A DNA stretch of 64,000 nt, from positions 144,501 to 208,500 of the forward strand of contig JAIGNY010000165.1 of assembly GCA_020152595.1 (NCBI GenBank), read 5' to 3'. Source of the DNA: Chiridota heheva. Taxonomy: Eukaryota > Echinodermata > Holothuroidea > Apodida > Chiridotidae. Below are positions 1-64,000 of the stretch, in pieces. Made by a program: the position numbers and the translations under genes. The notes under the pieces are model-generated. The model was not told the DNA's origin. It saw only the letters and a program-made list of their open reading frames with translations, and did no database searches. Position 1 is the first letter of the stretch, and the number at the start of each line of letters is the position of its first letter.

Positions 1-1080
1 AGTGTACATTCAATCCATGGTTCAGTGTGATAGGACTGCTGGAACTCGAGTAACAATACATGTATTACATGAGAAAGTGATAATCGCCCAGCATACAGGG
101 AGGTTTTGAAGCATAATCCTCACCCTTTAACATGTTAGCTACAGCATACTACTAGGGGTAAAATATGTTTAGTTATCAGGGTCGTAGCACCCACAGAGGA
201 AGCACGTCATTACCAAGCAGTATTCCAATCAACAATTTTTATTATTACCTAACTAATAATTGTGTAGACCTAATTCGCAATATATGCTACAAGATATTAG
301 ACATAAAATATTCACGATAATTTCAATTGATGAATGTCCTAAATGGGGTGAACTCAAATGTAGTTTAATAGTTTCCCTGAAAATTATACTTCATTGCACT
401 AAAATACACATATTTAGTTATTTGCAATGTTTTCTGGACCCCCTAGTTGCCACGGGCCATGCTTTGTCCACCTATCATGCCCATGGCATAGCTCAGACAT
501 TTTATTGGGGGGTGTGAAGGAATATTTCCCGACAAAAATTTTGGGGCTGTAGGTGTCAATGCTAGCGCGAAGCACTAGCCCAAATGGCATGGGGTCTAGG
601 GGTCCGCTTAGTGGGTCTAGGGGCGAAGCTCCGGTAGGGGTCCAGAGGGCACAGCCCCTGGGAGCTCTGAGATTTTAGGCATTTTATGGCTGATGTTTTA
701 TCTAAAATCAACACAGAGTTACACGGTAATATTACCACAAAACAGCATGGACACTTAACTATTTAGGAGGCCCCTATACGTTTTCAATTTTCATGGAAAC
801 TTTTCGTTTTAAAACTGAAACACTGGCGTTCATTAGGGTACTATTTGTTATGAACTACAGAAAAAGACAACATGCAAAATACATTTTTTAATTGTTTTTC
901 TGATCACTATTGACCCACAAATATTTTGCTTTGTAATACCTTGGGTTATCTCTACAAACACTCTTGTTGACTTTATCTTGTACCAATCAGCTTGTTCACA
1001 ATCGATGATGGAAGCCATTGGTGTATGAAAATCTTAATTAAATAATAGCAACACCTCATTCCCGACATCAGTTTGAGACT
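1..1080. other. no gene; repeat-derived stretch
   Basis: No coding signal was recognised. Positions 65-115 carry one half of a short inverted-repeat element whose complete copy is at 17452-17576 (shared words AAAGTGATA and CAGGGAGGTTTT). Positions 540-680 are GC-richer with repeated 'GGGTCTAGGGG' phrases, resembling an old interspersed repeat. The rest is AT-rich. Confidence 0.5.
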
Positions 1081-1084
1081 TTCT

Positions 1085-1505
1085 GGGAGGTCTCTCTGCT
1101 TCAGGATTTCTGCCTCAGCATCCCCAGTCCGGGTCCCGCTGGTACTTGGTAGGCCTACAGTAAATGATGAGCTTCATTGGTACTGACTTCCGTAACTTTC
1201 ACACACTCTTTCCAAATCTTGATGCAGCTGCAGCTACCGCAAACGGATTAACTGGGGCATTGACAGTTTCAAATGGTATATGCACTCCTTTTGAAAATAG
1301 ATCCTTATGATATTTTAAATTGTTGGTTACACAGTCCACATTGTAACTTAGTTCTGACAGGTTTTTTGCATTTTTTCTCCATCATGACCGTGACAAAACT
1401 TGCTTTCTCGTAATTGTTATACCAGCGATTCTTATGATCAAACCATTCGAATAAACAAAATTGACGTAGTTGATGAAAAGTAGGACTCAGAGAAAAAGTT
1501 GCCAT
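1085..1505 (-). pseudogene. frame-disrupted coding remnant, family not recognised
   Basis: Read on the minus strand, a frame opens at the ATG ending at 1505 (MATFSLSPTFHQ...) and runs for about 45 codons to a run of six A near 1377-1385. A one-base shift there joins it to a second open stretch, NAKNLSELSYNVDC, then KDLFSKGVHIPFETVNAP, then NPFAVAAAASRFGK, before a stop near 1196. A second shift would extend it through CVKVTEVSTNEAHHLL towards 1160. The reading frame jumps exactly at an A-run while the composition stays protein-like (balanced charge, few of the F/K/N/I runs seen in random AT-rich frames), so I infer a decayed exon or retrocopy. I do not recognise the family. No splice sites were confidently placed. 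It could instead be part of an unrecognised transposon, or chance. Confidence 0.4.
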
Positions 1506-1508
1506 TGT

Positions 1509-1820
1509 TATGAGGGACGAGGGTGTTATCTGATCTCTTTATCAGTCGCCTCGCTGGTTGAAACAATAGCTTCAATTGTGATTTAATTCAACAAGTTGAA
1601 AACAAGATCTGCAGTATTGTACAGACAAGGAGTTAGTTGATGTGTGTGTGTGTGTGTGGATGTGTGTGTGTTTAATTATGTGAATTTTTTTTCTTTCTGT
1701 AAATTAGGAACAAAGAAATGCAAATGTGCATTGATTAGCGATGAACATGAGTTGATGAAGTTTTATTTTTTAAGTTATAAATGATAAAATTTCCCGACAA
1801 AGTTCAAATTTCCCTGACAT

Positions 1821-1851
<31 letters not shown>

Positions 1852-3835
1852 GCATGGCTTTCATTTCTTATTGTACATCTTGTGAGGGAAAATTGGTGAA
1901 AATTTCCCAACAAAGTCGCAATTTTCCCGGCAAAAATCACAGTGTGACACCCCCACACCTACCCCCAGTCGCTCGCCCTAATCGTGCCTTGAGCAATCAA
2001 GTTTGCAGTAGTACTTTTCAATAGAACGCTTCAGCCCTGGTTATAATGTCATTGACATTCTACAGTAGGTGACTTCATTTTGAACTTCGAGAAAATAATA
2101 TTATTTAAGTTTTTAGCTTTAAAATGTCATCAAAATTAGTTTAAACTATCGTTATACAACTTTATTCCGTTATTGAAATAACTGAAAGTTGTAAGAATTT
2201 TTGATGATTTTATAAATTTGTTCTAAATATTTGTAAATGAAAATAATCTTGTTAAATGTTTGTGTTAGAAATGAAATTTGAGCCCAAGAATAAAATAGAT
2301 AAGAAACGGAAAGTGATAATTTACGAAACACATGGTAAACATGCTTCATTAAACTCCATACAGCATTCTACCTCTATACTAGGAGTTTTCTGTTTACAGT
2401 AATTATACTTCTGACAGATCTCAAAAGTCTCATTAAAGGTTCATTAATCTCTTATGACAGCCCATATAGCCTGATCTAATAGCAGCGTTCAACAAATTTG
2501 ACGCCCGCGGCAACTAATATTTATGTCCAGGCAAGTTGATTTATAAGTTGATATGCCTGCCGGGCAATTTAACCATAAATTACTCCAAAGTAATATAGTG
2601 AATTTTTTAGAAACTTAATTTCATTACACAGATTATATTTACTACAATATAACTGATGGAAATGCTCAGAAAATAACTTCAATCAGACTAATATTCCATT
2701 TATTTGGAAGCCAAAATATTTTGTTATGTTACAATATGATCTTAAACCTCGCCATAACAACATCATACACGCACCTATACATAAGACGTACGTAAACATA
2801 TATCGCACACATACACACAAAACATATAATGGACAGTATAGATATGTGATCCAGGCCACCAAAAGCTGGTTGAACATGTGCGCAATGCATGCTGTTTTGC
2901 TAGCGAGGCTTGCTCTTTTCAGCCAATCATATCTCACGTAAAAAATCTCATGCATATTTATATCCAGTCACTGTTTCTTGCCGAGGTCTGTTCTGCTGTG
3001 TTAATGCACCTCACGCATTGGGTCCAATACCCGTTCCATGTACTTACATACAGTATCTTACAGGGCATACCATATGCTGTATATACTGTTACATGGCGAA
3101 TTTACCTGCCTTTGCCACTTGTTTACGCAAAAGTTTATTGAACTGTGTTTCTTTTTTGATTTTATGGAGCCTGTTATTGCTTTATATTTGTAGAGGATAT
3201 ATGGATTACAATTTCCACTGTTTTTTGGCAAGAGTCTATTATTATTTATACAGCATTCTCGGTAGATATTGCCATCAAAAATATTTCACCATAACGTGCA
3301 TCGTCTAATATTATCATGATTATTGTCAGGAAGTGGATTTTGCTTCCAGGCAAGCATTTCTGCGCATGTGAATTTTGGAAAATTGGATAAAGACATGTGA
3401 GGATTTGATCATCATCATGAATGTAGCTGAAAGTGAAAACCCAATTTCCTTGTGATTTGATCAGTTTCCAAACAATCATTTCTTTTCTTTTTTACAATTT
3501 TACAAATACAATTTTCATAATTGGAAAAAAAAGGAAAGAGAAGGAAATCCAGGATGATAACATTTTCAGGATATGGTGGATATTGTGTAACTCTTCTAAT
3601 CTGTTTGGTTAAATATTGGTGAAGGAATGAAAGACAAGTAAACAGGAAATTCATCTATAGGTTTTCTCTTTGTGACGTCACAAATTAACATAAAACTGTG
3701 ATTAAGGGTGCGATATCGGCATAAGGATCTTCAGTTATAATTTTTAATTGGATGAAATTTTATCCAATTGCTATTTGTGCTGCTTTCAATCATAATTCGC
3801 ACTATATTAATAATACAACAACATTTGCTATAAGA
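1509..3835. other. no gene; microsatellites and one hairpin
   Basis: Contains a TG-rich microsatellite at about 1640-1671, a run of about 30 T at 1823-1852, and an imperfect hairpin at about 2125-2210 with TACAACTTT/AAAGTTGTA and TCATCAAAATT/AATTTTTGATGA arms. The remainder is AT-rich with only short chance frames. Confidence 0.5.
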
Positions 3836-3930
3836 GCGTTCATGTGGCCGAATGGATAAGACGATGGGCTTAACTTTCAACGATTTGCTTTTGTGCCAAA
3901 CGTAACAAGTTCAAATCTCGTCAAGGCCAC
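3836..3930 (+). tRNA. tRNA-Ser-like relic (pseudogene or SINE head)
   Basis: The stretch TGGCCGAATGGATAAG followed by GACGATGGGCT closely resembles the D-arm and start of the anticodon arm of eukaryotic tRNA-Ser. A B-box-like AGTTCAAATC lies downstream, and GTGGCC near the 5' side can pair with GGCCAC at 3924-3930. The anticodon arm and variable arm do not fold cleanly and the T-stem has a mismatch, so it is probably a dead gene or the head of a tRNA-derived SINE. Confidence 0.4.
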
Positions 3931-4924
3931 ATTTTTTCTTCGTCTTTTCCTCTCATTTGAATTAAAACATGGAGCTTTTAACTGGGATAGCTGGGATGAT
4001 TTCAGTTGATAATAGCCCCATTATTAAACTAACGATGCATTTGTCCGGCTCTGTTCAACTCGGCCGTGTCATGTGACCACATATACATACTGTACAATGT
4101 GCATGTATACCTAATCTTCATACACACACTGCTGGCATATACAATTCTCTCTGAACGATTGTAAAACGTTGATGACATGTAACTACAGTACATGCCATGT
4201 ACTTAGTGACAATGCTATTTGTTTTGAGACAATAGCGCCTCTTTAATTGTTTGTAAGGACTATATTTTATTCTAATTAACTTTGAGTTTTTGCTACTATA
4301 CCTGCAGAGGTTGCGTTTAAATTTTTGTCTGGCGTATTTGGTTACGACAAGCCCTTGATTTTCGGCTCATTTTGTCAATTTGCTGTCATAATGTACAGGG
4401 CATAGCTCGCTAGCAAAGCATGCAAGTATTGTTAAAGCACACACACTTCAGGCTTGCTTTTACACAAACAACACAATACAAGAGGCAAGTAGAATCCTAG
4501 CTAATGATATCGTCAACAATTGACAGCCTGCTTTCAAAACAACATCAAAACTGTTCACGTGCAGTGTACATTGATATACTGACTATACTAGCCTATATGT
4601 GTTTATGTACAGTACTTGTTTGGACATGTTGTGAATCATTCGGCCGTTAGTCTCATAGTTGTCTCTTTTTTTTTCTGAGTAATTTAAAATCATTTTTGTG
4701 TGAAACAAAACTTTCAATCACATCAGATTTTTATTTAAGTTAATGAAAAACTCTGCAGTAAAATTCCACATGCTATATCTAAATTTCACGACGTAGGTAC
4801 AGCGTGTCGTAAGAAATTTCAGAGTGTCGTAAGAAATTTCAGCGTGTCGTAGGTAATATACAAATTTGTCGTGAAGGTGAATGCTGTGTACCTGTCCATT
4901 GATCTTTAAAGGTTCCCTGCACTG
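3931..4924. other. no gene; small tandem triplet
   Basis: AT-rich and unassigned. Positions 4799-4850 hold three imperfect copies of a unit of about 22 bp around GTGTCGTAAGAAATTTCAG. Nothing else stands out. Confidence 0.5.
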
Positions 4925-5260
4925 TACAGTAGCTTGGTCCACGAAGGGGCAGGGTGTCGCTCACTGACCAAAAGGGCATTTATAAGGCATCAAGGGCACT
5001 TGAAATGTAAACAAGGGGGTAATCTGCACTAAGTAATAATAATAATAATAATAATAATGTATACTTGATAATGTCCCTGCATCTTTTTATATTGAGAAAC
5101 TGTAATCAGCATTAAAAGAAGGGAAATAGTTTTCAAAAATATGTTTTTGTGAACAAAATGTAGAGTGCTTTAAGGGGCAGGGGGGATGCAATGACAGGTA
5201 GGGTGGAGCACCCCTCTGAAAAAGCAAAACTAGGGGCATGGTGATATGTTGGAGGAGTAA
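4925..5260 (+). repeat. interspersed repeat V, copy 1
   Basis: The block with GACCAAAAGGGCATTTATAA, AAGGCATCAAGGGCACTT and GTCCCTGCATCTT recurs in reverse orientation at 43960-44165, and related 'GGGGCAGGG...GGTGGAGCACCCC' text recurs at 43130-43260. A (TAA)n microsatellite sits at 5035-5058. No termini were identified. Confidence 0.5.
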
Positions 5261-5733
5261 GGCAACCCAAAAGATTATATTTTGATGAGACTGCTTGAAT
5301 CTTCAGGTAGTTACAAAAGTGTCTTTAATTTCAAGCTCAACTATTTTGGTTATCATGTTTTCCATGTCAGTTGATAAAGAAATGATAGTCCATTTCTCTC
5401 TGTCTAAACAGAGTAACAAAAATTTTTGAAATTTTAAGTTTTGACAGGAGGAGGCTGCCCTTTTTTCAATTGACTGTATTTTGATATGTAGTGAAGAGGC
5501 CCAGAGCCATTCCATGTGTTTTTCTTTATGTTTCCAAATTTATACTGTATCTGGTCATGACTGCAGACACTCTGATGAAGAAAAACAAACAGGTCATTGT
5601 AATTTTTTGTGACGGATTTTGTTTCAAATTATCTGTAACAAAAGGATCAGATATTCTGATTTGTATTAACATTTCCAGCTACTGGGTGACATCTTTAAAT
5701 ATAATTTTGATGCAGTTATTTGCTAGCCGTTAT
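5261..5733. other. unassigned stretch
   Basis: No repeat partner was found in the window. A 70-codon minus-strand frame (5303-5515) and an 85-codon plus-strand frame (5491-5748) are open, but neither shows a recognisable domain and both are within chance length for AT-rich DNA. Confidence 0.35.
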
Positions 5734-6209
5734 AATTTGACAAGTTAAAAATAAGCCACACCCACCATAGCAATGCAGTAACTAGGTGGGGCAAACAAAC
5801 CTCAAATCCGCATTCATGCATGATGAATGCATTGACATTTAGATGTTCATGTGTCCTGCCGCAAGTTTTGATCCATTTGTGGCACTTCTCCGGATCTTTA
5901 GAGTTTTTAGCAGAAGGAATAAAGCAAAATTGCCTTTGCTAAACATTTTGGGTAATGGGAATCGGATTAACAAAGCCTATAGTGGACCTGCAGGTGCAAG
6001 TTTTGTTCATTATCTTGTCGTCACTCAGTCTGTGTGTGCAGAAATTTGTTTTTGCAGTATATGCATTGACTGCATGAAAGGCGCTGCTAGCTAGCTGTAC
6101 TGTACCTTTGTCGTGAGGATTTTTGCCCCACTTAGTAAGACAGATTTTGTTAGTAGGCATATTAGTGTGGTGATTTGTTAAAAAAGCTGTCAATCTAACT
6201 CAGTGAGGT
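5734..6209 (-). mobile_element. element X, copy 1 (TTAA-type, non-autonomous)
   Basis: About 475 bp shared with 32737-33217 and with 49958-51268 (interrupted). Shared landmarks are GGGGCAAACA, GGAGAAGTGCC...AAATGGATCAAA (here reversed) and GATTGACAGCTTTTT near one end. The right end abuts TTAA at 6210-6213, as in copy 2. The TTAA flank and CCTYTCC-like terminus fit piggyBac-type elements (family knowledge), but no transposase is present. The next element, hAT-B1, sits directly against its right end. Confidence 0.6.
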
Positions 6210-6217
6210 TAATTTGT

Positions 6218-6793
6218 AGTACTGTCATGACATGCCGATAATCGTGATATCATGATATCTTTTTCGCATGACATGAAATATACCTCTTGCGAAACCAGTG
6301 GTCAACCAAGAAATTTTTGCGCAACTAGGCTAAGCTATTTTGTACATTACAATTCTAACATGGTATTAAATGTAAAAATCAACTTAGAAACCATTAAAAA
6401 CGTGCAAAAATACTGTAAAACATAAACAAAAAAATAAACAAAATTAAAAATTGTGTTCATCATCCCACACTGGTACGCTCCAATGTAAGTTGGCAAAAGG
6501 AAAGAAAAATTGGCCCAGAACATGCATCTGAGGCTCTGACTTTGATGTTTCATGGTCACGTTGACTGAATTACCAAACACATGCATGATGCATGATGAAC
6601 GTAATAGTCACACGATCTTGTCATCTGCTAGATCTGCAAATCATTTTTTTCTTGTCTTCATCATAAAAAAGTAACAATTTAACAATTTGTGTCGTGAGTC
6701 AATTTTCTTGAGAGGTATCGTGATATACTAATATATCGCGATATTTTTCTCCTCCATAATTGATACGTAATAGAGCCTATCGTGACAGCACTA
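6218..6793 (+). mobile_element. hAT-B non-autonomous element, copy 1
   Basis: A 576-bp element with termini TAGTACTGTCA and its complement TGACAGCACTA, flanked by a perfect 8-bp duplication TTAATTTG (6210-6217 and 6794-6801). Eight-base duplications and a YARNG-type terminus are hallmarks of the hAT superfamily. Next to the termini lie paired ATATCGTGATATC-like palindromic segments. A minus-strand frame (6347-6586) is shared in part with other copies, but no transposase domain is visible. Related copies are at 7561-8195, 23904-24461 and 54219-54818. Confidence 0.85.
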
Positions 6794-6801
6794 TTAATTT
6801 G

Positions 6802-7223
6802 GACCTTTGAAAGATACTATAATTCAACTGATTTCTCTCTAGACCATTAAAGAAGACAGCATTCAAAAATGAAAATAAGTTTGAACCTGCAGCAACTCCT
6901 CATCTGCTTATTACGTGCAATCAGAAATGTTATTCACAACAGCATTCAAAACGTGCCAATCTGTAATGTTAATGAAAAAAGGTTTGCAATTCTGCTTTTG
7001 TGTCCAAGAGGCATTTCTCCAATTGCTGGTTGTTAGAAATTGTGGTCTTTGGAGAAATCAGAGAAATGAGCATTCAGGTTGATATCTATATCATTCAGCA
7101 TACCTGTGGGTTCAGCTGGGATGAGAAAAGAGTGTGGCCAGGAGCTGGTAATTTCAGGTTGCTGTTTTTGATCAACATAATACTGTTACAATGATGACCA
7201 ATATTGGAGAATGTTTATTACAC
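6802..7223. other. unassigned stretch
   Basis: No repeat partner was found. A plus-strand frame opens after TTTCTCTCTAG (about 6829) and reads PLKKTAFKNENKFEP for roughly 40 codons, but no convincing 5' splice site follows. It was not called as an exon. Confidence 0.35.
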
Positions 7224-7497
7224 AATGGAGGTGCAGTGCCTCAGTGGTTAATCAGTCAATTTCGTATGCGAAAAGTATCTGGTTTGATTCCCGCTGCGAG
7301 TGCTATATTGTGTCCTTGAGCAAGACACTTTTCTTGCTTCCTAGTCCACTCATCTGTAAAATGAGTAACAGCATTGCTGCAGGGTTAACCTGAGATGGAC
7401 TGGTGTCCCATCCAGGGGTTCTCCTGTGCCCTCATCTCCTGCACCATTAACACTGAGGATAAGCACCAGCCCTATGGACCTAATGGCTGGATGGAGT
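7224..7497 (+). mobile_element. tRNA-derived SINE S1, copy 1
   Basis: Starts with a tRNA-like head: A box TGCCTCAGTGGTTAA and B box-like GGTTTGATTCCC. It continues into a body with GTGTCCTTGAGCAAGACACTT, then GATGGACTGGTGTCCCATCC, and ends in AGCACCAGCCCTATGGACC. The same body is present in reverse at 41605-41882 and as a 3' part at 23315-23450. SINEs of this design are transcribed by RNA polymerase III from the internal A/B boxes and are mobilised by LINEs. No clean target-site duplication was found. Confidence 0.85.
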
Positions 7498-7560
7498 TAA
7501 ATTTTAACTCATGAAACTGTTGCTTTTCAGCTTCAGTAAAAAACATACCATGGTTACTTC

Positions 7561-8195
7561 TTGTACTGTCATGATATATGGATCATCGCGATATCTCTTT
7601 TTCCACGACATGAAATATGCCTCTCAACACATGTCGCGATACCAAAAACTAATACAGAACTAAGCAATTTTCATGTAACTAGGCTAGGCTACTCTGTACG
7701 TTATGGTACTGATTTTATAGTAGTAAATCTACAAGTCAAGTTTAGGCCATGATCGTTCCTAAATCAACTTGAAAAACAGGCAAAAATATCGTGAAACATA
7801 AAACAAACTTAATTAAAAATCATGCTCCTTCACCTCACACACTGGCACGCTCTGACGTAAGTTGACAAAAAGAAGGAGAAATTGGCCCAGAACATGCCTC
7901 TCACTTTGATGATTTATGGTCACATTGGCTGAATTACCAAACATGTGCATTTGATGCGTGTTGAAATCTAGAATGTAATAGTCATGCGATCATGTCGTCT
8001 GCTAGATGGAAATCACTTTTTCTTGCGTTCATCATTCAGGTATGCATTCATGTATACATAAAAAAGGAGGCCTTAGTGATATTAACAATTTGTGTCGTGA
8101 GTCAGTTTTTAAAAAATATCACGATATACCAATATATCGCGATATTTTTCTCCACGATAATCGATATGTAATACAGTCATATTGTGACAGCACTA
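7561..8195 (+). mobile_element. hAT-B non-autonomous element, copy 2
   Basis: A 635-bp copy with termini TTGTACTGTCA / TGACAGCACTA. The flanking 8-mers are GTTACTTC (7553-7560) and GTTACTTT (8196-8203), a 7/8 match. A small deletion relative to copies 1, 3 and 4 breaks the minus-strand frame that those copies share. Confidence 0.8.
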
Positions 8196-8500
8196 GTTAC
8201 TTTTGTATATGGAAGGTGAAATGTGATATATTTATAGCATTAACATCATAGGCACTATTTCTGGATATCTTTTACCAAACAATCTTGAAGACGTGGGAGT
8301 GGATCGCACCTGTACAATTTGCCTCAACTTGTACATGATACAGTTGCTTGGACATCAAAATAGTTTTGCTTAATTGCAACTTCCATTTTAAAGTCCAAGA
8401 ATATTAACTTTGGTTATGTACACCTATGTGTTATATCAGGGATATGTTATTTGGGATAACCTTTTCCGGGTTATATACAGTAAGATAAAAAATGTACATT
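8196..8500. other. nothing recognised
   Basis: AT-rich spacer between hAT-B copy 2 and the next SINE. No frame, repeat partner or structured motif was identified. Confidence 0.5.
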
Positions 8501-8504
8501 TTTG

Positions 8505-8925
8505 GTGTTTCACTTTTAGGCATATGCCGGCTAGGGAAAGCACACCTAAGTCACAATGACTTGTTTTCAGTGTGTAGCAAATGAATTTGCCAGAATGGAA
8601 AGTGGATGAACACCAGGTTAACACTGTTTTTTTCGAGAAGTGTTCAGATAACCAGGCAGGAGGTGAATATCCTACCATCGGGACCGATGGTTTTACGTCC
8701 CCTCTGAAGGACGGTGAGCGCCACTCAACCATTGGCCAATTTTCACAAAGGTTGCGTGGGGGAGATGGTGTGATGCAGAAGACAAACCTCTGTGTTTGAT
8801 GTCAACATATATCGTCCTGCATATCTGTGAAAAAATCGCTGGTTTAATCGCCATTAGACTTGAACCTGGGACCTCCAGCATCCCAGTCGTACTTTCAGCC
8901 GACTAAGCTACCTGCCTCCCATAGC
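8505..8925 (-). mobile_element. tRNA-derived SINE S2, copy 1
   Basis: On the minus strand the element begins with a tRNA-like head: A box TAGCTTAGTCGG (complement at 8899-8910) and B box GGTTCAAGTCT (complement at 8856-8866). A long body of about 350 bp follows, containing GGACGGTGAGCGCCAC and CCTACCATCGGGA when read on the plus strand. A second copy lies at 61535-61928 in the same orientation. The conserved A/B boxes identify it as a polymerase III-derived SINE. Confidence 0.85.
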
Positions 8926-8984
8926 CACTAGGGTTTTCTCCTTACCATTAAAGGTAGTCCTGTTGACAATTAGCGATTAATCCC

Positions 8985-9545
8985 CAATCACTCGTAACTC
9001 TTCAAAAACGTTCCTCGCCCTCAACTTGATTGAGTACTCCCCACTCAGCCACTTTGCCATCTTCTCCGACTCCAAGGCTGTCCTTACTTCTTTACCCAAT
9101 CTTACGCGAGATAACCCCACATCCCACCTCTTCCTCCATAAACTCCTTCCCTCTCCCTCCCCCCTCTGCAGGAAAAGTATTCTTTTCTTTGGCAATGATA
9201 GAGCTGATGCAGCCGCTAAGCTTGCCCTTAAGCTCTCCCTTGGCCCCTTTCACAAAACCCTTTCTGACATCAAACCGCTTTTGCTTCCCTTGTTCGTGAC
9301 CCCTGGAAAACCTTATGGGACTCCCAAATTGATAACAAACTCCACGTCATCCAGCCAACCATTCTAATGAAACCCACTATCCACAACCTCTTCCATGTCG
9401 TCATTACCCGCCTTAGAATAGGTCACACCCACCTCACTCACTCCCACCTCCTTATTGGCTCCCCCACCCCTCTGCAACAATTGCCATTGTTCCCTCACAG
9501 TCCACCACGTCCTCCTTAAATTCATTCTTGAAAATGTTCAATGTA
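8985..9545 (+). pseudogene. LINE fragment: RNase H domain and zinc-knuckle-like C-terminus
   Basis: The frame from about 8993 to 9367 reads FAIFSDSKAVLTSLPN, then LFFGNDRADAAAKLALKL. These match the second catalytic Asp region (TDSKA) and the last motif (GNExAD) of retrotransposon RNase H. The segment between them (usually ...W.P.H.G..) has been deleted or is scrambled. In other frames the sequence continues with RLRIGHTHLTHSHLLIG and CNNCHCSLTVHHVLL, the typical Cys/His tail of I/R1/Tad1-type LINE ORF2. At least two frame changes are needed, so it is dead. Both the 5' side and the reverse transcriptase are missing. Confidence 0.75.
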
Positions 9546-9584
9546 CCTTCTTCACCGTGAAGTTAGTTGGGGGCGGGTATAATC

Positions 9585-9885
9585 TTATTTAACCTTATGA
9601 ATAAAATACCTTACATGGATACAGAACACAGAATGATAGCTTAGTAAGCAATTGTCCTGTTTGGCTCATAAACGGTCCTTATCAATATCAGTCAGAATAA
9701 TTTCATTTTGAGGTATGATTATAGCTAAAATCCTTTTTAGAGCTCCTTCACCATGGGATTGAGCCTTAAGAGGGCCCCTGGACTCTCATGCTGAAAAAAC
9801 GCAGCCCTTCACGCATGCGTTAATGTACCCCTCAACAAGTCTAGCACCCTGCCCCTTTTTAAATCAAGCTAGGGGTCTGCATACA
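9585..9885 (-). repeat. interspersed repeat W, copy 1
   Basis: About 300 bp that reappear in the opposite orientation at 53440-53720. Shared phrases include ACAGAACACAGA, GAATAATTTCATTTTGAGG, AGCCTTAAGAGGG and the AGCACCCTGCCC side. It is a non-coding repeat of unknown class that may derive from a larger element. Confidence 0.65.
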
Positions 9886-10004
9886 TCATCACAAGAGTAA
9901 CACAAAATTTGCATATTTGTTCATATTTGCACAAAAATCTTGATAAACTGTAAAATGGCCAATTTTTACCTGATTTTGATGAATGTTCTTGCTTTCTTAA
10001 TGTT

Positions 10005-10165
10005 TTTTCACCTTCTCTCCCTCCCTCCCTCCCTCCCTCCCCTCCCTCCATTGTTCCTCTCTTTCCTCTGTCCTAACTCAAGCACCTTAGTTTTTAACAC
10101 CCTCTTGACTCTCACTGTCCAGATGCCTTTAAACATCAACAGACCAAACCAAACTTACTGTTTTT
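10005..10165 (+). repeat. pyrimidine-rich LINE 3'-tail-like segment
   Basis: A (CTCC)n-rich tract (10018-10051) runs into GATGCCTTTAAACATCAACA and then CCAAACCAAAC. This layout resembles the pyrimidine-rich 3' UTR and CAAA-type tail of the LINE tails at 13735-13930 and 52870-53150. It could be a degraded 3' end of that LINE group or a simple-sequence tract. Confidence 0.4.
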
Positions 10166-10711
10166 AGTGAAATTTAAATTAATTTAGCTCATGTTGCCTC
10201 TACCTGTCTAAAGAGCTTCAACCCAGGTTTTCTCAAGATGGATCAAGTGTACCAGGCTGTTTCATAAAACAGCTTGAGCAGACATATGCACTTTAAACTG
10301 ATACTACACACATTAAACAAACAGTCGCGAGGGAAGCACATGTACAGGGCATAATAGAAATTGCTGTGTCATGCATGATTCTATTGTAGCGACATGAATT
10401 TAGTCTGCATGGGTGAAGAATGGAATGAATATTTTTTCAATTGAGTGTTTCAGCTGATGTCATGAGGCTATGCGACTTTGTTTAAATTGCCATTTTGTCA
10501 GGCGAGAACGATCGTCTGCTGCACACTTATTTAGACTTACAAATGCTTGCATGTTGTTATATAAGATCATTTCTGTAAGATATTTATGCCGGAATCTTAC
10601 TGTCAATCATCTAAGTCAGAGACGTTAATTATGGACAGATGTTATCTAGTCAATTAGGTTGCCTCCCAAGTGTCATAAGTCCTTTAAGATTGACAGGATT
10701 TACTGCTAAAC
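10166..10711. repeat. 5' flank of the P-like/THAP element (second copy), otherwise unassigned
   Basis: From about 10432 to 10600 the sequence parallels 29560-29740, the DNA just upstream of the THAP exon (shared TTCAGCTGA, CATGAGG, GACTTTGTTTA, TTGCATGTT, TAAGATAT). It ends in ATGCCGGAATCTTACTGT, which encodes MPESYC, the expected start of a THAP protein. Similarity then stops, so only the 5' end survives. Confidence 0.55.
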
Positions 10712-13159
10712 CAGGGCCGTAATTCCAGGGTGGGACACATGTCCCCCACCACTTTTCCATTAAAAAACCCCCCAAAAACCAGAACATTCTGGGGAAAATT
10801 TGCCTCTTGTTCCCCACACTTTTTGGTTCTGATGCAATAGCATAAGAAACCTATGCGGTCATGATGGCGTGTGTGTGTATGTATGTGCGCACGTATGTAT
10901 ACGTGTGTATGTGTATGTTTGTGATGTCCAGCTCATAAACGCGATATCTCAAGAACGATACACTGGATTCATGTCATATGTGGTACACAGATAGCCATGG
11001 TCCATAGATGGGCCCTATTGTTGTTGGTAGTGATAACATGCATATTAATGAGTAGGCGAGGCTTATTGTAAAAATCTTGAAATGTTCATATTTGAACAAC
11101 CACATGTCTGTTTTGTTTCATATTTGGTGTAATTATGATGTTAGCTAGTGTGTACATGTTCATGGTGTAAAAATGTTGAATTTCATTAATATGCAAAGTG
11201 GGTGGGGATTGATATCATTTTGTTGAAAAGAGCTTGTAAACACAGTATCTCAAGAACTATACTTAATGGAACTAATGTATAGTTAATACTAATACGTAAT
11301 GGAACCCATGATAAACACAGTATCGGGGATGTGAGTGGGATATCAAAAATTCTTTTGAAGATTATTAATATGTAGCACAAATTATTACGTCTTCGGCAAA
11401 TAGCGTGGGAAGGAAAGGGGAGGGGGGGTGAGGTCATTTTGACTATACCACGTGCTGGAAAATATATTTTCCCAACAAACAAAAACTTAAAGGAAGTAGG
11501 GAGAAAAATGAATTCACAGGGATGTTTGAACAAAAAATTATGCTTTCAGCAAAAGTTATGAGCTGTTTTGTATAAATTATAATGTGTGGGTCAATAGGAA
11601 ATTCTAACCTATTCCGGCCAATTATCGAAGTTATACGAGTGACATGGTCAATTTGATCAGACCACATGGTGGGAAATTATATGTTGTCTAAAAACAACAA
11701 AAAATTAGCTTCATGTTTGAAAATCCCATCTTGCACATATCTCACTCATATTCAACAATTATGAATTTACTATCACGTGAGGATATAACCAGTAATCCAT
11801 ATACATTGCAAGAAATTGGGATTCCCCACCTGCGCTAGTGCTACAGACCCAGGCCTATGCAAATTATGTTTTGCGCAAGTCAGTCTATTATTTTGCAATC
11901 TGGCAAACCGTCTAAAAAAAAAAAAAAAAACTTATTTTAGTCAAGCCCGTCTTTTACCGTACAAGGCTAACAAACTGCTCTCACCCTAATGACTGGTCCC
12001 TTTACAGTGTACTAAACTTACAGTGTGCATCACGTAATGTTGTGTTGTACATTGCATTATTTAGGCCTTGACTATTCATGTGCACATGTTCATAGCTTCC
12101 AAAAATTGCCAAGTTTAATCAATCGCGGAAATTTTAAAACTTAAACTTGCGGTTCTACACAGCCCTTTCAGTCATTTTCTAGGCAATTTTGCTGTAACAA
12201 AATGAAGATGGAACTCCATGTTTACCAATTATTATTGACTGGAAGTATTTTAAAACATTCTGAAAGATATTTCATGCTGTGTGAATCATGGAACTTGGGC
12301 CTAGGACCTAGTGTTAGAACTAGTGAATACTAGTGAAAGTTGGTTCATGAATGACCAAGTGATTACTAACTTGTGTACTTGCCAAATAATTTTGTTAGAA
12401 TAAGTTGTTTTTAGTATGAAATATCAAGGAAAGAAGACAAAAAAAATGATATTTTGACATTTATTCACTTAGTTTTTCTTTCAAAATACCGTTTTTTTTT
12501 AACCAGTTTTTATCACTCTCGGAATTCCCGGTTGTAGTTACGAATCCTTATGTTGTCAGGATTGCGCAATACCCGGATAGGGATACCAGGACTTACGTGA
12601 CTACCAGAATCCTGCACATTGTTATCGATTTCGCAGGCAATTGGGGAAAAGAAAGGTTTTTTATACTTACTAAAATATTTCTTAGGAGGGATTTTACTCT
12701 TAGAATACGTTTTATGAGCAGAAAACAATATATTATAGGATGTTGATGCTATATGTTTGAGAAAACAATATTTGAAAATCCACTGTTCCCGGAACAGTGT
12801 AACAGCGGAAATTTTGACCCCTGGAATATAAATGAGTAGGTGGGGCTTACTGACAAATTCTTTCTATAGGATAAATGAGCAATTGTATTTGCATCCTACT
12901 TGCTATGATAATGTTGTTAATTATTGTGCAAATTACTATTGTTGATAACATTTTTATTGATCTGCATGGTGGGTGTGGTTTATTAATAAATATCCTGGAA
13001 CAAATATTTAATGACATGACAGGTAAGTAGAAATTTTGCAAATCAAATCAGTTTGTGAAAAAAAAGCATCGGAACCACAACACCTTTAGGTTCTGGTTGG
13101 ATAAGAGTCCATGTCCCCACCCCCCTCCCTCAACTTTCCAGATGAGAATTACAGCCCTG
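10712..13159 (+). mobile_element. hAT-A element, complete 2.45-kb copy
   Basis: Termini CAGGGCCGTAATTC and GAATTACAGCCCTG form an inverted repeat. They are bracketed by a perfect 8-bp duplication TGCTAAAC (10704-10711 and 13160-13167). Length of duplication and CAGGG terminus fit the hAT superfamily. The interior is non-coding and built of related blocks with ATGCATATTAATGAGTAGG, GGTACACAGATAG and ATCTCAAGAACGATACACTG. A 400-bp block (11290-11690) is repeated at 55570-55985. Its 115-codon minus frame (11186-11533) has no transposase features. I infer a non-autonomous element whose fragments are scattered over the window. Confidence 0.85.
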
Positions 13160-13167
13160 TGCTAAAC

Positions 13168-13734
13168 TACATGTTGAACTATACTCGTAATTACCATCAC
13201 TACTACTGTAATCACACAGTATATGCTACAGTACACTCCCACATACCTGATGTGCTGTGATTTTTGAAGGCAATGGGTATATATTCTTGATGAGTTTTGA
13301 ATTGGTATATTCAACCTTTCCATAATTTGTTTCTCAAATTTTGAATTATCAGGTGATTATGAAGATGTGGTGGAAGTACACATTTTGAAATGTTGATTGT
13401 TGTATGAGTAAATGTCAGAAGGAAATTAAAAGGCTGTGATATTGATCTGCAGCTGAGTGAGATCTTAGTGATTGCTTTTTTTTTTCTTCCCTGTATGATG
13501 ATAAAGGGATCTTAAAGGATTTGTAAATGGGATATTTGACTTCTGAGATAAGGCCTAAAAAATGTTTGTTTGCCCTTGTGGAAAATTGTAAGGGAGGGGC
13601 GGGCAGAAATTTTTAGATAATTTTTTTATTTTTTATTATTTTCTTCAATTTGGGCCTTTGTAAGGATACCGTTGTTATCAACAAGCAAATAAGGAAGTTA
13701 ATAGCAATTGCTCGACCAATAACGCCGCTTTTTC
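13168..13734. other. nothing recognised
   Basis: AT-rich spacer after hAT-A with no frame of note and no repeat partner. Confidence 0.45.
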
Positions 13735-13930
13735 TGTTCTGTAAAGACAACCATGCACCTCCCCTCTCGATCATAGCTTTCTGACCTTTTGTTCTTGAAT
13801 TTCTCTCTTTCTCCCCCTGTTTCCTTTTCTTCCTACATCAAGAATGATCTGACCTCTCAGGCACAATTTGACCTTCGTTGTCGTGGTGCCGTTAAGCCCT
13901 CATCAAACAATCAAATAAACAAACTGTAAA
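13735..13930 (+). mobile_element. LINE 3' end with CAAA-type tail, copy 1
   Basis: Pyrimidine-rich 3' UTR followed by GGCACAATTTGACC, GTTGTCGTGGTGCCGTTAAG and a (CAAA)n-like tail. The same end occurs at 52870-53150 and, as a 56-bp insertion with its own target-site duplication, at 44883-44938. The recurrence of one fixed 3' end with variable 5' truncation is the signature of LINE target-primed reverse transcription. The coding part is absent here. Confidence 0.65.
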
Positions 13931-15420
13931 GACTGTTATCACATTGTAATGACTGATATTTTCTCTTCGATTGAAATCTGATCAAAAGCTGGGTTGAAAA
14001 GTTTGAAGCACATGGAGCAGTACGGGGACAGAGCAATTATATTTGATCCAACAAACTGTATCACGTGGCTCATGTATGCCAAAACAGTTTCCTACACGTT
14101 TGGGTATTAGTATGTAATATGGTAATGTAAAAGTGGTTGCCACGCCATTTTGACAAGCGTAGAGATTTTTGAAATTTATTATTATTATAAAAAAAAATTC
14201 CGCCCCTGTTTTTTGACGGGCTAGGTTCGGTGAAAGAGGGCAATCAAACAACTGTTTTAGGCCTAAAATTGAAAAAATACCTTTTTACAAAAATGGACGG
14301 AATAGAATAGGTAGCACAGAACTTATTATTTGCCGTATTGAAACCTATGATAAAAGATTTGAGTTCGGATTTTTTTGTACCAGAATGCAAATGATTTCAG
14401 ATATTTCGTGATGTTTTCCGAAAAGTAAGTACTATATCTTTCGGATGAGGGTAATTTCAATAGGGGGTCACCAGAGATTTATGCCCTCAAAATTAAAAAA
14501 AAAAAAAACTTTTGTCTGGGGGTTTTCATTTGGGCTGGCGCAGTAATACTGAATTAGTGCTGTGCTACCAATTTGTGTACAAGGTACACATATTAAAGGC
14601 AACGGACGCACCTGGGAAAATTGTGCAATATCTCGTTGTTTTCAGCAAGTTACTGTGTGACACGACTACACAGATAAATCTGATTGGCTCACATAGCTTG
14701 CAAGAAATGCGTTAGTGTCAATATGGGTGGGAACGCTATATCCTTTTGAGTAATGTCTTTGCTTGACGGAAATGGAAAGTTTTAGACTCGCTATCTCTAT
14801 CGCTATCTCTATCGCTATCTCCATCGCTGTTTTATTTCTTTAAATGGGCGGAGCTTCGGAGCTCTCCTTATGCATAGAATACTGTACTTTCCAAACTATT
14901 CCAGAAACAAATTCACTGAGCTGCCGCTGATATTAGACTAGTATGTACTACATACAGTACAGATATGCACACAGTATGTGTATATATACAGGCCGGAGCC
15001 ATGACAGGCATTGAGTGTAAACTTTCTGCTGTAGGGGCCTACTTGTTTCTCCCAGTAGGCCTGAAATTAATGTTTAAAAATCCAAGTAAGTTTGTGCATG
15101 TTGATTTAATTTGTTTTTAAACCACCTACTTTATTTTAATGTGTGAGTGTGTAGTCTTGCTATGGTTTTTGCGTACGTACGGTCATGAAGTCAGGCCCAG
15201 GAAAAGGGCAATACAGAGGTATGCTAGTTGCGCGAAATTTGTCAAATTTCAGTTGAAAGTGTTGGCGAGTAGTTGAAAATACTTGGCGAGTGGAAATACT
15301 GGTTTCATCGAATTTACTTGATAATCTGTATAAGAGCCTGGCGAGTGACTCCTTGTATTTTTCCAAGCCTGGTTAGCACTAGTGTGTGTGTGTGTTTGTT
15401 TGCATGTGCAACTCCCATTC
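13931..15420. other. no gene; small tandem repeat
   Basis: Contains a CGCTATCTCTAT 12-bp repeat at about 14791-14830 and a short perfect hairpin GGAGCTTCGGAGCTC near 14850. A GT-rich run precedes the LINE at 15381-15402. No coding signal was found. Confidence 0.5.
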
Positions 15421-16215
15421 CATGGTGGTGAGTGGTATTGAAGTAACAAAATCTACCTCAATCAAATATCTTGGAGTTTACTGGGATGAATCACTGTCAT
15501 TTCGCCAACAGATTAAGGCTAAATGTAAAACTGCACTCTTCAATCTCAGTAGGATCAGGAGCATAAGGAAGTACTTGACAATTGATATTTGCCAAACACT
15601 TGCCTCATCTCTGGTTTTACCTCACCTCGACTATTCAAACACCTTGTACTATGATCTTCCTGATTGTGATATAAAACAGTTGCAACGGGTCCAGAACATG
15701 ACTGCCAAGATGGTTCTAGGTAGAGGAAAGTTTGATAGTGCTACTGACTCTCTTCGCTCCCTTCACTGGTTACCAATAAAATCCCGAATAACATATAGAA
15801 TTGCAACATATGTCTACAAATGTCTTCATGATCTGGCTCCTTCATATCTTAAAGAACTCATCATTATACGTACAGGTCGAACAGGTTTACGCTCTTCTTC
15901 TAACACCATGGGCATTCTCCTCGACATTCCTCTCACAAAACGCAGAACATTTAAAGACAGGTCGTTTGCTGTAGCTGCCCCTGTCACATGGAATAGTTTG
16001 CCATCTTCTCTTCGTTGCATCAATAACTACGATAATTTCAAACGGGAACTAAAAACTGTTTTGTTCACCCAGGCTTTTGTATAATTGTTTGTGTTTATCT
16101 TTATCCTATGAACTTTTTTAACTTTATGAACAGTTTTATTTATTTTCTGTACAGCGCCGCTGAATGTGCATTGTATAGATATTGAGCGCTATATAAATAT
16201 ATAAACATAAACATA
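15421..16215 (+). pseudogene. CR1/L2-like LINE, reverse transcriptase C-terminus and 3' UTR
   Basis: An open frame of about 220 codons ending with TAA at 16082-16084 contains the ordered landmarks of the C-terminal part of CR1/L2-type ORF2: IKYLGVYWDESLSF, LDYSNTLYYDLPD, LQRVQNMTAKMVLG, LHWLPIKSRITYRI, LAPSYLKEL and AAPVTWNSLPSSLR. The catalytic palm (YxDD) lies upstream and is missing, so this is a 5'-truncated copy. The 3' UTR carries GAGCGCTATATAAAT and ends in ATAAACATAAACATA, a typical short 3' tail repeat. The first residues of the apparent frame, up to about 15420, come from a GT-rich repeat and not from the LINE. The intact frame indicates a relatively recent insertion. Confidence 0.9.
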
Positions 16216-16640
16216 CCCACAATTCAAGTTGACATGAATGATCCACATGGCTAACACTATGGATGATCTTTGAATTGTTCAACTGTAGACTAGAATTAAA
16301 AGAACTTCCAGAAACATTTTTGGCACTGGAACCTCATGCAAATTTACATTCTAGCCTTTAAGACCATTTGGTTTGGTTTCTTAATTGCAACGAGTACTTC
16401 ACATACTATCACATGCAACTCTTTGTGATCATGTCGCCATGGCGCAATGATGATGAAAACTTAAATCTTGGCAACCAGACAGTTTTTAAATGATTATTTT
16501 ATTCGCAAGAGAAATAACACTTTTATGTCTTACCTGCCAATTAGAATTAAAGTTGCTTTGAGTAACAAATGTCTTGAAAATATTTCAGAAGTTTGGAAAT
16601 AAGGGAACGTGATCGCCAGCTTTTTTCCGAGTTGGCAAGC
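16216..16640. other. nothing recognised
   Basis: AT-rich spacer between two LINE fragments in opposite orientation. No frame or repeat partner was found. Confidence 0.45.
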
Positions 16641-16644
16641 ATAT

Positions 16645-17390
16645 TTATTTGTATTTAATTATTTATTTCCAGTATAAGTTATGCACAATTTATAAATAGG
16701 AAAATACAATAACATACAATACAGAACAATAAACGAAAGGAAAGAATGTAGAAAATGAGACAATAAAACAATTAAAGAACTGAAAATTAATACAAAATGA
16801 TATGTTAAAAAAGGGTTATAATAAGGGCTCTAAAATACCAAAATGAATCAAACTTGCAGCTTTATATACAAATGAATTTCTAAAAACTGTTGTTCTATAA
16901 TTTGGGATGGTGGCTGGGTTTCTCAGATTATAATTTGTTTTATTGCTCATGGATGTTATTTCTAGATTTAATGGGTGGTCTTTCGTTGAAACTGTTTTGG
17001 GCAAGCCTGCCAAATTCTTTCTTTGCTGCATTGTTGACTTTATTTATAAGTAAATCACGGTCTAAACAGAATATATTGGCACAATATCTTAAGAAACTTT
17101 TAATTCTACTTTGATCTTTTACTTTTAAAAATAGTATCAAACTGGGACTGCATAAATGATATGTGGCAAGATGGAGGCTGTGAATATCTTAATCCTAGTT
17201 TCAGGAGGGAAATAAGAAACGATATAGGTTAATGTACAGAGACAATGTAATACAAAGTTTAGACAACATCTTTGAAAAATGGTTAGAAAACGATAACTTA
17301 TCATCGATGCAGACTCCCAGATAGGTTGTACAGGTTGTACGTTCATGCATAAAGCTAATTGTCGAGGGTTGATCACATGTACACTGATGA
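16645..17390 (-). pseudogene. LINE fragment (ORF2 C-terminus and 3' UTR), decayed
   Basis: Minus-strand frames read in order from 17376 down: YIVSYFPPETRIKIFTASIL, PHIIYAVPV; then IKSFLRYCANIFCLDRDLLI and AAKKEFGRLAQNSFNERPP; then TNYNLRNPATIPNYRTTVFR and NSFVYKAASLI. This is the usual order of the post-catalytic thumb/C-terminal region of jockey/CR1-like LINE ORF2. Two frame changes split it. The 3' UTR continues to a tail of AAATAAATAAT/AAATACAAATAAATA near 16640-16680. It clearly belongs to another family than the 15.4-kb LINE. Confidence 0.75.
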
Positions 17391-17451
17391 AATTGCTCTT
17401 AGGTGTGGGAGCCAGATGGCCTAGTCAATCCACTGGGTGTATGACAGATGA

Positions 17452-17576
17452 AAAGTGATAAATTGCTCATGATCCAGGGAGGTTTTGACAGTTTTGAAAG
17501 CAGAACCATCCTCATCCTAACAGGAAAGGAGTAGGCTTAAAAACCTCCCTGTATGTTGGGCAATATATCACTTTCA
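17452..17576. mobile_element. short inverted-repeat element G
   Basis: Left arm AAAAGTGATAAATTGCTCAT...CAGGGAGGTTTT and right arm AAAACCTCCCTG...GGGCAATATATCACTTT are complementary over about 35 bp and enclose about 50 bp. A half copy is present at 65-115. The structure is that of a miniature inverted-repeat transposable element. Its superfamily is undetermined because no clear target duplication was seen. Confidence 0.6.
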
Positions 17577-17742
17577 GACTGGGATATTGGAGGTTGAGAC
17601 TAACAATTAACCTACAAATGTCTACAGATGTTGAATCATTTTACAGTATTTTGAAATCTCGGGCTTCAATATGCAAAATTGTGACCTTGGTATTTCTTAA
17701 ATTGTTGCAGCAACTTCTGATAGTTTTGATTGTACCTTCAAT

Positions 17743-18767
17743 CAGGGTTCTAGCTAGACAAGTTTGAGTGCCGGGCTCCAGTGACAATCTAGGGTGACCT
17801 CCAAGACCCCCTCCCATTAAGAAGTGTTCGAATTTAGTCCACTTCTATTGACAAATTGTCAACGAAAAAGTTTTCTTTTATTATTACTTTTTTAATCGGA
17901 ATGCTAGAAAGATTTACAAAAAAAAATTCATGTAAAATGGATATTCAAAATACAATGGATATTTTAGTGTCAAAATACCCCCTACCCCCTTCCTCTCCAA
18001 ATAAAAAAAGGACAACATATGCCTGAAACTCTTCTCTCAATTCCCATTGTTATTCGTCTTGCCCAAACTTTTTACCGCTTTTATTTTTGTCCCAGTATCA
18101 TTCGACGAAAGTCATGCGGCACATGTTCCTATGAAGTACGCAACAACTTTTGTCAATATTAAATTCCCCTCAAATCAAAAGAATATCGATCAGTCCGTTA
18201 TAATGTTAAGTGCATATAGGGTTTATAACAAATGTGATTGGCTACTTACATTTGGACCGGTCAATAATCACGCCTTGGGCTCTTGGGGGTGTAATATTTA
18301 CTTTGTTAATGTTTGTTTGTACGGTAAGTGACGGACTTGGCAAGCTGCCAGCAGTGATTCACAAGGATTAAAATGTGAACCCGAACTGTGTGCATGTACG
18401 TATGTTTATGCAAAGAGCTTCGTGTATGAGTGATTTTATGATAATACATTCAAGTACGTATGTTTATGCAAAGAGCTTCGTGTATGGGTGATTTTATCAT
18501 AATACATTCAATTGCGTTAAATTCCTATAGTTCAGTTGTTTTGCTCGGAATTTATTGTGCGTAATGTATGTTATGTTATGTGTGTAATTCAGCAAATGAC
18601 ATAAATAGAACGAGATTAAAAGGAGATCTGTTTAAACACTTAATTAATTAACCGAATTGAACGTTTGAGTGCTGGGCGGAAGTGTGAATCTTAGAGCCGA
18701 GTGCTGGGCGGGAATTGCGAGTCCTAAGCGGGTCCGCCCAGCGCCGCCCACCGTAGCTAGAACCCTG
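17743..18767 (+). mobile_element. hAT-D element (CAGGGTTCTAGC termini)
   Basis: A 1025-bp segment bounded by CAGGGTTCTAGCTA and TAGCTAGAACCCTG, which are inverted repeats. Subterminal motifs near both ends are GTGCCGGGC-like and GTGCTGGGCGG. The flanking 8-mers are CCTTCAAT (17735-17742) and CCTCAAAT (18768-18775), a diverged 8-bp duplication. Terminus and duplication length fit hAT. An internal 58-bp direct duplication (around ACGTATGTTTATGCAAAGAG) spans 18388-18503. The 94-codon plus frame at 18047-18331 shows no transposase motif. Confidence 0.75.
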
Positions 18768-18775
18768 CCTCAAAT

Positions 18776-20320
18776 CAAATTTGAGTAGAAATAGACTTTC
18801 TCCTCGTTTTCAGTGACTGAGGTTGGGAAAGAAATGTAAAGAATTATGTAAAGATCATTACATCTCAAGCATTTACATAAATTAGAATTTTGATCAAAAA
18901 TTGATCAACTTTTGATCAGCCATGATTCAAAAACTAAATGTGCTATTTTTAAAATTCAAAAACTGATCTGTTCAGATTTTAATATTCTTTCAACCAATGT
19001 AGAATGTGTTACCTGTCCATACACTCTTTAACTTGGCTTGATCTTCTGATAATTCTGAGGGTATTTCGAGATCTACAGCTCGTTATTTTGTTTATCATTG
19101 TTTACAAGCTTACTGTAATTACTGTACCTTGACATCCAACTCAAGTTGGCATAACATCTCTGATACCACGGTATGGTATGTTTTTAGAAAGAGCCAAATT
19201 AAATTCGCACTGCAAAAAATAGTGTATAAATCATGCATTTCATTTGCTGGCAGTGAATTAAAAACATAATGAACTGCAAATTGCATAACTTGCTCACCGT
19301 CCAATCTAGGATATGAACAGTACTGTATTGTATTCCTGAAATTTAATTGCATTTGAACAGTATATATGGTGTGATCGACCTTGCCTAAAAATCTGATCTA
19401 AGTTTTAATTTTGAAGGATTCTGTACTTCTAAATGTTCTTCAAATATTTCATTGTTTGATTTTTGTTAAAAAATTGGAAATTTCTTGTTTTGACCCAAAT
19501 TTGCTGCAAAACACACAAGAAATTCCCATCCCTATTGCTAAAAATTGGAAAAACACTTAAATTGTTATCCACATCACCTCTTTCCATGGGCTGCTGTAAG
19601 AGATTTTAATTGGAGGAGCAAACAATTATTGGGTGGGGGTGGGGGAAGGGGGGTGGGAGCGGCAAATATGAACATTTTCTTGATTGTACAAGAAAACAAT
19701 ACAAAAAAACAATAATTTACATATCTTTGGGGGGCAAAAGCATCCCATTGCCCCTATGGCCAGCACAGAAGTAGTACAGTATTACTATGCCAACCTAAAA
19801 TGAGAAGCGTTAGAGGGAAGGCTAATCAAAATATTAGCCCCCATTTTCATGAGGGACAGGAAGCTTAGAAGTAAGAAAATTTCAGGAATGGTAGAGAAGA
19901 GATAGTTCTTGATCATGCATGTCCAAACTGGACAAGATTTGCTGAAGGAAGGGTTTCATGGGGAACTAATTTAATTACCATGGATTCATATTAAAATTTG
20001 AGTCATTATTACCCTTATCCAAGAGATATTAGATAGTACTTTTCATAACACCTTACAGAATATCTCAAATATATCACGTTCTGGTACAAAAAAGACCCCG
20101 AACTAAATTTGATCACAGGTCTCAATGTGGGCAAATGATAAGGTTTGTGCTATATTGTAAAAACTATCCTACGAGGACATGAAATGTGCTGGATTATGTA
20201 GCTCTCCACCTGGATGTAAAAACTATCCTACGAGGATAATAAAATGTGCTGGTTTATGAAGCTACATTGACTATTTTGATTTGGTGTGTTTAATGGTTCA
20301 AATGACCATTTAAAAATATA
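18776..20320. other. no gene; one short duplication
   Basis: AT-rich with no recognised coding signal. A G-rich tract lies at 19634-19660. At 20155-20270 a unit of about 57 bp containing AAAACTATCCTACGAGGA and AATGTGCTGG is present twice in tandem. Confidence 0.5.
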
Positions 20321-20684
20321 TCCCTTAAAGAAATTTTAGCTTGCAGCACTCTTGCGACAAGCTAACATTTTTAGCTTGCGCAAGCATGCTGCAAGCTTGC
20401 AGCAAGCATGCTGCAAGCTAGCTTGCACAAGCTAACTTAAGCTCGCCCAAGCTGGCATAAAATATTTGTTAGCTTGCGCAAGCTTGCAGAAAGTTTTGAT
20501 AGCTTGCGCAAGCTTGCAGATAGTTTTTGCAAGCTTGCGCAAGCTAATTTGTTCCAAATACTAGCTTGCAGCATGCTTGCGCAAGCGTGTTGCAGTACGC
20601 TTGCACAAGCTAAAAATGTTAGCTTGTCGCAAGCATGTAGCAAGTTGCTGCAAGCTTGCTGCAAGCTAATATTTCTGTAAGGGA
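20321..20684. mobile_element. foldback element F, copy 1
   Basis: A 364-bp element whose ends TCCCTTAAAGAAAT and ATTTCTGTAAGGGA are inverted repeats. It is made almost wholly of alternating TTGCGCAAGC, TTGCAGCAAGC and AAGCTTGCA palindromes, so it can fold on itself at several scales. TA flanks both ends. Related copies are at 31881-32182 and 50884-51123. It has no coding capacity. Confidence 0.75.
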
Positions 20685-20839
20685 TACCCATCAATTTGTT
20701 TTTAATCATTATTAAATCTTGAATTGAGTCATGGAAGTTCAAGTCTTACTAATCTCTTTTCCCCCACGACATTTTTTGTCTTTCTTTCTTTTCTTTCTGC
20801 TTTTCTCCCTTACAAATCTTACATCTCCTCTCTACCCTA
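20685..20839. other. spacer, nothing recognised
   Basis: Pyrimidine-rich spacer between the foldback element and the minisatellite. Confidence 0.4.
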
Positions 20840-22685
20840 ACTCATTCATCAACAGTCATGTCCAAAGTGTCCATAATACTCATTCATCAATAGTCATGTC
20901 CAAAGTGTCCATAATACTCATTCATCAATAGTCATGTCCAAAGTGTCCATAATACTCATTCATCAATAGTCGTGTTTGAAGTATCCATTACTCATTCATC
21001 AATAGTCATGTTCAAAGTATCCATTACTCATTCATCAATAGTCATGTTCAAAGTGTCCATAATACTCATTCATCAATAGTCATGTTCAAAGTGTCCATAA
21101 TACTCATTCATCAATAGTCATGTTCAAAGTTTCCATAATACTCATTCATCAACAGTCATGTTCAAAGTTTCCATAATACTCATTCATCAATAGTCATGTT
21201 CAAAGTATCCATTACTCATTCATCAATAGTCATGTTCAAAGTGTCCATAATACTCATTTATCAATAGTCATGTTCAAAGCTTCCATACTCATTCATCAAT
21301 AGTCATGTTCAAAGTGTCCATAATACTCATTCATCAATAGTCATGTTCAAAGTGTCCATAATACTCATTCATCAATAGTCGTGTTTGAAGTATCCATTAC
21401 TCAATCATCAATAGTCATGTTCAAAGTATCCATTACTCATTCATCAATAGTCATGTTCAAAGTTTCCATAATACTCATTCATCAATAGTCATGTTCAAAG
21501 TATCCATTACTCATTCATCAATAGTCATGTTCAAAGTGTCCATAATACTCATTCATCAATAGTCATGTTCAAAGTTTCCATAATACTCATTCATCAATAG
21601 TCATGTTCAAAGTGTCCATAATACTCATTCATCAATAGTCATGTTCAAAGTATCCATTACTCATTCATCAATAGTCATGTTCAAAGTTTCCATAACTCAT
21701 TTATCAATAGTCATGTTCAAAGTGTCCATAATACTCATTCATCAATAGTCATGTTCAAAGTTTCCATAATACTCATTCATCAATAGTCATGTTCAAAGTA
21801 TCCATTACTCATTCATCAATAGTCATGTTCAAAGTGTCCATAATACTCATTCATCAATAGTCATGTTCAAAGTATCCATTACTCATTCATCAATAGTCAT
21901 GTTCAAAGTATCCATTACTCATTCATCAATAGTCATGTTCAAAGTGTCCATAATACTCATTCATCAATAGTCATGTTCAAAGTTTCCATTACTCATTCAT
22001 CAATAGTCATGTTCAAAGTTTCCATAACTCATTTATCAACAGTCATGTCCAAAGTTTCCATAACTCATTTATCAACAGTCATGTCCAAAGTGTCCATAAT
22101 ACTCATTCATCAATAGTCATGTTCAAAGTTTCCATAACTCATTCATCAATAGTCATGTTCAAAGTTTCCATAACTCATTTATCAACAGTCATGTCCAAAG
22201 TTTCCATTACTCATTCATCAAAAGTCATGTTCAAAGTTTCCATAATACTCATTTATTGGTAGTCATGTCCAAAGTTTCCATTACTCATTCATCAATAGTC
22301 ATGTTCAAAGTTTCCATACTCATTCATCAATACTTATGTTCAAAGTTTTCATAACTCATTCATCAATAGTCATGTTCAAAGCATCCATAATACTCATTCA
22401 TCAATAGTCATGTTCAAAGCTTCCATAATACTCATTCATCAACAGTCATGTCCAAAGTTTCCATACTCATTCATCAACAGTCATGTCCAAAGTTTCCATT
22501 ACTCATTCATCAATAGTCATGTCCAAAGTTTCCATTACTCATTCATCGATAGTCAGGTCCAAAGTTTTCATACTCATTTATCGATAGACAAGTTTAAAGT
22601 TTCCATACTCATTCATAGATAGTCAGGTCCAATGTTTCAGTACTCATTCATCAGTAGTCATGTTCAAAGTTGCCGTACTCCTTAA
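20840..22685 (+). repeat. minisatellite, roughly fifty 35-38-bp units
   Basis: The unit is CTCATTCATCAATAGTCATG followed by TTCAAAGTGTCCATAATA, or the shorter ...AAAGTATCCATTA. The two length classes (about 35 and 38 bp) are interspersed in runs, and divergence grows towards the right end (22240-22685). The mixture of unit types suggests amplification by unequal exchange of short blocks. No sustained reading frame crosses it. Confidence 0.95.
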
Positions 22686-23314
22686 TGTGATGCTTTCATG
22701 TTCAACAATTTTCGTGTTCTACTTTTAATGTTCATCAGTTCATGCTCATGTTCTCCATAATAATTGGCTGAGAAAGTTTTCCACATTCAGGGAACCCATG
22801 GGGCTTACATGTATGTCACATGCCATAAATTTGATATGGTGGAATTACTTTCGTGACTCAAGCAGGTGTAAGGTCTGTGAGATTGATTAAAGGTCATGGT
22901 TCATTATATTTTGTACTTGTGTGTTGTGTATTTGTAAAACCTGAATTTTACACAATTTTCACTCTTTTATTAAGATACTTACTTTTGGTATTGCTATTGA
23001 TTTGAACTGTTGGTTATAAGAATTGGTGCTCCATGCAGTTGAAATACTTAACGGTTTTGTTGTGTGTACAGCCTGCTTCTTAGTCTATGCACATATGCCA
23101 GCAATATTACATGGGCGGCAGAACTGGCACCCCCTCAATAATTTTAGATGAGAATGTGTTATCACGTTACTCCACCTCAATAGCCCCCCCATTATCGTTA
23201 TCACATGTCATCTGACCTCATTAGCACCCCCCTCCCCAATATTTTGAACGCTCCGCCTCCCCTGCATTAGCTAGAGTGTTTCAAGATATATTCAACAGTA
23301 TCATTAAAAAGTTA
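22686..23314. other. nothing recognised
   Basis: AT-rich spacer. C-rich fragments at 23128-23250 (CCCCCTCAATA, CCCCCCCATTA) are low-complexity remnants. Confidence 0.4.
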
Positions 23315-23450
23315 GATCCCATCAAGCCTTAAGGGCTTATAGAGCCGGTGCTTATACCCTGTTTCCATGGTGCTAAGGGGATGAGAGTACTTGACTCCCC
23401 TGGATGGGACACAAGTCCATGGCAGGTTTACTCCCCACTTTGCTCAAAAT
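23315..23450 (-). mobile_element. SINE S1, 3' part only
   Basis: Matches the 3' half of S1 in reverse: AGAGCCGGTGCTTAT, GTTTCCATGGTGCTAAG, GGATGGGACACAAGTCCATG. The tRNA-like head is missing, so the copy is 5'-truncated. Confidence 0.7.
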
Positions 23451-23735
23451 GCTTTAGAACTTTTTACCCAAATTGTTGGGGCTCACCTTCTTTTTTACCA
23501 GTTTTCTAAAGGGTTCGAAATTATGGGAATTTTTTCCGGAAAATGGATCAAATTTTTTCAGAAAATTGACTAATTCTTTAAAAAATTCACCTATTTCTTG
23601 AAAATCAATCAAATATTTAAAATAATTGGCAATGGGAGAAGCTCAGAAGACAGTACAAAAAGTGATACACTTATTCATTAAGCCGCAGTTATAGTTATTC
23701 ATTTATTCATTAACTAAAAAATAATATTCAGCAAA

Positions 23736-24725
23736 ATAAGCTTGCACAGTCTACCGTATTTGTAACTAAAACCGGTTTTGCGAAACCTTGGTTTCAGTCT
23801 GACTCATGTTTCATGAAAAACTGGAAGTGCCGAAAATAACTAAATCATAAAAATAAAAAAAATGCCAAAAGATAGTAAAAATCTGTTTTATTTTAATGAA
23901 AAGTAGTGCTGTCATGACATGTCAATGATCGCAGTATCTCTTTTCCCACGACATGAAATATGCCTCTCGCAACATATCGTGATACCAAAAACTAATACTC
24001 AACTAAGAAATTTTCGCGCAACTAGGCTAGGCTACTTCTTACGTTACATTTCTAACGTTACGGTATTGAATCCAAAGGTCAAGTTTAGGCCATTAAAAAT
24101 GTGCAAAAATAGCGTGAAACATAAAAAAAATGATAATAATGAAAATCATGCTCCGTCACCCCACACTGGCACGTTCCGATGTAAGTTGGCAAAAAGAACA
24201 AAAAATTGGCCCAGAACATGCCTCTTAGGCTCTTACTTTGATAATTCATGGTTACATTGACTGAATTACCAAACATGTGCATGATTCGTGATGAACGTAC
24301 TAGTCATGCGATCATGTAGTTTGCTAAATTTGCGAATCATTTTTTCTTGCATTCATCATAATAGAAGCAACGTTAGTGATATTAGCAATTTGTGTCGTTA
24401 GTCAATTTTCTTGAAAAGTATCCCGATATACCAATATATTGCGATATGTAATAGAGCCATGGGGTAATAAAATCACTTTACAGACAAACAACATTTATTT
24501 AAGTTTATTAATACATTTTATTTATTAATGACTCCGTTATCATTTTCAACATTATTTACAGAAAGTACTGTGATACAAACATTGTTAGCAGCTATCATAT
24601 AACGGGCAGTTATAGTTACTGTAATGCACTTATTGTTCAAAGCTTGTTTACATTACGGGTGAAAAACCTTTTTTCTGGTTAAAACAGACTTGTTTCATGT
24701 CTGGGAAAAAACTGTGCAAGCTTAT
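23736..24725 (-). mobile_element. element E, copy 1, split by hAT-B copy 3
   Basis: Ends ATAAGCTTGCACAGTCTACC (left) and its counterpart AACTGTGCAAGCTTAT (right) are inverted repeats. The two flanks of the inner hAT-B copy (23736-23903 and 24462-24725) align, in reverse, with the ends of the element at 38346-38998 and with 52097-52335. Shared text includes GCAGCTATCATATAACGGG and CAGTCTGACTCATGTTTCAT. E was therefore there before hAT-B inserted. Confidence 0.7.
23904..24461 (+). mobile_element. hAT-B non-autonomous element, copy 3 (right end lost)
   Basis: Begins TAGTGCTGTCATGAC and follows copy 1 to about GCGATATGTAATAGAGCCAT, where the last 15-20 bp including the terminal repeat are missing. 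The minus frame 24085-24282 (...GMFWANFLFFLPTYIG...) matches that of copy 1. Confidence 0.8.
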
Positions 24726-26105
24726 AGCATAAGAGGGGTGAGGGGGGGGGGGGTGGTGACCGCTCTCACTGCTCCCCTCTGGCTACGTCCCTGAGCTTCA
24801 TAGTATTTTTTTGTAAGTACAGTAGCTTCATAGTACTTCCGAGGGAAGGCTTATAGTCTGGTTGGTACATTTCTAGCTAATAATGTTCAATCACGGAAGT
24901 GACAACAAAATGCAGATTAACAGGATGTTTTTTCATTGCTGTGTATTAGCTTTGCTGTGTATTAGCTTTGCTGTGTATTTAGCTTGCAGGAAACACTCAT
25001 GTGTTGATGGTACTATAATCATACAATAATGATTGCAACATTTACAGAAATTTCTGTCCTTAATAGCTTTTTCATCTTGATTGTTTTTTCTTCTTCATAA
25101 TGGTAGGAATAGCACTTATGTATTTATAAGCATGTTCTGCTCAAGGGATTGATTTGCTGGAATTAGGAGAGTTGTCATGAGTCAACAGTGATGGCTCTAG
25201 AAATTCCCTCACAAGGTAGTCCATCACTCCTCGACGGGTGGTCCAGCTATTTCATTGGAGAGCTTGACGGGTGGTCCAGCTATTTTAATGGAGATCATGG
25301 CTGTGTTGTACCATTCAGTGGTTGCGCCACTGGAAGCTGTGACGTAACAACTACTAGGGTTGAGATGTTTTGTCGGGGCAATGAACTATTTATCGAGCTA
25401 CAGTACTTTGGTTGCTATTTCCGAATGTGTTGCGTCCGGGAATTATAACTTTTTGTTGGGGACTAAAATACTTCATTAGGACTTCCCCAACGAATTCCAG
25501 GCTTCCCAGACAGGTGGACAACTTGGACCCCCTCCCCCTTCCCTGCTGTAGCCACTACTTTACCACTGTAAGGCATGTTCCTGTCATGATCACACTATGT
25601 TAGAAATCATGGATTATACCTCATTTAGTTTAACATTTAGGACTGATACCCGGAAATGGGGACTTCTCTCAATTTCAGTTTGACAAAAGTTAAGATATTG
25701 ACACTATACCTTCAAAACATTATGTCCCCCTCCCTTCCCAAATGAAAAACCGCCACAGATGACTTCATTTTGAAGCATTTTCCATACTTTCTTTTTCTAC
25801 CATCCTCAAATACATAGCCCCTAAATATAATAAAAGAAAACTCAAATTTCGGTCAATGATTTTCTAAGATAAAGTTTCATTTCAAATTTTACTTCAGGTT
25901 ACATCGTTTTATTGCAAAAATGTACTATAATTTTTGCAGATGATGCGTTTATAGGAAATCTGTACATGTAAAACCACAATATGGACTACAGTACTACTCC
26001 TAGTATCACGCGAATGAACTTTGTGATGTTAGCAACGCAACAAAACACCTACATGGTAGAATGATGGAGCTTAATAGCTTCTTGGTAGAATATAGTCAGG
26101 ATGGC
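24726..26105. other. unassigned stretch
   Basis: Contains a G run at 24742-24754, a 20-bp direct repeat GACGGGTGGTCCAGCTATTT (25232, 25265) and a CRE-like TGACGTAA at about 25340. An 86-codon frame (25188-25448) covers that region, but nothing supports it as a gene. Confidence 0.4.
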
Positions 26106-26107
26106 AT

Positions 26108-26370
26108 GAACAGTAATTATTGGTTCCGATGCGATAGCATCAGGAACCCATGTGGTCATGATGAGGTGTATGTATGTGTGTGTGTGTATGCGTGGGTATC
26201 TGTGTGTGTATTTTTGTGACGACCAGTTCGTAAACACGGTATCTCAAGAACAATACACTAGATTCATGTCATATGTGGTAAACATGTAGCCCATGGTCTG
26301 TAGATGTGGCCTATTCTTTTTGATGGTGATGTCATGCATATTAATGAGGCAGGGCTTTATGTTAAATCTG
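26108..26370 (+). mobile_element. hAT-A fragment
   Basis: Parallels the 10830-11080 part of hAT-A: GGTTCCGATGCGATAGCATC, GTATCTCAAGAACAATACAC, TGCATATTAATGAGGCAGGG. Termini are absent. A TG-rich microsatellite lies at 26165-26215. Confidence 0.7.
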
Positions 26371-27055
26371 GATCTTCTAAAATCTTTATAGTTTGTTGAA
26401 TTGTTTTCAGTTCTGTTCCTTGATTTAATTTCTTTTAATTTTTAAGCAGAAATCTGCGTGTTTTAAAAAAAAAATTGTCATAAATATTCTACCATGCATG
26501 TTATATTGAATTTTGATTTGTTTTTCAAAGTGTGTTTTCTATAATGGAACTAAATCTATAAGATTTTATTCACCCTCAGACATTAAGATCGTGAAGCTCC
26601 CTTTGTTTTGCGGCTTATATTCTACCTCCAAATGCCATACAATATGTGTTTTGAGAAGATTAGTTTCTTCTGCATGTCCAGCTAAAGAAAACTTTTTAGA
26701 GGCGCAGTTGAGAAAATTTTTGGTTGAGAAAATGGGGGAAAAGGCGAAACTTTGAAATCTTGGAAATTCTCAATTAAGTATGGGAGGGGGATGTTTGTCA
26801 GAAATAGTAAGAATGCAACATCGTATAATTTGTTTTTACTCCGAAAGGTGTTGTCTCAATGAAGAATCACCATGGACTTTATGCATGGGGTGTAGTTTAT
26901 GCATGGTGTACAACTGACTGGATGTAAAATGTTGATACCGGCGAAACTGGTTATAAACTTAAACAGCTAAATTCGATCACAATTTAGCTTATATTTTGGC
27001 GAAAATGAATTGTATACAAGCAGAATAAAGTATTCAACATTCCTTCCTGAATGGT
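26371..27055. other. nothing recognised
   Basis: AT-rich. An 80-codon plus frame (26513-26755) is open but has no identifiable domain. Confidence 0.35.
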
Positions 27056-27057
27056 GG

Positions 27058-27211
27058 GTGCCGTAATTCCCGGGGGCCAGGGACTTATTCCCCCTCCCAC
27101 TTTTTGGTAAAAGTTTGAAAAATCAATACATTTGGGGAGAAGAGGCCATGTACCCCCCCCCTCTCCCCTCCTCTCTCCCTCAAACTTTCTGGATGAGAAT
27201 TACGGCCCTGG
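27058..27211 (+). mobile_element. miniature hAT-A derivative
   Basis: Only about 150 bp, with ends GTGCCGTAATTCCCGGGG and GAGAATTACGGCCCTG that match the termini of the 2.45-kb element. Between them lie the subterminal CCCCCTCCC/CTCTCCC tracts. It looks like an internal-deletion derivative. The left terminal bases are degraded and no clear duplication remains. Confidence 0.6.
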
Positions 27212-28675
27212 GGACGAAACCCCATGAAGCAATATATGATTTTATTAATTTGACAGCCAAATTAGGACTTAAGTTTGGTTGGAATTTATACACATTTTAT
27301 TTTTATCAATCCATATGGTACATTAGGTTGACAAAATTTCGCAACCTGGAAATTACTATGTTATGACAGTTTGAAAATAAACAAAATGAGCATTCAAAGG
27401 ATTTTCACCCCGGAAGGGCTACGATACATACAATCATTTGAGAGTCCAAAAAAAGCTAAGATTCGGTAATTAATTAGTAAATTTGGACAAACTTTAAAAA
27501 CCGTTTGCAATCACCCATGTCTGACCATTGTGTCCACTCGCATAACAAAATATCATCTTTGTGAGGGATGACACCCTACTGTGATTGACCAAACAATTTT
27601 GATCAGTATATCATCTAAAGAAGTGCATGAGAAGGCGTGGTTTGGTATTCACTATTTAATATGCTATCAAAAATCTGGCTCAGACAGAACGAAGTTTCCC
27701 CAACGTAATTTGACTTAATATTGTTATTTATTATAATGTAGTACGCCTGGGTAGTAAAACTTATGGTTTGGATTGGTTTGATGAGGTTTAATGAAACTTA
27801 TAACACAAAAACAGTTTTTTTTTTTTCTTTCTGCATGTGACTGGGGCTCATATATTGCAATTTAACAATAACAATGATTTAGTGGTACTACATGACAAGC
27901 AGTCGATAATTTTAATAGTTTTTAGTTGTGATTTTTTTCTTCAATCAAACATGTGAAAGCCAAACTTAATATGTTAGCGGTCATATAAATTATACAAGAA
28001 ATTTCACTTGTTGGAAGAATATCGTTTTCGTTTCATGCGGGGGAGCACGTGTTATATTACAGAATCTAGGTCACTGCACGAAATTGAATACCTCGTGGTG
28101 TTGCCACGCTTTGTGATGCGGTTGAATAATTTTGCTCAGTAATACATAAATCTGTTTAGATTGCCCACAATTACCAACTGAACCGAGAATTCCGTATCAA
28201 ATCATTGACATTCCCTACAATGAGTAAATATTTTTATCACCGTTGTTTGTCAACACGGGAAGTACATTAAAGCAAAGGAGAGGTTCATGAAAAAGTTGAA
28301 GATTAGCTGTACACACCTTTATTTTCAGAAAGCGTTATGGATATTTTAGACCTCTTCACTAATTGTGATGTAATTCCATTTTTTTTCTGTATGTTTATTT
28401 TTAATGATAAATTTGGTATCTTGTATGTTATGGTTTTACCCATCTGGTCTCGGTAAGCAAATTTAATTTTATGACTGCATTGGTTATATGTAGGCCTATA
28501 CGGCATTCTTACACTTGTCGACCCTTGCAGACAACATTTTTGTGGGAAAAAGGGGGTGGGAGATTTGGCAATTTTTTTGTAAAATTCCTCCTTGCCCCTT
28601 CCACTGGGAGGATCACCCTTCCCAAAGAAATCTTGGACATAGGTGCTACACAGCTGAGGATAAAGAGAAGATAAC
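27212..28675. other. unassigned stretch
   Basis: AT-rich with no repeat partner found. A 124-codon minus frame (28303-28677) is the longest unexplained frame here. It crosses a C/G-rich low-complexity segment and shows no domain, so it is treated as chance. Confidence 0.35.
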
Positions 28676-28679
28676 AAGA

Positions 28680-29055
28680 GGCAGTTTTGTTGAAATATTC
28701 TGAATATTTTAAAATTCTCCCTCTACTGCTCTGAGTCAGTATAATGCCAGCTTCAAAATTTCAATATAAGCCTGGGCTATAATAATAAAAGCTTTACGGT
28801 GAAAGTTGTTTTGTTTTTTTTTTTTTTTAGATCTGAATTAGGCCTAAACATAGGCCTACACAGGTGAAAGGGAAGAAACATGAGGCAGTTTTTGTTGAAA
28901 TATTCTGGGAGCATAGGAATATTTTCAAAAATCCCCTCCCTGCTGTGGGTCAGTATAAGCCAGCTTTAAAATTTCAATATAAGCCTAGGCTATAGTAATA
29001 AAAGCTTTATGGTGTAATTTTTTGTTTTGTTGTAGAACTTAATTAGGCCTAACCT
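28680..29055 (+). repeat. tandem duplication of a unit of about 195 bp
   Basis: Two diverged copies share TTTTGTTGAAATATTCTG, GAGTCAGTATAA or GGGTCAGTATAAG, TTCAATATAAGCCT and AATAAAAGCTTTA, followed by TTAGGCCTAA. A poly-T run sits in the first copy (28813-28830). Confidence 0.8.
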
Positions 29056-29521
29056 TTGTGGAAAGAAAAGACACAACACACACTAGGGCCTACTTTATTT
29101 TTCTAATTATCCATGGCAGGAAAATACAACAAATGCTTTTGAAAATGTATTAATGCTCTGAAAAAAGGAAGAGCCTATTTAAACTTATTAGGCGATGATT
29201 TAAAATAATTTAAAAATCGTTGGACATTTAAAAATCAGCAATGATCAGTGTTTATCATCAAATCCTGCAAAACATTTTAATGTAGGGCCTGCTGTACACT
29301 GTTTCAAGAGAACCATATATTGACATAATGTAGCCTATATTACGTGCCACTTGTCACTTCATGAAGTCAAAATCAAACCAACGATAATTTTACCAATAAA
29401 CAAACAAAAGAAATTATCTTTTGTTGAACTTTCGTGGAGTTAATCCCCATTCATACTGAGACCAAGACAGAAAACACAAACATTGTACAGTGCATTCAGT
29501 GTGTGCAAACCAAGAATGAAT
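29056..29521. other. nothing recognised
   Basis: AT-rich stretch upstream of the THAP region with no repeat partner found. Confidence 0.4.
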
Positions 29522-29725
29522 GCATGGATGGTCATTTCTTGTATTGACATTTAATCAATAAGGGTGTTTATTCAGCTGACATCATGAGGTCACATGACTT
29601 TGTTTACACCATCATTTTGCAGGGAAAAAAACACTGTTGTCTGCTGTACACCTAGTTAGACTTACATACATTTGCATGTTATTAGATGAGATTATTTTTG
29701 TAAGATATCGGGTAAGATAATTATC
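29522..29725 (+). mobile_element. 5' flank of the THAP/P-like element
   Basis: Parallels 10432-10600 (TTCAGCTGA, ATGAGG, GACTTTGTTTA, TTGCATGTTATTAGATGAG against TTGCATGTTGTTATATAAG, TAAGATAT) and leads directly into the THAP exon. It probably holds the element's 5' UTR or promoter. No terminal inverted repeat was located, so the outer boundary is open. Confidence 0.5.
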
Positions 29726-29900
29726 CCGGAATCTTGCTGTGCCTTTGGTTGCACTAATAGATGTTCGCGGGTGAATAAAAAGACGTTTTCTCGATTTCCA
29801 TCTGATCCTGATCGACATTTGAAGTGGGTTTCTGCAGTACAACATGATAGATTTCTACGTACTGTTCACACAAGGAATTGCAATGAGCACTTTATATCAG
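29726..29900 (+). CDS. THAP zinc-finger exon (P-element-like transposase relic or THAP gene)
   Basis: The frame reads PESCCAFGCTNRCSR, then KKTFSRFPSDPDRHLKWVSA, then HTRNCNEHFISG. This has the layout of a THAP domain, the C2CH zinc-dependent DNA-binding module: C-x3-C near the start, the F.RFP.DP block, the conserved W, and C-x2-H-F at the end, with about 46 residues between the two metal pairs. The closing AVPT-like motif would lie in the next exon. The exon ends TCAG/GTATGT, a plausible 5' splice site, in phase 1. The expected start MPES is preserved at 10.6 kb, but here the ATG position reads ATC and a small insertion precedes it, so this copy probably lacks a normal start. The 5' flank is repeated at 10.4 kb. 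Repetition favours a P-superfamily transposon over a host THAP gene. No later exon was found. Confidence 0.7.
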
Positions 29901-30195
29901 GTATGTAGGCTTTGTCTGAGTATAACGAACAATCAGGTGGCTTTAACGTTAAAGTTATTTTTCGTATACCCGGTAAGTATATAAAATTTAAGGAAAATAT
30001 GAAGTAAAATCGGAAGGGAACAAAAATTGTAATTAGTAAAATTCGCTGAACTAGTACTGGTAGGTTATCATGTAGTATGTTTGTTGTATATGTGATGTGA
30101 CTGAGCTGTGTGAAACGCAATGGGGCCGCTGCCCTGTAAATGGCTTCCAGTCGAGTTGAGAGTCATGTGATGAAATCCCTCTATATGTAAGTCTT
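29901..30195. other. putative intron after the THAP exon
   Basis: Starts GTATGTAGG. A GC-richer stretch at 30110-30190 contains no convincing acceptor plus coding pair. No further exon is called. Confidence 0.35.
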
Positions 30196-30275
30196 GCAAG
30201 TTTTGGGTCCGGGCTCTGTCCGCAACCATGTTGGTCGGGTGACGGTCGCATAATGCCTTTTTGATGCTGCCTCTT
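30196..30275 (-). repeat. conserved segment K, copy 1
   Basis: In reverse, GCATTATGCGACCGTCACCC, CGACCAACATGG and GCCCGGACCCAAAA correspond to 48345-48425, where the text reads TTACGCGATTGTCACCCGAC and GCCCGACCCAAAAA. It is GC-rich against an AT-rich background. Its function and element are unknown. Confidence 0.5.
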
Positions 30276-30745
30276 TTGTGTACATGCTTATGTTATCAGC
30301 AGATGTCATGAATATGCATGGTGGGTGTGGCTTAATGTGAAAGTGCTAAATGATGTAAACACCACACTGTACCCCATGAATGATACATCAGATTTATGCT
30401 ATATCAGGTACACAAATGGGGCCATCGTCTGTACATATGTTTTAATGTTGTGGTAGTGATTTTATAAAAATAAATAAGTAGGCGGGGCTTACTGACAAAT
30501 TCTTGAAATAGGCAATAAATGAGCAACCGTTTTTGCATCATACTTGCTATGATAATCTTATTAATTATTGTGCAAATACTAATATTGTCAACATTTTTAT
30601 TAATCTGCATAGCGGGTGTGGTTTATGAATAAATATCCTGGAACAAATATTTCATGATATGCAATATCCATGACAGTAAATACAAGTTTTGCAAATCAAT
30701 CAGCTTATGAAAAAGAAGCATGGGAACCACAAAAACTGTTTTATT
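30276..30745 (+). mobile_element. hAT-A 3' fragment
   Basis: Follows the right third of hAT-A (12790-13090) and 45130-45680: GCATGGTGGGTGTGGCTTAA, TAAGTAGGCGGGGCTTACTG, CCTGGAACAAATATTTCATG, CAAATCAATCAG and GGAACCACAAAA. Both termini are missing. Confidence 0.7.
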
Positions 30746-31020
30746 CTGTTAATGGTATGCTCCCATCAAGTCTTCAGCTGCTTTCCGTCTTTACAGTGAA
30801 TTATCATACCAGAGAGCTGATGGCATATCCACCTAATCCACATGCACATGGACTGCAGTACAGCAAGCATATAATACTGTAGTTGTTCATCATTGCACTG
30901 GTCACTGGTCAGTTATAGATGTGGTCACTGATAATCAAAATCTTATTGATAAACAATTATTGTGTTTTGTCAAAGGAGGTTGCTGATCCTCTAGGGACAA
31001 ATTGTCTCCAGATAAATTAA
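30746..31020. other. nothing recognised
   Basis: Spacer. The 70-codon frame at 30670-30882 overlaps the hAT-A fragment and is not supported. Confidence 0.4.
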
Positions 31021-31377
31021 GGGCGTGTTCTCATTTGGGTGTGAGTTCAGGATCAGATCCACTGCAGGCGATCAGATCAGCCAATTTTTAATTGTGAGAA
31101 CACTTACTTGATCTGATTGCAGTCACTTGATCATAATCCTAGTCAATGATAGGATTTTGATCTGGAGCAGGCGACCAGATCCACCAATGTGATTATCTAA
31201 AACACGTGGGAACGCAGATCAGCGGACTGCGATCAATTTATTGCACAATGCTCTTGTTTATTGCAGGTTTTTCAATGACCGATCTTTTGACTTCCATCCA
31301 GTACACTCACTCATGACGTTCAGATCGCTGCAGTGGGTTTGATCGCATGCTTACACTTAAGTGAGAACATATGACAT
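31021..31377. mobile_element. inverted-repeat element H (GATC-rich)
   Basis: Ends GTGTTCTCATTTGGGTGTGA and, in complement, TGTTCTCACTTAAGTGTAAG form an imperfect inverted repeat of about 20 bp. The interior is dense in GATCAGATC, GATCTG and TGATC words. About 350 bp long and non-coding, it has the look of a miniature inverted-repeat element. No target duplication is clear. Confidence 0.55.
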
Positions 31378-31412
31378 TGTTTTAAATCTGATACTTGACA
31401 TCCCAGTCAAAA

Positions 31413-31869
31413 TGGTCTACTAACTGCATCTGAACATACTGTATGTGTTAATGACAACCTTTATTAAAATGCAGCTTATTAACTACAGTAGTGCATTGTA
31501 GTTCCACTTGAGTCTTATCTTTAGTTTGTAGGCTCCAAGGTTATAAATTATGCGGGTTGGAATGCCCAACATAAATTCATGACCAAGTATTCTTTATTTA
31601 TTTCACTTCAATCACTTTTTTTGACAATGGAAGGGAAGATGGGTCTACTAATGCATCTGAACATACTGTATGTGTTAATAACAACCTTTATTAAAATGCA
31701 GCTTATTAACTATAGTAGTGCTTTGTAGTTCCACTTGAGTTTTATCTTTAGTCTGTAGGCTCCAAGGTAATAAATTATGCGGGTTGGAATGCCCAACATA
31801 AATTCATGACCAAGTATTCTTTATTTATTTCACTTTAATCACTTGTTTTGACAATGGAAGGGAAGATGT
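31413..31869 (+). repeat. 227-bp tandem duplication
   Basis: Two nearly identical copies with a 227-bp period. CATCTGAACATACTGTATGT starts at 31427 and again at 31654, and both copies end in GACAATGGAAGGGAAGATG. The high identity over the whole unit implies a recent local duplication. Confidence 0.9.
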
Positions 31870-31880
31870 TCTGCAAGTAT

Positions 31881-32182
31881 TCCCTGACATAAATATTAGC
31901 CTGCATGCTTGCGACAAGCTAACAATTTTTAGCTTGCGCAAGCATGCTGTAAGCTTGCAGCAAGGGTGCTGCAATCTAGTATTTGGAACAAATTAGCTGT
32001 GCAAGCTAGCAAAAACTATCTGCAAGCTTGCACAAGCTATTAAAACTTTTTGCAAGCTTGTGCAAGCAAACAAATACTTTATGCTAGCTTGTACAAGCTA
32101 ATGTTAGCTTGCGTTAACTAGCAAGCTACTAGAGTATTTGTTCCAAATACTATCTTGCAGCACGCTTGCTGTCTTGAGCAAG
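31881..32182. mobile_element. foldback element F, copy 2
   Basis: Begins TCCCTGACATAAATATTAGC and is composed of AGCTTGCGCAAGCATGCTG, AAGCTTGCACAAGCT and related palindromes. The right end merges into the T-family sequence near 32182, and its terminal repeat is lost. Confidence 0.65.
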
Positions 32183-32500
32183 TCCATTTTATATGGAAGA
32201 GGGCTTCAGATAATTTTAAAATGGGGAAGAGAGCTTCAGATAATTTCAAAATGGGGAAGAAAGCATTCGAAAGCCTTACTCTGTTAAGAAGATACTTCAG
32301 TTTAAAGTTTGCTATCATCTATATAGAAACGAAACTGCTGAAATCAGACTAGTTTTGACATCACAGTCTCAGATTCCTCAAAAGTCTTCATGTATTCTAT
32401 CATATTTTGTCCTGCGATTTTGTGACTTAAAAACCATTGGATATGTAAGAAGAGTAGTTGATATACACCTAGTCATATCTACACAGATAATACAGAGCTT
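32183..32500 (+). mobile_element. family T fragment, copy 1
   Basis: The terminal segment (GTCCATTTTATATGGAAGAG, AAATGGGGAAGAAAGCATTC) contains a local 28-bp duplication and runs into the opposite arm (GAAATCAGACTAG, CATCACAGTCTCAGATTCC, TATTCTATCATATTTTGTCC). It is a rearranged, shortened relative of the complete copies at 37150-37740 and 47385-48015. Confidence 0.6.
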
Positions 32501-32736
32501 TGACCAGTTTGGATTCAACCTGATTTTTAAAGCTTGTCTATGTAGATTATCAATGCCTAAAGCCTATGATATGAAGGATAATTTTCAGTAGATCTATCAC
32601 ATTAAATAGTCTGTCAATTTACTAGCTTCAAATTATTCTTTCTTTCTGTTCTGTCATGGCAGTGGGTTTAGTTAAGTTATTTGGGAATCATGAGATTGAA
32701 AGAGAAAATGTTTGATAAGTAATTAAGTTCAATTAA

Positions 32737-33217
32737 CATGTCTTGTTTAGATGATTGGCAGCTTTTTCAACCAATCACTACATGAATTTGTCTAGCAACA
32801 AAATCTGCATAACTAAGTGGGGCAAACATTTGATGCGGTAGTGGTACAGTACAGCTAGGTAGCGGAGCGTGCTCATTTAGTCAATGCAATTTACTGCACA
32901 AAACAAGTTTCAGAGCACAGAGACTGAGTGACGGCAAAATGGTAAACAAAAATTCTGCTTACGGGCCTGCTGCGGGCTTTTTCAATCTGATTGCTGTTAC
33001 CCAGAACAGTTAGCAAACAGAATTTTGTTTTTCCCTTTTGCCTAAAAGTCTAAAGATCCGGAGAAGTGCCATAAATGGATCAAAGCTTGTGGCAGGCCTA
33101 GCGAACATCTAAATGTCAATGCATTGGTAATGCATGATTGCGGATTTGAGGTTTGTTTGCCCCACCTTGTTACCACATTGCTATGGTGGGCGTGGCCTAT
33201 TTCGTAACTTGGAAAGG
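32737..33217 (+). mobile_element. element X, copy 2 (TTAA-flanked)
   Basis: A 481-bp copy flanked on both sides by TTAA (32733-32736 and 33218-33221). Its left end CATGTCTTGTTTAGATGATT and right end GTAACTTGGAAAGG are an imperfect inverted repeat. TTAA target sites are specific to piggyBac-type transposition (family knowledge). No transposase is encoded. Confidence 0.65.
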
Positions 33218-33221
33218 TTAA

Positions 33222-34659
33222 TTGTATGTACTTTGAACATTTAGTCAAAGTAAAACTAAGCTGCACAGGCACAGGAAGTTTGATGCATTCATTTAAAAGT
33301 CATTTGATGTCATCTTTTAAGTACATTAATTAGGAGCTGTGTGAGGTGACTGATGGATGGTTTTGTGAGGTATTGTGATTTACGAAAGAATGAGCGAGCG
33401 GTCAAATGTCAGCTGAAATTGCTCTAGATTTGTTCTCACATGTCGGTACTGATAGCCCGTATTTTTAAGGCCGGATTTTCAGAATCAAATTTGAGTTTAC
33501 TGAGTGATAGCAGGTGAACATGTATGGGCAGGCAAAAATACCTATGAGACAACCGAGTACAACATGTGATCACACCTAGCAGTCTGGTAGCATGCCTATT
33601 ATTGGGAACATAAATGTTCCTATTAATGGGAACATTTTGCTTCATGGAAGCCGCCATTTTGTGATATTTCCCATTTTCCCATGATCCTTTGCTATTTTAA
33701 CGTTAAATAAAGCCTTATGCAATGTTACATTTTTCATAGTTGAATATGTCTGGGAAAAATATCTTTGGTAGGTGAAACTTAAAACTTATGGAACTACCTT
33801 TCATTACTGTCATCGCTACAACTTTTCCACTCCCATTTGATATGTTCACCATGCCGTTTTCAAAATATTAGATAAAATAGACAATAGAGCTTGGCCTTTA
33901 GGCGCAAAATGGCCATTTTGAAAAAATTCAAATGTTTTTAACACAATGATTTTTAATACTTCAAGTACATCAATTATTAATTATGACATTTTATCGCAAT
34001 ATCTGAACAATATGGTGGCATGAGTTCAATATTCTTGTGTGTTATAAATGTTTTTATTAATGGGCATGATTCCAGACTGCCCAGTAAGAATTTGAAGGAA
34101 ATGAATTGTTTCTGGGATGAGGACAATTTGAGTGATATTCATGGACAGGACAAGAGGATTTTTGTTTTGTATTGGCAGAACATATACTGGGCAGTAACGA
34201 ATACCTATCAGACCATTTAAGTGCAAGATGCGATCACACCTACAGTAGTAAGATTTAGAAGGGGAAAAAAATACATCATACCTCTTTGAATATTCAAAAC
34301 TATGGTATGATAAATTTTTCTTTTTTTCTTTTTTAAATTTGTGAAATGATGTTCAAATAAATTCCTAGGAAACCACCATGCAATATTTAGTATGAATTTG
34401 TTAATTAATCATTCAAACTTGTACAGTTCATGAATAATAATTACCTTTCTCGAGACTTACCGGCCTTCATACAACTGAACTCATATTTGTGGGTGTGTAT
34501 GTTCTTGGATGTTCGACTCTTAATTGTAAACATTCCAACTGATTTTGAAGATTTTTTGCGACGGCTTTGTGATTTTGTAACGTTTTGACGAGTAAGTGCT
34601 TTCTAATGTTTATGGTTGATGAAGCAAATATGACTTCACCTGGAAGAATTGATCTCATA
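33222..34659. other. unassigned stretch with three protein-like small frames
   Basis: Plus frame 34020-34220 reads ...SKNLKEMNCFWDEDNLSDIH, and minus frame 34467-34658 reads KTLQNHKAVAKNLQNQLE (coiled-coil-like). The latter ends just before CGGCCGGTAAGT on its own strand, with the stop upstream of that donor. No family was recognised and no repeat partner was found. These may be decayed exons or chance. Confidence 0.3.
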
Positions 34660-34985
34660 CTCTGCCATTGATTGATTGATTTATTTATTTATTTTCCATT
34701 TTCATGCATATATTACAATATTTATAATGAAAACACATAACAATTTATGAGAAAATGGTGGAAGGGCTTAGAAGCCGGAGCTTTAACAAGAAGCCCACCA
34801 TAAATTAAATTGAATAATTAGTCATAAAGGAAATGTATAGAAAAGTGAAACTGTGAAAATAGAAGGAAAAGAGGAAGCCCCCTTCCCCTCCCCCCTCTCC
34901 CCCTTAACCCAAGCTGGTAACATAACAAAGCCTAGGGAAAATTAATAAAGTGCATAATGGAGCCTGGGAAAATTAAAAAATGAAT
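34660..34985 (-). repeat. LINE/SINE 3'-end-like segment with TAAA/CAAT tail
   Basis: On the minus strand the sequence runs through GCTTCTAAGCCCTTCCACC and ends AAATAAATAAATAAATCAATC, a simple tail of the kind left by a retrotransposed element. No coding part is present. Confidence 0.4.
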
Positions 34986-35552
34986 TAGTAAAAATAGTAA
35001 GAGGTTAAATATAATCATAAACTAAGTGGAGATGAAAATACATGAAGGTAAACTAGAGTTAGTCATTAACCAGCTGTCAGTCTAACCATTCTAAATATAT
35101 CACCGAGAAGCAAGATGCGGAAAATTAAATTTTGTCTAGATTATTGCGTTACTTTTCTCCCAAGTTGATGCGTGGATATGATCTGATTTGGGGGCACTCT
35201 TGTTTAGATGAAGCACTTATGTTCTTCTCATCAAGACAAAACTTGACATCGAAAGAATTGATGTTGTTTAAATTTGATTATTGTCCATGCGGTACATGTC
35301 GTGTTCTTTTAAAATTGCTTTCAGAATTGAATAGAAAAAAGTGGAAGTTCGATCTTATCAGGTGAAATTACTGTAGTTATTTGTATGGATATGATTTTTC
35401 GTTTCTGTCCTTGGGAGATACAGGGTAGTTTTTATCAGTCGTTTATCGTTTAAACGAAAACATGCCATAAAGTCTGATCAAGCTCCTTGTAGATCTGTGA
35501 CCATTTAGTGTGTACACTAAATTTCTACACAGACAAGACCCCTATCTCCTTA
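34986..35552. other. unassigned stretch with one open frame
   Basis: The plus frame from 35129 to about 35365 reads GYDLIWGHSCLDEALMFFSS and FDYCPCGTCRVLLKLLSEL and ends near CAGGTGAAA. It is not recognised. It is noted because its composition is more protein-like than its neighbours. Confidence 0.3.
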
Positions 35553-36245
35553 ATGAATAAGATTTTTGAATGCTTTCTTCACCATTTTGTTTCTTTTGAA
35601 GTCCTCTTTCATAAAAGATAAACATGCTTGACCACTGAACTAATCCTTTAACGGAATAAGATTTTTGAATGCTTTCTTCACCATTTTGTTTCTTTTGAAG
35701 TCCTTGTTCATATAAGATAAACATGCTTGACCACTGAACTAATCCTTTAACGGAATAAGATTTTTGAATGCTTTCTTCACCATTTTGTTTCTTTTGAAGT
35801 CCTTGTTCATATAAGATAAACATGCTTGACCACTGAACTAATCCTTTAACGGAATAAGATTTTTGAATGCTTTCTTCACCATTTTCTTTCTTTTGAAGTC
35901 CTCTTTCATATAAGATAAACATGCTTGACCACTGAACTAATCCTTTAACGGAATAAGATTTTTGAATGCTTTCTTCACCATTTTCTTTCTTTTGAAGTCC
36001 TCTTTCATATAAGATAAACATGCTCGACCACTGAACTAATCCTTTAATGGAATAAGATTTTTGAATGCTTTCTTCACCATTTTCTTTCTTTTGAATTCTT
36101 CTTTCATATAAGATAAACATGCTTGACCACTGAACTAATCCTTTAACGGAATAAGATGTTTAATACTTTCTTCACCATTTTCTTTCTTTTGAAGTCCTCT
36201 TTTATATAAGATAAACATGCTTGACCACTAAACTAATCCTTTAAC
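35553..36245 (-). repeat. 99-bp tandem array of the family T terminus (33-codon unit)
   Basis: Seven copies of a 99-bp unit (GGAATAAGATTTTTGAATGC ... CTGAACTAATCCTTTAAC); adjacent starts at 35653, 35752 and 35851 give the exact period. The unit is the terminal segment of family T (compare 37640-37735 and 47895-48015). Because 99 is divisible by three and the unit has one stop-free frame on the minus strand, the first six units form a 192-codon frame (35542-36120) repeating GLVQWSSMFILYERGLQKKE. The same residues can be read from isolated T copies, so the frame need not be expressed. No promoter or splice context was found. Confidence 0.85.
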
Positions 36246-36939
36246 ATTCACAAATGCACTAAGCATTTATAAATATTCGATGTGCGATTGATTATTCGTT
36301 TTTCATACTCAGTTCTTGCCATTGAAAATCGATATCATTCAAACCACACACACATTCAGCTGACAAAATTTCAATCGATGACTTTTACAAATTTTACCTG
36401 ATTAGCGTAAATAATCCTTTTAAATACGAGAAGCACAAATGCGCAGTAATCACTTATGAATGAGTACTTTGATTTCTCCAAAATCTGAATAATTTGGGAT
36501 GTGCGCTGAGAACGTGCTGCAATAAATAGTCTGACAATGTAAACTAACAATAACAAAATATTGTCTCACTCAATCAAGACGCCGTTTTACAAGCTGTAAA
36601 ATTTACCAAAAAATACACGGTCAAAATAGCTTTAATCGTGGTGATCAATGCAAATAAAAATAAATATAAATTATGTTACCTGATCAGTCAAATAAGTTTT
36701 GCCAAAAAGTAAAAATCTTGCAAAATAAATGAACAAAAAAGGGTTTCAACATGGCTGAGATTCAGCATGCTTCGCAATCATCGCGTCCATTTTTTCCATA
36801 AGGTGGGAAAATTTTCTGTACTGTCTTGTACCATATATTGTTAGGCTGTACACCATGTGTGCACAAATTATTACTACTTTATTGAATACAAAATTAAAAA
36901 CACCAACGACAGATAAGGAATTTGAATTTGGGTCTTTAG
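36246..36939. other. nothing recognised
   Basis: AT-rich spacer without repeat partner or coding signal. Confidence 0.4.
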
Positions 36940-37126
36940 TTTGGCAGACATTTCATGGAGTGCTTTGTAGACTTCACACTTGAAGGAAAATCATCATCGA
37001 TTGCAGAGTACAGACAGACCTTACATTTTTATGAAAAAAAGATTTGTACCAGCTTGTCCCCAGAGTTTCCTAATGCATTTGGTTGTATGCATAACATGTT
37101 TGAAATAATTGCTGAGACACTTGCAG
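36940..37126 (+). CDS. candidate exon, unknown protein
   Basis: Preceded by GGGTCTTTAG and followed by GTAATG, with CAG at the exon end. The frame FGRHFMECFVDFTLEGKSSS ... EFPNAFGCMHNMFEIIAETL is open for 62 codons and begins directly after an in-frame TAG that would lie in the acceptor. Composition is protein-like, but the acceptor tract is weak and I do not recognise the family. Length is 187 bp, ending in phase 1. It sits between AT-rich DNA and a T-family element. It could be a decayed transposase exon. Confidence 0.3.
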
Positions 37127-37149
37127 GTAATGAACCATAGCAATTGATA

Positions 37150-37740
37150 TTGAGTAAGATTAATAGGAGGCTGCAAGCAAAGTCCATCTTGTATGAAAGA
37201 GGGCTTGAAAAGAAACAAAATGATGAAGAAAGTGTTCAAAATTCTTATTTCATTAAGGAGATATTCAAGTTAGAAGCTCTGTCTTATCTGTGTAGAAATG
37301 ACTGATGTAGTACGTCTACTATGGAAGGTTGTGTCTTCATCCTCACATTCTTAACAATTGTTAATGTATTTTAAAGAAAAAGTTTTAACTTTTTTGTTAC
37401 TTGAATTATTTTCCCTCAGACTTTCTGCGGGTGGTAAATTATATGTACCCTTACTAGATTAGGTTTTACAACTTCCCTGACATATCCAATGGTCTTTAAG
37501 CCACAAAATTGCAGTGCAAAATATGATAGAATACATAAAGATTTTGAGGAATCTGAGGCTGTGATGTCACAACTAGTCTGATTTCAGTCGTTTCTACACA
37601 AATGATACCAAACTTTACACTTTGTTATCTTCTTAAGGTAATAAGATTTTGGAATTCTTTTTTTGCTATTTTGTTTCTTTTGAAGTCCTCTTTCATATAA
37701 GATAGACTTGCTTGGCCCCTGATCTAATCCATTACCTTTG
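37150..37740 (+). mobile_element. family T element, copy 3
   Basis: Long imperfect terminal inverted repeats: the left arm has CCATCTTGTATGAAAGAGGG and AAGAAACAAAATGATGAAG, and the right arm has the complement TTTGTTTCTTTTGAAGTCC, CTTTCATATAAGATAGACTT. The middle (CATCCTCACATTCTTAAC, CTGACATATCCAATGG, GAATCTGAGGCTGTGATG) matches 47530-47830. No coding capacity. Confidence 0.75.
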
Positions 37741-38345
37741 TAGACAGTTTCTAAACAAAGGTATTGGACATGTAGAAATAACACTGATGGCCTAAAATGG
37801 CATGAAATATACTAAAACTATTAAAAATGACAAAAAGGTCCATACAAATCAGGTAAAATTAACCGTTTTTACAGCATTTTGAAATTTTGGTAATGAATTG
37901 TACAACACTTTGTGACATCACAACAAGAAAACCATGACATAGCAGTAAATGCAATTTTGATCATCTGTGGTGTGTGAAATCTAGTGGAGAAATATTACAT
38001 TAAAGATTTTGAGCTGTATGCTTGTCAATATGTCATTACTTTTGCACGTACTGAAAAATTCTTCAAAATTTAATTTGTCATAACGTATAAACTATAAACA
38101 TTATTTCAACTATTTAAAGACTTGTCTGCTTAAATTTGTATGTTCCTTCATCTGAATAAAAACTCTCTATGTGTCCGTATACATTTAAGGTCAAGCAATG
38201 TATTAGTTCTTATCAAGGTGATGAGTTGATTGTGTTTGTATGTTTGTGTTTGTTTGTTTGTCTGTGTGTGTGGGGGGGAGGGGGTACAAAGTAAGGTGAC
38301 TTTGTGTTGCATTAGCTAGTAAGCTAAGTTTCACTGGTGAGCCAA
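37741..38345. other. nothing recognised
   Basis: AT-rich. A G/T-rich simple tract lies at 38235-38285. Confidence 0.4.
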
Positions 38346-38998
38346 AAGGTGCTTGCACGGTTTTGCCCTAATGTGAAACCACTCAGTTTCCAAATAAAAA
38401 CCGTTTTTAGCCGGGAAACAGGTTTTTCACCCGTAATAGTTTTAAACATAAAGTGCATTACAGTAACCATAACTGCACTGTTATATGATAGCTGCTAACG
38501 ATGTTTGTATCACAGTATTTTCTGTAAATAATGTTGAAAATTATTTCAGTGTAATTGACGCACACCACAGTCACGAAAGTGACGGACATCACATTAACAA
38601 TTGGTGCACATATTGACACACCAAAAAGAAATATTTTTTTTTAGATTTAATGGAAGGAACAGTAGACAGCAACTCAGTATAATACTGAGCTGCTGTCTAT
38701 ACTGTTCCTTCCATTAACCTTAAAATTTTGGGTTCTCACAAATGCACCAGGATTAAACTTAGTACATCTCATAAGTACTGGTCATTTATTGATGAAGGAT
38801 CAATTAAAACTACTGGTTTCAATTTATTTACTTGTGATATAAACAATACTGGAAAACAAAACCAATGTTTACCATCTTTTGGCAATTTTTTACAGGTGAT
38901 TTAGATTTCTCCATTTTTCATAAAACATGAGTCAGACCGAAACCGCGGTTTCGTAGAACCGGTTTGAGTTACGAAACTGGTGGACCTTGCAAGCTTAT
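38346..38998 (+). mobile_element. element E, copy 2, containing a long hairpin
   Basis: The left end GCTTGCACGGTTTTGCCC and right end CCTTGCAAGCTTAT match the E termini. The interior shares GTGCATTACAGTAACCATAA, TTATATGATAGCTGCTAACG and CATGAGTCAGACCGAAACCG with copies 1 and 3. A near-perfect hairpin (38648-38717) and surrounding sequence are absent from copy 1, so they are extra material inserted here or lost there. Confidence 0.65.
38648..38717. repeat. near-perfect hairpin, arms of about 34 bp
   Basis: The left arm begins TTAATGGAAGGAACAGTA and the right arm ends TACTGTTCCTTCCATTAA. The arms pair through GACAGCA and CTCAGTAT with one mismatch and one 2-base indel, and essentially no loop. 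It is likely a self-complementary remnant of a tiny inverted-repeat transposon. Confidence 0.85.
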
Positions 38999-40305
38999 GC
39001 CAATGTGGTTGGTGGCCCTGGACAACACAATGCAAAGTTCAAACCCTGCTTTTTCGCAGGGTTGGAATACTTTACATTTCTTCCCCACCTCACCTCACCT
39101 AGTCTCTTCAGGCCTCCTGACCCATAAGGCTGCAGTGCACTCTTGCAACTTGTCTGGCTTCTGTCCATGAGCTCCATCCCATCACTTTCCTCTCCTTCTC
39201 GACTGTCCTTCTCTAGGTCATTCTAGGACATCCAACTTTCCTTCTCCCCTCTGGTTTCCACGTCCCAGCTGTCACACAGTGCTTGATAGTGCTTGAATTC
39301 TCAGGTATTTGCAACCTTCAAAAACACATAAAAATAGTTTCCATTGACCTTTTTATTTATTCCAATCCCCAAGTCTATTCTTATTCATTATATAACTTAT
39401 TGTCTTTGAAATTTATATCACTAATTTTTCTCTAGACACTCAAAACACATCTGCTATCGAGAAATAATGCAAGTTATCTAAGCGAAAACTTGACACTCAG
39501 ACAATCTTGGACAAAACTGTTGGAACACTTTAGGTTTTTGAGAACTACATATGTTATAGTGTTATGATTCTTAATTTTTGTTCTCCGAGAATTGTAACCC
39601 TCTACCCCCTCCCCCCTTTTCAATATTGAATTTCTTTCTTTCTTAATGTCATTTCCAGGAAAAACAGTAACAACGGGCAACATTGAATGGGAAGGGGGAG
39701 GAGGGAGGACAATTAATATAGTGAGGTAGGGGACGGGACACTGGCGGCATCAATGAAATGATAAAAATGTCCTACAAATTATAAAATATTAATTATAATT
39801 GGAAGAGTAGAGATTGAAAAAGCAACAGAAAAAATGTCCAGCATTTCTGATTTCTAAATGTGGAATAATTTACAATAGAAAAGTAGCTTCATGAAAAACA
39901 TCACATATTTTCACTGAGTGTTTCAACAAGTTTTGTCCAAGATCGTAGGTTTTTTGGTGCGAAACAGTCATTTTGAAAATTCAGATATTTGTTACTAGTA
40001 TAACTTTGTTGTTGAAATTGCAGATTATAAGGAATAAAATTACACATCGCAAAATCTTACGTTCTATATATGACAAAATGGGCTCTCACTTAATCTTTCT
40101 GTACATTTTTATTGAAAATGAACATAACGGCTGCAGGAAGTCTATTATCTCAGGTATTTTACAGGTTCCTTGTGGTAGGACCTGTCCCGAACTGATTGTA
40201 CAGTCTAAAAGCTAAGGGCTCATTTTCTTGCATGTAATTACTCATTTTCAGGACAACGCAAGCAAAGATTCTTACATATACAGGTACATGTTTACAAAGA
40301 GACTT
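38999..40305. other. no gene called
   Basis: Pyrimidine-rich DNA at 39050-39270 (CCTCACCTCACCTAGTC, CTTTCCTCTCCTTCTCGAC) resembles a decayed retroelement 3' end. A possible 62-bp exon at 39659-39720 (TTTCCAG on the left, GTGAGG on the right, reading KTVTTGNIEWEGGGG) is not strong enough to call. Confidence 0.35.
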
Positions 40306-40307
40306 AA

Positions 40308-41355
40308 GGAATATTCCCATGGTTTTTTGTAAAAGTTTATTTAAAAAAACATACTTTCAGAACCAATTTGGTACAAAAATCAGGTTGATATCATATTCCG
40401 TTCAGGAGATATGGATTTTTAAAGGAATATTCCCATGGTTTTTTTGTAAATTTTTATTTGAAAGAATATACTTTTAGACCCAATTTGGTACAAAAATCGG
40501 GTTAATATCATATTCTGTTCAGGAGATATGGATTTTTAAAGATTTCTTAATTGCATTTTAAAGTTTTTGTACCGTATGATGAATTTGTATTTGATGATGT
40601 CATAGAGGCACTTCCATTGCAAATGTTTATGTATTTCTTTGAATGTTAATTGGTTGTTTCTGTATGATTAGAAACAATTTTCCAAAAGTCATTGCAGTTA
40701 TTTAGCAATGTACATAAATAAATACCTACTTTCATCAATTAATTTTTCTAGCAGGTTTTACTAATAAAAAGGATGATAGATTTTAATGAAATACATCAAC
40801 TCTGTGGGAGAATGTGTTGCTGTGATGAGCTTTTTCCTAAATGTTTATTAGCATTTTTTGTGAACTTTAAAATTTGATTGTAGGAATAACATCAACATGA
40901 TTTGATTTTTGTACTAAATTGTTTCTAAAATTGTTCTCTTTCTCAATATGAAAGGTTATAAAAAGAAAAAAAAATGAAATAATCCTTTACTGTAATTCTT
41001 TATTGCTAATTACATTATCAATTTAATGTGCTTATACTTCTTCCTGTTTTGGGGAAGCTGGTGTCATTAAATGATGTTTATCTAATGTTTTAATCTGCAT
41101 ATGATGTATCTGGTATTTAGATCAAACATCATGTTCCCGTTGTTTACCAGAAAGATTACAATACATGTAGATTAACTAAATATAGAAACCACATTACCAG
41201 AGCATTACTTGCTATCACTTTCTTCACTGTCAGTGAACCGAACTTGGAATTCTCAGTTCATCGCCCAAGTTAAAGTTGTGTAAGGATGACTTGATGCTTT
41301 CTATGTTGTTAATGGTTTGCTAGTTAAGTGTCCTTAAAAGTTTAAAGGAATATTC
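40308..41355 (+). mobile_element. family U element, copy 1
   Basis: Both ends carry AAGGAATATTCCC, and a second internal copy of the left end starts at about 40422. The body (CATATTCTGTTCAGGAGATA, TGATGATGTCATAGAGGC, TAATTGGTTGTTTCTGTATG, GGATGATAGATTTTAATGA, GTGGGAGAATGTGTTGCTG) is shared with 48510-48960 and, reversed, with 62990-63560. Non-coding, of unknown class. The palindromic GGAATATTCC terminus is its marker. Confidence 0.75.
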
Positions 41356-41389
41356 CCGTGAATTTTCATTAATTTTATAGAGGACTGAC

Positions 41390-41560
41390 TATTAAAGGAA
41401 CAATCCCATATTTTTTTTTTCCGTAACTTTTCATAACAAACAGCAAGTTTTTAGAGACAATTTAATTCAAAAATTATTTTGGTAAGTTGTTCCTACCAGG
41501 AGATATTCAAATTTTTAGTTTAACAAAGAATGGCAATAAACAAATAGGAGAAGGTGTAAA
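41390..41560 (+). mobile_element. family U, opposite-end fragment
   Basis: TTAAAGGAACAATCCCATAT followed by CTACCAGGAGATATTCAAAT and AATGGCAATAAACAAATAGG. The last two phrases recur at 62925-62980 next to U copy 4, which ties this fragment to the same family. Confidence 0.6.
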
Positions 41561-41604
41561 GTCCCTGTAAATAGGACTGGTGGTGTACAGTATAAGTACT
41601 AAGC

Positions 41605-41882
41605 TAGCTAAATCCATCTAAGCCATTAGGCTCATTGAGCCGGTGCTTATCCCTGGTTTCCATGGCGCAAGCGGATGAGAATACATGACTGCCCTCTGGG
41701 TGGGACGCCAGTCCATCGCAGATTAACTCCCCAGCAATGCTGGCACTCATTTTACAGCTGAGTGGACTGAAGTAAAGTAAAGTATCTTGTTCAAGGACAC
41801 AATGCAACACTCACGACGGGAATCAAACTCGGTACCTCTCGAATACGAGCATGACTCCTTAACCACTGAGCCACAACACATA
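41605..41882 (-). mobile_element. tRNA-derived SINE S1, copy 3 (full length)
   Basis: Reverse orientation of the 7224-7497 element. The head is at the right (GTGGCTCAGTGGTTAAGGAG on the minus strand with a B box-like GGTACCGAGTTTGATTCCC), then the AGTGTTGCATTGTGTCCTTG core, and the AATGGCTTAGATGGATT end at the left. A small AAAGTAAAGTAAAGT expansion lies in the core. Confidence 0.85.
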
Positions 41883-42465
41883 TTATTAAGAGTATCAGTA
41901 CATTATCTAATAAACAGAAGTATTAACTGCAGTACACAATTTTGTATGGTTGCTTGATACATGTAAATGTATTTGTTTAAAAATTAGAATACACCTTTGA
42001 CAGTTTGAAGTTTGTGCAAAAGGCACATTTAAACAAGCTCATTTTGAGAATGAAAGCAAATTCGTAGGTTGTAAAGAAACTGCATATAAATACAGTACTT
42101 ATACATCATTTTGGTGAAAAATCATTTTCCTTGGAATAAAAAGTAACATGTATTATGTATACCATTCTAGAAATAGAAGAAAACATATTGAATGGATTTC
42201 AACATTAGGCTATTTAACGTGCTTAATAGTAGTAAAACGTCACTAGTTTTAAGTGCAATTTAGAATTGTCACGAACAATGTATGTCAATATTCAACTGTT
42301 ATGCTGATCAAATTGTTTTTTTTTAGATGAATAGACAATATTCCATTGTACTGTCCCTATTAGATGGAAACGTTCCTGTTCCATCTATCTGAAAAGAGAC
42401 TACATGTATTTTAAGTTGCATTATATAATTAGTTCAGTTTAGCAATGTATTAAAGGGGCGGTTTC
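41883..42465. other. nothing recognised
   Basis: AT-rich spacer with no repeat partner. Confidence 0.4.
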
Positions 42466-43030
42466 ACAGATAAAAATAAAAAATAAAATTGTCTACTTAC
42501 TGTGGTGTAGCGGTTATTATACATGTCAACAGACCACGAGGCCCTGCATTAAGTGTGCAAGCTCTTTCCTTTCAGTATACTATCATAGGGGCATTAATAA
42601 TATGCCCAACGTGCATCAGATAGAGGCATCATATTACACTCACACGTGTTGGCAATGTAATTAGATCGTAGCTGTGCCAGGACAAGCAAATAATGATATC
42701 ATATTAGGTTGCTTTTGCTCTGGCAACGTGTGATGTGCAACCGTGATTTGGGCCAAAATCGACGGTTGCAGTGCATACTAAACGGAAAGCGGAGGTACAC
42801 CTCATGTGGGTTCAAGCCTGGGTTGGGTAGACACGTCAGTGCACCACAACTGGTTATGAAAGGCCGTGGACATTGACTTGGTTGTCGATGTTATGTCTGT
42901 CCGCGTACCTATGTTTTTGTCTGGGTCGTATTGAGCGTTTCGTGATAGCATTGTTACTATCATAACCGAATACGCAGGCAACGACCCGTCATTATAATTG
43001 TGTGTTCACTCGTCGTCGTCATTGCAGATA
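42466..43030 (+). mobile_element. possible tRNA-Val-headed SINE or composite insert
   Basis: TGTGGTGTAGCGGTTATTA (from about 42500) closely resembles the A-box side of tRNA-Val. A good B box, GGGTTCAAGCC, lies some 300 bp downstream (about 42808). The segment is more GC-rich than its surroundings and is flanked by AGATAAAAATAA on both sides (about 42469 and 43026), which could be a target duplication. The wide box spacing is abnormal. It may be two relics joined together. Confidence 0.35.
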
Positions 43031-43445
43031 AAAATAATAAAGAAAAGACAAAGCCCTACAAAAAAAGGTAAAGCAACAATGATAAAATTAAGGAATGTCT
43101 ATGGCTAAATTGAACTACCTAAATTTATCGCAGGCCCCTATACTTTTGCTCTTTCAGAGGGGTGCTCCACCGTGTCCCTTATTGCCTCTACCCTGCCCCT
43201 TATCACCCCCACCTTGCCCCTTATCGTTTCCACCCTGCCCCCTTTCACTAAAAGCCCTACCTTTTTTTCACAGCCAGAAAACGAAAGATTTTAAGTTACG
43301 AACAATTGTATAATAAGTTATTACACAATGGGCTCAAAATAACAATGACATACAAATAACTCAGTTCTCACAAGAATGAAATTCAACAATTAATTAAATT
43401 CAACAATTTTTTTCCCATTAACTGAAATATTGAAATACATTTACT
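43031..43445. repeat. short CCCCTTATC-type tandem and V-related text
   Basis: Positions 43160-43260 repeat CCCTGCCCCTTATC and CACCTTGCCCCTTATC several times. The preceding GAGGGGTGCTCCACC matches the complement of text in repeat V copy 1 (5205-5220). No gene. Confidence 0.5.
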
Positions 43446-43449
43446 AACA

Positions 43450-43935
43450 ACATTACTTCAAAGAGTTGAACTATAAGCCCTGTCTACTCATTAATATCCA
43501 CGACATTGCTACCACTAGGGCACATCTGCAGTCCATGGGTAATCTGTGTACCACATATTATGACCTGAATCCCACGTATCGTTTTGGAGCTACTGTGTTT
43601 ACAAGCTCTCTTTAACAAAATCATGTGGTAAGCCCCACCTACTATGCATATTAATAAGATTCAACATTTTTGTACCATGAACAAGTACACACTAGTTAAT
43701 AACATAATCACACCCTATATGAAACAAAACAGACATGGTTGTTTAAGTATGAGCATTTTAAGATTTTAACATTAAGCCCAGCCTACTCATTGATATGCAT
43801 GACAATCACTATCAATAACAATACGACACATCTGTGGACCATGGTATATCTGTGTACGAAATATAACATGAATTTAGTTTACCGCACGCAATCATGACTG
43901 CATAGGTTCCTCATGCTATCACATCGAAACCAAAT
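43450..43935 (-). mobile_element. hAT-A fragment (reverse)
   Basis: Complement of the left part of hAT-A (10840-11250): TCTACTCATTAATATCCACG, TACTATGCATATTAATAAG, CATATGAAACAAAAC-like text, and GCATAGGTTCCTCATGCTAT at the right. Termini are absent. Confidence 0.7.
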
Positions 43936-43959
43936 ACAAACTTATGGGAATTATTTTGC

Positions 43960-44165
43960 CTTCTTTTCATGCTATTATACAGTAGTTAATTATCCTAACA
44001 ATATAATAAGATGCAGGGACACTCCTTGTTGAATTGATTACTCCTTTGTTCACATTTCAAAAGCCTTCATGGCTTCAAACCTGCCCACAAAGTGCCCTTG
44101 ATGCCTTGTAAATGCCCCTTTTGGTCAGTGACATCCGTACCCCTTCCTGGATCAAGCTAGGTGTT
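43960..44165 (-). repeat. interspersed repeat V, copy 2
   Basis: Reverse of 4925-5100: AAGTGCCCTTGATGCCTTG, AAATGCCCCTTTTGGTCAGT, AGATGCAGGGACA. It adjoins the hAT-A fragment, so V may belong to a larger composite. Confidence 0.55.
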
Positions 44166-44654
44166 TGTATTACCAGGGACCTGCTTTTTTTTTTTTGCTA
44201 AATAGTAGGTCCCTGGTATTAGGTCCCTGGTATTACACTGAAACTGCTAGAAATGTTTGTTTTATACCAACTGTTTGTTGTCACGGTTGTATACTATGAA
44301 AAAGCTTCAGTTCATTACAATAGTTGTATCAGTTTGGTCATACCATGGATGTATCGTTTCTACCTACCCATGGACATACATACTTGGTTTGGTTGATTTA
44401 TTCTAAGGGTAGCTCAATGTTTTCAGAATATTGAATAAATTATCATGTTAAAATGTATCTTTCTTTACTTTGATAGTTTTTATTAATTTTTAGAAAGATC
44501 TTAATTAAATTTGAGCTATTAACAACATCTTCTTAATAGATAATTAGAGCCAGATTTTTAGAATCTGGCCAGATTTTTGTGCTAACCTGACCAGATTTTT
44601 TTTCTTTCTTGTCACTATCCAGCTGGATATTCTGGCTGAACCGGATATCCGGTA
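44166..44654. other. no gene; small foldback
   Basis: 44171-44225 has TACCAGGGACCTGC facing TAGGTCCCTGGTA across a poly-T run, followed by a direct repeat of the second arm (AGGTCCCTGGTATTA twice). The rest is unassigned. Confidence 0.5.
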
Positions 44655-44882
44655 CATCATTAAACTGGATTTATGTATTATGTGGTACTCATATGGTCTG
44701 TAGATGTGCCCTATTGTTTGTGGTGGTGATATCATGCATATTAATGAGTAGGCGCCAGCTTGATACAAATATCTTGAAATGCTCTTTCTTTTGACAATCA
44801 CAAGTCTGTTTTGTTTCATCTTTGTTTTTGACTTTTATCAATATGCATAGTGGGTGAAGCTTAATATGATTTTGTAAACATA

Positions 44883-44938
44883 AAGCACAATTTGACCCTT
44901 GTTGTCGTGGTGCCGTTAAGCCCTCAACAAACAAACAA
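44883..44938 (+). mobile_element. ultra-short LINE insertion with target-site duplication
   Basis: The 56-bp insert AGCACAATTTGACC...GTCGTGGTGCCGTTAAGCCC plus a CAAACAAACAA tail lies between two copies of GTAAACATA (44874-44882, 44939-44947). Only the last bases of the LINE 3' end seen at 13735-13930 were integrated, a severe 5' truncation. Confidence 0.85.
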
Positions 44939-45584
44939 GTAAACATATCTCAAAAACTATGAACTGGATTCACGCCATGTATGGTACACAGATAGAGATC
45001 ATGGTCAGCAGATGTGCTCAATTGTTTGTGGTGATGATTCATGCATATTAATAAGTGGGTGGGGCCTAAAGTGAAAATATTGAAGTGATAAATGTGCAAC
45101 TGTATGTCCGTTTTTTGTCGTATTGGGCACGATAACATTGTTGGTTATTGTGTACATGCTTATGTTATCAACAGATGTCATTAGTATGCATGGTAGGTGT
45201 GGCTTAATGTGGAAGTGCTAAATGATATAAACACCATACTGTATCTCATGAACTTTATATCGGATTTATGCCATATGTTGTACACAAATGAATCATATAT
45301 TTGTACATATGTTCTAATGTTGTGGTAGAGATGCCATGAATAGTAATGAGTAGGCGGGCTCACTGAAAAAAATATTGAAATAGAATAAATGAGCAATCAT
45401 TTTTGCATCATACTTGCTTTTATCTTTTTAATTATGGTGCAAATGCTAATATTGCCAACATTTGTATTGATCTGCATGGAGGGTGTGGCTTATGAATAAA
45501 TGTGGAACAAATATTTCATGATATGCACTGACATGACAGTTAATACAAATTTTGTAAATCAGTCTGCTTACGAAAAAGCAACGG

Positions 45585-45668
45585 AACCACGCATCAGAAC
45601 CACCCATTGGAACCACGCATCGGAACCTCGCATCGGAACCACGCATTGGAACCACGCATCGGAACCAC
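45585..45668 (+). repeat. 13-bp minisatellite GGAACCACGCATC
   Basis: About six to seven imperfect copies (variants GGAACCTCGCATC, GAACCACCCATT) inside the hAT-A fragment. On the minus strand they read as a short repeat MWFRCVVPMRG, which is a by-product of the period and not evidence of a gene. Confidence 0.85.
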
Positions 45669-45690
45669 AAAACCTTTTGGTTCTAGTTCT

Positions 45691-46160
45691 TTTACTTTTT
45701 GAGTGTAAGGTTTCTGAGCAGATGGAAATGTTATACCCCATCTCAATGATTACAGGGAAACTATGCTTCCAGTAAATTTAGGAAGAGGGATTAATTTTCA
45801 AAAGAAATACACCAAAATTGTCTTGGATTTGCCTTTATGACATTGTACACTGTGAGGTCACTTTTCAATGCACTCGGACAATATTTGATCAGCTGCTTGA
45901 CTAGATTCTGTGTTAGTACTTTTCTAATGTATCACATGGTTGTAAGTCACACAATCTGAGAAAATGCAATAGAAGGAATGTGCTGGCATATATACTGATT
46001 TCTTTTGTTCTACACAAAGAGGCAGCATTTTAAGCATGAATATTTCTATTTTGTTCCCTTTAATGTCCTCTATCATATGAGATGAACTGAACTTACTATA
46101 CCACTGAACTAATTCCTTTAAAGGTGTTTTTGAAGAAAAAAAATGATCTCGGAATGTTTT
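45691..46160. repeat. unassigned, with a family T end remnant
   Basis: 46005-46130 resembles the T terminus in reverse (TTCTACACAAAGA, TATTTTGTTCCCTTTAATGTC, CACTGAACTAATTCCTTTAA), diverged and truncated. The remainder has no partner. Confidence 0.45.
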
Positions 46161-46164
46161 ATAT

Positions 46165-46635
46165 AGTGCCTAACAAGTACTCGCGTCTAACAAGTACTCT
46201 CACCTAACAAGTGCTCTCGCCTAACAAGTACTCACACCTAACAAGTACTCTACAAGTACTCTCACCTAACAAGTACTCTCGCCTAACAAGTACTCTCTCC
46301 TAACAAGTACTCTCGCCCAACAAGTACTCGTGCCTAACAAGTACTCTTGCCTAACAAGTACTCGTGCTTAACAAGTACTCTCGCCTAACAAGTACTCTCG
46401 CCTAACAAGACTACTCGCCTAACAAATACTCTCGCCTAACAAGTGTGCTTGCCTGCCAAGTACTCTCGCCTGCTAAGTACGCTCGCCCAACAAGTACTTG
46501 CGCCTAACAAATACTCGCGCCTAACAAGTACTCTAGCCTAACAAGAACTACCACCTATCAAATAAGCTCGCCTACCAAGTACTTTTGCCTAGAAAGCGTC
46601 TCGCCTAACAAATACTCACGCCTTACAAGCACTCT
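46165..46635 (+). repeat. 17-bp minisatellite (CTAACAAGTACTCTCGC)
   Basis: Roughly twenty-seven units of 17 bp, regular on the left and decaying to the right (AAATACTC, AAGCGTCTC variants). Several C-T changes at the CG of the unit are consistent with methylated CpG decay. No reading frame of interest. Confidence 0.95.
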
Positions 46636-46639
46636 TGTC

Positions 46640-46960
46640 TGGTTTCTTTTGAAACTTTACTTTTTCTCTCTCCAAATGAAAAAGTCTAAATGAAAAAAGC
46701 AAGCCATCTTTCCTGCTTGCTTGTAGGGCTTATTCTGATTTTATCCACAATTTTCATTGTTACAGTACGTACTGATTTCCAGGTTGTCAGTTGTTAGTAT
46801 ATATTTTCGAAGCCTCCAACCCATCTGTCAAAATTTTTCTTAAGTATGCCAAATGAAGTGATCAAGGTTAATCTGTAAGTCATGCCAGCAGCAAGTTCAT
46901 CTGTTCCTGATGAAGTGTAAAAGGATGATAGCAATTTAGAAAGCTGTGTAGAGAATCAGC
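46640..46960. other. nothing recognised
   Basis: AT-rich spacer. Confidence 0.4.
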
Positions 46961-46964
46961 ATTT

Positions 46965-47330
46965 AAAGGTATATGGACAGGTAGAGGCAACATTATTTAA
47001 ATTGGTGTGAAAACCCTAAGGGCAATTCCGCTGTCAGTAACAGAATTACAGACTGCGGAAGTGCCCCCAGGTAACCGTTGGACCCTTTTAGGGTTAAACA
47101 ACACAAAGAAAGTAAAATATTTCATCAAAATAATTTAAAATTTGACCATTTTACAGCTTTTTAAAGATTTTTGTAAATATGGGCAAATTTTTGTGTTACA
47201 CATGTGATGTATGAATGGGATACAGACTCTAATTTCTTATGTAAATCTTTTGTTTTATTAACCCTTATTCTACCATGTAGTGAAATTATTACTGTCTTGG
47301 GTGTCCCCATCTTTGACTCCGCATCCCAGG
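46965..47330 (+). repeat. interspersed repeat Q, copy 1
   Basis: Shares AGGTAGAGGCAAC-like text, CATTTTACAGCTTTTTAAAG, TTGTGTTACACATGTGATG and CTTATGTAAATC with 57625-57900 in the same orientation. Class unknown. It directly precedes T copy 5. Confidence 0.55.
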
Positions 47331-47384
47331 CACATTTAAAAAAAAGTGCTAGAGTCTGTGTGTACCAGAAAGAGCTTTAATCAA

Positions 47385-48015
47385 TGGATTAGTTCAGTGG
47401 TCAATCAAGTATAAAAGAGGAATTAAATAGAAACAAAATGGTGAAGAAACTACTTCAATATCTTATTCCGTTATAGAGATATTCATGTTTAAAGCTCTGT
47501 CTTATCTGTGTCAAAATGACTGGTTGTCTACAATAGAGGTTGGCACCCTCATCCTCACATTCTTCATGTATTGGAAAGAAAATTTATTTAACTTTTTACT
47601 TTGACTACTTTCCTGACATATCCAACTTGATTTTTAAACCACAAAACTGCCAGAAAAATTACTTTATAATAAAATACATAAAGAATTTTCTTCAGGTGGT
47701 CACAAATACCCTTCATAGATTCAGTTTTACTTCTTTCTTGACATATCCATGGTTTTTGAGCTACAGAATCGCAGGACAAAATATGATAGAATACATAAAG
47801 ACTTTGGGGAATCTGAGGCTATGACATCACAATTAGTCTGATTTCAGTCCTTTCTACACAAATGATACCAAGATTTAAACTTAAATATCTCCTTAACGGA
47901 ATAAGATTTTTGTATGCTTTTTTCGTTATTTTGTTTCTTTTTTCGCTATTTTGTTTCTTTTGAAGTCCTCTTTTATATAAGATATACTTGCTTGACCCCT
48001 AAACTAATCCTTTAA
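47385..48015 (+). mobile_element. family T element, copy 5 (best preserved)
   Basis: Terminal inverted repeats of about 130 bp: the left begins GGATTAGTTCAGTGGTCAAT and continues GAAACAAAATGGTGAAG, CTTATTCCGTTATAGAGATA; the right is its complement, ending GACCCCTAAACTAATCC. The right arm contains a 22-bp internal duplication (TTTTTCGYTATTTTGTTTCT). The central part is non-coding. Confidence 0.8.
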
Positions 48016-48045
48016 TGAAAGGGGAGGGCAAACCAAAATGACACC

Positions 48046-48140
48046 ATATAATAGAGCTGTACTCTCTGATTAAATGACATTATAATAGAGCTGTGCTCCC
48101 TGGTTTAATGACACTTTAATAGAGCTGTGCTCCCTGGTAA
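48046..48140 (+). repeat. tandem unit of about 34 bp, three copies
   Basis: Three imperfect copies of TAATAGAGCTGTGCTCCCTG plus GTTTAATGACACTT. Confidence 0.8.
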
Positions 48141-48344
48141 TAGTGATGCAAATCTTCAACAGCAGCATGCAAAGTGGAACAAAGGTACACAAATATTCCA
48201 GGTGAATGCTGTTTTGTATTGATTGTAATGAGGATGATGCAACTTGTGGGTTGACCTTATTGTATAGATTGTGGTTAAGGACTGAATTAATCATAACCAG
48301 CCATTAGTGAAAACTACTCTTGTTTTGGAAGTGGTTTATTGCTT

Positions 48345-48425
48345 ATGGGCCGCATAAAAAAGGATTTACGCGATTGTCACCCGACCGATGGTAGACCAGT
48401 CGTGGACGGCGCCCGACCCAAAAAT
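48345..48425 (+). repeat. conserved segment K, copy 2
   Basis: GC-rich block TTACGCGATTGTCACCCGAC, GATGGTAGACCAGTCG and GCGCCCGACCCAAAAA, matching the reverse of 30196-30275. It retains several CG dinucleotides, unlike most repeats here. Confidence 0.5.
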
Positions 48426-48509
48426 ATTGCTGTGAATAAAATGCTTTGCTCAAGGAATTCTGATTTGCTGCTGGTAGTAAGTTTTATTGATAAGGATACT
48501 ATAAATAAT

Positions 48510-48965
48510 ATTAAAGGAATATTCTCATGTTTTTTCTATTTTTAACATTTTGAAAGAGTGTACTTTTAGAGCCAATTTGGTAGAAAAATCAGGTTGATAT
48601 CATATTCCGTTCACTTCAGAAGATATGGATTTTTAAAGATAGCCCAATTGCATTTTAAAGTTTTTGTACAGTATGATAAATTCATGTTTGATGATGTCAT
48701 AGAGACAATTCCATTGCAAATGTTGATGTGTTTCTTTGAATGTTAATTGGTTGTTTCTGTATGATTAGAAACAATTTTTCAAAAGTAATTCAAGTAGGGT
48801 ATATTTGGCAATGTATATAAATACCTGACTTTCATTAATTTATTTTTCTAGCAGGTTTTGCTCATAAAAAGGGATGATAGATTTTAATGAAATATATCAA
48901 CTTTGTGGGAGAATGTGTTGCTGTGATGTTATACTGAGCCTTTTGCAAATATGATTAATTAATTT
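48510..48965 (+). mobile_element. family U element, copy 3
   Basis: Starts TTAAAGGAATATTCTCATG, then GCCAATTTGGTAGAAAAATC, TCATATTCCGTTCACTTCAG, TTGATGATGTCATAGAGAC and GTGGGAGAATGTGTTGCTG, paralleling 40430-40830. The right part merges into the tandem array. Confidence 0.7.
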
Positions 48966-49455
48966 TTATAATAATGGGAATATTTCTTTAAAAACATGGG
49001 ATTTTTTTTTTTTTAACATTGGAATATTCCTTAAAAAAATGGGAATATTTCTTCAAAAAACATGGGAACATTTCTTTAAAAACATGGGAATATTCCTTTA
49101 AAAACATGGGAATATTCCTTTAAAAATATGGGAATATTCCTTTAATGCAAATGCACAATATTTGTGTTTTATCTCTACGCTTTGTACTTAAGGGTTTTGT
49201 ATAGCAGGGGAGCTGTTGCTTCTAAAACATGGGAATATTCCTTTAATGCAAATGCACAATATTAGTGTTTTATCTCTACGCTTTGTACTTAAGGGTATTG
49301 TATAGCAGGGAGCTGTTGCTTCTAAAACATGGGAATATTCCTTTAATGCAAATGCACAATATTAGTGTTTTATCTCTACGCTTTGTACCTAAGGGTATTG
49401 TATAGCAGGGAGCTGTTGCTTCTAAAACATGGGAATATTCCTTTAATGCAAATGT
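48966..49455 (+). repeat. two-level tandem array of the U terminus
   Basis: The left part (48966-49145) is a series of about seven units of roughly 22 bp, AAAAACATGGGAATATTCCT. The right part has three full 100-101-bp units: GCAAATGCAC starts at 49147, 49248, 49348 and 49448. Each contains CTCTACGCTTTGTAC, GCAGGGAGCTGTTGCTTC and one GGGAATATTCCTTTAA. A transposon terminus has seeded both a short and a long period repeat. Confidence 0.9.
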
Positions 49456-49478
49456 AACTATAGAATGCGGATAGAATG

Positions 49479-49711
49479 CAGGTTCACTTTCGAAAAATAA
49501 CCCTCGGACTCGCGAACTTTTAAGGTGAATAATGTAATCTTATGATTAGAGGAATCCCATGCAGTATCCTTGGCTATCACCAGCAACGAAGTCGCACGGT
49601 CGCAAGGATTGTACTAAGTTTAATGATGCATATTCATGTACAGTGTATGATAATGGGACCAATGGAGCGTTGGCTGATGGCAGCCAGGTATATACTTCAA
49701 AGTGAACCTGT
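49479..49711. mobile_element. miniature inverted-repeat element J
   Basis: Termini CAGGTTCACTTTCGAAA and TTCAAAGTGAACCTG are inverted repeats around about 200 bp of GC-richer sequence (AGCAACGAAGTCGCACGGTC, GGACCAATGGAGCGTTGG). The 60-codon frame at 49542-49724 lies inside and shows no domain. No clear target duplication. Confidence 0.6.
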
Positions 49712-49957
49712 AATCTGTAGTTGAGTATAAGTAGTCATTTATTGCTAATCAAGACTTTTTCTTATTATCAGGGCTCCCGAGAGCCAATGCGGGGATTTCT
49801 TTACACATCCAAGCAATGTAGTTGATTTCACAGATGTTTAAATTGCTGGAAGATCCAAGATTTCGAAAGGGGGACTCACCATACATTAACAATTTTAAAA
49901 ATTAGCAAAGCAGCCTCATCACCTTCTTTGGCTGCCACTGCCTATTCCTTCAATTAA
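49712..49957. other. spacer, nothing recognised
   Basis: AT-rich spacer ending at the TTAA (49954-49957) that bounds element X copy 3. Confidence 0.4.
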
Positions 49958-50033
49958 TCTCTCCAAGTTAGATGATTGACAGCTTTTCAACCAATCACAG
50001 CAGGAATTTGCTTAGCAACAAAGTCTGTATAAC

Positions 50034-50694
50034 TAGGGATGTACCGGATATCCGGTCCGGCCGGATTATCCGGCCGTTTGGGGAAAAAAATCCGGTTCCG
50101 CCGGATTTTTTTCCAAATCCGCCGGAACGGATTTTTGGCAATTTTAACAATTGAAGATTTACATTATGAGACTGTGGTACATTACAACTATATGAAATAT
50201 AAAACAAACATGAATATCTGGATTTTTCTGTATAGATAATGTATTTTCTTCTTGAAAACACTGAACAAATTGGCGTATGTTACGCGTATGATCATTTAAA
50301 ACGGAATAAAGACATGTAGCTGTTTGAAATCAATAGAAATTTTGAAACAGATTGGGCTGTAACAGATAATAAATAAAACCACACCAGTTGTTAACAATTT
50401 TACAGTTAGAGACATTAATGAAATTTGTAGATAAAAGTACATGTACATATAGGTTGACTGAATTTGTTTTCCACAATTTTTCATTGCTTAGATTCTCCTG
50501 CTATTGAAAAAGAGAAAATGTTTTTTCCCGCACTTATCTAAGCAAACTGTTTTACAAGTAATTCAGGGTACCAAGAAATTTTATAACCAAATGGGGCAAA
50601 AATCTTAAGATTATGAGAATTGTTGGCACTGGATTTTATGCATTTCAACATCAAAAAGTTCGCCGGATCCAAAAATTTGATCCGTACATCCCTA
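50034..50694 (+). mobile_element. hAT-C element (TAGGGATGTACSGAT termini)
   Basis: A 661-bp element with termini TAGGGATGTACCGGATA and its counterpart TTTGATCCGTACATCCCTA, flanked by a perfect 8-bp duplication TGTATAAC (50026-50033, 50695-50702). The left subterminal region is a dense nest of CCGGAT/ATCCGG palindromes (50040-50140). hAT-like by terminus and duplication. No transposase frame. Confidence 0.85.
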
Positions 50695-50883
50695 TGTATA
50701 ACCAAATGGGGCAAAATCTCATGCAGTCAATGCAATATACTGTACTGACTAAGTGAAGACAAAATGGTGAACAAAAATTGCACCTACAGTCCCTCTAATG
50801 GCTTTGTAAATTAGATTCCCGTTACCTAGAACGTTGCTAAAAGATTGCTCTAACAGGAAAAAATAGCTTGTGGCAGGCTATTT

Positions 50884-51123
50884 TTGGGGGACAAATGCAA
50901 ACTTGCTAGCTTGCGCAAACTAAGATTAACTTGTGCAAGCTAGAAAAAAATATTTGTTAAGCTTGCAGAAAGTTTTTGCTAGCTTGCAGAAAGGTATTTG
51001 CTAGCTTGCATTTGTCCCAAATACTAGCTTGCTGCAAGCTTGCCACAAGGTTGCAGCAAGCTTGCGCAAGCTAAAAATTATTAGCTTGTCACAAGCTTGG
51101 GCAACCTAGTTTTTATGTAAGGG
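50884..51123. mobile_element. foldback element F, copy 3
   Basis: Palindromic CTAGCTTGCGCAAACT, AGCTTGCAGAAAG and TTGCGCAAGCTAAAAATTA repeats, ending GTTTTTATGTAAGGG as in copy 1. The left terminus is unclear. It is inserted in element X copy 3. Confidence 0.65.
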
Positions 51124-51268
51124 TGGAGAAGTGCCGTAAATGGATCAAAACTTGCAGCGAGCCACATGAGCATCTAATTGTCAATGCATTGGTCATATAT
51201 GATTGTGGGTTTGGAGGTTTGTTTGCCCCACCTAATTACCATGTAGGTGGGGCTTATTTCTGAACCCA

Positions 51269-52096
51269 GAGACGTCCATTTTCATGGGCACCCCACGACT
51301 TGTTTCAGGTAAACTTTGCCTCAATGGTGCTGTGGTCTGCTAAATTTTCTGCTCCTATTGAAAGTGGGAGGAGGGGGTAAATCAAATATGTTGAGTGCTT
51401 TTGTCACACTAGTTTTAGCCTCGATTGTAGACGGAAATACATGCATTATAAACATTGGGAAAGGAATAGTTGCGTAGACATGAAGCGTGCTATAGCTACA
51501 TTTGTCTAACAAAATAATCCTGCTGAGTTAACAATGCCATAGGATTATGATACTCATACGAGCAGAGGTGTTGAAAGTGGGGAGCAGTGGTTAAAGCTGT
51601 CCCCTTTATGTCTCCTGACACTGGTTTCATTTCGGGGGGGCTAAGATCGATGTAATATTTATTTAAAATAATAATTAACACAAAGAGAGCCTATTGGAAA
51701 ACCATTGCTTTAAAAATTGTTTGGGTGGGAAATGCCCTCAGAACATTTTACCTGCCCGGTTGCATGCTTTCTGCCTGATTGGGAGGTAAAATTAGGGTAT
51801 TATTAACATAAAATTGAAAATGATTGGTTACAAATTTGGTAAAATTACTGGAAATTTTGGTGAAATTTGGCAACATTGCCGAAAATTAAAGAAACTTTTT
51901 CGAAAAGTGAAGAATTTTCCCCTAAATTTCTACAAAAATTTCTCGAAAGTGCAGGAAAGTTACTGAAAATTATTTTAGCAGTCAATTTTGTCCGCTTTAT
52001 AACCGAGAAATTGTGGGGCTATGCAGTGCCTTGCAGTAGTATCAACTGCTTAGGTGGTGTATCTGCAACTACTGTGTGTAGGTTGGTTTTAGACTG
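51269..52096. other. nothing recognised
   Basis: AT-rich. 51840-51970 is a purine-rich low-complexity run of GAAATTTT/GAAAATT words, which accounts for the lysine-rich 88-codon frame at 51867-52133. Confidence 0.45.
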
Positions 52097-52335
52097 GTCT
52101 CATATAAGTTTGCACAGTCTTGCCCCGACGTGAAACCAGAAAGTTTTAACTGTAAAACCAGTTTTTTATATGTATTAAATGTAAACAAGCTTTGAACAAA
52201 AAGTGCATTACAGTAACTATAACTGCAGTGTACTGCACCGTTATATGATAGCTGCTAACGATGTTTGTATCACAGTATTTTCTGTAAATAATGTTGAAAA
52301 TGATAACTTTTAATGTTGTTTGTGTGTAAAGTGAT
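52097..52335 (+). mobile_element. element E, copy 3 (left part)
   Basis: Begins ATAAGTTTGCACAGTCTTGC and follows copy 2 through GTGCATTACAGTAACTATAA and GATAGCTGCTAACGATGTTT to AAATAATGTTGAAAATGATA; the right half is missing. Confidence 0.7.
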
Positions 52336-52345
52336 TCATATACCC

Positions 52346-52445
52346 CATTTGCCTTTCAAATAATGCACCCCCATTTGCCCCTTAAATAATGCCACCCCAT
52401 TTGCCCCTCAAATAATGCCACCCCATTTGCCCCTCAAATAATGCC
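52346..52445 (+). repeat. 27-bp minisatellite
   Basis: About four copies of CCCCATTTGCCCCTCAAATA plus ATGCCAC. Confidence 0.85.
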
Positions 52446-52869
52446 GATTTTACCTTTTTGTCAGTATAAAACGAAAGGCATTAAACAGTTCCCGATGTCC
52501 CAAGGCAATCACGTAAAAAAATGTGAAAAAGACCATGTCGACAGGCCATGGATATGCCCTTATTTGCTCACGATTTCAAATTCATAATTATGATTTCAAT
52601 TTTTCTCTAAATACATCATTTTACGGTGTGATGCTAGCCATCGTATACTTGATCCGTGATCATGCAGTACAGTTGTTGCTGATTTGCATAAACCTACAGC
52701 AGGAAATCAGATCCCACCCACTTAATACTCAACATTTCTTTGAAACATTAACCATGACCAGGCCGTGGCTCATATTTAAAAAAAAAAAAAAAAATAGTTC
52801 AACCAAAAAAAATCCTCATCAATTATGCACACCTCTGTTAATTTTCAAGTTCAATATTTAGTACTTTCT
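52446..52869. other. nothing recognised
   Basis: Unassigned. The 112-codon plus frame at 52523-52861 runs through a poly-A tract (52778-52794) and has no domain. Confidence 0.4.
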
Positions 52870-53150
52870 GCAGTATTAACTTTTTGGTCCTCTTTACCCC
52901 CCCTCCCCTCTCTCTCTACTTTGTTTTTTAAGTCCTCTCCCACCCGCCTGTCTCTACTTCTTTTTTTACCCATGAACCTCCTCTCTTGATCCCAGCTTAT
53001 TTCTGACTTTTAGTTCTCGTATTTCTCTCAATCTCTCCGTTTTCTTTCCTTCCTACCTGTATAATGATCTAACCTCTCAGGCACAATTTGACTCGCGTTG
53101 TCGTGGTGCCTTTAAGCCATCATCAAACAAACAAACAAACATTGATATAA
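52870..53150 (+). mobile_element. LINE 3' end with CAAA tail, copy 2
   Basis: The pyrimidine-rich segment (CTCTCTCTCTACTTTG, CTCCTCTCTTGATCCCAGC) parallels 13760-13850. Then GGCACAATTTGACTCGCG, TTGTCGTGGTGCCTTTAAG and a (CAAA)n tail (53129-53142) close the copy. Confidence 0.7.
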
Positions 53151-53439
53151 GATAAACTTGCTGGACCATTGAAGTAATCCTTTAAAATAAACTGTTATGA
53201 CTGTTAATGTGGTTTTCATTTTACTTGCCATCTGGTGCTAGGTTATGTGTTCAGGATGTAATTAAGCGGTCAAGTTAAGATAAGAAGTTTTCTAGGAAAG
53301 CGCTTGAACTTATGACATAAATTTACAGGTATATGTAAATTGTGTGGGATGCCATTGATGTTTCAATTATTTAAACCTTCTTGAAAATTGTGGTTTGTTG
53401 GTTATTTAATGGTTTTCTATCATTTCCAACCTTATGCAT
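53151..53439. other. spacer with a family T shred
   Basis: ATAAGATAAACTTGCTGGACC and AGTAATCCTTTAA at 53145-53185 match the T terminus. The rest is unassigned. Confidence 0.4.
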
Positions 53440-53720
53440 TCAGACCCCTTGCTTGATTAAGAGAAAAAAGGACAGGGTGCTTGTCTTGTTGGGGGCTCAT
53501 CAATGCGTGTGCGTGAAGGCTGCATCTTTTTGACGTGGAGTCCAGGGTCCCCCTTAAGGCTCAAGCCCCTGGTAAAGAAGCTCTGGGTGGGATATTAGCT
53601 AGAATCATACCTCAGAATGAAACTATTCTGATTGATAAGAACCAGTCATTAGCCAAACAGAACAATTGCTTGCTATGCTATCAATCTGTGTTCTGTATGT
53701 AAGGTATTTCATTTATGAAA
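53440..53720 (+). repeat. interspersed repeat W, copy 2
   Basis: Reverse complement of 9585-9885. Shared text includes CTTAAGGCTCAAGCCCC, GAATCATACCTCAGAATGA, CAAACAGAACAATTGCTT and ATCTGTGTTCTGTATGTAAG. Confidence 0.65.
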
Positions 53721-54210
53721 TTACTTTAGATTTAAGCTAAAAAATGAATTAAAAAAACTATAAAACAGTAACACCATTACATTTTTTCTGATGAGGGGCA
53801 AGGCGGACCCCAGGGCTCGGGGCAGGCCCATGGAGTGGCAAGGCGGTCCTCCCCTGTAAAACAGCAAAATTAAGGGTTTGGCATTGTACTTGATTCTTTG
53901 AATCCCATTTTCCCCCCTAATTTAGAAGGGAAAAAAAAGGATAGACCAATTATATAATTATAGGTGATTAAGAAATCCTATGGAAATAATCTACAGTATA
54001 TTCCATATTTGACGTAGAATTGTGCCATTATTTACTGCCAAACTTCCTTCCTAATAAGCGCCCATGCTCTGTAGTTGTGAAAAGTACTGTTTGAATTGTA
54101 CGAGCACTGTTAAAGAAGTTGGTGGTCGAAGAGTGAAGGCATATGTTTTTGCCAATTTATATAGATTTTAACCAAAAGAATTTGCATCATACGGTCTTGT
54201 TTTTACAGAA
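53721..54210. other. unassigned; relic shared with 59.2 kb
   Basis: TTTGACGTAGAATTG, ATTTACTGCCAAACTTCCTT and CCTAATAAGCGCCCATGCT (54005-54070) have a diverged partner at 59195-59290. Otherwise nothing. Confidence 0.4.
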
Positions 54211-54218
54211 ATATTCAC

Positions 54219-54818
54219 TATTGCTGTCATCACATGGCCCTATAACGTATTGATTATCGTGGAGAAAAATATCGCGATATATTGGTATATTGTGATATCT
54301 TTCAAGAAAACTGACTCACGACACAAATTGTTAATATCACCAATATTATATGATCATGGAGTTACAATTTACTCCATGATATGATGAACGCAAGAAAAAA
54401 TGATCTGCAGATCTAGCAGACATGATTGCGTGACTATTACGTTCATCATGCATCACACACATTTTGATAATTCAGCCAACGTGACCATGAATCATGGAAG
54501 TGAAATCCCGAGTGGCACATTCTGGACCAAGTTTTCGTTCTTTTTGCCAACTTACATCGGCGTGTGCCAGTGTGTGGTGACGGAGCACAATTTTTATTTA
54601 CTTGTTTTTATGTTTCGTGATTATTTTGCACGTTTTTAATGGCCTAAAATTGACTTTTAGATTTAGTACCGTAACGTTAGAAATGTAACGTACGAAGTAG
54701 CTTAGCCTAGTTGCGCGAAAATTTCTTAATTGAGTATTACTTTTTGGTATCGTGATATGTCACGGAGGCACATTTCATGTCGTGAGATTGCGATAATCGA
54801 TATGTCATGACAGCACTA
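54219..54818 (-). mobile_element. hAT-B non-autonomous element, copy 4
   Basis: A 600-bp copy in the opposite orientation, from TATTGCTGTCAT to TCATGACAGCACTA, flanked by ATATTCAC (54211-54218) and GTATTCAC (54819-54826), a 7/8 duplication. The plus frame 54400-54639 is the counterpart of the minus frame in copies 1 and 3. Confidence 0.8.
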
Positions 54819-54826
54819 GTATTCAC

Positions 54827-55204
54827 CCATGTTATGCAAGTGAACAAATTCCAAAAAGTCAGTGGGAAAACATGTACAAATTTCAGAGTACTCGGCTTGG
54901 GATTTAGTAATGTTTATGATATTCTGTGCCACTGGGTGCAGAAAGGTATTTGATTTATCATGAGACTCAAGTTTAATACATTCTCACTTTTAGACTGCCA
55001 GCTCCTTTAATATATAAGGGAACTGCATGGTTTTAGTCCTACAATAACTACCAGAAACTCATCTGATTGTCGGCCCAAAATTAAGCAATTATTGGTGTTG
55101 GGGGATATGTTATCAGCCACAAAAATGTTGTGTGAATGCTTAGTAGAGAGCATGGGTGCTCTACTAAGTATGTTAACCATGTCATTAAAACAGCAAAAGT
55201 GTAG
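54827..55204. other. no gene; perfect short hairpin
   Basis: CTTAGTAGAG and CTCTACTAAG (55136-55167) form a perfect 10-bp stem with a 10-base loop. Nothing else was recognised. Confidence 0.5.
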
Positions 55205-55269
55205 AATAGATAGCTCAGTTGGCAGAGCACACAATGCTAGAAGTCCTGGGTTCAAGGCTCGGTCAGGTC
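55205..55269 (+). tRNA. tRNA-like head (SINE or tRNA relic)
   Basis: A box TAGCTCAGTTGGCAGAGCA and B box GGGTTCAAGGCTC are spaced about 28 bp apart, as in a compact tRNA or tRNA-derived SINE. Acceptor-stem pairing is poor, so a SINE head or pseudogene is likelier than a functional gene. No body shared with S1 or S2 follows. Confidence 0.5.
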
Positions 55270-55569
55270 TTACTATATTTTCCACAGCTTTCAGGGGTCG
55301 AATTTAAAAACAATTTTCTCCATTGTTCCACAAAACTGTACTTTCTTAAAAAACACTGTTCTGGATCAAATTTACTGTTGCAACATTTTTGTCAATAAAA
55401 GCAAATTTCTTGCTTTAAATTGGACTTAATATACACCTGTTTTGTCATAATATAGCTGTAAGAGAAACAAGAAATAAATGATAGTCATAAGGCTGCTGTG
55501 CACATGTCAAAATTTTAAACTAAGTAAGGCTGTAACACCTACTGTATCGTATGTACAGGGTAAATAATG
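55270..55569. other. nothing recognised
   Basis: AT-rich spacer. Confidence 0.4.
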
Positions 55570-55985
55570 TAATGAAACTCATGATACTTGTGTTAGTTAA
55601 CACATGCAAACACAGTATCAGGGATGTGAGTGAGACACTTTTGAAGATTATTAATATGTAGCACAAATTATTACTTCTTTAACAAATGGCATGGAGAAGG
55701 GGAAGGGGGGGGGGGTGGTCAATTTGACCGTACATACTGGAAAATATATTTTTGCAACAAACAAAAACTTAAAGGCAGTAGGGAGAAAAATGAATTCATG
55801 GGGTTGTTTGCATATAAAAATATGCTTTTAACAAAAGTTATGAACTGTTTTGTATAAATTATAATGTGTGGGTTAATGGGTAATTCTGACCTCTTCCAGC
55901 TGATTATGGAAGTTATACGAGTGACATGGTCAATTTGACCACACCATGTGGTGGGAACTCAATATTTTGTCAAAAACAAAAATGA
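55570..55985 (+). mobile_element. hAT-A internal fragment
   Basis: About 415 bp collinear with 11290-11690: ACACAGTATCAGGGATGTGA, GAAGATTATTAATATGTAGC, AACTTAAAGGCAGTAGGGAG, GGAAGTTATACGAGTGACAT. A G run (55697-55713) replaces the shorter one in the complete copy. Confidence 0.8.
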
Positions 55986-56751
55986 GGTCACACAAAATTC
56001 ATCTCTAGGAGGTCTTGCATCCCATTACATTATTTTCTCAGAATTATCACGCATGCATATCATTGTTCCTAGTTATTTATTCTAGATATGGAGCACTTTT
56101 CAGCAAGCATTAATATCCCCAACAGATATATCCCCTGTTAGTAAATAAATCCCCATTTAAGCTTAGCCCAGGGTCCAGGGAGCTGTTATTTTGACAGCTC
56201 CATGGTAAGCCTGAGAAGGAAACTGTTTCCCGGGTGCTATGTACTTAAATGCTTTCCACATGGAACGTGTACTGACATACTTTTAAAGCTGTGAACGTTT
56301 GGGGATTTTAGTAAACGTGTACATACCAAAAAGTGATTGTGTATCCTTTACACGCGTTTAGTATCGTAATTTTGAAAGTAAACCAAAATTGCTCCAATTT
56401 ACAATGCAAAGCAATAACTAAATCGCGCAACCAGTATGGCAAATATTGACTCCATTGCTCAAAAAGAAACTGGAAGTTTGCTTTCCAAATTGTGAATAGA
56501 TAGATCATCATTTTTATGGAAATTATGAATGGAAAATTGGTCATGAAAGAACAGAAAAGTTTCATTCAATGTCTTTTAATCTTAACATTGCGTAACTTCT
56601 TTTCTGTACTCGCTAGGACTTTCAGTGAAAATCTTGGATACTGTGATATCTCGGTGCCTCGCCGTTATCAATTTCAAAACTACTCCATCACCCCGGGAGC
56701 ACATGATATGTATTTGAAATTCATATATGTTTTGTTTATTTCTCTCCACAG
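55986..56751. other. putative intron upstream of candidate exon 1
   Basis: No repeat partner was found. A hairpin GGAGCTGTTATTTTGACAGC occurs at 56178. The last 20 bases before 56752 form a T/C-rich acceptor tract. Confidence 0.4.
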
Positions 56752-56817
56752 GATAAAGGTGTGAAAGTGCCAAGTCCCTGTCCAGGAGGACCCAGTGCTT
56801 TTATTCCCAGTTCAGAG
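56752..56817 (+). CDS. candidate internal exon 1 of an unknown plus-strand gene (66 bp)
   Basis: Bounded by TTTATTTCTCTCCACAG on the left and GTGAGT on the right, both near-consensus splice signals. Of the three frames only one is open, reading DKGVKVPSPCPGGPSAFIPS then SE; the other two have stops within the first four codons. The exon is exactly 22 codons and begins and ends in phase 0, so it could be skipped without shifting the frame. The peptide is Pro/Ser/Gly-rich and probably unstructured. The gene is not identified. The second candidate exon at 62781-62810 is compatible in strand and phase. Confidence 0.6.
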
Positions 56818-58164
56818 GTGAGTCAGGCATGCACCACATTAGTCAGTTCTGTACATGCCCCGAACAGGAGATCTCTCAATTGGGAGATTTTTTGTCATTA
56901 TAACCCACAATGCATCTTTCCAAATTCAATTCTTTCTATACATAACAGTAAAATAGGTTTAAGTCAAAGGTATGAAAAATAAATGCAAAATATTGTAATT
57001 TTACGATGAAATTAATTCTCGACTTTCAACCATCGCAAGTTTGACTTTCACCGGGAAATTTTAAAGTAATCTTTAAAAATTCATTTCAATATTCTCTGAT
57101 AAGCAGGTTTTAAAATTTTAGTCACCAGCAAAAGCTCAAATTATACAAGAAAGAATTTTAAATTCCAGAAATATTAATTTCAATATCATTCAAACTATAA
57201 CATTTTAGAATAACAGAATTTGAAAAGCAAAATAATATTTAACAGCTGGACTTATTATTTTAGCAACAGTTTAAATTATTGTCACTGCGCATCTCTTAAT
57301 CAGTGGATTTCCCGATCGGGAGCATGGACGGGACTCATATCATTTCATTTATTAAATCAGTGCACTAGGCCCTTGGCCCTTGTCACAAAATATTTACAAA
57401 AATATCAACAACATATGTAAAAATGATAATAGGATCGAGGATCGTTATAAACAGATAAACGATAAAAGAAATAACCAAGCATAGTATGTGCTGAACATAC
57501 CTTACATTTCACGAAACGTAATGGCATGCATGATATAAATATAAAGCGATTTACACAATTGTTCAGTGCATGGACACAACTTTTGTTTAATTTTCAAATA
57601 ATCATAATTTTCAAGTATTATTTAAATGTATATGAACAGATAGAGGCAACCAATTTTAGCTACATTGATTTACAAAATCTATCATTAAAAGACATAAGAG
57701 AAGCAAAACATTTCAAAAAAATTGGTCAATTATTAATTAGTCATTTTACACCTTTTTGAAAAAATTTGTGTTCAAATATGCAATATTTTGTGTTACTCTT
57801 GTGATGTATGAACACGAAATAGTTTCTATTTTCCTATGTAAATCCTGTATTTTAACCCTCTGCCATTTCTTTTTGAAAAAGGGGAGATAATTCTTATGAA
57901 AGTGATTTGATCTTAACCGTACCCCCAACCAACCTCAAGCTGGAAAAGGCATTATCAAGGTCTGAAATTAAGGAAAGAAATATAAAGAAAAAAAAAAGAA
58001 CTTTGATGTGTTTTCCTGTTCATACATCACATTTTTTCAATATATTAAAAGTTTTTCAAACTTTGATTACTCGTGAAACTGAAAGCTACTCATAGTATTT
58101 AACACAAAATTCAAGACTTATTAAACTTAAAATTTTAATGCTCTATTCGGTACGTGGTTGAACA
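56818..58164. other. putative intron with repeat Q, copy 2
   Basis: 57625-57900 parallels repeat Q (AACAGATAGAGGCAACCA, TTTTGTGTTACTCTTGTGAT, TCCTATGTAAATCCTG). 56860-56960 (CACAATGCATCTTTCCAAAT) and 57290-57330 (CCCGATCGGGAGCATGGACG) share words with the arms of the large palindrome that follows. Confidence 0.45.
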
Positions 58165-58935
58165 GAAAACTTTTCTACCTGTCCATCAGTCCGGTTTGTA
58201 CCCTGATCGGGAGAACAGTTTTGTTTTCCTGATCAGGGGATCCTTTACAGAAGTATTCCACAATGCATCTATCCAAATTCAAAGTTTGTATAGGAATCAG
58301 ATAAGAAATTTTGAGCACGGAGAACTGAACCTGGGAAGGGTTCAAATTTGTCTTCACGATTTAAAATAATGGCATATAAATTATCTTTTCACCATGCGCT
58401 TTTAAAATTTACCGTTGAATTTTCGAGAAATTTGAAGAAATGTTGTGACCTCTTATTTAGGCAGTCACATTTTAACAAGATTTTCTGAAGAAAAAAACAA
58501 CAAAACATTTTGTAAAGTTTTGCTCGGGAATTGTTTTTGACTGTCATGGTTATCGTCAAAAATACTTCCTGAACAAAACTTTAAAATGTTTTTTTAATTC
58601 ATTTAAAATCTTTTTCAAAACGTGACTGCTAATGGTAAAACATAATAAGAAGTCACCACTTTTCTCAAATTTCTCGAAAATTCCACGGAATTTTTTAAAG
58701 TGCACAGTGAAAAGATAATTCATATGCCATTATTCAATTTGTGAGAAAAATTTGAACCTTTGCAGTGGATGAGTTTCCTGCGCTTGAAGTTTGTAATATT
58801 CTTATATGATTCTTATACAAACTTTGAATTTGGATTGATGCATTGTGGGATACTTCTGTAAAGAATACCCAGATCAAGAGAACAAAACTGTTTTTCCAAT
58901 CGGGATACGAACCAGATTGTCCATTGACCTTTAAG
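58165..58935. mobile_element. large imperfect palindrome (about 770 bp)
   Basis: Two arms of about 380 bp are mutual reverse complements with scattered mismatches. Left-arm words GTCCATCAGTCCGGTTTGTA, AAGTATTCCACAATGCATC, AAATTCAAAGTTTGTATAGG and AAATTTCTCGAAAA-like text reappear complemented in reverse order as TTATACAAACTTTGAATTTG, GATGCATTGTGGGATACTT and ATACGAACCAGATTGTCC. The centre lies near 58545 (TTTTTGACTGTCATGGTTAT). Such a structure could be a foldback transposon or a head-to-head duplication. Confidence 0.8.
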
Positions 58936-59340
58936 TTAACATCTACTACAAACCATTCCAGTTTGAAAAATATCTGGAATGAATATTTCCGGAAGTGAAA
59001 ACTTTAGTATATCATCTAAGTTTATTATTGTATTATCCCATATTCTGTATGTGTACCACATTGTTTTTAAGTATGATGATGACTTTGCACAACACCAAGA
59101 CTTTTTTGTTTGGTTCAACTTAGTCATTTTGAGAGTGAAGTTTTGAAATTAAAATATCTATTTGCAGAATAATTTAAATCAATCAATTAATTACTGTATT
59201 TGACATAATAAATGCCCAGGGCACTGACAAAAATTAAATTAAACCACTTTTTACTGCCCAATTTTCTTCCTAATAAGCACCTATGCTAAAATTAGGGGGA
59301 TTGGGGTGTTCATGCCCAGCACCACAACCAGTGGGGTCGA
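58936..59340. other. nothing recognised apart from a small shared relic
   Basis: 59195-59290 resembles 54000-54070 (TTTACTGCCCAATTTTCTTC, CCTAATAAGCACCTATGCT). Confidence 0.4.
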
Positions 59341-61217
59341 CTAGCTCACCTTGGTGGGTGAAAAGCGAAAATTAGTAGCCTGTCGATGACCTGTAGGTCA
59401 CCTAAGTCAACTTTACCTCCTAATGGTTTCCCCTGGTAACTAGTTCCATATGGTGCTAGGCTAACAAAGGCACTGGCTAAGGGAAGGAAAACACTGAAAC
59501 AAAACTTGCTGCAATGGACTAACAACCCATTCAGCTCATTCAATTGTTACGGAAACTTAAGTGCACTAGTTAATGCTGGTAATATTATTGGCTTTGGGAG
59601 TATGATGATCCAAGTTCCTAAAGATGACAATCTGAGGTTTGTGGATAACATGACGCCAATGGGTGAAAGCCACAAGGAAGTTCATGGGTTGATGACTCAA
59701 TTGCCAAACCCACCAGCAGCACTCTTACAGGGTGCTGGATTGTAAGATCGCTTTTCGCAATTGGAAAAGCAGCTCAGTCGCCAAAGCAGATGGAGCAGTA
59801 TAATAAGGACATTCTTGGTATAAGTGAGTGTAGGTGGACGGCTTTGGTAAAGTCAAGCTGACTACTGGCAAAGTATTTTATTTTCGGGCAGAGATGATGA
59901 AATGCATTATTAGGCAGTTGCATTCATGTTATCAAAGAAAGCTGAACAGACACTATTAGAATGGAAACCTATAAATGAGAGGTTGATTAATGCAAGGTTT
60001 TTTTCAAAGTATATTAAATTGTCAATCATTCAAGTTTATGCTTCAACAAATGATGCAATTGATGAAGACAAGGAAGCTTTTTATGATCAGTTATAAGCCC
60101 TGGTAGATGGAGTTCCCAAGCATGACCTATTAATCATAATGGGCGACTTGAATGCCAAAGTTTGATGTAATAATGATGATTATGATAATGTTATTGGAAG
60201 GCATGGCATTGGTGAAAGGAATGCTAATGGTGAAAGGCTTTTGGACTTCTGTGGTATCAACAATTTATTGGTGACTGGCACAATTTTTCCACATAGACTC
60301 GTGCATAAACAGACCGGGACTTTCAAGGAGGGAGGACAAAGAACCAAATTGTTCATGTGTTTGTAATAAAGCAACACAGAACTTCCATATTAGACACAAG
60401 AGTGATGAGAGGGGCTGACATTTCAAATGATCACCACTTGATACGGACCAGGATCCGATTGAAATTGAAAGGGAAAACTGATAACAAAGACATGTTGACC
60501 CAAGAATAATACCATCAAGTTACAGCAACCAGCAATCAGAAAAGAGTTTTCGGTTGAAGTATGAAATAGATTTGAAGTTTTACAAGACTGCTGTGGTGAG
60601 ACTGAAGTACCTGATAACATTGACGAAGTTGAGAGTAAGTGGCAGACATTTGAAGAGGTATACAATGGGGCTGCTGCAAAGGTCCTTGGGTACAAAAAGA
60701 AGGGCCATAAGCCATAGATCAGCAGAGAAAGTTGGAAATGTGTTGAGGAGAAAAAAACAGCTGAAGGTTAATATTGAGAATGCCAAATCAATTAGAATTA
60801 AAGTTATTATGAGAGCTAAGTATACCGAAAAAGAGATACAAGAAAGTGGGTTGATAACCTTGCTACATCTGCAGAGGAAGCAGCTAGTAATGGCAGATTG
60901 AGAGAGCTTTACAAGATAACCAAAACAATTAGCAATGAAAGGACCAAGGCTGGGAGTGCTATAAGAGACAAGGGTGGGAATCTATAAAGGGATGAAAAAG
61001 AAAAAAGAGAGAGGTGGAAAGAGCATTTCGAGGAGATGCTTAATAGACCAGATCCTGTTTTTCTAGTTCCTTAACATAACATGTGACCCTGAAATATACA
61101 AAATCAGTACCAGTTATATTACAAGAAGTGAAATAAAAGAGGCATTGATTAAGCTAAAGAATAACAAAGCTGCAGGCAAGGATAATATAATTGCCAAGTT
61201 GTTAAAAGCTGATATTA
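59341..61217 (+). pseudogene. RTE-like LINE: endonuclease and start of reverse transcriptase, decayed
   Basis: After a 5' region with short frames, 59770-60480 encodes an apurinic/apyrimidinic-type endonuclease in pieces: ILGISECRWT, then KLSIIQVYASTNDAIDEDKE, then LLIIMGDLNAKV, then NGERLLDFCGINNLLVTGTI and GADISNDHHLIRTRIRLKLK. GDLNAKV and SNDHHL correspond to the catalytic GDxN and SDHxx regions; the usual SD reads SN here. The frame is broken repeatedly (for example a TGA directly after NAKV). A linker region (60554-60901) follows, then RSEIKEALIKLKNNKAAGKD at 61120-61217, which starts the reverse transcriptase. The element stops there at an (ATG)n run, so the palm and 3' end are missing. 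The order EN-linker-RT fits RTE clade elements. Confidence 0.8.
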
Positions 61218-61240
61218 TGATGATGATGATGACGATGATG
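61204..61240 (+). repeat. (ATG)n microsatellite at a LINE-LINE junction
   Basis: ATTATGATGATGATGATGACG separates the truncated RTE-like LINE from a minus-strand LINE fragment. RTE tails are often (ATG)n-like, so this run may be a tail or simply a local expansion. Confidence 0.7.
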
Positions 61241-61245
61241 AAATA

Positions 61246-61470
61246 TTACTGTTCAAAGCAATTTTTAAACAGGTGTGTCTTAAAGTTTTTCTTAAACAAT
61301 AAGTGATTCGTAGTTGCGTATGAAATCAGGGAGCTGGTTCCAGAGATAAGATGCAGCATGTGTGAAAGAACAGTTACCATATGACTGAAGCTGCAGTATA
61401 GGAAGTAGAAAAAGATTTTTTTTTGTAGCACTGCCGAGCATTCGATTGGGTATGTGAACAGGAACAATCT
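61246..61470 (-). pseudogene. LINE fragment, ORF2 C-terminal end
   Basis: The minus strand reads LPILQLQSYGNCSFTHAASY, then LWNQLPDFIRNYESLIV, then after a frameshift FKKNFKTHLFKNCF. The YG.RSF..AAP.LWN.LP..IR...S...FKK.LKTHLF pattern is the standard end of CR1/L2-like ORF2. About 60 codons remain; upstream RT is absent. Confidence 0.7.
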
Positions 61471-61534
61471 AATGCAAATAAATAACCAAATTCATTTTTT
61501 GGCCATTTGTTTTGTTGTTTTGTTTTGTTTGTAC

Positions 61535-61928
61535 TTTTAGGCAAATGCCAGGAAAAGCACACACAATTCACAATGACTTGTTTTCAGTGTGAACCCAATG
61601 AATATTTCCAGGATGGAAAATGTATGAACACCGGGTTGATACCCTGCTCTTTTTGAGAAGTGTTCAGGTAGGGGGTGAAACTCCTACCATCGGGAGCAAC
61701 GACTTTATGTCCCTTCTGTAGGACGGTGAGCGCCACCCAACCATTGGCCGCTTTTTCCCAAAGGTCGGGTGGGGAGAAGGTGTAATGCAGAAAACCTCTG
61801 CGCTAAATGTCAGCGTATATCGTTTGCATATCTGTGGAAAAACAGCTGGTTAAGTCGCCGTTGGACTCAAATCTGGGACCTACAGCATCTCAGTCGTAGG
61901 CTCAACCGACTGAGCTACCTGCCTCCCT
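61535..61928 (-). mobile_element. tRNA-derived SINE S2, copy 2
   Basis: Collinear with 8505-8925 in the same orientation. The head is at the right with A box TAGCTCAGTCGG (complement at 61907-61918) and a diverged B box (complement at 61863-61873); the body has GGACGGTGAGCGCCACC and CTACCATCGGGAGC. A T/G-rich segment precedes it on the left. Confidence 0.85.
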
Positions 61929-62780
61929 ACCTGACTTGAGCTACCTTTTGTGGGAGTTCCTCCCTTTAATTATTTTTGAGGGAGAATTTGATGATATGTG
62001 CGGAAATCCCACAATCCCGCACTTTAATGTGAGCACTGGTACCTGTATGGGTAGTATGGCAAGTACAGTATTTGGTTTCGAGTCAGTCCTAGAATTAATG
62101 TTAAATAAGACGCCATAAAAAAATAATACAAAAATAAAAATTATAATAATAATTAAAAAAATATTATTAGCTTATCATCCTGGTGCAGATCAGTTTTGAG
62201 AGAATCCCAGATTTTGTTGTTGTTGAAAAAGAACTAAATTTTTCTCTCAGATCAGTCATTCAGCATCCGTCCTTCCATTTTGAAATACAAGCGATTTCTT
62301 CCGATAAGTTTTCAATATTTATTATGCCTGATGTGGTTGACCTGATCCGGAACGTTGCAAATCACCAAAATGAATTGGCTTGGGAGTAAAAAAAATTAAA
62401 GTAAAAAGTGCCTGCCTTGCATCAAGTTTTCCAACTGGGTTAGGGTGATAAGCTAAATATTTTTTTTTTTTTACAAGGCCCAATTGTTTTTGACATGGTT
62501 GATTTGATATTATTTTTATTTTGTCCCTTTCAAAATATATAGTACTGAGTACTAAATAATCCTGTTACAACATCTTTGACTTTTTTTTTATGTGTGTGTG
62601 TGTGGGTGTGTGTGTGGGTGGGTGTGTGTATGTGTTTGTTTGTGTGGGGAGTGGCAGGGGGCATGATGGTTGTCCCTGATTGAGCAAGATACTCTTCCTG
62701 TAATTTGTTGTATGTCACATGCTGACAAATCCAAGGTTATATTATTAAAGATCCTCTTTTTCTCTCTCTATTTTTTACAG
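61929..62780. other. putative intron; two protein-like frames and a TG microsatellite
   Basis: Plus frames 61936-62118 (...DMCGNPTIPHFNVSTGTCMG...) and 62183-62389 (...ERIPDFVVVEKELNFSLRSV...) are open but unrecognised and end in stops without a donor. A (TG)n tract lies at 62591-62645. The last 20 bases before 62781 are the acceptor tract of candidate exon 2. Confidence 0.4.
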
Positions 62781-62810
62781 TTTTCAGCGGACAATGGGAC
62801 AGATGACCCT
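62781..62810 (+). CDS. candidate internal microexon 2 of an unknown plus-strand gene (30 bp)
   Basis: Left side TCTCTCTATTTTTTACAG is a strong pyrimidine tract plus AG, and right side GTAAGT is a consensus donor. Ten codons in phase 0 read FSADNGTDDP, matching the phase of candidate exon 1 six kilobases upstream. A second AG (TTTTCAG) seven bases further in would leave 23 bp, a worse fit. The very short exon and acidic, polar peptide suggest a cassette microexon in a linker. The gene is unidentified. Confidence 0.5.
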
Positions 62811-62879
62811 GTAAGTACAGTACAGTTAACTTTATTTTGTGAGCCAAGTGAAAGTTTGTGAATTTGTATAACTTGTGTG
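62811..62879. other. putative intron start
   Basis: Follows the candidate donor GTAAGT. No other feature. Confidence 0.4.
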
Positions 62880-63815
62880 AGTCTTAAACAAATTTGTAGA
62901 AAAATCATGTTGATATGTTAATCCTACCAGGTGATATTCAAATTTTAATGTTCACAAAAAATGGCAATAAACGAATAGGAATAAGCTCAGTATGACATCA
63001 CAGCAACTCATTCTCCCACAAAGTTGATGTACTTTATTAAAATCTATCATCCTTTTTTTAAAGTAAAACCTGCTAGAAAAATGAATTGATGAAAGTTGAA
63101 TATTTATATAAATTACCAAATATACCCTACTTCAATAATTTTTGGAAAATTGTTTCTAATCATACAGAAACAACAAATTAGTTCAAAGAAATACAACAAC
63201 ATTTGCATTGGATTGCCTCTATGACATCATCAAACAAGAATTCATCATACTGTACAACAATTTCAAAATGCAATTGGGAAATCTTTAAAAATCCATCTCT
63301 TGAACGCAATATGATATCAACCTGTTTTTTGTACCAAATTGGCTTTAAAGGTATGCTCTTTCAAATATTTTTTAAAACAAAAAACCATGGGAATATTCCT
63401 TAAAAAACCTATATCTCCTGAACGGAATATGATATCATCCTGATTTGTGTATCATATTAGCTCTAAAAGTATGCTCTTTCAAATAATTTTTTTACAAAAA
63501 AACCATGGGAATATTCCTTTAAAAATCTATTTTTCTGAACGGAATATGATATTATCCTGAATTTTGTACCAAATTGGCTCTTAAAGTATGCTTTTCAAAC
63601 AAAATTAACGAAAAACCATGGGAAAAATTCTGTAATAGAACAACGTAAAGAATTATCTTTGATCTGCACTTATGACAAATCACATTCATTGAAAGGTCAC
63701 TTTTTCACACAGGTTAGTGAAATCTTTGAAATGTAATAACTCAGTACGCGGAATAAGGCTTTAATAGCCCTCTACCATGTACCCAAAAATTCACGAGAAT
63801 ATTCCTTTAATCTAA
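62880..63815 (-). mobile_element. family U element, copy 4
   Basis: Reverse of 40308-41560: CAGCAACTCATTCTCCCAC, AATTAGTTCAAAGAAATAC, ATGACATCATCAAACAAGAA, GAACGCAATATGATATCAAC, CCATGGGAATATTCCTT. The left-end segment (CTGAACGGAATATGATATCA, GTATGCTCTTTC) is present three times at 63290-63600, so this copy has an internally triplicated terminus. It ends ATTCCTTTAA at about 63810. Confidence 0.75.
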
Positions 63816-64000
63816 AAGATTCTCATCTAGTTTGTGAAATGTTTTATATGTACACAAAACATGTACTTGTTCCCATGGAATTTCATTTGAATATATTTCA
63901 TAGATGATTAAGAGAAACTGGTGCAATAACCAAGTTAATATCTTATTTCTACAAGAAGTTATTGAATTTTAAAGATTTTTCTTGTCTGCGTAAAAGAGAT
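63816..64000. other. nothing recognised
   Basis: AT-rich window end. Confidence 0.4.

Follow-up and report, generated by a model that had tools for sequence, protein, structure and literature searches.

The window, which is the whole 64-kb stretch of DNA analysed here, is AT-rich (GC 0.31–0.42 per 2 kb) and rich in tandem arrays; self-repeats, including these arrays, make up 21,471 of its 64,000 bases. Scans of the window against Rfam (at the gathering score) and for tRNAs gave no match. By its character it would be animal DNA, perhaps from an invertebrate. Two short segments with splice-like borders, called exon 1 and exon 2 here for convenience, lie about 6 kb apart on the + strand in its right-hand part, and a trace of a mobile element lies between them. 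The features of this region are as follows:

56720..56724, + strand: possible branch point TTCAT, with branch A at 56723 (match to the pattern yTnAy)
56732..56751, + strand: pyrimidine-rich 3′ splice site of candidate exon 1 (13.4 bits)
56752..56817, + strand: probable internal exon (exon 1), 66 nt, phase 0, translation DKGVKVPSPCPGGPSAFIPSSE (splice-unit scan; rarity in random strands; GC 0.50)
56818..56823, + strand: 5′ splice site GTGAGT, preceded by GAG (12.1 bits)
59839..61303, + strand: degraded non-LTR retrotransposon (LINE) trace, extent approximate and judged by eye
62781..62810, + strand: second candidate exon (exon 2), 30 nt, FSADNGTDDP in phase 0, phase 1 likewise open (19.1 bits)
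62811..62816, + strand: 5′ splice-like site GTAAGT, preceded by CCT (7.3 bits)

The original prediction placed a 66-nt segment with splice-like borders at 56752–56817 and described it as open in a single frame; on re-reading of the sequence the coordinates, size and borders all agree, and phase 0 is indeed its sole open phase. On the + strand it is directly preceded by TTTATTTCTCTCCACAG and directly followed by GTGAGT. Its acceptor score is reached at two of the 3291 AG sites of the + strand (itself included) and at none of the 3473 on the − strand; for its donor score the + strand has two such GT sites among 3668 (again counting itself) and the − strand none among 3315. The possible branch point lies 29 nt upstream of exon 1, and the first AG after it is that of the acceptor; another yTnAy match, 14 nt upstream, is probably too close. 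By BLAST self-comparison (E 1e-8) the segment lies outside every repeat within the window and has no second copy there. A longer form with a later donor (56752–56969, 218 nt, 21.0 bits, also open in phase 0) is less favoured, because the donor of the 66-nt form is much better.

Both strands were scanned with generic splice matrices, not trained on this species, and exon-like units (21–300 nt, open in some phase) were scored as the sum of their acceptor and donor bits. Exon 1, at 25.5 bits, is the top unit of the 64-kb window on either strand; the runner-up with different borders, 11830–11911 on the − strand, reaches 22.5 bits. The best units of the control sequences score 22.5 bits (reverse complement), 22.4 (merely reversed) and 19.0 (merely complemented). 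It might be argued that neither segment is an exon and that both are splice-like pairs arisen by chance within an intron or between genes, since exon 1 was picked as the best of a 64-kb window read on two strands, and 3 of 500 random 64-kb strands of order 4 attain its score (best 25.6); allowing for the choice between two strands, such a unit would turn up by chance in roughly one case in a hundred with this harsher null. Against this, none of 150 order-2 Markov strands attains it (best 24.5), and exon 1 stands 3 bits clear of the − strand unit, so that this alternative is quite improbable. With so few random strands matching its score, 56752–56817 is very probably a real internal exon; by these generic matrices it has an acceptor with a pyrimidine tract and a donor that are well beyond chance, as is characteristic of U2-type internal exons. 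The exon first proposed here is well supported by its splice sites, whose summed score is seldom attained in random strands.

The GC content of exon 1 compares with 0.35 in the 500 bases to its left and 0.30 in the 500 bases to its right, and 6% of equal-length windows have a GC content as high or higher. The raised GC and the restriction of the open reading to phase 0 make coding plausible; the support is weak, since 30% of letter shuffles of the segment also have phase 0 open, and the case for coding rests mainly on its being an exon at all. A real but non-coding exon (5′ UTR or long non-coding RNA) with an accidental open frame would agree with the 72% of shuffles that are open in some phase, and with the failure of exon 1 in PDB, and of the join of the two segments in PDB, Pfam and NCBIfam, to find a protein match beyond the chance-level one described below. 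Such an exon is unlikely, however, given a length of 66 with phase 0 open and a GC content well above both flanks. On these features exon 1 is likely a coding exon.

When the 32-residue join of the two translations was compared with PDB (E up to 10), it matched one distinct sequence, LTV1 (6g18 chain t), at E = 0.54; the matching stretch alone gave E = 4. The ungapped alignment pairs PGGPSAFIPSSE-FSADNGTD, across the join, with PSGPSELIPSSTFSAHNRRE and has 12 of 20 residues identical (counted from the printed alignment). LTV1 is a ribosome biogenesis factor; of eight patterns for conserved LTV1 motifs that would be expected near this stretch, none matched in the six frames of the window, where three of three positive controls were found. 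That the join belongs to LTV1 is therefore highly improbable: a 20-residue match spanning the join speaks for it, but its E-value is at chance level, exon 1 by itself has no match in PDB, and the expected neighbour motifs are nowhere in the window. The identity was rejected on the E-value and the absent motifs, and the likeness to LTV1 amounts to a chance-level ungapped similarity over 20 residues in DNA that lacks the protein's expected flanking motifs. The join hit no family in Pfam or NCBIfam. A degenerate VKVPSPCPGGP pattern found no stretch in viral contigs and none in prokaryote genome contigs, as expected of an animal gene.

The 30-nt segment at 62781–62810 is directly preceded by TTTTTCTCTCTCTATTTTTTACAG and directly followed by GTAAGT on the + strand. 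The size, borders and open phase 0 given for it in the original prediction stand, with the amendment that phase 1, unmentioned there, is open too. Its acceptor is strong, being equalled at 5 of 3291 AG sites on the + strand and 3 of 3473 on the − strand, and its donor is middling: on the + strand 84 of 3668 GT sites score as high, on the − strand 78 of 3315. Upstream, a CTGAC lies at 56 nt, and two further AGs occur between this and the acceptor. The GC content of the segment is 0.50, matched by 12% of equal-length windows, and 56% of its letter shuffles are open in phase 0. No second copy was found within the window by BLAST at E 1e-8, a level that a copy of just 30 nt would hardly attain.

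Units whose sum is at least that of exon 2 (19.12 bits) occur 1.67 times per random strand at order 2 and 2.27 times at order 4. If only units that are open in phase 0 and a multiple of three in length are counted, these figures are 0.31 and 0.38, and in 156 of the 500 order-4 strands there is at least one such unit as good as exon 2. In the window itself, units of at least 19.0 bits number eight on the + strand (exon 1 twice, with its two donors) and four on the − strand (one site twice), and the reversed-only and complemented-only controls have one each; those of the phase-0, multiple-of-three class are two on the + strand (56752–56817 and 62781–62810) and none on the − strand. This strand contrast is thin for exon 2, since the − strand has 58413–58484, which belongs to this class and just misses at 18.96 bits. 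The splice signals of 62781–62810 do not stand out from chance in order-2 or order-4 random strands, and chance explains the segment as well as biology does; what had been put forward as an exon is a candidate at background level, a little short of an even prospect of being one.

The DNA between the two segments carries repeats as well as the LINE trace. Positions 59839–60303, at the start of the LINE trace, resemble PF14529 (E = 0.0018; 18.6 bits, under the Pfam cut-off of 27.4); 60304–61100 and 60485–60898 matched no Pfam family, and the only Pfam match of 61067–61303 was below cut-off and to an unrelated family. An inverted repeat at 58187–58919 (733 bases, with about 75% self-complementarity from end to end) may be a fold-back element, and the repeat at 61533–61927 has its other copy at 8512–8920. 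The repeats and the LINE trace fit a transposon-loaded intron, and intergenic DNA fits them as well.

Elsewhere in the window, five other + strand units (18096–18323, 39659–39725, 29623–29711, 28831–28863 and 61722–61768) score 19.2 to 20.8 bits. They were considered as exons of the same gene and set aside, as random strands give scores of this size (at order 2, the median of their best units is 20.1 bits). Of these, 61722–61768 lies inside the repeat that is copied at 8512–8920, and 28831–28863 touches a within-window repeat. Pfam searches found no family on 18005–18328, which includes the first of these units, and none in a long-piece scan of the three + frames of 34–64 kb in six pieces, which covers 39659–39725; the long-piece scan is insensitive, having missed the endonuclease trace that was found with a short piece (59839–60303). 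On the − strand of 34–64 kb the Pfam searches covered 35545–36159 only, and in 1–34 kb single stretches. In the three + frames of 29.6–31.1 kb the only Pfam family is a THAP domain that adjoins unit 29623–29711. This domain (PF05485, 29735–29899, + strand; E = 2.9e-08, 34.8 bits, above the Pfam cut-off) is directly followed by a donor-like CAG/GTATGT (29901), and the stretch could be a host exon or a piece of a transposase gene.

Only four open frames in the window reach at least 120 codons (about 15386–16084, 35542–36120 in a tandem array, 2910–3308 and 28303–28677), and the last two have no Pfam match above a cut-off. The first, a + strand frame of 233 codons at about 15383–16084, has no match in Pfam (15386–16081) or PDB; by eye it resembles a CR1/L2-like LINE protein in its C-terminal part. 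The array at 35555–36245 is composed of seven copies of a 99-bp unit, and its − strand is open for 205 codons because 99 is a multiple of three; nine Pfam matches on 35545–36159 of that strand are all below cut-off, with no stretch passing alone, and look like repeat artefacts. A satellite array at 20840–22671 has about 50 copies of a 37–38-bp unit, and the arrays at 40306–40541 (117–118 bp), 48974–49454 (22 bp) and 63295–63599 (100 bp) appear by eye to have a AAACCATGGGAATATTCCTT-like motif in common.

It seems likely from these features that 56752–56817 is an ordinary internal exon with U2-type GT-AG borders in a + strand animal gene, whose introns would be several kilobases long. The exon would most likely contribute 22 residues to a flexible segment, and its phase 0 and multiple-of-three length would allow it to be included or skipped without a frame shift. 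The 30-nt segment may follow it in that gene as the next exon; a pair of splice-like sites formed by chance is just as possible. The original prediction went further, suggesting a long-intron host gene that holds both segments and crosses the right end of the window, with possible use of both as cassette exons; a gene extending past the right end is a conjecture. A reading in which both are coding exons of one gene, with the second a short, micro-exon-like cassette, overlaps the preferred reading, which leaves exon 2 undecided, and can be held only tentatively. The common phase, the lengths that are multiples of three, the spacing of about 6 kb and the position of both segments outside within-window repeats speak for it. 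The number of units as good as exon 2 expected by chance (about two per random strand), the nearly equal − strand unit at 58413–58484 and the second open phase of exon 2 speak against it. On balance, membership of 56752–56817 and 62781–62810 in one gene is conceivable and somewhat doubtful, and cassette use is unlikely; it is similarly unlikely that the two form a tandem of small cassettes in long introns which leave the frame intact and, under tissue-specific control, insert flexible linkers, one of 22 and one of 10 residues, into an animal protein.

With exon 1 taken as an ordinary internal exon and exon 2 as a candidate, the locus offers one probable ordinary exon and one candidate, with no departure from ordinary gene structure and no new biology. 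If correct, the reading would extend the annotation of an animal gene by one or perhaps two short exons, and its main value would be to recall how easily such exons are overlooked within long introns; no open question is seen to become testable through the 66-nt and 30-nt segments.

Among known exon classes, the neural microexons were considered for exon 2. PMC8797185 describes eMIC-dependent exons of flies as having weak 5′ splice sites, UCUC-rich tracts, long AG exclusion zones, UGC near the 3′ splice site and short flanking introns, and PMC8378409 sets the length limit of neural microexons at 27 nt. Exon 2 is like these exons in its shortness, its alternating TCTC and a donor weaker than that of exon 1, and the last two of these traits also favour its being a coding exon of the same gene as exon 1. 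It differs in its length of 30 nt, above the limit; in an AG 32 nt upstream, against long exclusion zones; and in lacking TGC over the 60 nt upstream of its acceptor (62721–62780; one starts just outside, at 62720), against the UGC enrichment described. The nearest candidate exon, exon 1, is moreover about 6 kb away, against short flanking introns, exon 2 being itself only a candidate. The missing TGC and the distance also count against the one-gene reading as first proposed. Within what these sources describe, the neural microexon reading of exon 2 was rejected, as two traits fit it and length, UGC and distance are against it. Exon 1 showed no difference from ordinary U2-type (GT-AG) animal coding exons, with which it shares a pyrimidine tract, a CAG acceptor and a GAG/GTGAGT donor, and like them it is short, in phase 0 and of higher GC content within AT-rich DNA.
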